Part shown: in pieces, positions 1-64,000 of the stretch
How the letters are laid out: each line of letters starts with the position of its first letter
Numbering within the stretch: position 1 is the first letter of the stretch
Translations under genes and position numbers: made by a program
Notes under the pieces: generated by a model
Database searches by the model: none
Told to the model about the DNA's origin: nothing
Seen by the model: the letters and a program-made list of their open reading frames with translations, nothing else
From: Heterobilharzia americana
Taxonomy: Eukaryota > Platyhelminthes > Trematoda > Strigeidida > Schistosomatidae
Reading direction: 5' to 3'
DNA: 64,000 bases
NCBI GenBank assembly: GCA_944470555.2
Contig: OX104127.1
Span: 157,021,276 to 157,085,275, forward strand

Positions 1-224
1 AGTAGTTCTTCAAACTTTTTTCAGATTTTCTGTATCTCCCATTGGTTGTCGATTTATATATGTTGTAAGTGTATACATGCCTCGTGGCGGGAATAACTTA
101 AAGTACAATAAATAACGTTGAAGCTTTTCTAGTTTAACTCGGTCAGCTAACCAGAATAGTATGGAGACCAGTAAATCAACGTATCTGTTTAGTAATCTAG
201 GCAACTAATCACCAGAATAGTGTT

Positions 225-520
225 ATTGCTTGTATCATACTGTTGTTGATTGAACTGAATTGATCGGTCTCTATTGGTATATGAGCCCCTGCGCAGGTAC
301 CTCGGTATTGCCTATGTTTCTAATTATGTAGTAATGATGGTTCGTAGCTCGATGGTCTAATGGATAGCTAAGCTCTCTGGCGTTTAAAACGGTCGATCCC
401 GAGTTCGAAACCCAGTGTAAACAACGTCACTCACTGGGAGGTAGGTATATCATACTGTGACGAGTCCCAAATAGGACGAAATGTGCATCCTGAATTCGAC
501 CATTCGCTATTATCTATCAT
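225..520 (+). mobile_element. Sm-alpha-type SINE with degraded hammerhead, copy 1
   Basis: The first part (about 230-330) matches the leader also seen near 930, 8345 and 18000. It is followed by a tRNA-like stretch with A-box-like and B-box-like blocks (about 348-410) and a hammerhead-like tail (about 449-495). The tail keeps GGACGAAA, but the first core box reads CTGTGACGAG, so a two-base insertion breaks the CUGANGA core. Architecture matches schistosome Sm-alpha retroposons, which are known to carry hammerhead ribozymes. Probably ribozyme-dead. Confidence 0.75.
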
Positions 521-924
521 TACTATATATTCACTAAAATACTTTAATTTATGCATTCATTCGATTGAAGGTGATGGAATCAATAATAAATGAGTTGGAT
601 AATTGATGTGTCTAGGATCTTTCGTCAATTTATTGTGGTCTTCTACGGAACCTATTTTTACTAGGCTACTAGTATACTATTTTTGTTGGTACCCATATCA
701 CACCTGACTTTTGACAATAATTCATTCACTACACGGTGGTTAATTGAAAGCTGAAGAGATGAATAGCATTATGTTCAAGTTGCATCACCTTATTTGGTGC
801 CACTAAGATTTTCCACGTAATATAAGCGTTCCAGCACTTGCTCCGGATATATAAAAAATCCTACTACTCATATCACTCACAATGAAAGCGAGGAAATTAA
901 GACAATATAAAGGATATTACTATT
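521..924. other. Unassigned AT-rich stretch
   Basis: I see no coding exon, RNA gene or recognisable repeat here. It could be intron or upstream sequence of the MOCS3-type gene whose first visible exon starts at 2220. Confidence 0.4.
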
Positions 925-1250
925 TATTGACATACTTGTTATTCTCCATTGTTTTGTTGGATCGAATTGTTCGACCTCTATTGGTATATGGGCTCCTATG
1001 CGGATATCTCGATATTGCCTGAATGATAAATTGGTTGGTTGTGGCTTGCAGAATCTTGTAGTAGTGGCTATTGTTCCTCTGTGGCATAGTGGATAACGCC
1101 TTGGCGCTTGAAGCGAAGGGCACGAGGTCCGAGTCCCAGTGGGAACAATATCACTGGGGTGCAGGCACATCCAGCTGACGAGTCACAAGTTGGACGAAAC
1201 GCGCGTCCTGGATTCTTCTGCAAGCCACAAGCAACCAATTTATCATCAAT
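925..1250 (+). mobile_element. Sm-alpha-type SINE, copy 2
   Basis: A full-length-looking unit: conserved leader (about 940-1065), tRNA-like promoter block (about 1078-1140, with GTGGCATAGTGGATAACGC as A-box region and GGTCCGAGTCCC near the B box), then an intact hammerhead at 1169-1213. A 17-base sequence near 1042-1056 (wobble allowed) recurs inverted near 1220-1240, so the unit can fold back. The best preserved copy with a GUC cleavage triplet in the window. Confidence 0.85.
1169..1213 (+). ncRNA. Hammerhead ribozyme (Sm-alpha type)
   Basis: The core CTGACGA is followed by a stem II hairpin (GTC...GAC), then GAAA, a very short stem III (CGC/GCG), the triplet GTC and stem I (ATCCAG pairing with CTGGAT). 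Cleavage is predicted after C1207. This is the minimal short-stem-III hammerhead known from schistosome SINEs. Stem II is shorter than the consensus because one C has become A. Confidence 0.85.
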
Positions 1251-1361
1251 ATATAAAAGATATCTCAAAGTTTTGTAGTTATCTTAATATGACGACGATT
1301 GTGGACAATAAATTGTGTATGAAATGTAATCTAGTAAACAATACCGTTCCTTATCTGAATG

Positions 1362-1363
<2 letters not shown>

Positions 1364-1431
<68 letters not shown>
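1364..1431. repeat. (TA)n microsatellite
   Basis: About 34 TA units. It abuts the 5' edge of the RTE-like fragment that starts near 1433; a second TA tract of similar length abuts that fragment's 3' end. Confidence 0.98.
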
Positions 1432-1432
<1 letters not shown>

Positions 1433-1434
<2 letters not shown>

Positions 1435-1978
1435 AAAGTCAGAATCGGAAAAGCAAGACAGGCGTTGATGAGCCTGAAACCAGTGTGGAGATCATCTGCA
1501 CTCAGCATGTGGAACAAGATCCGGATTTTCAACACCAACGTCAAGTCGGTGCTTCTGTATGGTTCAGAGACTTGGCGCGTTACGAAAGGGATTTCCAACA
1601 AACTACAGACATTCATCAACAACTGCCACCTACGCTGGCTCGCTACTGAAGATCAGATGGATTGCCAGAAAGAATAAGCAACAAGGAGCTCTGGGAACGA
1701 ACCAACAAAGCAAGAACCTATCACGCAACAAATATGCACTAGAAGGAAGTGGAGATGGATTGGGCATACACTGAGAAGGCCGACTGGGGACATCACGCGT
1801 CAGGCCCATGGGAAGCGACGAGTTGGGTGTCCGAGGCGAGGGTGACATGGAGGAGATCGTGCAAGAAGTAAATGAGAGGTTGTGGGCTGTCGTGGAACCA
1901 GGTTCAAAAGATCTCAGAGAACAGAGGTCACTGGAGACGTGCTACTGAAGCCCTATGTTCCATTAGGAACCCAAGGGA

Positions 1979-1981
<3 letters not shown>
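1433..1981 (+). mobile_element. RTE-like non-LTR retrotransposon, 3' fragment (copy a)
   Basis: Broken reading frames encode the C-terminal end of a non-LTR reverse transcriptase: RIFNTNVKSVLLYGSETWR, then LQTFINNC, then [11 protein letters not shown]. The last bases read CTATGTTCCATTAGGAACCCAAGGGAC, as in the other copies (near 4075, 14700, 16910 and 56355). Frameshifts are present, so it is dead. RTE assignment is by resemblance to the C-terminal region of schistosome RTE-type elements. Confidence 0.8.

Positions 1982-2048
<67 letters not shown>
1982..2048. repeat. (TA)n microsatellite
   Basis: About 33 TA units directly after the 3' end of the RTE-like fragment, in the place where other copies carry TAA-type tails. 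Confidence 0.97.
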
Positions 2049-2050
<2 letters not shown>

Positions 2051-2219
2051 AAGTGAACTGTGATATAGAATTATATTCTATTACAGTGTTCAAGTTTTTC
2101 TCTCTGGTATAATAATATTTACTCCTAACTAGATTTTATTTTATTTTGTACAAATACATTTTAGATATATATAGATGAAATTGTTGATTAGTGTTACATT
2201 TCTTTTTCAATTATTTCAG

Positions 2220-5200
2220 GTACTATTGCATTAATAGACGATGATAAAGTTGAGTTAAATAATCTTCATCGACAAATTGCACATTCTGAGTCAACAATAA
2301 ATATGCCAAAAGTTAATTCATTAGCAAATAGATGCAAAGAGTATAATTAATTAATTATAATTTTCACTAATTTTAATATAATAATATATTTTAGATTAAA
2401 TTCTACTGTAAAAATAATTACGCATAAAACTCATTTGGATAATACAAATGCAATTGATATAATAAAAAAGTAAGCATTACAAATAGAATGCCTATTTTAA
2501 CATTTAAAACAATTAGACCCTTTTATTGAATATTATTATTATTATTTGTCCCTTGGGTTCCTAGTTGAACATAAAGCTTCAGTAGCACGTCTCCAGTGCA
2601 CTCTGTTCTCCGTAATCATTTGAACCTGGCTCCATGACAGCTCACAACCGCTCATTTCCTCCTCACACAATCTCCTCCATGTCACCCTCACCTCGGACGC
2701 CCAACTCATCGTTTCTCACCTGCGTTCCACTCGATGACAAAGTTTACTTGAACAAGGTGATGTATTTGTTCAATACATTTTGAACAATCTGATCACATAT
2801 ATTACATACATTGGAATAAAGTGATTATCATTATCATCAAAAAATTTTATAAACCCTATGTACAAGTTAAGTAATTTAGCAGCTGCTTCAACACCACAAA
2901 GTACAACAAACCTTTATCAACCTCATTCAATAGGTACATGACCATGCGACATGCCAAGTGCTTCACAATGGAAAGCTCAGTGATGCCTTTGAAGTGAAGA
3001 CAGGAGTAAGACAAGATACAGTTGCCTACCATCATTGATGATCTTCGTGATTTTGGTCTACTGGACTGAACTGGATCATGCAAGAATCTGTGAGGAGCGA
3101 GAGGTTGGGCATGTGCTGTTTGACCGATGAAAACACCCCAGGAGAAGATTTGGATTTCACCCATGATGATTTATGTCTAATATCTAATGTCGTGCACAAA
3201 CTTGAAGATCTACAGGTGAAAACTAACAAGTTGGCAGAAGAGGCAGAGCGGCCAATGAAGACGGGACTTCGTTCAGGTGAACGTAGAGAAGACATAGGTG
3301 ATGAAGATACCCAACTACCACCACCAACAACAACAAGAGGCACCAATCATCATGAAGGGGAGAAATGTAAACGAAGTAGTCTCTTTCACCTACCTATCTA
3401 CTTAGGCAGCATCATTTCAGTTACAGGCAGCAGCACAGGCACAAATGAAGGTGTCAAAGCTAGCCAAGACCATAAAGACAGCAAGACAGTCGTTCCTTCA
3501 TTGATCTGAAATAATCAGTGTGGAGATCTACTGCACTGCACTGCACTGCACTGCACTCAGCATAAAGCCTGAACAAGATGTGAATTTTCAACACTAATGT
3601 CAGTCAAGAAATTCAATGATTCTATGTGATGGTTGAGAAACTTGACACGTTACGAAAAGCATTTCCAACAAACTACAGACATACATGAACAGCTACCGCC
3701 TACACTCATTGGATACTGAAGATGAGATGGCCAGAATATAATAGGAATAAGCAAGGTGAAACTCTGTCTGGCTGGAAACGAACCAACCAGGAATCGATCG
3801 TCCAACACATATGCAGAAGAAGAGAGTGGAGATGAATTGGATTGAGTATAAACTGAGAAGATGGTTTGTGGACATCACGTGTCAGGTGAGGTCGTCGAAT
3901 GGAAGCCGCATGGGAAATGACGAGTTGGGCATCCGATACGATGGTGACATGGAGGAGATGATGTGAGGAAGAAATGAAAGCTTGTGGGCATTTGTGGAGC
4001 CAGGTTGAGAAGACTGTAGAGAAGAGAGTGAGATGGCAAAGTACTACTGAATGCCTATGTTCCACTAGGAACCTAAAAAATAATAATAGGAGTTAGGTTG
4101 CACCGAAGCCAACTGTATGTACGTTTCCCAACAAAAGCTTCCATATCACTTTACCGTACAGAAAGTTGAGTAGTGTGCCCCTGTCATGTAGGCTAACATC
4201 AACCATTAAGAAGATATATTACCCAGATAATCTTATCATTATGGAAAAGGCGAAACACATGCTTCACCTTAAACCTTAACAGTGATCAGGGATTACGTCA
4301 CATCCCATTATATCCAGCAATTCACATGTGTGTGTGCGGTCACACACAGGGAGGAGCAATCAAGTCATGCAGTTGAGGGTGGGATATGTACACCTAAATG
4401 GCTTCACAAACAAATCGGGTATGAAACCTTGATAAGCGCATTTGGGAGAGGACCGTTTTCATCTGTAGCTAAACATAGAAACAGGTCACTACTTAGATAT
4501 CACTCCGTTTCTGTTCACCTGTTTTTTGTATACTTCTGTGTAGTGTATCAACTTGAATCGATAAACTTGTGTGTGATGTGATTCTAGGTTGATTTTATCA
4601 TTCAATTAGCCATTAAGGATATTTGACAATGGGAGATTAATGATACTTTTCATTTGTTTGTTAATTTTAGTTATGATATTGTTATGGATTGTTCAGATAA
4701 TCTTGCCACACGTTACCTTATTAATGAAGCTTGTGCTATAACTGGACCTAAACCACTTGTTAGTGGTAGCGCTTTACGTTTAGAGGGACAAATGACAGTA
4801 TATCTAACGAAACAAATCTTATCTGAAGAAGATATATCATCAGGAAATAATCTTATCTCAGAATATCGTGCTCCATGCTTTCGTTGTATTCATCCTATTC
4901 CTCCACCAGCAAATAGTGTTCAAGGATGTTCAGAAGCCGGTGTTTTTGGTGTTGGTAAGTAACTTACATAAAATATATGGTTTAATACGTGATAATCAAA
5001 ATATGAAGTGTATTTGAAGTGTGGTTTTATAGATTTCATTCGCTTGACGAATACAACTACTAAATAAACAAGCTAGCTAGTGATAGGCTATTGTTAATCC
5101 AAGTTCACTTTCACGTTAACCATCAAGAATTGTTGTTTTATGCTCTTTTGTACTGATTTATTTATTATCTATGCAATGGAGTAAGAGTATTGAACATGCT

Positions 5201-8200
5201 CACTGTGAAATTCGCACATGAATTAAAACACTAACGCTAGTACCAGTTACTTCAGTGAATGTATTCAATCACTTCGTTTGACTTCATCATCATCTCATTG
5301 ACTGAATCATGATATGTATAAACAATGAGAATAAGTGGGAAAACAACGAAATTCAACGTTAATATCCTTATCCAAAACATAAAGAATTGGGAAAAATGGG
5401 GCATCGATAGACTGACTATCAAAAGCGACCTTGTGCACATTCATGTAGTAGGCAATGAGCCATACCTATGGTATTGTTAGGGTAAACGATTGTACTTGCC
5501 TACCAAAGCCTCGGTAAGTGGAGTGGTATTTGAACCTATGATACACTGAGGGTTGAAAGTCAACTCCTTAAATCAGTCAGCCACTTATCTTTGTTTCTCA
5601 CTCTAAAGGTTATTCTACCATGTTGAAACTAATCACCTCTCTTCTTCTTCCATCCAGTCATCTTGTATTGCTTGGTGCAAAAGTCACTGTGTTGATAAGC
5701 ACGAAATGTGTTCAAATCACTAATAGAATAACAATCTTCTGATTGAGATTACATCCTATGGTCTCGGGATTCATAAGTTAGTTTTATCAGCTAGTGCCAG
5801 TAACACTATAAAGACATGTGATGAAATGCTATAAGTTGCCAAACATCTTTGACTCGAAAAGGCTAGCTTATATATATGAAAGTAAATTCAAACTGATTGC
5901 TATGACTGGTAGTATGGCGTGACAGCCTACAAACGATGCGAACCTAACGCGCAAACAAATCGACTCTAACGCAAATCAGAACGTCAACCACCATCAAAAC
6001 AATACCATCGATGCGCGAAGAGAAGACAGACTGTTGACAGACTGCTTTTTACTGTCTCAACAACAGTCAAAACAGTTGACAGCAATGCTGAATATATACA
6101 CTCCTAGATGACCTTGACAACACGAAGTCCACATATAGGTTAAAATAGTAAACAACCAATGAGAGTCCAGCGTTGATAGGAGAGAGAAGAAAAAACTAGT
6201 AACGGTATGAAAACAATTATGTGGGCTATTTTAAAGTCATGCCTAAAACATTAGTCAAAAGCTATGCGAAATTAGGGTTATATATAGCATTGATATTAAT
6301 GGAGAACTTTGAACATAGCGTATATTAGCTGGACGAACATTGAAACACCGGTCCAAACATTCCAATGCATTCCTTTGCATCAGTAATAATCATTAAAGAC
6401 CTTTACCAATGTTCCCCGTAGGCTTTGATTAGATAATGAACAGTCAAAGACGCACTATAGATCACTTCAACTGTTCCTCGAAGTGTTGTATCTATTGTTC
6501 CAGTTGTATCCATGATATAAGAATCAAAGACTCCATCATAGTCTTACTAACGACTAACGTTTTAGACCAGGTCTCCACAACATGTCTGAATTACTGCCTG
6601 CCACTACCTTTGTCTTTTCCATTCCTTTAGTCCTCTCTCCCCATCACTGAGTAGGCTCTTCCATAGTCTACACTAAAGTTACTTTTGATTCTCATTGTGC
6701 TCTGAGCCTTCAGCAATATGTTCACATGAATCTATCAGTTCAAATGAAGGACCCCAGATCCACTACCTCTTTTCAACCTTTGTTCTCAGAGTCAGTCTTC
6801 TCCACTTCTAGCTTCAGACTGAAGGTGATGCCAAGCATCATCACGATAACATTGTCATCTCTGAAATAACCGTGCAGTCAATTAGTCGTTCAAGGCAGAC
6901 TCAGTATTCTAATTATAGAGTTGGGCCTAAAGGCTTTCAGGTTGTAGTCTTCCGACATCCATTTAGGTGCAAGTATACGAATGCTTGAACCAACGAAGTC
7001 ACTTTCTAAGCACATGCTTTAGAAGCAGTGATAACCCTCCACCGATTGTTTCCCTCGATAACGCGGTGATTGGTTTATCTGTATCTATCTTCGACTTGAG
7101 TTGGGATACGTCGCTGTTCCTGTCAGTCTCTACTATAGCACAGGCGACTGGAACTGTCACCTAAATAAACCTGGAAAGCTGTGAGAAAAAATAGGTGTTC
7201 TCAGGTACTCGAAGGTTGATTGCTGCGGAATCGACACACTGGTCATGTGAGTTCAAGTGAATAACCACACTTGGGTCTTTTATACATTCTTCACAAATGC
7301 AGCATACATCCAGGACATTAGATGCTAGGATATCATCTAGTCAGCATGTTCTTGGGATTGGATATATTCCTTCAGTAAACCAACGATGTGAACTAGAATC
7401 ATGACCGCGAACTGTAGACCTGTGTAAGGTTGAATATGATGTAGAGTTATCAGTAGTAATGTGAAGAAAACTTCAAAGGCAACGACGTAACTTGATGATA
7501 TTTATAAAGTGTGTGTGTTTGTGCATGGATGAGAAGATAGTTAGTATTTCCTACATGCGTACACTACGGAAGAATACTTCCTACAGAGCCTGAAATGAAA
7601 AGTTAATACGAAAGCACGATTTTGTGGACGTACTTGCTGGATCACACAGCCTGGGAGACTGTATGTCTGCAGGTTTTACATTTAGTTTCAGTTTTATGAC
7701 ATCTGTGCTTGACGAAATGCTTCTACTGTTAACACTAGAAGGCCACTGGACTGAGGTGAATGTTCAGTCTTAGTGATGAAATCTTCTTCTTCTTCTTCCT
7801 GAAGAATACAAGGTAACAGCAGCTTGTAAGGTCAGCTATCCTTATCCTATCAGTAGCGTCACTTAACCCTCTACCTCACTCCTCTTTTATGGATTTTTAC
7901 GGCTGTTGACTTTATTCTCATCACCATCCAAAAGACATTTATGGCTTAGAAGAACTGTAAAGAGCGATCTTCTCATACGGTATAGTTCTTTAGTTCTTGG
8001 GATATATGCAAGCCTAGTCATTGTATCAGATGGTTATCAGTTATTGATGAATATTGTTGAATGAGACTCACAAACCAATAATACATGCCATCTTTCTAAT
8101 GAAAACAAAATTTACTCCTATAGTATATATTCAAAATGCTAATCAGTTTCATCATAATTATTTTCAGTCCCCGGTATAATTGGAACTATGCAAGCGGCTG

Positions 8201-8230
8201 AAGTTATCAAAATATTAACTGGTGTGGGTG
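2220..8230 (+). CDS. MOCS3: MOCS3/UBA4-type E1-like enzyme, E1-domain part (4 exons)
   Basis: Four exons: 2220-2340, 2395-2469, 4671-4954 and 8168-8230. Each has AG/GT borders, and phases agree across all junctions. The product is the ThiF/E1 domain that adenylates URM1 and MOCS2A in tRNA 2-thiolation and molybdopterin synthesis. Visible signatures are [13 protein letters not shown] (ATP-site region), [23 protein letters not shown], the first zinc pair [11 protein letters not shown] and the catalytic-cysteine region [11 protein letters not shown], followed by [14 protein letters not shown]. An insertion of about 20 residues relative to vertebrate MOCS3 precedes CFRC. The nucleotide-binding Gly-rich N-terminus is upstream of the window or unseen. 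The exon for the second zinc Cys pair was not found. The rhodanese half is on the other strand at 17-21.7 kb, so this gene is interrupted. The last exon ends in phase 1. Confidence 0.92.
2530..2730 (-). mobile_element. RTE-like 3' fragment (minus strand)
   Basis: TTTGTCCCTTGGGTTCCTAG is the reverse complement of the RTE-like 3' terminus. Further bases match the opposite strand of the segment that in copy a lies at about 1800-1980. It is preceded by an ATT-rich tail. The fragment lies in the intron after the second MOCS3 exon, head to head with the next copy. Confidence 0.75.
2850..4085 (+). mobile_element. RTE-like non-LTR retrotransposon fragment (copy c)
   Basis: Starts in the RT domain near the 'fingers' after the catalytic region. 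Degraded homologues of [22 protein letters not shown] and DLDFADDL lie near 2905-3165, where the aspartate box is lost to HDDL. It ends in the shared 3' terminus near 4075. A (CTGCA)n run sits at 3532-3560. Stops and indels in all frames; non-functional. Confidence 0.8.
4090..4670. other. Intron sequence of the MOCS3-type gene, nothing recognised
   Basis: Remainder of the intron between exons 2395-2469 and 4671-4954. No exon or repeat family shared with other parts of the window was noticed. Confidence 0.5.
5435..5600 (+). repeat. tRNA-like dispersed repeat, family D
   Basis: The block reads GTAGGCAATGAGCCATACCT... and GTGGTATTTGAACC..., and ends in TCAGTCAGCCACTT. It recurs at 28325-28505 and 51985-52140 on the same strand and inverted at 8675-8820. 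The tRNA-like B-box stretch (GGTTCGAACCCATGA in the 52 kb copy) suggests a SINE. Confidence 0.7.
5601..8160. other. Long intron of the MOCS3-type gene, mostly unassigned
   Basis: No exon was recognised between 4955 and 8167. Besides family D (5435-5600) and family C (about 6050-6230), the sequence is AT-rich and unassigned. Several short open frames exist (for example 6436-6630 and 6967-7164), but none has a recognised domain or a good splice context. Confidence 0.45.
6050..6230 (+). repeat. Dispersed repeat, family C
   Basis: About 180 bases (ACAGTTGACAGCAATGCTGA ... GGTTAAAATAGTAAACAACC ...) recur inverted at about 17785-18005 with moderate divergence. It contains a CCAAT block (AACAACCAATGAGAG). 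The 17.8 kb copy directly precedes a Sm-alpha-type SINE leader. The class is unknown; it could be part of an LTR or a 5' extension of a composite unit. Confidence 0.65.
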
Positions 8231-8339
8231 GTAAGTAAGTTATCTTGTTGAATTATGAAAAATGCAGTAAGAAATTCTTTACAGTGTGTGTGAATTCTTT
8301 CTCATCTATTTTATAATAAAAATATTTTAACTCATCCTA

Positions 8340-8625
8340 ATTATTGCTATTCCTAGTATTATACCGTCGTTGATTGGACCGAATCGATCAGTCTTTACTG
8401 TCATATGGGCTCCTGCACAGATGCCTCGATATTGCGTCAATATCTCACAAGAATTGGTTATCGTGGTTCCTTGGTCTAGTGGATAACGCTCTCGCATTTG
8501 AAGCGGACGGTACCGAGTTCCAATCCCAGTGGGAGGTAGGTACGTCCAGCTGACGAGTCCAAAATAGAACGAAATGCGAATCCTAGATTCCACTGCAAGC
8601 CACTATCCATCATTATTGTCCGAAT
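8340..8625 (+). mobile_element. Sm-alpha-type SINE, copy 3
   Basis: Leader (about 8345-8450), tRNA-like block (GGTCTAGTGGATAACGC, about 8471-8487, then GAGTTCCAATCCC) and hammerhead tail. It follows the last visible E1 exon of the MOCS3-type gene by about 110 bases. Confidence 0.82.
8544..8588 (+). ncRNA. Hammerhead ribozyme, slightly degraded
   Basis: CTGACGA, then GTCC...GAAC (one stem II pair lost against the consensus GGAC), GAAA, and the cleavage triplet ATC before CTAGAT. Stem I is weakened by the G-to-A change in CTGGAT. The catalytic core bases are all present. Activity is uncertain. Confidence 0.7.
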
Positions 8626-8674
8626 GGTTTTTGTTTGCTCATTGATGAAACAGGAATTTATCTATTATCTTTAA

Positions 8675-8820
8675 GGCTGTTTTAGTGGATATGCGACTCA
8701 TCGGTCTAGGTTGTAACTACACTCCGGCTCCGTAGCCAGGTAGTGAGTATCATTAGCCCTCTCACACTATAGGTGTGGCTCATTGTCTACTGCACGAATG
8801 TGAATAAAGTTGTTGAGTAG
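8675..8820 (-). repeat. tRNA-like dispersed repeat, family D (inverted copy)
   Basis: GTGTGGCTCATTGTCTACTG is the reverse complement of the family D start seen at 5440, 28345 and 51990. Confidence 0.65.
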
Positions 8821-8999
8821 TTTTTAATTGCAATGATTTTTCAAGACCGTTTATCCAAAATCCACTAGTGAACCAGCAATGTTTGATAACTTGTCTACCA
8901 TCATTAACACTACTGTATATAATGCGCATTTAACTCTGAAAGGGTACAAATGACCATACAGCGCGGAAATAATGAGTCACACCTTCAGTATTAGGGATG

Positions 9000-9340
9000 A
9001 CGATGTATAAAGAGGCTTTCTTTACTAGAAGTCAGGTGTTCTGAGAAGGCTTCTGATGTGTGTACCATAGGTCGCACGTCGTGGTGTCACCACGTGAGTA
9101 ACTCAGATGTCAGGAGATAAAGTTTTAATAAGGAGAAGATAGTCAGTTGATGAGGTCTTGAACCTTCATCGACTATAGCGGTTGGGATATGCATTACGCA
9201 TGCTTAGCCGCCATCTGCTTCGTCGTGCAACGTTAACTGAAGTAAGTTCAGGCTAGAAAAAAGCTTGGAACGGCTGGACTACTACATGACATTAGCGGAT
9301 AAAACCTTTGAGTCGTGTAGGAAGATGCAAACTAGCCAAT
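9000..9340 (+). mobile_element. Family 2 non-LTR retroelement, 3' fragment
   Basis: Degraded frames resemble a non-LTR RT C-terminus (VLNLHRL, then LRMLSRHLLRRA, then KKAWNGW). Bases near 9080-9110 (GTGGTGTCACCACGTGAGTA) match the inverse of the family 2 copies near 24650 and 60450. Multiple stops. Confidence 0.65.
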
Positions 9341-9654
9341 TGGGTTAACACATAGCAACAAACACCTATGATTGAAAACTTGAGGTGATATGACTTAGAA
9401 CCGATGTCAGTGATGCAAATGTTTCCACACATAATCTACATCTTTACAGGTATACTAAATTCAACGTTTTCTCTTATTCTTCCTTCCTCTCTTTTTAAAA
9501 AAAGTTGTTTTCTAGTACTTTCACCGATTTTTCTCTCTTCCTTCAACTTTCATCTTACTACTTTGTTACTTGTTGGGCTGATATAAGATGTGGTAATTTG
9601 TATCGTTGTTGTATGTTGATATTGATTGAATAATTGAAGCCAAGTGTTAAAAGC

Positions 9655-9723
9655 NNNNNNNNNNNNNNNNNNNNNNNNNNNNNNNNNNNNNNNNNNNNNN
9701 NNNNNNNNNNNNNNNNNNNNNNN
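9655..9723. other. Assembly gap (69 N)
   Basis: Sixty-nine consecutive N. It separates the + strand E1 exons of the MOCS3-type gene from its - strand rhodanese exons, so it is a candidate misjoin. Confidence 0.99.
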
Positions 9724-9960
9724 CATCAGCGGTACGCACCCACGGCCCGGCTAAGGACGGAACTCAGTACCTTCAGGTTTCACGGCGAACGCGTTAACCA
9801 TTTAGCAACCAGGTCGGTTTTCAGTGGTTCACAATTTCCAACTTCTGTCAAATCACGACATAGCGTGACTATCACCCGAGGTCTTTAGTCAGCATCCTCA
9901 GAAAGTGATACCTGCAACCGTGACGAGACTGATGTTCCTGCCCCCTCCTGAGATTCTAAT
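9724..9960 (+). repeat. tRNA-like dispersed repeat, family B
   Basis: Begins inside the repeat right after the gap (GGTACGCACCCACGGCCCGG). It contains GGTTTCACGGCGAACGCGTT and GTTCACAATTTCCAACTTCT. It recurs near 22060-22250, 22440-22690 and 50890-51060, and inverted at 51140-51420. Repeat sequence at a gap edge is a usual cause of assembly error. Confidence 0.75.
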
Positions 9961-10129
9961 CCACATCATAAGTGCTCCAGCCAGTCACTGCATAGAGACT
10001 AATCTCATATTGTCTAGTCCTGAGGGGTGATTGAATTTTATCGATCATGTAGTCATACCAAGGTAGGAGGTTTACTATCTCTAGAAACCGATATTCTAAT
10101 TCACTATCTAAAGGGATTACTTCCATGAT

Positions 10130-11215
10130 GCGCTTTTAATGTCCCATTTACATTTAGTAACTACTTTTATCGACAAAAAAAGGCAGTATTCGTGAGTTCA
10201 CCAGTGGGCCCTCTTCTAGCAGCAGATTGCTTCATGGATAGTTTAAAAAATAGTATACTACAACATCTAATCAATCATTGTGCAATCCCATCTGTTAAGA
10301 AGATATATGGACGGTATCTTTATCATCTGTGATGAGAAAGTTGATCTTGATGCCGCTCCCCTTAAATTCACTGAGATTCGATCCTTCTAGCAATTTGACG
10401 ATCGAATTAAGAACAACTCAGAAGTTCATTTTTTTTTATATTTCTTTGAAGAGAAAATTTGATAACTCTTCAAAACAACCAATCTATAGGAAGCCAATAT
10501 GATGTAGACAACACATTCATTTTCAAAGTTTTCTACAACCAATTTGAACCATGTTTATTCGCTCTACACAAGAATCAGAAGAATATGCACAATTGACACA
10601 ATAGAGAAAGTGAATTAAAGCATCTTTGAAAAGTACTTCTTCAAAATGGTTATCACTCAATCAATGTTCATCGAAAAAAAAACACATGAAGCTAAACAAT
10701 TACAAGAAGAAGTACTTACTCTTCCTAAGAAGACCTAATTCATGAATATTGAGTTCAGAGAGGACAACACATCAGAAATACTGAACAACTATTTCTCCAA
10801 AGCATTCAAACAAACATTCTGTCCCATCGAACTATAAATGGTTTAATCTAATCGACAGTTGATTTAAGCAAGTGCGAAGAACAAACTGCCGCTTTGAATC
10901 ACATGTATATGTGTCTATCAGTTTACTTGTGATTGTAAAGCTGGTTATGTAGGCCTCACAAAAAGTAGTCATTCTAAACGCATCTCAAAGCACCACCCTC
11001 GTTGGTTGTACAGAGGAGAAGGCAAGTCAAGTAATAGCTCGATATTAGATCATTTAGACCACTCTAATTATGTCGCTTCCCTACAGTCTTCTTTTGAAAT
11101 CCTATACAAGTCAAAACCAAACAGCTATAAAAGAGTATAGAAGCGTTGACAATAGAACAATTAAAACCCAAGCTCTATGTACAGGAGAGGTAAGTCCTTT
11201 TCTTATTCTGTCTTA
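10130..11215 (+). mobile_element. Penelope-like element, degraded (RT and GIY-YIG parts)
   Basis: Broken frames carry SSPVGPLLAADCF (RT 'MGSP' region, near 10200), VKKIYGRYLYHL (near 10290-10325, where Penelope-like elements normally have RYVDDTF; the aspartates are lost) and FTCDCKAGYVGLTKS followed by KRISKHHPRWL (about 10920-11010). The last part fits a GIY-YIG endonuclease start (CxC...YVG.T...RI..H.P). Many stops; dead copy. Confidence 0.75.
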
Positions 11216-11870
11216 GTCACAATCCTTCCTTGAGTTTTTTTTATTACTCCAATATTCATCTTACTCTGATTGACTGATTACTTTTATTGCTTTTACTTCC
11301 CTACATTTTTACATGGTAGTTCTAATTTTTCATTAAAATTCTTATAATATTTTATTCAGATTATTAACCATTATTTTTCATCTGTTTATTTACTAACCTA
11401 TTTTAGTCATCATCTCAATTGACTGTATATTTTCATGATACACCCAGTAATTACGCAATCTCTTCCAATTCCATATAAGACTTGTTTATTTGATTTATAA
11501 CACACAGTGAGTGATATAGTATTATTTAATTGATGACCATTTGAGTATAAATGATCACTGTTCATAATCATATCAATGCAATCACACTACTTTCAACATA
11601 TGATTTTTTATGGGCCTGTCACTAGTGTTCTTCGATTTCATCAATAATAAGTTTTCCACTATAGGTTTTGTGTCAATTCCTAATAAACGTGTTGGGTGTT
11701 AGTTGATTCGATGAATGAAGATTCAGTAATCAATCTCTTAACCTCACTTAGTTTACTAGTCGGCCCTAAACTCGGATAAAGAGGGAAATTTAGGCACAGG
11801 GCTAGCAACCCTACCCTACCCCGTAAAACTAACTCCATAGCTAAAGAAACTTCAAATCACAAAGAAAATG
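11216..11870. other. Unassigned stretch
   Basis: AT-rich sequence with no recognised coding or repeat structure, between the Penelope-like remnant and the RTE-like copy. Confidence 0.4.
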
Positions 11871-11879
11871 CAAAACATA

Positions 11880-14720
<2,841 letters not shown>

Positions 14721-14734
14721 AATAATCAATCCCT

Positions 14735-14942
14735 CACTTTCTCCACCTAGTTATAGTTGCCTTGAGTACATTAGTTGTATCCCACCCATCCTATCATGTG
14801 ATTGTATGTTAATGCACACGTTGCAATTGTCGACTTACTTTCTAATTATTGTTTTTATTGGGATCTGTTATTCTACCTTTAGCTAAATTGGTATGTTCCG
14901 CTAATCTAAATGAATCCAACCGGCTAGTTTGACTTATGTGCT
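14735..14942 (-). mobile_element. Penelope-like element 3' part, inverted arm
   Basis: Reverse complement of 15420-15628 with high identity (for example CCACCTAGTTATAGTTGCCT against its complement near 15597-15616). Encodes on the - strand the GIY-YIG/C-terminal region in degraded form. Forms an inverted pair with the arm at 15420-15628. Confidence 0.8.
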
Positions 14943-15079
14943 TGACCTCACGGTAATTACATGGACTTCAGGACATTTCATCCAATGTCAGTCAGTGAAG
15001 GCAGGTTTAGTCATATGTCTAAATGACAGAGCTAGAAAACTGACTAGTCAGTACAAAGACCTAAACAAGAACTGAAACA

Positions 15080-15630
15080 TATAAAAAAAGCCCTAGTAAC
15101 TAATAATTATCCTCCACAGTTTATTAAGAAGTCTTTAAGTACACGTAAGAAACAAAATAACAGTAACATGAATACGAATACTAATGACAACACGAGTAGA
15201 AATAAGTTGAAAGCTTCTATTGTGTTACCATACCATATAGGGAAAGTACATCAGAAACTTTACGTAAGGTTTTCAGCAAAGCTGGAATTAAAGTGGCGTT
15301 TAAACCTACAAAGTCATTGAGAAATGAGCTTCGTCGGCTTCAGGATCCGATAGAAACAATTAAGTAAAATAATCGAATCTATCAAATTTCATGCAATGAA
15401 TGTGACGGGTCAAGTAAATAGGTGAAACTAGCCGGTTGCATTCATTTAAATTAGCAGAACATACCAATTTAGCTAAAGGTGGAATGGCAGATCTCAATAA
15501 GATCAGTAATCTAGAAAGTAAATCGACAATTGCAACGTGTGCATTAACACACAATCACATGATAGGATGGGTGGGATACAACCAATGTACTCAAGCAACT
15601 ATAACTAGGTGGAGAGAGTGAGAAATTGTC
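15080..15630 (+). mobile_element. Penelope-like element, 3' region
   Basis: Frames give ASIVLPYHIGKVHQKL, then FHAMNVTGQVNR, then NLAEHTNLAKGGMADLNKIS, STIATCALTHNHMIGW. This is the order found at Penelope-like C-termini (LPY...; 'ISC..C' start of the GIY-YIG domain; 'S.IATHAL...H.I.W' end). Stops are present. Paired with the inverted arm at 14735-14942. Confidence 0.75.
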
Positions 15631-15639
15631 TATTATTAT

Positions 15640-15890
15640 TTTCAGCGATGTTACCCATAACCTTTAACCACTGATTTCTTTCGTCTCGAGAACACCAACC
15701 ACGTAGTCACGTCTTGCTCTGGCCACCCTAAACTCTTTTCCAACCTTATTCAACTTCCGCCAGCATGACAGGTTGAGGTAGGCAATAGATCGGTATGCGC
15801 AGTACAAGTTCAAGATATCTCAGACGATAAAGGTGTACAACTTTATCAATCATTTTTCCCCAGACGGTGATTCCACTAAATACTATCTGA
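15640..15890. other. Unassigned stretch
   Basis: No gene recognised. Contains some GC-richer blocks without a match elsewhere in the window. Confidence 0.35.
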
Positions 15891-15894
15891 GATA

Positions 15895-16035
15895 GCCAAG
15901 GTTTAGCAAACTTGCATTACTATTACTGGGTGATGAATGGAAATGAAAAGAAAATTAGGATCGCATCAGGATTCCCACCAGCGACCTTCGGGGTTATCGA
16001 CCCACTATTCTACCAACTATAAAAGAAGAAATCTA
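15895..16035 (+). repeat. tRNA-like dispersed repeat, family F (partial)
   Basis: ACTGGGTGATGAATGGAAAT and the following bases match 27470-27600 and 62080-62170. tRNA-like (CCCACTATTCTACCAACTAT resembles the D-arm complement of a tRNA). Confidence 0.6.
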
Positions 16036-16261
16036 CGCTTGTTCACCTATTTTGGGCCCAGAATAATTCATATATATACGTTTTTTGAAGAATCACAACT
16101 ACATATGTGTATTGATTAATTCAGCTCAACTCAACAAAAAGTAGCACAAACATTCGAGCTACATATGAAGAAGTGATTCATGCATTGCTTCGAAACAGAA
16201 ACTTAACAATTCCATTTATTGTGTAATATTGGTGCTGTTGTTAGTACCAATCACTATTAAC

Positions 16262-16918
16262 TGAAGAAATCTAAAGGAAGTTGTCTTTTTCACCTACCTA
16301 CCTGTCTGGGCAGCATCCTTTCTACTACAGGCGGCACAGGCGAGGATGTCAAAACCAGGATCTGAAAAGCAAGACAGGCTTTCATTAATCTGAAATCAGT
16401 ATGGAGATCTACTGCACTCAACACAAAGAACAAGATCCGGATATTCAACATCAATGTCAATTCAGTGCTGCAATATGGTTCGGAAACTTGGAATGTCATG
16501 GAATCATTTCCAACAAACTACAGACATTGGTCAACAGCTGACTACACTGACTCGATACTGAAGATCAGCTGGCCAGAATAATGAGAATAGGTAACAAGGA
16601 ACTCTGGCTGGTGACGAACCAACCAAGAACCTATCACCCAACAAATATGCACTGGAAGGAGTGGAGATAGAGATGGATTGGGCATACACTGAGAGGCCGA
16701 TTGAGGACATCACGCACCAGGCCAGTCGCTCGAGTGGAATCCAAAGGGGAAACGACGAGTAAGGCGTCCGACTGTGACATGGAGGAGATAGTGTGAGGAA
16801 GAAATGAAAGGTTGCGGTCAGTCGTGGAGCCATGTTAAGGAGACAGACTGAAGAGAAGAAAGTGGAATGGAGACGTGCTACTGAAGCCCTATGTTCCACT
16901 AGGAACCCAAGGGAAAAA
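16262..16918 (+). mobile_element. RTE-like non-LTR 3' fragment (copy e)
   Basis: Same C-terminal RT region as copies a, c, d and h: the CACCTACCTACC block (near 16290-16301), CTACAGGCGGCACAGGCGAG, then ATCCGGATATTCAACATCAA, and the terminus CCACTAGGAACCCAAGGG near 16895. Frameshifted. It lies only about 50 bases from the splice donor of a MOCS3 rhodanese exon. Confidence 0.8.
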
Positions 16919-16969
16919 TAATAAATAATAATAATATATATGTAATATTGGAAAGTAAAATATGCATAC

Positions 16970-19900
16970 CAGGAAAAGGTAGGGTAGCACCTTTATTACT
17001 GATCCCATTGTCAATAGCCTCTCGGATATCAGATATAACTGATTCACGAAAAAGTTCATTGAACGGAATATCTAATAAATAAAAAACGATGATTTATTGT
17101 AGAGAAATAGTAAATGGCTTGTAAAACATAAGTTAAGTAATAAATAGATTTTCAGACATACATCCCCGTATCATGCCTCCGTGGCATAGTGAGTAACCCC
17201 TCAGCATTTAAAGTGATGGCTACGAGGTTCAAATCTTAGTGAGAGCAACATCACTTACTGGGGTGCAGGCATATCTAGTTAACGAGTCCCGAAATAGGAC
17301 GAAACAAGCGTCCTGGATTCCTCGGCTAGCCACAACCAACCAAATTACCATAAAACCCCATACTCTGTTGTTTAACATCTTCTTAACTACTTGCTCAAAT
17401 ACTACTTAATTTATTTCTCATAATCATGAAAATTTTCTTCAAACCTCAGTAAACGACATTATTTACCATGCAAATGTATCCATACTCTCACGATAACATC
17501 TTACGCATCTTATGTGATACATTTCCAATTGAGTTGGATTAGTAGCTGGAGATTTGTGCATACAATATTTTGTACAAAGAGTGGAAGCAATCATACATCG
17601 AGTCAGTGCTGATTACGATAAAAATCAGTATAGCTCACTGATATATTACTGCTAACTATTGGGAAGACTGGATAAAATAATCTATGATACCAAAAGGTAT
17701 CCTCTCCATAAAAAATTATTCTTTCATTAGAATTTAAGGTAGTTGAAAAATATTTATGTGTACAAATTACTGACCGTCTGCTATATACCCCCTATTTGGC
17801 ATAGCCTTTGACCGATCTTTTGCCCATGACCTTGAAATAATCTATCATACCTGTTTTTACACATTACTAGTTTTTCTACTCTGCCCTCTCAAGGTTGAAC
17901 ACTCATTGGTTGTTCACTATTTTAACCTAAATGTGGATTGTGTTCTCAAGGTCATTTGGAAATCTGTGTATACTCAGCATCGCTCTCAACTGTATTGACT
18001 GTCTAGTGTTAATGCTTGTATTACACCGTCGTTGATTGGACCGAATTGATCAGCCTCTGTTGGTACATGGGCTCCTATGCGGATGCCTCAAAATTGCCTG
18101 TCTTTTAATTATGTATAGTAATGATGGGCAGCAGCTAGCACTGGAATCCAGAATGCGCGTTTCGTCCTATTTGGAACTCGTCAGCTGGATGTACCTGCCT
18201 CCCAGTGACCGATTTTGTTCCCACTGGGTTGTTCTCACGTTTAAAGTGATCGCTCCCGAGTCCCGTTGGGAACAACATCACTCACTAGGAGGCAGGTACA
18301 TCCAGCTGATGAGTCTCAAATAGGACGAAAGGTGCATCCTGGATTCCACTGCTCGCCACTGCCCAACATTACTATACATGTATTGACTGTTGTTTATCTC
18401 CTCTTTTTGTGTTCGCCTGTTAGTGATATTGTTGTTGTAGTGGTTGACGTTCTGATTTGCTTTAGATTCGTTTTGTATCGCTAGTAGACTTTTAGGTCAA
18501 CTACCGGTTCATAGCACCATCAACTCATATCACGAAGACAGGGCTATTATCCTTCACATAAATTAATTATTTGATTGATAATAAGTGAGTTTTAGACATT
18601 AGTCTTACATTAACCCTAAACAAGTAGGTAGGGATAATGTACCAGCAAAAGACAATGCTATACACCGACCAATGTTTACGAGTTACCTAAGATCTACTTG
18701 ATTGAGTGCAAGTCGCGGGAGGAAATGAGACAGACAGATCGATAAGGAACCTAACATTAAAATTATATCACTAGTGGAGATAATGGACGCCAATATACCA
18801 TATTTGTGTGTTTGTAAAACAGGTTATTACTATTTATTATTATTAGTCCCTTGAGTTCCTAATGGAACATAGGGCTTCAGTAGCACGTCTCCAGTGACCT
18901 CTGTTCTCTGAGATCTTTTCAACCTGGTTCCACGACAACCCACAAGCTCTCATTTCCTCTTCGCACGATCTCCTCCATGTCACCCTCGGACGTCCAACTC
19001 GTCACCTCCCATCGGGGTTCGACTCCAGGGCCTGGCCTGACGCGTGATGTCCCCAGTCGGCCTTCTCAATGCATGCCCAATCCATCTCCACTTCCTTCCA
19101 ATATGTATCTGTTGTGTGATAGGCTCTTGGTTGGCTCGTTTCCAGAGCTCCTTGTTGCCTATTCTTTCTGGTAATCCATCTGAGCTTCAGTAGCGAGCCA
19201 GCGTAAGCAGTTGTTGATGAATGTCTGTAGTTTATTGGAAATGCCTTTCGTAACGCTCCAAGTCTCTGAACCATACAGGAGCACTGACTTGACTGGTATT
19301 AATGTTGAGAATCCGGATCTTGTTCCACATGCTGAGTGCAGAAGATCTCCACACTGGTTTCAGACTAATGAAGGTCTGTCTTGCTTTTCCAATTCTGACT
19401 TTGACATCCTCGTCTGTCCCGCCTGTAGTTGATAGGTGAAGGAGGTTACTTCCTTTGAGTTTCTCCCATTGATGGTGATTGAAGTTTGTTGTTGCTGTTG
19501 TTGGAGTTGTTGGTGCGGTATCTTCATCACTTCTGTCTTCTCTATATTCACCTGAAGTCCCGTCTTCGCTGCCTCTTCTATCAACCTGTTAGTTTTCGCC
19601 TGTAGGTCTTCAAGTTTGTGTGACATCAGGCACAAGTCATCACTGGCGAAATCCAGATCATCTAGGTTCTTTTCCGCAGTCCAGCGTATCTCCCTCTTCT
19701 CACAGCGCCTCACTGTTTACTGCATGATCCAGTCGACCACAATCAGGAATATCATAGGTGATAGTAGGTGGCAGCCTTGTTTCACTCCTCCCTGTCTTCA
19801 CTTCAAAAGCATCACTGAGCTTCCCATTGTGAATTACTTGGCTGGCATGTGGCGTCTTCATATAGTTGTTGAATGAGGCTGATAAAGGTTTGCGGTACTC

Positions 19901-21651
19901 CGTAGTAATGAAACAGTTTCCAAATTACCTCTCGGTAAACAGGTTAATTGACTAAAATGAATAATTAAGAACAAAAAAACAAATATGATGATGAACAACT
20001 TACGCAACGATGACTTCAAATGGCAGATATCGAATTCAGTCTTCGGGCGTATATCGATAAGCAAGTACGACGATTGAGAGTCTATATAATTTTTTAATTG
20101 CTAAACAAAATAATTGTTATATATATACACACACGGAAAACATTTTTATTTACTTGAACAGTAATACGACGATTATTCATAATCATATTCATATTCCGTG
20201 GCTGTCAAATGAAAAATAATAAAAAAACATGACACATGAATGACTAATATCACTCGAAAGGAAACTATTACATAAATTAACAAAACTTTCAATGCCACAT
20301 CAACCTTATTCGCTAAGAAATTATACGTATGTCTGCACTTCGTGAGAAATACTTTCATAAGGCGCAAAGTTTCTCAACCATCACACAGAAACACTGACTT
20401 TCTTAACTGAGATTAGTGTTGAAAATCCGGATCTTGTTCACGCTTTATGCTGAATGCAGTGCAGTAGATCTCCACATTGATTACTGCAGATTATTGAAAA
20501 AAGACCTGTCTCGTTGTCTTTCCGATTCCGGATGGCTTTAACATCCTCAGCTGTGCCTGTGCCACCTGTAGTTGAGTCGTTGCTGTGTAGTTAGGTAGGT
20601 AGGTGTGGGGTGGTAGGAGGTAGGTAGGTGGGTAGGTAGGTAGGTAGGTAGGTAGGTAGGTAGGTAGGTAGGTAGGGGACATAGAGAACTCCGTTTAGAT
20701 TTCTCCCCTTCATGATGACTGGTGATTGGTGATTGTTGTTGTTTGTTGGGTATTTTCATCACCTCTGTCTTCTCTACACTCACTCGAAGTCACGTTTTCA
20801 TTGCCCTACCTCTTCTGTCAACTTGTTCTTGTTTGATTGTAGATTTTCGAGTTTTTACTTTCTAGACACTAGACATAAATCATCATGGGGTCTTTTCATC
20901 GGTCAGACAGCGTATGCCCATCTTTTTTCACAGCTCCTTAAGGTTTACTGCATGATCCAGTCGACCACAATCAGGAAGATAGTCGGTGATAATAGGCGAC
21001 AACCTTGTCTTACTCCTGTCTTCACTTCAAAGACATCACTGAGCTTTCCATTGTGAAACACTCCATAAATACTTAAATGTGTATTGTGTTCTCTTTTCTA
21101 GATTATGACAATTAATGATAATGAGTGATTATTCAAGATGAAATAGAATTCTAGGCAGCATAAGGATTTGAATCAGTGATCATCGAGTTCCCTACTACAA
21201 ATTCTATCAACCACAGTCATCTAACATTATCAAACTGACAATCGATATCATTATCCATCTCTCCAATTCACCTCAATTTAAATTGGGATGAGAAGTCCTG
21301 ACTGAGTAATCACTGTGGATACTATAGAACGATAGTAATGAATCATGAATCGAAGTGATATCATTGGTGACTAGAGTAAAATATAAATCTAGTCAGAAGC
21401 GAAGTCCCCATAGCTCATTTGACAGATCATAGAACTGCTAACCCTAAAGTTGCTGGTATGAATCTTGTCGCAACCTAAATTCTTACTTCTCTTTCAGTTA
21501 TAACTGTGTCAAACTAGGGCCATCTTAATTAGTTGAAGGCATCGAAGATAGTCAAATACACATTATGAAATTATTCATAGAATTAAGTAACATAGTCTAA
21601 TTTTTGATAAATATAAACTCTTACCATTTGATTGCTTGTAATTTCTAATAA
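16970..21651 (-). CDS. MOCS3: MOCS3/UBA4-type, rhodanese-domain part (3 exons seen)
   Basis: Read on the - strand: a probable 27-base exon 21651-21625, then 20081-20004, then 17071-16970. All have AG/GT borders and each ends in phase 1. Joined, they read NYKQSND / SQSSYLLIDIRPKTEFDICH / LKSSL / HIPFNELFRESV ... LPFP. This matches the start of the MOCS3 C-terminal rhodanese domain, which transfers persulfide sulfur to the thiocarboxylate carrier (family pattern DYK..LDS....LLDVRP..E.DICRL..ALHIP). The active-site cysteine loop follows the last seen exon and was not found. The previous E1 exons are on the opposite strand at 2.2-8.2 kb, and the entry phase (1) fits the exit phase of exon 8168-8230. 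The 27-base exon is the least certain. Introns hold RTE-like copies f and g and SINEs. Confidence 0.86.
17155..17345 (+). mobile_element. Sm-alpha-type SINE, 5'-truncated (copy 4)
   Basis: Lacks the leader but keeps the tRNA-like block (CCGTGGCATAGTGAGTAACC, 17178-17197) and hammerhead tail. It lies in the intron upstream of the 17071-16970 rhodanese exon, antisense to the gene. Confidence 0.8.
17271..17319 (+). ncRNA. Hammerhead-like sequence, core mutated
   Basis: Stem II (GTCCC...GGAC), GAAA, GCGTC and CTGGATTCC are kept, but the CTGACGA box reads GTTAACGA, and ATCCAG reads ATCTAG. Probably inactive. Confidence 0.6.
17346..17780. other. Unassigned intron-like stretch
   Basis: AT-rich, between a SINE and repeat C, within the MOCS3-type rhodanese-half intron. 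No exon seen. Confidence 0.4.
17785..18005 (-). repeat. Dispersed repeat, family C (inverted copy)
   Basis: Its reverse complement aligns with 6050-6230 across GCTGAGTATACACAGATTTC and GGTTAAAATAGTGAACAACC. It ends where the Sm-alpha-type leader starts. Confidence 0.65.
18145..18190 (-). ncRNA. Hammerhead ribozyme (minus strand member of a pair)
   Basis: On the - strand: ATCCAG, CTGACGA, GTTCC...GGAC, GAAA, CGCGCATT, CTGGAT. Core complete. The cleavage triplet is ATT, which still fits the NUH rule. Confidence 0.75.
18300..18344 (+). ncRNA. Hammerhead ribozyme (plus strand member of a pair)
   Basis: ATCCAG, CTGATGA, GTCTC...GGAC, GAAA, GGTGCATC, CTGGAT. Core complete, cleavage after ATC. This copy uses CTGATGA, the consensus core. 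Confidence 0.8.
18373..18825. other. Unassigned stretch
   Basis: No gene or known repeat recognised; lies in the MOCS3-type rhodanese-half intron. Confidence 0.35.
18826..19905 (-). mobile_element. RTE-like non-LTR 3' half (copy f)
   Basis: On the - strand it runs from the RT region to the shared 3' terminus (TTGAGTTCCTAATGGAACAT near 18852, with an ATT-rich tail). Frames include GEKREIRWTAEKNLDDLDF followed by ASDDL (aspartate box region), LINRLIEEAAKTGLQVNIEK, and RLGALRKAFPINYRHSS. A fairly well kept copy, yet frameshifted. It lies between rhodanese exons 20081-20004 and 17071-16970. Confidence 0.85.
20105..20350. other. Intron sequence, unassigned
   Basis: AT-rich intron between the 27-base exon and the 20081-20004 exon. 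No shared repeat noticed. Confidence 0.4.
20360..21062 (-). mobile_element. RTE-like non-LTR fragment (copy g)
   Basis: The - strand order is: [21 protein letters not shown] region (near 21050-21000), VDWIMQ (near 20955), degraded aspartate box (near 20890), a VEKTEVMKIPN frame (near 20780), a CTAC tract, then the RIFNTNL region near 20430. Truncated before the 3' terminus. Confidence 0.8.
20590..20677. repeat. (GTAG)n microsatellite in RTE-like copy g
   Basis: Pure GTAG units at about 20632-20676, with an interrupted outer part from 20590. On the - strand this is a run of CTAC at the point where other copies read TTCACCTACCTACC, i.e. the codons for the conserved 'FTYLGS' of the RT. The tract is an expansion of that motif. 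Confidence 0.95.
21140..21540 (+). repeat. tRNA-like dispersed repeat, family F
   Basis: AATCGATATCATTATCCATC, then AGTCCTGACTGAGTAATCAC, then a tRNA-like block near 21412-21470 (CCCATAGCTCATTTGACAGA). Shared with 23510-23770, 27470-27890 and 62070-62410. Confidence 0.6.
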
Positions 21652-21999
21652 CTAAAATTTTGATCTTTGTGTTTTTATATTGTATACTTGATTGATTACA
21701 CGTGATAAACAGATGTATAAGTAAATTTCACTCCATTGTTCAACATATCAATGATTGTACTTCTTTAATTGTACGCATTACATTAAGTTCATTTATATTC
21801 TTATCATCTGCTCAATAGTTTACATAGAAATTGTTAATTATACGAATATCTATTATAAAGGGAAACAATTGAACAAAGAATTTCTATTCTTAAAGTCGTT
21901 TAACTAGCTTAGTGATGATAGAGTTATGCATTTTTCTTAGATTGACTAGAAATAAATGATAATATTTTCATAAAGTCAACTAAGATTTCAAGCTACTTT

Positions 22000-22300
22000 C
22001 ATCATGGAGTGACATCAATTGAGGAACCTTTGAAAACTTGGATAGCTGTTTCATCCTAGTGAGGGAATACTTAATAGTACGCACTCGGACAAGGATATGG
22101 ACCGAACTCAGGACTTTTAGGTTTCACGCTGAACCCGTTAATCACTCATGACTGAGTAGGAGTCCAACGGTTCACAGTTTCCAACTCCTGTCAATTCATG
22201 ATATAGCCCAGCTATCACCCAAGGTCTTCAGTTGACATACTCTTCCCTACCGACTGGTTGACTGTACAAGCCACAGCTTCTCATCAGAAATTCCGGATAT
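22000..22300 (+). repeat. tRNA-like dispersed repeat, family B
   Basis: Contains GGTTTCACGCTGAACCCGTT and GGTTCACAGTTTCCAACTCC, matching 9724-9960 and 50870-51130. Confidence 0.7.
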
Positions 22301-22329
22301 CTATCTGGAAGCATATCACTAATGGGGAT

Positions 22330-22720
22330 GATACAGTTATGTATTGAGGTGAATGGGGATTTCAGTTTTGAGGTGGTATTCATCATGAGCTGATGTCATT
22401 TGGAGAAAAGCTGTAGACCTGTGAACACTGGACAGCTGTATCGTCGTAGTATGGCAATACTAAGAAGTAAGAACTTACGACCCGGCTACGGATCGAACTC
22501 AGGGCCTTCACTTCTTGCAGTAAACCCTTAAACTATTCATCCACTAGGTCAGAGTTCAACATACAGTTCATAGTTCCTACTTCTGTCACTTTGCGATATA
22601 TCGCAACTATCCACCAATTTTCTTATTCACGATTCACGTAAATTCCTACTGATCAACTTTATATGTCACAGTTTCTCATTAGAACTTCAGGATAGCCATC
22701 TCAATGTAAGTTAATTATGA
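22330..22720 (+). repeat. tRNA-like dispersed repeat, family B (second copy)
   Basis: GACCCGGCTACGGATCGAAC and TAGTTCCTACTTCTGTCACT match the copy just upstream, so the two copies lie in tandem about 370 bases apart. Confidence 0.65.
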
Positions 22721-23255
22721 GATGGATGAAGACAGACTTTTTACTAATGGTAACTTAACTCGACTTTAAGTCCTCTGTTGTTTTTAGATCTGTTAACAAA
22801 TGGTTATGGACATCCATTGTTCCATAGGCATCTTTTAGTGATTTGCAACAATTTCTTTCTTCAATTTATCCCGGAACAAGTCATTTTTCCTTTCTGAAAC
22901 CACATTCTACCTACCGCTTTATGATAATTTAAAAAAAAGGATACTAAGTAACATTTCACATGCACTTTCGATGAAATAACCTTGGGAGAGTACCATCTGT
23001 CGCATGTTATATTGCGAAATCTAGAATACATGACATCTTAAAAATGTTAGAAGAAGACAAGTCTCCCAAATTACGGCTATCTCATATAGTCAAAATAATG
23101 TAAGGCAGCAGTTCTGCATAAAACAGTATTGTCGATCTGAACATTTCTAACTTGGCATTCTCACACCATTTTACAGTATGACTAGTAGTTTAATTTCTGT
23201 CCCCATTGTAATTCGCTGACTGGTTAACTTTTATTCTTGCTACACGAATTTCTGC
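22721..23255. other. Unassigned stretch, possible retroelement debris
   Basis: A few short frames look RT-like on either strand, but nothing is firm. No MOCS3 exon with a Cys-x-x-Cys pair was found here, though the model needs one between here and the inversion end. Confidence 0.3.
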
Positions 23256-23259
23256 AATT

Positions 23260-23490
23260 GCGTACGAGGTAACATTTCATGTATGTACATACTCGTATTT
23301 TGGATTGATATATTATTACATTCTCGGAGTAATAAACTCTCGCATCTACCAGCTTCGGTCTTCGCTCTATTCGCCCCGGGGTTGCAGTCAGTGGCTCTTG
23401 CATACTAAGTTGACTGTCAGCTAAGCGTGCGTATCCTATTACTAGTAATATATATATATAACCGTTTGCCTACGAAGATATAACAGATAA
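23260..23490 (+). mobile_element. Possible solo LTR
   Basis: A GC-mixed block with AGTAATAAACTCTCGCATCT (poly(A) signal AATAAA) and then TCTTCGCTCTATTCGCCCCG and GGTTGCAGTCAGTGGCTCTT, ending in ...GATATAACA. This is the layout of an R/U5 segment of a retroviral-type LTR. No paired LTR or gag-pol found in the window, and ends not fixed. Confidence 0.3.
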
Positions 23491-23509
23491 TCAATCTGAT
23501 GCTCACCCC

Positions 23510-23770
23510 CCCCCGACCACCTCTCTAGTTCACTTTGATTTGAACTGAGTTCTGACTAAGCAGCCAGGATGAATACGACAGTAACGCGTCACGAATCCAT
23601 ACGTTAGTCGGGCAAAAGCCTTGATAACTGAGGTGAAATTTAAATCTGATCAGAAGCCGGGTCTCGCAGCTATTGGTAGAGCAATTTGCTGGTTCGAATC
23701 CTGCTACGGACCATATAGAAGTTACGGTTCATTGCGTACAGCACGTACATAGTTGCACTGCACTTCACTC
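23510..23770 (+). repeat. tRNA-like dispersed repeat, family F
   Basis: ACTAAGCAGCCAGGATGAAT, TAACGCGTCACGAATCCATA and AGTCGGGCAAAAGCCTTGAT match 27800-27890. They are followed by a tRNA-like block (GCTATTGGTAGAGCAATTTG and GGTTCGAATCCTGCTACGGA) with good internal A- and B-box likeness. Confidence 0.7.
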
Positions 23771-24099
23771 AACAATTTATGGTGAGAATTAACTTGACGT
23801 TTTACTGAAACAGTAATTAACCAGCAAGCCAGTAATCAGAAAGAAGCAGTTTCTAGTCTCTTCGTACTATCATTTGTTTCAGTTCACCCTCTTGGCATTA
23901 CTATCTGACTTTGATCCTAATAATTTTCTTTGTTTATGAAAACCCACTGACGTCTTGTCGCGTCATCCTTTCATAGCGCAGTATTTATTTATGTTTACCA
24001 GACTCGTCTTCACCTGTTGTTTCATCTTTCTTAAATATGGACAATCTTAATAACATCTGCAGATGTGATCCATCAATGCTGCCTCCGTTTAAATTGAGG

Positions 24100-25600
24100 C
24101 CATCATCATGAACATAGGACCAGGTATTACTGCTTAACGGTCTGAGTTGTCACAGTTCATATCAGTACATAAAGTAAACAAGGCAGTGAAGTGGAACATG
24201 AAGAAAAAAAGAAAATTCAGTCAGAAGAAACATCAAGTACTAGAAGGAAAGGAAGAATGAGAAAATGGTGAGATTCGGTATAGCGTTGTTAAGATGAGGA
24301 TAATGTGTGTATACATCTGTACCACTGATATCCATTCGTGGCCATATAACCTAGAGTTAGTCTCGAACCTCTGAGTCCTCTTGTCTGCCGACCCTAATCG
24401 CATAGTCTGCATCACCCCACATGGCTCAAACCAACAGTCAAACACTTCACACATTCATCCCATGTTTTAGTCTGGCCACCTCAGGCCTTTTTTCAGCCTG
24501 AACGTAACTCGGCCAACATCATATGACGAGTCAGGTGGTGATTAGGCATACGTAACCTGTCCCAACCATCTCAGTCGATGAAGGTTTACAACCACATCAA
24601 CTAACTTACCTCTTCTCACTCCCTAAAACTCTACACCTGACTTCTGTGTTACTCACGTGATGACACCACTAATCACGGCCTATACTATGAAGGGAGTAGT
24701 GGTAAAACACCTGAAGCTTTCTCATGTCTTCCACCTTCAATGGCCATGTTTCACAGCCATACAGTAGAACAGATCGGACTTTTGTGCAGTATACGCGATC
24801 ATTAATAGGCATTCGGATATCACAGCGGCTCCACAGGTGAAGTGAGTTGGGAAAAGCCATTTAAACCTTTTGTACTCGTGCAGAGATTAAATTGGCCACT
24901 AAGCCACCAGGGCTGATCCTACTTCCCAGGTAGGTGAAGTGGTCGACATACTCAACCACTACGCTCTTTATTGTTAGCCGAGGCACGTCTGAAGACCAAT
25001 CCTCGCGCAGCAATTTGCATTTGGGTGGTGAGAAACGCATCCCAAACATTCTCAATTCGCCACTCATGGTGTTCAGAAGACTCTGCATCTTGTCAGCGTC
25101 TTCACCTAACAGGACAATGTCATCTGCGTATTCTTGGTCTAACGAAAATTATTCTGTGATTAGATCAACCTCTGTGTAGTCAGGCGACGAAAGGGAGACC
25201 TTCACAGGAATATCTATGATAAAATTGAATAAGAATGGAGACAGTGGGCACGCATGACGAACACAGCTCCCTGGACATCTCACTATAGGCTCTAACATGC
25301 CCACAAGTGTTGGAGTAGACAGCCTTCGACAAGGTAATGTTTTTACTCGGCACACCTTTCAGTGAGAGACACTGCCATAAGACTTCTCAATCAACGGGGT
25401 CGAATGCCGCTTCAGGTCGAGAAATACAGCTAGTGTCCGGGCGAGGGTGAGCTTCCTTATGTTCCAGAGTCTGGCGCAGTGTGAATATTTGGCTATCGTG
25501 TATCTATAACTGACTACGACAATCAAATCTCTATTCCATATCAAATGTTCTTGTAAATATGTAAGGTACCATTCCATTAGAATGGAGGTCAAGGCGATTA
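24100..25600 (-). mobile_element. Family 2 non-LTR retrotransposon, RT part (longest copy)
   Basis: The - strand frames give ACPLSPFLFNFIID (near 25260-25215), EYADDIVLLGEDADKMQSLL (25132-25073, catalytic YADD box intact), FGMRFSPPKCKLL, VDHFTYLGSRISPGG, then KVRSVLLYGCETWPLKVEDM. This is a standard non-LTR RT with its C-terminal domain. Frameshifts separate the parts, so it is a pseudogene, but it is less decayed than most copies here. 3' part shared with 59900-60720 and 62500-62900. Confidence 0.85.
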
Positions 25601-26250
25601 AAATCTATCACAAAGTAGAGTGACTAACTTCTAGATACAGTAATCTCAACGAAAAGCTTCTATTACATCTAATATTAATGTATTCCAGGAATCCAATTAT
25701 CAATGAGCACTTCTGTCACAAAAGAATGAAGAAATGTACAGACAGACAGAAAAAAAACCAACGTAGAACCTCACACATCGGTTCAAGTTGCCATACTTCA
25801 GAAAACATTAACTTCAAACATTTACCCATATGTAAAAATAATTCACCAACATATCAGAATTAACATAACTATCACAATGAAATACTTTAATCCTTATAGA
25901 AATATGTACCTAGTTGGTAAAGTAAACCGAACCCTACGAAAAAACATATCATTATTAACGGTTACTCATTTACGTACAAACTATTGTGAAGTGGTACACA
26001 CACACACACACACACACATACACCTTTGAAGTTATAAATTTGATAATAAATGAATTGAACTCAACCAGTAACATGAATAAATTGAAATTTATACAGATCA
26101 AATTTAATCATGTAAAGGGGTATACAAGGAAAAAAGATATTCCTAAAGAGAAAATAATAATTCGATAAATAAGTAAAAACAAGGAACACGGAAAGAAACA
26201 AAAACCTTTGTGACATCACAATTTGAAAAAAGAAGTAGAATATGATGGAG
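25601..26250. other. SEC22 downstream region
   Basis: AT-rich, non-coding, includes a (CA)n run at about 25998-26019. The part just below 26254 should be the 3' UTR of the SEC22-type gene. On the - strand an ATTAAA motif lies near 26108-26103, about 150 bases after the stop. Confidence 0.5.
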
Positions 26251-26253
26251 ATA

Positions 26254-29200
26254 TTAACTCAGAAATCGTATATAAAAATAAGCAAATACAACAAGCAAAA
26301 GAATACAAAAGAGTACATATTTAACATAGGCTGATTGAAGGTTGAGAGTAGAAGCATCTTGACGATATTTTTTGGACATTGTAGACAAACTAGATGCACG
26401 AGCATCAAGAGCTAGAAAGAGAGAGAGACAGTGAATCACAAAAAAACAATTACTAATGAGATAAAATAGATTAATGTGAATACGAAAAAGTCACTTGAAC
26501 ACACTTATAATGGTAATAGGCAGTTACCTTCGTTTGCATGACAGATATACCTCTGATTGGAGCTTGCTACACTGTCTAACACTACATCAAGCAATAAAGC
26601 GATAGGATGAAAGATAAAGTAATGAACAAGAATCGGTCAAAACTTCGGTAGAGAAGAAGGAAGAATAAGATGTCTGAAGTTAGTACAACAACTAAGATCA
26701 CATCAGGATCATTTTTGGAGGTCGATTCTGAGCCATATGACCTACAGTCTCCAACTACTGGCCCTTGTTACCTGGAGACTAACCGGTTAGTCTGTATCTC
26801 AAAACATGGCTCAAGCAGTGATGCCACGTTTTAGTCTGGTCACTCCGAGTCTTTCTACAGCCTAGACTTACTTCAGATAGCACTAGGCAAAGAGGTAGAT
26901 AGTGACTAGACATATGTAACGCATGTCCCAGTCATCTCAGTCAATGAAAATTTACAACTCCATCAACTGACCTTCCTCTCTGACATAAAACTCTACAACA
27001 GATTTCTGCGTAACTGAGTTGGTGACACCACGACACACGGTTTGTTTTATAAAGACAATGGTGGCAAAACACCTGCAGTCTTTTAATTTACTCTACCTTT
27101 AATGGTCATGTTACACTACCAAACAGTAGAACAGAGAGAAATGAAGTGCAGTACCACTTGACCCATCAAAGACGATTGGATATCACGACGGAGCTATGAG
27201 TGGCATAAGCTGGCGAAAACCAAGAGAACTCTTTAAAGTTATCCTTTGAGTTATTAACTGAAGTGAACACAAGGCGAAAAATTCGCAATCTAACTACTGG
27301 CAGTTAGTTAAAAGTGGCAGGTAGTAAATCTATATAGCTGAATAAATGGTTTACCGCAGTAAGTTACAAATATTCAACACAGTCGTTTCAGAAGGACATC
27401 ATTTACAGTTAATTGACTATTAGTTAACGAAAATTGTACTAGAGATTAATTTTTGAGTAAACCAGCGTTAATACTGGGTGATGACTGAAGGTGAAATGAA
27501 AATTTGAACCGCGGCTGGATTCAAATCAGCTACCACCGGGTTTCTGGCAGGATGCTTTAACAACTGAGCTACGAGGTCCAACTGCTAACCAGATTTTTAT
27601 TTCACTTCAACCAACAAGGCATTTTGCCCGACTACCATGTGAATTCATGACGCGTTACCACCGCTTGATCGTTTTCACACTGGCTGCCTAGTTTGCCAAA
27701 CCACGGCTACCTCACAGTCAAAATAATAATCAACATGATGCTCCTTCCATCTCTCCAATCCATTTAGATTTTGATTGAGATGAGAAGTCTTGACTAGGCA
27801 GCTAGAATGAATACTGTCAAGTGGTAGTAACGCGTCACAAATTCACATTGTAGTCGGGCAAAGCCCTTCATGATTGATAGTCAAAATGATAAACTAGCTT
27901 TGTTCCATTGAAATAAATACAAGTTTACCTGTATACAAATCGAAGCTGTTTTGAAATGGAAGGACAGTTAACTGTGATGATCAATATCACTGGTCTGTCA
28001 ACTTGTCACTGCAACGCTCTTATCAGAGAATATTACTTTGAACACAGAAATTCAGGTATCGGTCACTTGAATTTTCCACACAATGGTGTCTACTACTATT
28101 GAGGCGGAAATTCTAGCAGAAGTTAATGCATAAGAAATTGTAGTGACAAAAATTCATCAATGTAGCCGAACGACACTATTCATTCATAGAGTGACAATGA
28201 AAAGTGGCTAAAGACAGTAGTGGAAAACAGAACGATCAGATAATAAACAGACAAAAGTACTCCAGTAAAGTCTTGATTTTATATTTAACAGTCTGAAATC
28301 AAGAAGAAAAAGATTTTTTTAATGCACTCAGCCACCTTGTGTATATCTGTGCAGTAGGCAGTAAGCCACACCTATTGTGTATGAAGGCTAGTGATATACT
28401 ACCAGGCTGTTGAAATCCAGGTAGGTGGGGTGGTACTCGAGCCCGTAACTTATTAGATGAAAATCATCTCCCTAAACTAATGAGCCACAGCTTCAATGAT
28501 ATTCAAGGATGCAGAAATAATGTTTGACGGAACAAATGACCGCCTTGACATTAGAGAACAATCTATTTGACTAAGGTACGAAAAAGCAATGGGGTTAAAA
28601 GATGCTGCTGATAAACTTAATTGTCTGTTGGCACTGTACGCATCAAAATCATGAAAAGTGGATTAAGTATTTTATTTAACACTGGAGATAAAAGTGATCG
28701 CTGAAAAAAACACTTAGAATTACCCTACTTTAAATTTCCTTATCTGAAATCAGTAAGAATCATTGTCAACTAAAAGTGCGATTACCACGTCAATCTGCAG
28801 GCTTACATATAAAAGCAAAGCTTTTAAATAAAGTTAGGGGTTGACAATTTAGGATCCGGTATAACCGAGTCTACACTTCAGAGGTCATCTCAAAGCCAAG
28901 ATAAAACATAAGATTGCTGTGCAATGTTCCTATTCTTTGTTAGATAGTTGAGATACCAAATTCGATTTATCAAAGCTGAGATTTTGTCAGCAGCTTAGGG
29001 TTGAAGTGGTTAGCGTATTCTGTAGCTTCATGTCTTACTCTTAAAACAGAATCTGGTGCAGACTAGTCGAGTAGCATCATCTTAAATTTGACAGATGGAT
29101 GCCAAAAACACATAGGAAATAAACTATTTACAAGTGATTACTTTTTGATGTCCGATATTTTTTACATGTATAGTATAAGTACACCTCTTTGAAACCTTTT

Positions 29201-31512
29201 TATGCACAGCTTTAGCATTTCTAACTTTGTTTCACAGATTACTAGGTATAAAGGTGGAAAGGCTTTGAGAAATGTTATTTAACCGCCTGAACAATTGGAT
29301 TCATTAAAAAAAGAGATCTTTACAAATTATAACTAACTTGAAAGAGCTTCTCCACGCTGTAACACATCGTCGATGTTCTGTACCATGATCCGTTGTACAT
29401 CTTGCAATGCCACATTCAGTTGACTAAGGTTAGATGACCGGCTATCGCTATAGATTTTTTGAGTTTTGTGTATGACATGATCTAGTAAAAGGAATAAGTT
29501 AGGACAAAACGGTTACCAAAGTCTAGGAATGCATACGGTCGTGAAACTGTCTGTATCTGTTGAGAGTATTTCCCATAGAATTCTGTCTGAATGGCCTCTA
29601 AAAATGCGAAGGCCTTAGTGCGATTGAACTGAGATTCTGTAAGAATAATATAGCATACACCACGATCTAGCAGATAATGAAACAAATACGGGCCAGCAAT
29701 TAAAGAGCATCTCGAAGGAGAGGTAGGAGTCATACGACATACGAGTGCTTTGGCTTGATTTTGATATTGAAAGACTTCTCGACTAAGCTGAAATAAAAAA
29801 GACGGTATGAAAACTACTTATTTAAAGGTTAGCTAAATCAAAGATACTTTCTTCGCCCAACGTAAACTTTACATATAAACACTTCTTAATCACACCCCTC
29901 GACTTTCAGTACGCGTAACCGAACCATACCAGTGACAAACATATCTAATATTATTATTTGGAAAGTGAACTCGGTACAGTGTGTACCAAGACGTAAACCA
30001 CACGATGTAATGTAACACCATGATGAAGGAAAAAAGAGGAAGGAAAGGAAATAAGAACGAACAGATAGTCAGTTTCAAAAAGCTTTCATTAGATCTATGT
30101 CAACGTTCACAAATAAAATACTCAAGGAAGTGACAGTAAAGTCAACTTTGGTTTCGATTAAGTTACATTTGATATCATTCATTACAAGTAGGTCGAATAA
30201 TTAAAGTCTCAGTAGTGAGATAACAGATGCTTATCCAACATACTTACCACTTACCTTACAGCGCTATGTCACACACTGACTAGTTTTGTCACTTTCAACC
30301 CGTCTCATGGCTGACAAAAGTGAACAATATACGACTGGCTAAGGTGACATTTGTAATATGCCAAAGCTAGCTAAGCTGGTTTTCAAGAGGACATCACTAG
30401 ACAAATAACAATTTCCATAACAAAACAACTGTCACACTTCAATCACTCACATGGTGATGTAAGAAATCTTTCGGAGGTAACTGAATGAGCATCCGGAGTT
30501 GTCAGTTAGAAGAGGTCAACTTTTACAGGTGTAAAGCAAAAATACCTCATGCACTATACCACTTGAACTTTTTCCATCAGATTAAAACCATAAAGGCACC
30601 ATGAGTGACTGAGACTGAGGGACGTCAATGACTTTTGGTCCACGATTAGAAGTCTTGCCAATCACATCACTAGCACTCACATAAGTAGTAAGATAAACGA
30701 ACTTCTCGACTAATTCCACCGGTTCAATAGCAAAAGTAAGTCTAAACGTGGAGTCCTGTTAATCTTGGATTTAGTTTGTGCAAGGCACGTACTATGCTTA
30801 TGGACACATCGTCATTTAATTGCAAGACTGCATCTTTCACGCTGAGACTATATTGCCTACAAGCCTGGGGCAAAAATGTATTTCTTCTTATAACAAATAC
30901 ACACTGTCACTACGCACCTTCACAACTGTCTTTAGAATATCAAAGAAGAAAGATATATAGGGATGACGGAATGAAATCATCATGCTGTTTCACTGTGGGT
31001 TTCAAACAGTGGAATCAAGCGTCTGCATGCTCACATTTTAACTCTACTAGTTTTGTAAAAAGCTCATAAGACATAAAAATGTCACAGGTACCCATTTTTG
31101 ACAAATACTTAGTGAAGGTATAGTGTGCGCTGCTGATCGGAATGGATATAAATAGTAATATTGAGAGGGCGGTAGAAATCAAAAGGAATTAACAGCAATG
31201 GGTAAGGATACTGCCAAGAGAAAAGCAAGAGACAAGGCAGTCGTATGAAGAGCAAATCAAGATAGAAGCAGAAGAGAAAATGAAGCACATTAAGCAAATG
31301 ACTGTCTTAGTGGAAAATGTACAATATGTGACGGCTACTGTACTAGATGTCAGTAATAAACATTCCTTTCTGTGTGTCTTTTCGTTTCCTAAATACGGTA
31401 CAGATACGATTTTCAAAAATGCAGATAAACATCTTACTTTGTCGTCATCCTGGATAGTCGCAGCGAGCGGCAACCCATCAGTCACTCTAGCAATGAGTGT
31501 AAGGTATATCAT
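26254..31512 (-). CDS. SEC22B: SEC22-type R-SNARE, complete, 4 exons
   Basis: Exons on the - strand: 31512-31438, 29787-29517, 29481-29338 and 26411-26254 (stop included), with AG/GT borders and matching phases. The joined product is 215 residues, the same length as human SEC22B. It starts [20 protein letters not shown]. The N-terminal longin domain follows, with [18 protein letters not shown] and [11 protein letters not shown]. Then comes the R-SNARE motif (about 130-190) with [20 protein letters not shown], where Arg158 is the zero-layer residue, and [10 protein letters not shown]-terminal anchor covers about 195-213 ([18 protein letters not shown]). The family acts in ER-Golgi vesicle fusion, tail-anchored in the ER and early Golgi. 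Introns 1 and 3 hold repeats; intron 2 is only 35 bases, typical of schistosome 5' introns. No defect is visible. Confidence 0.96.
26690..27260 (-). mobile_element. Family 2 non-LTR 3' fragment in SEC22 intron 3
   Basis: CATGTTACACTACCAAACAGTAGAACAG-like bases (near 27106-27135) and GTTTTAGTCTGGTCACTCCG (near 26830) match 24730-24780 and 24460-24480. Strongly decayed. In sense with the gene. Confidence 0.7.
27465..27890. repeat. Family F repeat, inverted pair in SEC22 intron 3
   Basis: Two arms: about 27594-27693 and 27803-27889. The first arm's reverse complement reads CTAGGCAGCC ... TAACGCGTCATGAATTCACA ... AGTCGGGCAAAATGCC, matching the second. A tRNA-like block (CTACGAGGTCC near 27570) flanks the first arm. 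Confidence 0.75.
28325..28505 (+). repeat. tRNA-like dispersed repeat, family D in SEC22 intron 3
   Basis: GCAGTAGGCAGTAAGCCACA and GTGGGGTGGTACTCGAGCCC match the family D copies near 5440 and 51990. Confidence 0.65.
28506..29337. other. SEC22 intron 3, 5' part, unassigned
   Basis: No exon or shared repeat noticed. The SEC22 reading frame is fully accounted for without it. Confidence 0.45.
29788..31100. other. SEC22 intron 1, mostly unassigned
   Basis: No additional exon is needed: exon 1 (ending AAA) and exon 2 (starting CTT) join in frame. Short open frames (29890-30078 and 30776-31069) have no recognised domain. Confidence 0.45.
31125..31370 (+). repeat. Dispersed ORF-bearing repeat, family G (copy 1)
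   Basis: About 245 bases with clear similarity to 63680-63925. Both copies can be read as EGGRN..EL.A.GKD.AKRK, then [16 protein letters not shown] and NKHS. The shared frame in this copy is broken by a small insertion near 31228. A highly charged, possibly coiled-coil peptide. It lies in SEC22 intron 1, antisense to the gene, about 70 bases from exon 1's donor. Origin unknown. Confidence 0.7.
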
Positions 31513-32080
31513 GAAGCAGAATTGATACTGAGATGTATAGAAGATTGTGAGCGCGAAAGTTAATAGTGCCTGATATTATTTGCTCCAAGAGCACCGGTTG
31601 ATACCAAAGCAAGATTCATGCACTGAATCTAGACGTAAAGCGAGTATCCAGGTATTTAGATCTTCAACAACAAAAAACGCCTTTAGGTAAATACACAACC
31701 AGGTACACGTGTAACACCTGAAGCCTTCTAGGCGCACTAAGACCTTGACTAAGTAGCACATCCTTAGATGTGTTTAAACACAAACTGCACTTAAACCATG
31801 TGTAATCATACTGAATTCGGAGTTTTTCAGCCTACAGCTTGCTTTTTGTGGGGGTTGTTGGTGAAATTTAAGTGAGACTGCAGACTCTTGTTGCCTAGTA
31901 ACTTTGCCACAAACCAGCTTCAGCAGACTGGTTTCTCCATACTGGTTTCTTGATGCTGAACAACAGTTCAATGCATTTGGTGGATGCAAATATCTCCCAA
32001 AGCTCTAATGAACTAAACAACACATCCCACTAATCCAATGTCTAATACTGACAGTGGAAGTGTAGAAAACTGATAGTTTT
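31513..32080. promoter_or_regulatory. Upstream region of the SEC22-type gene
   Basis: The start codon at 31512 is read on the - strand, so the 5' UTR and promoter should lie here. No TATA box or spliced-leader acceptor could be assigned with confidence. Otherwise nothing recognised. Confidence 0.3.
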
Positions 32081-32084
32081 TGAT

Positions 32085-33795
32085 TTCTCGCGTCTAGTCC
32101 TTAGGGCTTGGTTCCGGTTGTTCGGTTCACTCCTGCAGTGGACAAGGAAACCCTCTCTGCCTTCTTGCTTTTAGCCTCGGTGAGGTGGATGTTTTGTGCG
32201 TTAGTAAGCTGCAAGTTGCAGAGTTACTGGGTAGCTACAGGTCGTGGGAAGGTTAGGCAACTTTTGTGACTCTTGTCTGTGTAGGTATCCGAGTGAAAAT
32301 GGCAAGGAAGTGGTGAAGAATGAAAGAAAGAAGAGGGAAGGAAGACAAAAGAGAGAGAAAATGGGGTAAAGAAGAGGAAAAAAGTACATGGAAGTTGCCC
32401 GAAAGGCGAAGGTAGATAGCTTAGGTCTATTTTCTAGAGAAGAGTTAGCAGGTAATGTGAGTGTGTTAAAGGGGGGATAGTGAGTGGTAAGTAGAAGGGA
32501 GATGAGGGTGGGCTAGTGATGTTGGCGACTCCCTGAGTACGTCCATGGTAGACCGTGCGGTGTTACATAACTATCTAACCGTCCCTTGACCGAGTCAACC
32601 GAGGGGCTATGACGATATGTCGCGACAATGCATTCCGGAAACCACCTACTCCCAAGGAGGAAAAGTCAGATATGGGCATGGTATTGGCTCTCTGATGTGG
32701 TATTCTAGTGGAGTTTTCTCGTGACGACCGCAGTGTTGCAGGCAAGGTTGATTTGTTTGCGTGGTTTGCCCTACGGGCGATCTTGTGGGCCATAATAATG
32801 TCACCCCTCTCCCTACGATAACCCAAGGTGAATAGGTTTACGTGTTTTAGTCTTTCACGATATGCCTACCCCCTTAGCCCCACAGATGCGGCCGCACGTA
32901 GGGTCTGAAAAAGACGAGGCGGATTTTGGAGACGGTGGCCCCAAATTGTCTACGCCGAAAGTACAAAATGGCGTTCGCTCCGGTTGCCATAGCTTTGAAG
33001 TTGGGGCTGGCGTTCAAGGTGTCAGCGAAGTTGAGCCCCAAATAATTCTCTGCATACACTCGGTGGTAGCACGGTTGCTGGACATGTACAGGAAGTCGGC
33101 CATCCTTGCTTCATACTTACTAGTGTTGCATTACTTTGCACTCTTCCAGGTTGAAGCTCAAGCCACTTTCCAATGGCCAGAGTCCGAATGCTGCAAGTCC
33201 CTTTGTAGCGCCGTGTAGTCGGCTTCTTTGTTTACTACCCTCCAAATTTTACTGTCGTCAGCGAAGAGAGGGACAGGTGAGGATATTTTGTCTGGCAGAT
33301 CACTGACAAACAGGAGGAACAGAAGTGATCCCAGAATTGTTTCTTGGGATACTACTGACGTCAGGGGTCTCCACTCCGACCCTATCTTGTTTACTTTGGT
33401 GCAGAACCGCCTCCCTTCCAGGTACTCCTTGAACCAAGAGAGTAGGGGTTCACTCATTCCGGCTGACATGATTTTGTGAAGCAGAACTGTGAGTGGGACA
33501 CTGTCAAATGCTTTGGCTAGGTCAAGAAAAACAACACGTACCGGTTTTCTGCTACCTACATGGGCTCACGGTCGTCCCAGACGGTTGGTAGGTTGGCGGC
33601 ACATGAGCAGTCACTCCGAAATCCATGCTGAGCAGTATGGAAAGTCTTGCTCTGTTGAATAGTTCCCAAATAGTGTCAGCTTCCAGGCCTTCTAACACTT
33701 TCGACGAGATCCAGAAAATGTTTCCGTAGTGCAGAATCACTAGTATTTTCGCCGTCACGATCTATTCTGGTGAAGGAAAAGAACATAGTTTTCAC
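32085..33795 (-). mobile_element. CR1-like non-LTR retrotransposon, 3' part
   Basis: - strand frames: KVLEGLEADTIWELFNRA (near 33705-33655), then after a frameshift LLSWFKEYLEGR, TSVVSQETILGSLLFLLFVS and PLFADDSKIW (FADD box near 33255-33244), then a charged C-terminal part. The RT core is recognisable but the palm motif QGSVLGP is degraded to QETILGS. The 3' non-coding part probably extends to about 32090. Confidence 0.75.
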
Positions 33796-33799
33796 GACG

Positions 33800-34590
33800 C
33801 CTACTCCACATCAGCTAGCTACGTTATGATCGAAGTAGTGACGATGAAGCCTTTTATTTAGGCCTTTCGCCATTGCTTAGTCCTAAACAGATTCATTGCG
33901 GATGCATCACTTTGCCACTTCTGGACACAGTACAGAATGGAATATGCATGGACATCCTGAAATGGAGGCTGTAACATACTAACGCATTAACTGACCGTCA
34001 CTGTTGGTTGGATGATTGCGATTTCGCCATCACCCTGCTTGAAACAGAGCTCCATGTGCCACGATCCGGTTCATTTGCTCGTTTAGGAGCCAAATAGTCA
34101 AAACACAAGCAGATTTGCCCATAAGGCAGCGTCTAAGTCTGTACATGCGACAAACAAGTCCCGGAGTTGACAACGTAGAAACTATGTAGATTAATTGCAC
34201 TGTATTTTATGACAGCACGTAGCCGATGCACTTCAAACAACAAACCCTACAGAATCGTGAGACGACTTCATATCCAAAGGCCAAGTGACTGCGTTGGGAT
34301 CATTTTCTTTAAACAGATCGATAACAAGATATCCATGAGAAATTTGTGAAGTGAGGAATGAATCAGGTTATCAAGGACGTACTCTTAACAGAGAAATAGG
34401 TAGCATATTTCATGGCGGGAAACATCCTTGGTAAGGGTGAGATTTAAAATATTATTGCTCCGGGGTCCTGTGGGAGTGTTTTTTGTCCATCAGCAAAGTT
34501 CAGTTGCATCTAAGGGAAAGTTGTAATGAGATGTAGCATGAATTCATTCCCAAAAGATTTCTGGCTAAATAGAATCTTTAAAACTACAGT
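33800..34590. other. Unassigned intergenic stretch
   Basis: No coding region or shared repeat recognised. More GC-balanced than the introns around it. Confidence 0.35.
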
Positions 34591-34599
34591 TACAACTCA

Positions 34600-34870
34600 C
34601 TAGACAATTGTGTGAACAAAGAAAATTCTCTAGGATAACTCGTTCAGGGGTCACATGTAAGTGTAAACATTGAGTAGTTTCGTGTTGATAATGCTGAGAC
34701 TTCGTTCAATGTTTTGTCAATAGTATTATGCCACTGAGGAAGTCACTTCAAGCATGTCCTGTGTGAACGACAGTGCCAGGATCAGTTAACACTGGAATTC
34801 AACTCGAAATCATTAGTTATCTGAATGATTATGGGGCTTATTTGAGAGGACAGACCAATAAAACAATAGG
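34600..34870 (+). repeat. Inverted-repeat arm (left) flanking the CR1-like element
   Basis: Reverse complement matches 42345-42610. The best part is about 34662-34865 (for example AATGATTATGGGGCTTATTT and GATCAGTTAACACTGGAATT), with a few percent divergence. Similarity fades on both sides. The copy of the element at 34960-41000 sits between the arms. Confidence 0.85.
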
Positions 34871-34962
34871 TGGGTGCCTATGAAGTTTGATCCATTAAAA
34901 GAAGCAAGAGAATCCTGAAAATAATATCTTGGTAGAATGACGCTAACACTAGGCATCGAAGT

Positions 34963-34990
34963 AATAATAATAATAATAATAATAATAATA
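34963..34990. repeat. (TAA)n tail
   Basis: Nine TAA units; on the - strand an ATT tail that marks the 3' end of the CR1-like element. Confidence 0.9.
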
Positions 34991-35881
34991 TATTTCATGC
35001 GACAAAGGTTACATGAATACAAACCAGTTTACAGGTTTGATCACTTTGGTAATGGGAGATAACTATTATGTACAATGTTATGCTATACATTAGATGCTGT
35101 GATTTATGGCATATAGGAGGCATGTTGAAGCAGGCTCAGTTCGAATTTGAAGATTATCCGGTCATCGTTTGAATCATCCAATATTCTTGAAGGTGAGGCT
35201 GTACTGACCATTAAACTTACTTGAGGAAGTGTCCAGAACCAACTGTTTAGAGGTAAGCTTAGGTGGAAGAAGATGAAGGTGCGCACGACAGTAATGAAAG
35301 TCAGCCTGAAGCTGAAGATATCACTACGAAATAGAAAGATTAGAGGATATTTGACCAGGTATTAACTTGTTATATACCTATGTACAAGCGTATGATGAAG
35401 TTATAAACATTTAGGTGAAATTCGTGGTTTTTTTTTGTTCTTAGGACCACCACCCTTTATCTGGTCACGAGGGGATGATCATGGTGTTGCCTGTTGAGCA
35501 TTACCATATCGGGTCTACCGAAACTATGTTGGTGCAGAGTACTTAGATGTAAGGGCAAATAATAAAGAGTTGCATGCTATGAAAATGCACCGACAGACAG
35601 TTCTTTTATCTTTTCGGAGTGGAGAGTTTACTTTAAGGGGCGATTTTTAGGAAATAGGTGTTAAGTCGTGAGATCGGTTAGGTTGTGAAGAAAAGTAGGT
35701 TACATTTGAGTATCTAATAAGTTCACTGTAGCATATCGTGTCGCACTCCGCTTCCTGTCCACTCTTGGTCATTTTTTTTCTAAGAAATTAGATTTTAACT
35801 TAACTATTGCGTTTAGTTTTCGGCATTGTATACTTATGTCATTGCTGTTAGTCTCCCTTGAGTCTAGGTACCAGTAGTACC

Positions 35882-38788
35882 TTAGTGCATGGCATTACCG
35901 TTTGTGGTTTGGCCGTCAACGAATTGATGAGATTCGTTAGATAGGAGGAATTTACTAAGTAATCGTTGAAACTGGCCGAGCGAACGGCATGCTCGTATAG
36001 GAGCGGGAAGTTTGTTCCACAGCATACTGTATTGCGTTATGAAAAACCTACATCGAAGTTTTGAGCGATACTTATTTATTGGGATGATGTTCTCGCTATT
36101 ACGCAGATTATATGCCTGTGTTGTTTTAAAAGTGACAGCACATTTCGTTTTAGGGTTTGTAAATAAAAGACGAAAAAGAAGTGTTAAGTTGAGCTTCAGG
36201 CGTCTCAGCCAGAGTGATTCTAGTCCTAGTTTTTTGCATCTTGCTTCGTAAGGAAGTCCTTCGTTATGTATTAGTAGGCGCCGAGTAAAGTTCCGTTGAA
36301 TGTTCTCTACTCGAATTCTGTCCGACACATTCATGCTACCATAGATAACGGTGCAGTACTCTAATATTGGGCGAACCATAGCCTTGTACAGTATAAGTTT
36401 TGCCTCAGGTATGAGTATGTTTCTGTGTAGAAGACCGATGAGTCTTCTGCCCTTGGAAACTACTGAGTCTGCATACTCCGTAAAAGTCAAACTTCTGGAG
36501 TAAGTGATTCCGAGGTCTTTCACAGTGTTGTATACCTGCAGTGCAATATCACCCAAGTGTAGCGTTACTTCTGGGTGGGATTTATTGAAATGGAGGATGC
36601 CACTTTTATTTGGGTTTAGAGGGAGCTGCCAGGTCTCGCTCCATATGAATATCCTCTTCAGATCTTCTTGTATTTGAGAGAAACCCTGTGTTAGTGCTGC
36701 AGGAGAAAAGCTGTAGACTATCTTCAAGTCGTCAGCGAAAAGGTAGGGTATGCCATTTCGGATAACACTGCAGATATCGTTTACATAGATTAGGAAAAGT
36801 ATCGGTCCTAGCACACTACCCTGGACGACACCACTTTGTATAAGTCTAGGGGTGGAGTAGCAATTACTGAATTTTACTACTTGGAAGCGACCCTCTAAAG
36901 ATGTTCTGAGCCAGGACAGTAACGGGTCTCGGAAACCATATGATTGCAACTTAGTGACCAGGCGTTTGTGAGGCACCTTATCGAATGCTTGCTTGAAGTC
37001 TAAGAAAAGGGTAGTTACAAATAGGCCTTGGTCACGCTTGCTTGTAACGTTGTCTAGATAGTCAAGATAGCTTGTAGTGCATGACCGGCCTTTCAAGAAT
37101 CCATGTTGTGCTGGTGAGAGTAATTGGTTAGTCGTCATATAGTCGACAACTGCTTTCACAATCACCTTTTCCATAGTCCTGGATACTACTGACGTGATGT
37201 TTATAGGTCGGTAGTTTTCTATATTAGATGTTGGTCCACATTTATGCTTAGGACATATGTATGATAGTTTCCAGTTCTCAGGGTAATTGCCACTGGAGAG
37301 GGACGTATTAAAGAGCTTCAAGAGAATCAGCGGTATATCTTCGCCACCTCTTTTTAACAAGATGGTTGGAATTCCATCAGGCCCCGCACTGTATGAGGTT
37401 CGAAGTGATGCTATAGCTAGAGAAATGTTTTGTTTAGAGAAGAGCACTGTACTTATGGAGTGAGTTGGTGTTGACGGTGCACCAATGACTTTTATTTCGT
37501 CCTCTTGTGTAAAGCAGCTAGCAAACTGGTAACCGAACAGCTCGCTGATTTGTAGAGGGTTATCGTAGAGGATGCCGTTGTCCATGATTAAACTAGGGGT
37601 ACTATTTCTGGAGCTACTTATCCGGGTTTTCATCAGTCTCACTAGTGCCTCTGTATTACTAGTTTTACTACATTGGATGCGTTCTTGTTTAACGGCTTCT
37701 ATTACTCTTTCTGCCTTGAATGTGTCGTATGTGTCTTTGAGTGTGACAAGCGACGAAAAGTCATTCGACTTATAGTACTCTCTGACATGGTTTCGCATGC
37801 GGATGCGTACTTTCTTTGGTATATAGTCAGCTCTGTTTTTCTTAATTTCTCTTCGGAGCGGTGGAGCAACATAGTCTTGAGCTGTGCCTATATATTCATA
37901 GAATAGATCACAGAGTTCTTTGGCTGAACTGTTGGTAAAGTAGGGGCTCCAATCTAGGCAGCGCAGAAACGATTGTAGTTCGTCCCATTTGGCATACTTG
38001 TAATTTCTAGTTAGTACTGTTCCTGACTTTTGGGCCACTTTTGTGCTGGTTATATTGAAGTATCCATATACAACCTTGTGATCGCTACCTGGAAGTTGTG
38101 TACCCACTTGGAGTTTTGTGGGTGTGGTTCCGTTTGTGAAGACTAGGTCCAGGACACTATTGTACCTGGTAGGGTGTTCCACATGTTGTTGCCAACCCTC
38201 TGTTTCAAGAATGCTTATGAATTTATCAAAGCGCTCTGGATAGCTAATTGGTCGCCACTTTATATCTGGCATGTTAAAGTCACCACATATAATTTTCGCT
38301 GTGTGTGGTAGTGTTGCCACACGGGCGAACACGCTTGTTAGCTTGTCGTCGTATTCGACTGAGGAGGAAGGGGGCCGGTAAATGCATCCTATTAGGAGGG
38401 AAGTGGAGCGAGTAAGTTTTGCGATAATCCATACTGAGTCGTCAATCTCGTTTAGCTCAGATGTAGGGCACTGCGTAGCAGTGATGTCAGACTTTACATA
38501 GATAATGCACCCTCCTCCCCTACCATGCAGTCTATCCTTCCTGAACAAGGAATAGTTGTCAATGGAGATCTCTGCGTCGCAAATATCATTGGTACACCAA
38601 GTTTCTGTAACCATTATCACGGACGGACCACTTATCAGAGATAGCAGCATAATCTCTTTCATTTTGTTGCGTATAGAGCGGGCGTTAATCAGGCAAAACG
38701 AGAGCGAGTTAATAGTACAAAAGTGTTTAGATATATCTCGGAGAAAGTCAGCACTTTGGTACGTTTCTTGGGCGTCCTTTGCGTACAT
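35882..38788 (-). CDS. CR1-like ORF2: AP endonuclease and reverse transcriptase, 968 aa, intact
   Basis: One uninterrupted frame. The N-terminal endonuclease/exonuclease/phosphatase domain (about 28-240) shows NARSIRNK (35-42), TETW with Glu62, RGGGCIIYV (90-98), GCIYRPPSS (134-142), CGDFNMPDIKW (168-178) and SDHKVV (235-240). The reverse transcriptase (about 470-760) shows LSYICPKHK, ENYRPINITSV, FLDFKQAFDKVPH with Asp597, QGSVLGPILFLIYVND (656-671) and the catalytic FADD box (684-687). The conserved LGI and RPILEYC segments follow, then a C-terminal tail of about 150 residues. All catalytic residues I can place are present, so the enzyme may be active. The ATG at 38788 is the first in the frame that I identified, but the frame stays open upstream for at least 150 bases, overlapping the preceding ORF. 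Works with ORF1 in target-primed reverse transcription. Confidence 0.93.
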   Translation of the reverse strand: MYAKDAQETYQSADFLRDISKHFCTINSLSFCLINARSIRNKMKEIMLLSLISGPSVIMVTETWCTNDICDAEISIDNYSLFRKDRLHGRGGGCIIYVKSDITATQCPTSELNEIDDSVWIIAKLTRSTSLLIGCIYRPPSSSVEYDDKLTSVFARVATLPHTAKIICGDFNMPDIKWRPISYPERFDKFISILETEGWQQHVEHPTRYNSVLDLVFTNGTTPTKLQVGTQLPGSDHKVVYGYFNITSTKVAQKSGTVLTRNYKYAKWDELQSFLRCLDWSPYFTNSSAKELCDLFYEYIGTAQDYVAPPLRREIKKNRADYIPKKVRIRMRNHVREYYKSNDFSSLVTLKDTYDTFKAERVIEAVKQERIQCSKTSNTEALVRLMKTRISSSRNSTPSLIMDNGILYDNPLQISELFGYQFASCFTQEDEIKVIGAPSTPTHSISTVLFSKQNISLAIASLRTSYSAGPDGIPTILLKRGGEDIPLILLKLFNTSLSSGNYPENWKLSYICPKHKCGPTSNIENYRPINITSVVSRTMEKVIVKAVVDYMTTNQLLSPAQHGFLKGRSCTTSYLDYLDNVTSKRDQGLFVTTLFLDFKQAFDKVPHKRLVTKLQSYGFRDPLLSWLRTSLEGRFQVVKFSNCYSTPRLIQSGVVQGSVLGPILFLIYVNDICSVIRNGIPYLFADDLKIVYSFSPAALTQGFSQIQEDLKRIFIWSETWQLPLNPNKSGILHFNKSHPEVTLHLGDIALQVYNTVKDLGITYSRSLTFTEYADSVVSKGRRLIGLLHRNILIPEAKLILYKAMVRPILEYCTVIYGSMNVSDRIRVENIQRNFTRRLLIHNEGLPYEARCKKLGLESLWLRRLKLNLTLLFRLLFTNPKTKCAVTFKTTQAYNLRNSENIIPINKYRSKLRCRFFITQYSMLWNKLPAPIRACRSLGQFQRLLSKFLLSNESHQFVDGQTTNGNAMH

Positions 38789-38838
38789 CGTGCTAGCGAT
38801 GTCATGACCTTTTGTACAGGGTGACGATTCGGTACTGT

Positions 38839-39563
38839 TTACCTCGGAAGGAGCGAGGTATTCACTACATTGTGATTGGTATAGAGACTGTTGGTCAGGG
38901 TAGAGAGCAGATGATCCGACAGCATCCGAATCACCTGCATTACTGGTGGCGTTGCAGCCGTAGGCTGTCCGAAAAAACCCTGTTCATAAGAAGTAACGGG
39001 GATTGATAAGTTGTATGGCACACCTGTCCGCTGGTTGCCGTATGCATTTTGGTCATAGACAGATTCATATTCCCCTTGATTTTCTTTAGGGGATCTGTTG
39101 TAAGTTTGTCCTTGTGAAGCGTATGACCCACGTCTTTCGGCGTATGGGTGAGGCGGAAAGCATAGTCTGTGACTACCATTTTGCTCCCTATCCAATAACT
39201 GTGATCGTTGAGGGGTCCGGCGGTGATGTGTATCTGCTAGTGACCGCGGAAGTGTTAAGAAGTGTGGGTCGCCTGGAGAGTAGTTATTTGACTTGGTCAT
39301 AGGATGACCTGAGAAATAACGTTTGGCATTTTCCCTAGTGTGACTTTGCGAGGGTGCAATGGTCTTTTGACTATTTGTATTGTTTTTTCGTCTATTGGTG
39401 AGACTGCTTGATTGCCTTTTCGGCAGTTTATTTAACCTGGGTAGGTGCATAGTGGGGTTTGTGTAAGAGTGTCTAGTGCTATCTGTACTCTTTATCATCT
39501 GCCTATTTGGTGCATATAAGTTTTGCACTGGCTGAGGTGGGATAGATTTGACTGTTTACGCGC
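38839..39563 (-). CDS. Second frame of the CR1-like ORF1 region (ORF1b)
   Basis: Open frame from about 39563 to the stop at 38839. It overlaps the end of ORF1 by about 65 bases in another frame and overlaps the open upstream part of ORF2. It has no ATG near its start; the first codon often taken is GTG at 39528. The peptide is basic and rich in Ser, Thr, Asn and Pro (LNKLPKRQSSSLTNRRKNN). It could be the C-terminal part of ORF1 reached by a frameshift, or ORF1 may carry a single indel. No domain recognised. Confidence 0.6.
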
Positions 39564-40607
39564 TAAGCTTGGGGGCGGTCCTATGATAACAGGGTGCTTG
39601 TGGCTGGTGCTGGGTATGTTTATAGGCTGAGTGACACCTGGTGATGACATAATAACGTTTTCAGTAATTTGATGGGTCGATAGCGTAGCACTTGGTTTGG
39701 GGGTGACCTGTGTGACGGGGTAAGACGGGGACTGGCTTTCCACTTCTGTAGACAGTGAGACCACCTTTAGGAGATCGTGTGCCTGTTTTTGAGTGTAGTT
39801 CATCGATTTGTCCAAGCCTACCGTCGTGTCATCGGCTCTACGTCTGTGTGTGAGTGGGCTAGTTTGTGGGCTTTGGTATTCCTCATTCCATTGTGTTTGT
39901 ACAGTAGCCAGTTCGCTAATAGATTGTGTTGCTGTTTTGGGTACCAGAGCTTGACTAGAATTAGCAGTTTTTGGTATTTTTGTGCGACTACGTCTCTGAC
40001 AAGGTGTTAAGTCTTGCGAAAGTTTGACATTTTTATATGGTGTGGATACACTAATAAGTTGCTTGGATGATAGGAAGTGTCTGGCATGGTAAGAGCCACT
40101 AAATTTGAACAGCAAGGGGCAGGTATATTTCCCCAACTTCTTGCGGAGACGGGTAACTTGGCATTCTGTAGAAGACATGTTACAAGCCTGCAGACATAAG
40201 GCTTTTGCTTGCTTGATCGGTTCGTGGTCAGGTATGTTGTATACTAATACATTATGTGAGGACATAATCCTTTTATTAACCTCTGTAGCAATGAAATCTA
40301 GGACACTTTCTGTTTTTAATAAGGTTTCTGTACTGGCTTCTAGATTAGGCTGACAAAGGTGGAGCAGTGGTAGAACAACTTCAAGCTTAGCGTTCATGTC
40401 TTGTAGTTGCTTCTGGAGGGTTATCAAGTCTTCCTTGTTTTTACGCGAAGTGTTATATAGCTCCGGTATGAGATCGACTACCTTAACTTCAGGACCTCTT
40501 TTATGGCTTGATGTCGAACCACTTAGTGAACGTGCTCTTTTAGTTGAGGCGCTAGGGTTAGGTTTAGGTGTATATATAGCACATATACGTTTGTTAGGGT
40601 GGACCAT
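39495..40607 (-). CDS. CR1-like ORF1 protein, 370 aa
   Basis: Starts MVHPNKRICAIYTPKPNPSA with a Ser/Arg-rich basic N-terminus (KRARSLSGS). A short coiled-coil-like stretch follows at about 52-80 (SRKNKEDLITLQKQLQDMNA), then a block with NVLVYNIPDHEPIKQAKALC and LLFKFSGSYHARHFLSSKQ (about 118-185) that resembles an RRM-like fold common in ORF1p. The C-terminal part is Ser/Thr/Pro-rich. No zinc knuckle seen. ORF1 proteins of non-LTR elements bind the element RNA and act as chaperones. A decayed homologue lies at 47710-48410 on the + strand. Confidence 0.8.
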   Translation of the reverse strand: MVHPNKRICAIYTPKPNPSASTKRARSLSGSTSSHKRGPEVKVVDLIPELYNTSRKNKEDLITLQKQLQDMNAKLEVVLPLLHLCQPNLEASTETLLKTESVLDFIATEVNKRIMSSHNVLVYNIPDHEPIKQAKALCLQACNMSSTECQVTRLRKKLGKYTCPLLFKFSGSYHARHFLSSKQLISVSTPYKNVKLSQDLTPCQRRSRTKIPKTANSSQALVPKTATQSISELATVQTQWNEEYQSPQTSPLTHRRRADDTTVGLDKSMNYTQKQAHDLLKVVSLSTEVESQSPSYPVTQVTPKPSATLSTHQITENVIMSSPGVTQPINIPSTSHKHPVIIGPPPSLARKQSNLSHLSQCKTYMHQIGR

Positions 40608-41099
40608 GGTGTGGCAGTAGTAGTTACTCGTTTATTGGGTTCGTCAATACCGAAGAACAAGTGAAGTAACCAGAAGTCACAGAAGGTTTAGTAACGACTT
40701 ATGTATCAAATATGACAGTTGCTAGCGAGTGTTTCTTTACACTTCAGGCAACGTATATTGCGGAACTATTGTGTCTCGAAGCTAACAGCGTTGGTTCGTA
40801 ATTAAACTGAGTGTTACAGACAAATAACTTTTCTTCAAGTTAGTCCTTGTTTTGACTCCCCTGTTTTCTCAGTAATTTCTTGGGTTCCGCTGTGTATATC
40901 AAAGTGGGTGTCTCTTTAACGTTCCAGAATAGGCGTATGATGCTCAGAAAGTTTAGTTTCTGAGAATAAGAAGCTATATATGCTCCGAGTCTTTCTTTTA
41001 TACAGACAGATCTACTGTACGGCGGAAATTGCCGATATAGAATACCACGTTGTGCAGGAACAACGAAACGTAACTTTTGGTGCTCAAAAGTACTATATC

Positions 41100-42340
41100 A
41101 AACGGCTGGTAACGTTAAAGTTATAGTATAACAGATCACGTGCAAATGTAACGCAGGTTACGAACTCACCGGGTAAGTAGGTCAGGAAAATGTGAGAAAA
41201 TAATTTCTGTCGGGATATACTTCCTCAGACATTCTTTCTTCATTTATCGTATTTGACCTACATACATGGACTCCAATAGAATGGGGTTTGGCCAGATTCA
41301 ACACTGATGCTAACCATCTGTAAGTGCCAAATTCTGGTTATTTTGGCGTGGACATGGGAACAACTAGGCGGTGCCAAACTACCGCAAACCTGACAACTTC
41401 CTGCGTTCTGCTGCATAGTTTCTGAACTTTCGTGAATGATGCACAGTCAACGGTTGGATCATCAGCATCAATGACACGGCCTGTAGTAAATCAGCTATAG
41501 ATTCGTAATTTTTTCGTGGTATTATCAAGGCAGCGATAAGTTATATCGAAATTACAAAATACCCCAACAGTTCCGCTGGGTAACAGTTCAAACGTTCTCG
41601 GGTAAAAATATGCGCTATATAGTAAAATTTGGCCAAACAACTACAATCGTTAGGTACCTGAGAATCAGCGAGAGTATTCCCGACGATAAAGGATCAAAAA
41701 CTCCGTCTACTGGAATCAAATCAACAAATAAATGTTTCCAGTAGCTAGTCGAGGGATAAGCAGTCAAATCATAGCACAACCGTAAGTTGAACCAAAACAA
41801 TATGCCGGGGGTGGTAAAACCTCATCATGTTGCCGACGGTCCAGCATCGCACAATAAGAAAAAGTGGAGCATTCATGACAAGTCTCAATCAAACAAAGAC
41901 AAAAATGAGTGCAAGATCAAAGAAGAGAGTCAAATAACCCAATAAAACCACATCGGCTAGGATCGAAGGCATAATATTCATAACGAGGGTAAAAATGTTC
42001 AAATAAGTGTCAATACTGTCAACGGGGGTGATCGGAGGGATTTTCAGATCATTTTTTCGTTATACCTTCATAGTTTTATCGGACTCACAAAGCTGAAGAC
42101 ATACGGTCAAATTCTACGCCTTTTGGGGTGCTGTCATGTCACATTGCACTGCTCGTAATAGACTTCCTGGCGGCTACTTAGGACGCACAGGTATTTTGGC
42201 GCTATCTCGCAAAGATGCCATTCCATCAGGCTACGCTATCGTGTTCTTCCATGGTCTCGTATTCGTAGGCATATGACAAGTGTGAATAGTTAGTAGTTGA
42301 CATCTGAGTCCGTCAAGCTCGCACAAGGACAGTTCCTAAG
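41100..42340. other. Unassigned, possibly 5' region of the CR1-like element
   Basis: No coding frame recognised. The true 5' end of the element should be somewhere between about 40700 and the right inverted-repeat arm. Confidence 0.35.
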
Positions 42341-42344
42341 GACG

Positions 42345-42610
42345 CCCTTCCATTGTTTTATTGATCTGTCCCCTCAAATAAGCCCCATAATCATTCAGAT
42401 AACTAATGATTTCGAGTTGAATTCCAGTGTTAACTGATCCTGGCACTGTCGTTCACACAGGACATGCTTGAAGTGACTTCCTCAGTGGCATAATACTATT
42501 GACAAAACATTGAACGAAGTCTCAGCATTATCGACACAAAACTACTCAATATTTACGTTTACCCGTAGTCTCTGAAGAAGTTATCGAAGTTATATTCTTT
42601 GCTCGTCCGG
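42345..42610 (-). repeat. Inverted-repeat arm (right)
   Basis: Reverse complement of 34600-34870. The best part is about 42355-42560, with TCATTCAGATAACTAATGAT and GTGGCATAATACTATTGACA as examples. Confidence 0.85.
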
Positions 42611-45600
42611 TGGCTTTTGGATTCATAGTCAGAAGCAATGATTTTGTGATTATAACTCACTACGTGTGTATACCGGAGGTCATTCGTCATTTCGCATAAG
42701 TTGTTTTGTTTTGATGGACGCTGGATGGAACTCAAGAAAAGAAGTGTCCGTAGGGCAGGCTTGTCGATTGTCTTATCATTGCGGGGACTCGAATCCTGTT
42801 GAGTAACAGCACCGAAGCGTGATTTGACGCAGATAATGAATCAGCTGCTGCCCCTGAGGATCTGTTCTTCATAGTAAAAGAGGTCATTCATATCTGCTGA
42901 TCGCAAATCCTTGATGACCGGGAGTGCAACAGGTCGTCGTTTCAGCTGAAGGGATTTTATGCAAAATAGTTTATTTACGCAAGGGCTGACGCTTATTACG
43001 AAATGTTAGTGTCAGTTAAGTTACATTGCAGAATATTCATTATTTCGCAAGCTTCTTGGTCGTACGATGGAACCCGTTGAGCGTCGGACAGTGACGCTTC
43101 CTCGTTTGCAAAATTGTCGAAATCCGTTAGAGAAAACGAGAACGTCAGAATAGAAGAAACTTGAGGCGCTTGTTAATGCACAATGAAAACCTACGGATAC
43201 AAGTATGGTACCTGGATCCCGGACGATAGCGGAGTAAGTACCAACCGAGTGTTCTGCGGAAGTAAAACAGCGTACAACCCTACTCTGACCATTCTAATCC
43301 AGCGGTTACATTTTTCAGCGTTTTCTTTCATGGAATCGGTGTTGGCATGAAGTAAGGTATGGTGTCTGATTGAGAAAAATGTAATTTAGGTTTGGTGGAT
43401 GCAGATCAGAGCCTGTAACACCTTCGTCTGCTAAGATACTGAAAGTTCTAACTGAATAAAAAGTCCTTGTAAGTAGCAGTTGGGAAAAAAGAAGCGTTGA
43501 TTGATTTCTTTTTCCTAAATTTAAGCACCAAATCGGTCTGCGGAAAGTGGCTGAATGCTGTTGGGTTGCTTCCAGCAGTTGCAGGATACTTAATGCAATA
43601 TCTGGTTAAGTACATGGTCGAAACTATTACACAAGCGAATAGGTGTATAGACATTTATGTGGCTGCATACTGTTATACCTGCTCTAGTTGTTAGTTGGTC
43701 TTGGAGGAGTTCAGTGGATGGACTTCTATTGGAAGAATGAACACCAGGACTTTACGGGCAATCGGAACACCAACTGTTCCTGTTTAAAACCTTTTTCACT
43801 GGGGCAAAAGCGCCTTCTGTAGGAGTACGGGTAGTCATCGTGACTATTAGGGCCAGCAACCCCTGGTTGTGAGTCGGGTGGATTCATGTAACTGACTTTC
43901 CTCTCGGGCCTTTATAGGTATAGCAAAGTTTATAGGGTGAACATAGGGGGATTCAACGGATAAATTATTTCTCTTGTGACAGCTAACCAACCCCGGGGCA
44001 AATCAAAATATTCATGTCTACAAGGCTATTCGGGATAAACGGAAGCTGTAACACCTCTCAAAACACTGGTATTTTTCAATGACAAGTTTGCTAACTGCCC
44101 GCACTTCATGTGATTTCTTGATCAAACGTCCACCGTTAACACGCTTACAAACGCCTATCTTAGAACCACTCGGTTTTGAATCACGCGGTATTAGTACCAG
44201 ACACTTTGTATGGCTGTTGCCATACCTACCTATTGGAATGTTGCGTTTCGATGCACCTAAAACCGTTTCTTATTCCGGGAGTTGTTGCTGCTATTTGTAA
44301 GATAGTTGGCGATGAGACCATGCACAGATCAAGAACCGCCCTCTTGAATGGATGCGTGGACAAAATTTTCGTTTGTGCGTGATGGTAGCTTGACAGCAGC
44401 TCTTGAAGTATTGGTATAAATAAAGTTTTCCCTGATGTTTGTTAGACTTGGTGATCCACGTTGATTCCCGTTTACCCTGCGTTAACACACTGTCTTGCCT
44501 AACATTACATCTGTCTGCTTAAACAAATGCATTTTCGGGATACGTTCTGGTTTTTAGGTAGATTTCATGGCCTCAGATAATTTACCAAACAGGGATACTA
44601 TGGGACCTCACAATTATTGCACGGCTGTACATGGTCGTGAATGCTCACACCAGGTGTCGGGTATGCCACATAATTTGAGTAATTCCTATCTGAAGTTGCT
44701 GCGTTTTACTTCTTGTTTCTCAACTGTGTTGATCGGTTGCATTGAAGCCAACGGGACATTGTGTTAATACCCAATTCAGCTCGGCGTTTGTTAGGCACTT
44801 GTTCGCCTTTGCGGTACTGGTTCAGAGCGCAGTATGCTCCCATGCGATTATGATTAGCTAAGTCTCATCTCTGAAGGCATGCTACTGTCGACTTAGTCTA
44901 CGTCGTTAGAGTAAGACTGCTCTCTTAAGACACTTCAGCACTTAGCAGATGAGAGCAAGTTGCCTGAACACTCCGTGACGGAGATTTTGCTTTGGAGGTG
45001 ACAATACGTTTACTTGTCTTCTAAATAAGCAAAGATAATGTATTTTGATTGTTCATATACATTAGGGTGATTTCGTGCCTCAGTGAGTTAGACACGGAAG
45101 GAATATGTCAATCCTGAAAGCTTCGATTCGTCATTTTGTATGAACCGGAGTCTAGGTTCCTCAGGGATCACGATTAAGGGACTGCTCATGCTTTCCTTCA
45201 TCTGGATGTAGCGATTTGCTTCTCACTATTAGTTCGGAATTCTTGCTCCGCCTAAAATTTTGATGCGCTAGGCGCTTAGATAATTTTCTGACGGTTTATG
45301 GTGAGTAAGCGATTTCAGTTGAATAAAAGAATGAACACTAGAAGCCTCGCGGTTTAATACCGCTTCTAGAATAGACCTCGGAGCCAAACGGGGTATTATT
45401 TAGGAAAGCTTAACGGCAGGTTCCCCGAAGTTCCAGTGGTTAGGTTGCTTATGCTTTGAAATGTGTGAAGTACCTATGATTTTGCAAAGATTAACGGAGT
45501 GGTTTCATCCCTAACACAGGAGACTATACGCCTATTTTTGAAAAGTAAGAAAGATCGTTTGGAAAAACTGGGTGAACTTAAATTACCAGAGTAGTAGGGG

Positions 45601-46170
45601 AGGTAAACTATGGTTTGATCTGGATATAAAGGCTATGAAGCGAGCGTGATAGGTAACCGCTGGACATTTAGGATACATAAGCGGAACAACCGCTACAACG
45701 CTTGACAGTGGTGTTCAGATATCCATACATTCAAGCCCGTTTGATTGCTTCGGTCTTTATTCCGCTTACCCACCCCAGTTTCATCATGATGATTCATATT
45801 CGTTGAAATTAAAGTGTAAAACTGCAACGTAGTTAGGTACTGTGGAGGCATTAACACTAACCACCCTCCATGGACGGTAGTTTCGGCCAAGGTCTGTCCA
45901 TTGAATAATTAATTTTTGATGACAACTGGGTCAACAATTAGGACTGAACTGCTTTTCTACAACGACAAAAGACAAAAACATGGCAGCAGGCAGAGAAAGA
46001 AACGGGAATTCCAGCGAGCAGCATGTTCCTTGTGGTCTTTGCTATGGAGTTCAACGTTTCGCATGAAAAGCCAGTGCATGTTTGGCGGAAGTCCCATTAC
46101 ACACCAAGAGGGCATATATATGAAGTATCATAGAGGATAGTGCTAGTGAGCACAACGAGCCAGATAAGTG
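42611..46170. other. Unassigned intergenic block
   Basis: About 3.5 kb without a recognised gene. Short open frames (for example 44079-44300, 44567-44767 and 45916-46140) have no domain I know. It lies among CR1-like elements and may be their decayed remains. Confidence 0.35.
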
Positions 46171-46179
46171 TTCAGGTGG

Positions 46180-46740
46180 TAAGAAGTTAACTGGTGACTA
46201 ACTAACTTCAGAGGTTGGTTTGGCAACCTTCACTTTAGCAGGAAGTCTGCTCCACGTCTCAGAGGATTCGACGGCGGGGAAATCTGCAGGCAAGCAGGAT
46301 TTAAACAGGTTCATTGGGACTTTGTGGTCACGCAGGTCGTAACGTCTCCTGTGTTCGAGCTGACACTCACCACTGGCTGTGAAAGTAAATTTGTGCAGCC
46401 CACTGAAGGGATGTCAGATTAATTTTGAGTCGTGTCATCCAAAGTGGTTCTGGATTTAGAGTTCTGTATCTGGAGTTAGGGCCCTGTATGCAGTCGTACC
46501 CTAGTAATCCCTCTATTTTTAGTCTATCTTTGTTGCGGATACCATAACATAAATGAACAGTGTTCTAATATTGGGCGCGCAAGTTTATAGTGCAGTAACT
46601 TGACTTCTTTGAGAAGAAAATTAGGGACTACACAACCCACTGATATCCTACATTTGCTAGTCTGTGGTACTGCCTGTTCAGAAAATGCGGGGTGACCTGA
46701 ATAACTTAGCCAAAGGCCATGGACACCCAAGAACATGCAG
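46180..46740 (-). mobile_element. CR1-like RT C-terminal fragment
   Basis: The - strand frame FLGVHGLWLSYSGHPAFSEQ ... FLLKEVKLLHYKLARPILEH matches the post-catalytic 'LARPILEYC' region of CR1-like RTs (compare RPILEYC in the intact ORF2), followed by a decayed tail. Confidence 0.65.
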
Positions 46741-47629
46741 TTTCGTGGGCCGGAGATGCAGTTAGGTGTCTAACGACGGAGCACCAAGACATATCTAGCC
46801 ACATCTACCTGTGATGGAGCAAAGTTTCCGGGCAGTTGACCATGGGGACACTGTATCAAGCTGCCTTTGTATTAGTACCTGAAAGTGAGATAAATCATCA
46901 CAGGTGAATTTGTATGCAATCTGTCCCATTTGTAATGGTTCAGAGAACTCGCTATCAGACAATTAAGTATTTCGTGAAGTCTCAAATAGGCAAAGCGGAT
47001 ACCTTATAAACAACGTGTGCCCACAACACAGCAACCATAGACGTACAAGACTAAAGTATTTTTAGGACCTCGCCGTCTTGCATATCCAATATTCGCACAC
47101 CCGCATTACATTGAATCGGTGTTATTTTTTTTGCATTGAGCATCAACACTGGGCTACGCAAAAGCCCAACACAGATTCACGCTGCAGCCAAGCGTGAAAG
47201 ACGACGTGCAAAACGAGTCTATCAGCGACTTGTAGCACCGCCAACAACCAACCGATCTCGCGTTCTATGGACCCAACGTCACGTGTTTCTTGCCGTCGCA
47301 TTGCTAGCCTCCTTTGTGCACTGTTCGATAATCACGCACTTTAACAGGCCGGGTCTTGCCAGCTGTCCACAGATTCCATCTGGGATTGTCTTCTGACTCA
47401 TCGCACTAGTGTATAACCTAGTAACCCACCCTTATGTTTTCCTATCACGTCGTGTCTAGGTCCAATCCTATATATATATATAAAAGAACTTCAGCACAGC
47501 TACTGTAGTTTTTGGAACCATTCAGTTGAAGGAATTCTACTAGACCTGAAGAATACAAAGAGAAGTCTAAGACGTTCTTAATCTTTAGTGTGTCTATTAA
47601 ATTTGTTGACTTCCGCGTATCTCATTTCC

Positions 47630-48430
47630 ATCCACTAGCAGATATTAACAGTTGAACAACGTTTATACTGCTATTATTACTCCGAAACTTTCACATCAAA
47701 CAATTACAACGATGGCCAAACCTAGTAAACGTATATGTTCAGTTAGGAGACTTATGCCAAATTCTAGTCAGCTGGCCAAAAGGCATAAGTCGTTGATCGA
47801 TTTAAAAACTCCCACATGATAACGCGGAAAGTGGGCCTGCTACTGATCTCACGAGTGAGCGAATAGGCCAAAAAGTAGGCATAAGTCCAGTTGACTCATC
47901 CATGACCTCAAATCTTTGTCATCTCATAAGGATAAACAGTTAGGCGACAGTAGGCTGTTGACCTAGATCTCTCGAGTTCGAATGTTATCTCCCCAACGAA
48001 ACATCGTGGTGCTGACATAAATAAGGCCGTCATGAACGAAAAGCTCGATAACCTAGCTCTATCCGCTGACAGCCCTACCCACAACTGTCTCTCCATTGAG
48101 ACTCATTCAAGCAATAATGAGCCTATGAACTCACATAAAAATATTTTCGCCTCAAAAACCAATATTTCGTCTTTTACACAACCTAAGTTGAAACCAGTAG
48201 ATTGACTGAAAATGTCTCCGCGTCATGCTTTCTCTGAGTCTAAGACGACCGATATTCCAACTGCATGTACATCAGCGCATCCCTGGTGTAATGTGTGCAC
48301 GAACTCCAACAAGCCGAAGTTAGTTGGTAAACATAAACCACCACCGCCAGTAATTGACCGCATTTCTCACAACTCTGACCAAATTGCCCCACTAGGAACC
48401 CAACAGACAAATAATAATGCCTTGTGAACA
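47630..48430 (+). pseudogene. CR1-like ORF1, decayed copy
   Basis: The frame opening MAKPSKRICSVRRLMPNSSQ at 47712 corresponds to MVHPNKRICAIYTPKPNPSA of the intact ORF1 and is preceded by a 5' region. Stops follow soon. A later frame (48212-48427: HPWCNVCTNSNKPKLVGKHK) has no clear counterpart. Opposite orientation to the intact element. Confidence 0.6.
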
Positions 48431-49380
48431 AACTAAACTGTGTGTAATAGTATAAAATCCAAAGTTTCACAGTCCATAGCGTGCGTTTTGGGGTAGTTGG
48501 TGTTAAAACCTATGTGGAACTGCCAGCACACATGTATACGATATTCGTGAAATGGAATTAGCTTGGGAAGGCTTATTTAGGGAACGGTGCAAAGCTTGTT
48601 TTAGTTTCGTTTTGCCCCCTAGTTTTTGTCAACTTTTCTCAGTGTTCATACGAAATGCTGAATACTTCTACTTCCAGTTAACCTCTCTATAGATGCATTC
48701 AATTCTCTCTCCCTATTTGATCGAAGAGTTGCATACAGGAATCTTCGTGTCCACTGTGTTTAAAGTGAAGTGTATGTCATAACTGTAAACTGAACTTGAG
48801 GTGTTTTGCTTACTTTGAGATTAAAACCACTGGGAATGGGAGCATAAAATCTTCTTAAGAGGGAAGATACAGATTTTCTGGTCAAGTAAGAGAGACCTAC
48901 ATTTTATTTTACTGGATATTACATAAATGTTCACACATGGAATAAAATCCAAGTTTATGAATGATTCGTGATGGACATTCTATCCCAATATTCTTTGGTC
49001 ACTGTATACTCCACCTCCCCATCCTCATGCCTCACAGTAACATTGGACGTGTAGTATAGGCGCTATGGTTCGGTCACTTTTAGTTGAATGTTGTAATCCC
49101 CTTGAGCTCAAGTAATTCTCGCATCTTGAACGTTTTATAACATCTTCTAGTCTTTCCCAGAATGTAATTAACTAACAAAATCATTTTAGCAAGTCAGTGA
49201 TTAACTTAACTTGATACATATGATTGTCATTAGATTTGGTCAATAACATCAATGTCTCTTTACAATCTTTCTATATCCCTGAATAGACAATAAGCTAGAA
49301 AAACCTACTGAAAATATGTGAAGTGTACATTTGAAATGCGTATACAAAAATCTATAAGAAACAACAGTCATCAGGAAGGT
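48431..49380. other. Unassigned, 3' flank of OXA1L
   Basis: No gene or repeat recognised. Confidence 0.4.
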
Positions 49381-49383
49381 TAG

Positions 49384-49389
49384 TTTATT
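49384..49389 (-). terminator. Candidate OXA1L poly(A) signal
   Basis: AATAAA on the - strand, about 65 bases after the OXA1L-type stop codon. Confidence 0.5.
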
Positions 49390-49454
49390 ATTGGAAATTC
49401 ACGAGTATCGACATCCAACTACACTTAATTTACTGCCTCCTTATCGTACGTGCA

Positions 49455-63467
<14,013 letters not shown>

Positions 63468-63679
63468 CTAAAATAATAATAAATAAAATATAAAAAAAAC
63501 AATTAAAGTAGGACTTTTAATAATAAAAACAAATTTATAAGAATTTTTATTGAATGTTCAGTTATGACGTTTATGAATGGAGTAGTATTTTTAAATTGCC
63601 TTATACGTTGAATATCATAAAACCAATCTAAACATCAGACAAATTTAGTTACCTAAATCTTCATAATACTTTCTCATAG

Positions 63680-63925
63680 TGTAGTCGGCGTTGCTGATAA
63701 GAATGGATTTAAGTAGCATATGTTGAGAGGGTGGCAGAAATCATACGGAATTACCAGCAATAGGTAAGGATTCTGCCAAGAGAAAAACAAGGCAGTCGTA
63801 TGAAGAGCAAATCAAGAAAGAAACAGAAGAGGAAATGAAGCATATCTTGCAAATGACAGTTTTAGTGCAGGACATACTATATTTAACCACTACTGTTCCA
63901 TTTGTTGATAATAAACATTCCATCC
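63680..63925 (+). repeat. Dispersed ORF-bearing repeat, family G (copy 2)
   Basis: Same order as 31125-31370. Here the frame is continuous: EGGRNHTELPAIGKDSAKRK, then [20 protein letters not shown] and LQMTVLV, reaching NKHS. About 75 codons without a stop. No initiator ATG in this copy (ATA replaces the ATG of copy 1). Lies upstream of the first visible OXA1L exon, antisense to that gene. Confidence 0.7.
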
Positions 63926-64000
63926 TTTATATCTATCTTCTTGCTTCTTTCAGTTGACGTCGCTACTTTTAGACTTGATGGCCTGAAAAGTTCGAGGATG

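Follow-up and report, generated by a model that had tools for sequence, protein, structure and literature searches.

A MOCS3 gene split over two strands in a Heterobilharzia americana assembly probably reflects a misoriented haplotype piece

We have examined a MOCS3 gene of the schistosomatid fluke Heterobilharzia americana that is broken over two strands of contig OX104127.1 (here C1), and judge from sequence comparison that the break is very probably an assembly artefact, in which a haplotype piece of about 11 kb would have been placed in the wrong orientation beside a gap; an inversion was not demonstrated. The window, i.e. the whole 64,000-nucleotide stretch that was analysed (C1:157021276-157085275), contains seven of the eleven recognised coding exons, E3-E6 on one strand and E8-E10 on the other. 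The missing exons occur on leftover contigs of this assembly, where their order is normal, and the split is thus most likely an assembly mistake. Moreover, the two joins on C1 fall at a gap (9655-9723) and within a repeat (~20.39-20.66 kb).

MOCS3 is linked to molybdenum cofactor synthesis. Its yeast counterpart, Uba4, is described in PMC7527816 as adenylating and thiocarboxylating Urm1 for tRNA thiolation. Genome-wide searches covered the assembly of 337 contigs and 664.9 Mb, and 284 kb of C1, comprising the window and 110 kb on each side, was examined around the locus. Two further contigs of this assembly, C326 (50,850 bp) and C40 (14,121 bp), are probably unplaced, judged by their sizes of 50.85 and 14.1 kb; C40 was read whole, and C326 over ~20 of its 51 kb. 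P0005 is a predicted MOCS3 protein of H. americana from another assembly, encoded on a contig of different length (159,726,811 against 162,555,998). Exons are numbered E1-E11 for the coding exons recognised here, the start-codon exon being outside the set.

Upstream of the window, matches to schistosomatid MOCS3 place E1 at -7896 to about -7820 and E2 at -267 to -175 relative to the window start. On the plus strand of the window follow E3 (ThiF domain, 2220-2340, with splice borders), E4 (2395-2469), E5 (4671-4954, PF00899) and E6 (8168-8230, leaving in phase 1), each an open frame with a schistosomatid MOCS3 match. E5 differs from P0005 by one amino acid in the exon-coded part. E3-E6 share one open frame, and E2-E6 when joined matched PF00899 with E=2.2e-65, indicating that the ThiF-type E1 adenylation domain is present and upholding an earlier reading of four E1-domain exons at 2220-8230. 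The minus strand carries the linker exon E8 (20201-20154, entering in phase 0) and the rhodanese exons E9 (20100-20004) and E10 (17071-16970), all matching MOCS3. E9 by itself scored 19 bits against PF00581, below the cut-off of 22.2, and E8-E10 joined scored 27.6 bits against the same cut-off, as a partial rhodanese domain. The joined exon peptides matched the MOCS3/Uba4 proteins of Schistosoma turkestanicum, S. mansoni, S. japonicum and Trichobilharzia regenti at 81-83% over 77% of the query, and P0005 of H. americana at 98% over 56% of the query; in contrast to these proteins, the window has its seven exons on two strands.

The preliminary description of this DNA had proposed that the two halves, separated by an N gap, form one MOCS3 gene. 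The gap was confirmed as 69 N at 9655-9723, and the unity of the gene is borne out by P0005, which joins E3 to E11 in a single predicted protein; only in this protein, from the other assembly, were the adenylation and rhodanese domains observed together. The details required revision. Among three minus-strand exons proposed between 21651 and 16970, those at 20100-20004 and 17071-16970 were retained, and a 27-nt exon at 21651-21625 was rejected as spurious: by comparison with MOCS3 of S. turkestanicum, S. mansoni, T. regenti and H. americana, the exon before E9 lies at 20201-20154, and the 27 nt belong to a stretch, outside MOCS3, that shares 97% identity with a site 2.29 Mb away. An acceptor assigned to 20081 fits better at 20100. 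The phase agreement said to connect the halves (exit 1, entry 1) breaks down, as the true first minus-strand exon, E8, enters in phase 0; the phase-1 exit of E6 fits E7, an exon not found in the window.

In P0005, the coding stretch of E7 (DVHIGRLFLL...SCDK) lies between E6 and E8, and that of E11 (VILLCHRGN...) follows E10. Neither was recovered from the 284 kb of C1: pieces of E7 and of the C-terminus gave matches at E 0.26 or worse, and E11 gave none at E 1 or better. The idea that the window or the 110 kb to each side of it conceals these exons was therefore rejected, only weak matches having been obtained there. When the whole genome was searched with P0005, nine matches were returned, four on C1 at this locus, four on C326 and one on C40, with E7 on both C326 and C40 and E11 on C326 alone. 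A second complete MOCS3 was rejected, since all nine matches fall at this locus, C326 or C40. PF00899 gave 16 matches in the genome, three of them at this locus, and two of the other 13 were inspected (L001, C4:37045879-37046784, minus strand; L002, C4:37117127-37118032, plus strand). Both are pieces of E1-like genes with 711-codon open frames; they lie ~70 kb apart in opposite orientation, are 99.86% identical over 3,444 bp of compared stretches, and may stem either from an inverted duplication or from duplication during assembly.

On the minus strand of C326, E7, E8, E9, E10 and E11 follow one another in the normal order, bordered by GT/AG. E7 opens with two bases that complete the phase-1 codon of E6, and the entry phase is 0 for E8 and E9 and 1 for E10 and E11. 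C40 holds a second copy of E7. E11 on C326 (L034, C326:31331-31121) consists of three family-matching pieces that do not all share a reading frame. Its VILLCHRGN loop contains, in LLCHRGN, the cysteine that we take to be the catalytic one of the rhodanese loop; the frame of E11 is interrupted on C326. The frame breaks could stem from faulty sequence or from a genuine truncated allele. In P0005 the later frame change recurs, and the protein lacks at its end the conserved DVAGGLSAW tail, which can still be read in a different frame.

Given these positions, inverting one segment of the window fails to restore MOCS3, because E7 and E11 are not found in the 284 kb. A single inversion would need both exons inside the gap, represented by only 69 bp in the assembly, and would be possible if the gap were much longer. 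The proposal of a flipped segment is thus incomplete, as E7 and E11 were not found in the 284 kb but on C326 and, for E7, also on C40.

The segment of the window at 9724-20390 resembles an allele of C326:31554-42.1 kb and is misoriented relative to E1-E6; the comparison covers 9724-10976 and the part from 15466 onwards. Beside the gap, window 9724-10976 and C326:31554-32808 share 99.1% identity over 1,255 bp. Window 15466-20628 aligns in the same orientation with C326:37155-42351 at 95.9% overall, with a mean of 98.25% at 15466-18665 (16 bins of 200 bp, each 95.5-100%), 86-95% per 200 bp at 18666-19865, inside a repeat, and 99-100% per 200 bp at 19866-20265. The drop to 86-95% in the repeat at 18.7-19.9 kb suggests that the segment may itself be mosaic. 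Two other features of this region were observed: a 79-codon open frame at 10901-11140 with weak Pfam matches below the cut-offs, which may be a retroelement remnant, and a long (CTGG)n tract in a repeat at 14274-14405.

C40 starts at the position of window 20204, near the right junction, and follows C326 in two blocks (94.2% and 98.0%) to the end of C326, before running 5.3 kb further. This further part matches the window only in a repeat. The stretch read at the far end of C326 consists of N only and gave no match. The repeat copy in MOCS3 intron 4 (window 3157-4088) is 96% identical to C40:12794-13722, near the end of C40, and the other 38 of the 40 matches listed, excluding those to the window and C40, reach at most 81%; the similarity reflects either a recent copy or a further sign of mixed assembly.

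The left junction is the 69-N gap at 9655-9723, the only gap in the 284 kb, which narrows an earlier placement of the left breakpoint anywhere between 8.23 kb and the gap to the gap itself. The sequence at its right edge corresponds to C326:31554, from which point C326 goes on to reach the last exon after 223 bp. The right breakpoint, previously located at 21.65-26.25 kb, lies instead at ~20.39-20.66 kb (20390-20663), within a repetitive element that contains a (TAGG)n tract, where the window departs without any N from the sequence shared by C326 and C40. From ~20.39 kb the window is at first ~6% divergent from C326 (~94% identity at 20390-20589), by 20.66 kb the similarity is at family level only (~78%), and after ~21.06 kb there is none. 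In a three-way alignment of this junction, C326 and C40 agree where the window differs, and past ~20.39-20.66 kb C326 runs on towards E7. C326 thus runs past both window junctions and contradicts each of the joins made on C1; C40 contradicts the right one as well. Window 20589-23058 is a 2.47 kb stretch with 97%-identical copies at C1:154754074-154756541, 2.29 Mb away, and C278:14925-17390, and may be a mobile element, a duplication or a third misplaced piece. As 20390-20589 is still ~94% like C326 and only the sequence after 20589 is 97% like that elsewhere, the join is no clean single point.

The right flank is formed by a SEC22 gene on the minus strand (26263-31512), recognised from four ordered pieces that match residues 1-212 of the 215 of human SEC22B. 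Between it and the junction lies a LINE-like fragment (24100-25492) with an RVT_1 score of 28.4 bits, just below the cut-off of 29.6, and 35 matches listed elsewhere in the genome at 81-83%. Both flanks were compared with the genome. Window 8100-9654, which includes E6, and window 28496-31600, the 5' part of SEC22, each gave one full-length match, to itself, besides repeats. Such results are weakened by the fact that lists can miss matches: in a DNA search with window 8160-27200, in which 38 candidates were scored, C326 was missing from the list despite partial identity of 99%, so that absence from lists of this kind is weak evidence. E6 and window 8620-9654 were absent from the whole of C40 and from the ~20 of 51 kb of C326 that were read, and SEC22 28496-31600 was not listed on C326; hence sequence links neither contig to a flank. 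What ties C326 to the flanks is protein P0005 together with the exon phases.

The preliminary description had left the choice between a wrong assembly and a real inversion. C326 and C40 support the former, and the latter was not demonstrated. A real heterozygous rearrangement would have E8-E10 inverted on one chromosome, perhaps by recombination between repeats, with E7 and E11 lost or displaced, and we regard this as unlikely. The right junction does lie inside a repeated element without an N gap, and C326 holds the 3' half in normal order, as the normal allele would beside a non-functional MOCS3 allele. Against a rearrangement, there is an N gap at the other junction, two exons must also be lost or moved, the adjoining E7 piece exists separately as C40, which starts near the junction, and P0005 from the other assembly joins the exons in one protein. 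If a rearrangement of this kind were real, a repeat-mediated break of MOCS3 would be segregating in the fluke as a heterozygous null haplotype.

The presence of two copies of E9-E10 in the assembly, on C1 and C326, could also be explained by a real inverted duplication, in which E8-E10 were copied between MOCS3 and SEC22 in addition to a complete gene with its 3' half unplaced. We consider this very improbable, as one junction is an N gap and the copies diverge by 1.75% on average at 15.5-18.7 kb, and more in the repeat at 18.7-19.9 kb, which is of the same order as the divergence of C40 from C326 (2% and 6% in the two blocks) and as expected of alleles. Trans-splicing between opposite strands, joining the halves at the RNA level, has almost no claim to belief: nothing was found in its favour, proper splice borders alone do not require such joining, and E7 and E11 stand in order with E8-E10 on C326, so that cis-splicing suffices for MOCS3.

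Under the preferred reading of an assembly artefact, the animal's MOCS3 would be an ordinary gene with E1-E11 all in one direction. The E8-E10 piece of one haplotype (~10.7 kb) would have been set back to front between E6 and SEC22, with the rest of the 3' half left behind on small contigs. C326 and the window segment would then be two alleles, and C40 and the window segment would belong to the same haplotype. The error may have come from a repeat-driven overlap or from scaffolding, and E6 and SEC22 are probably separated by more than the 18 kb shown. False duplications and misjoins occur in diploid genome assemblies, and they likewise show a near-identical unplaced copy, a gap at one join and a repeat at the other.

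MOCS3 function is ordinary, and a loss of function in the fluke is unsupported. Gene models built on this assembly could show MOCS3 as truncated, or as two pieces on opposite strands, and such broken models could be misread as a loss of tRNA thiolation in the fluke. Seeking the missing exons on small contigs is a cheap check before a broken essential gene is accepted.
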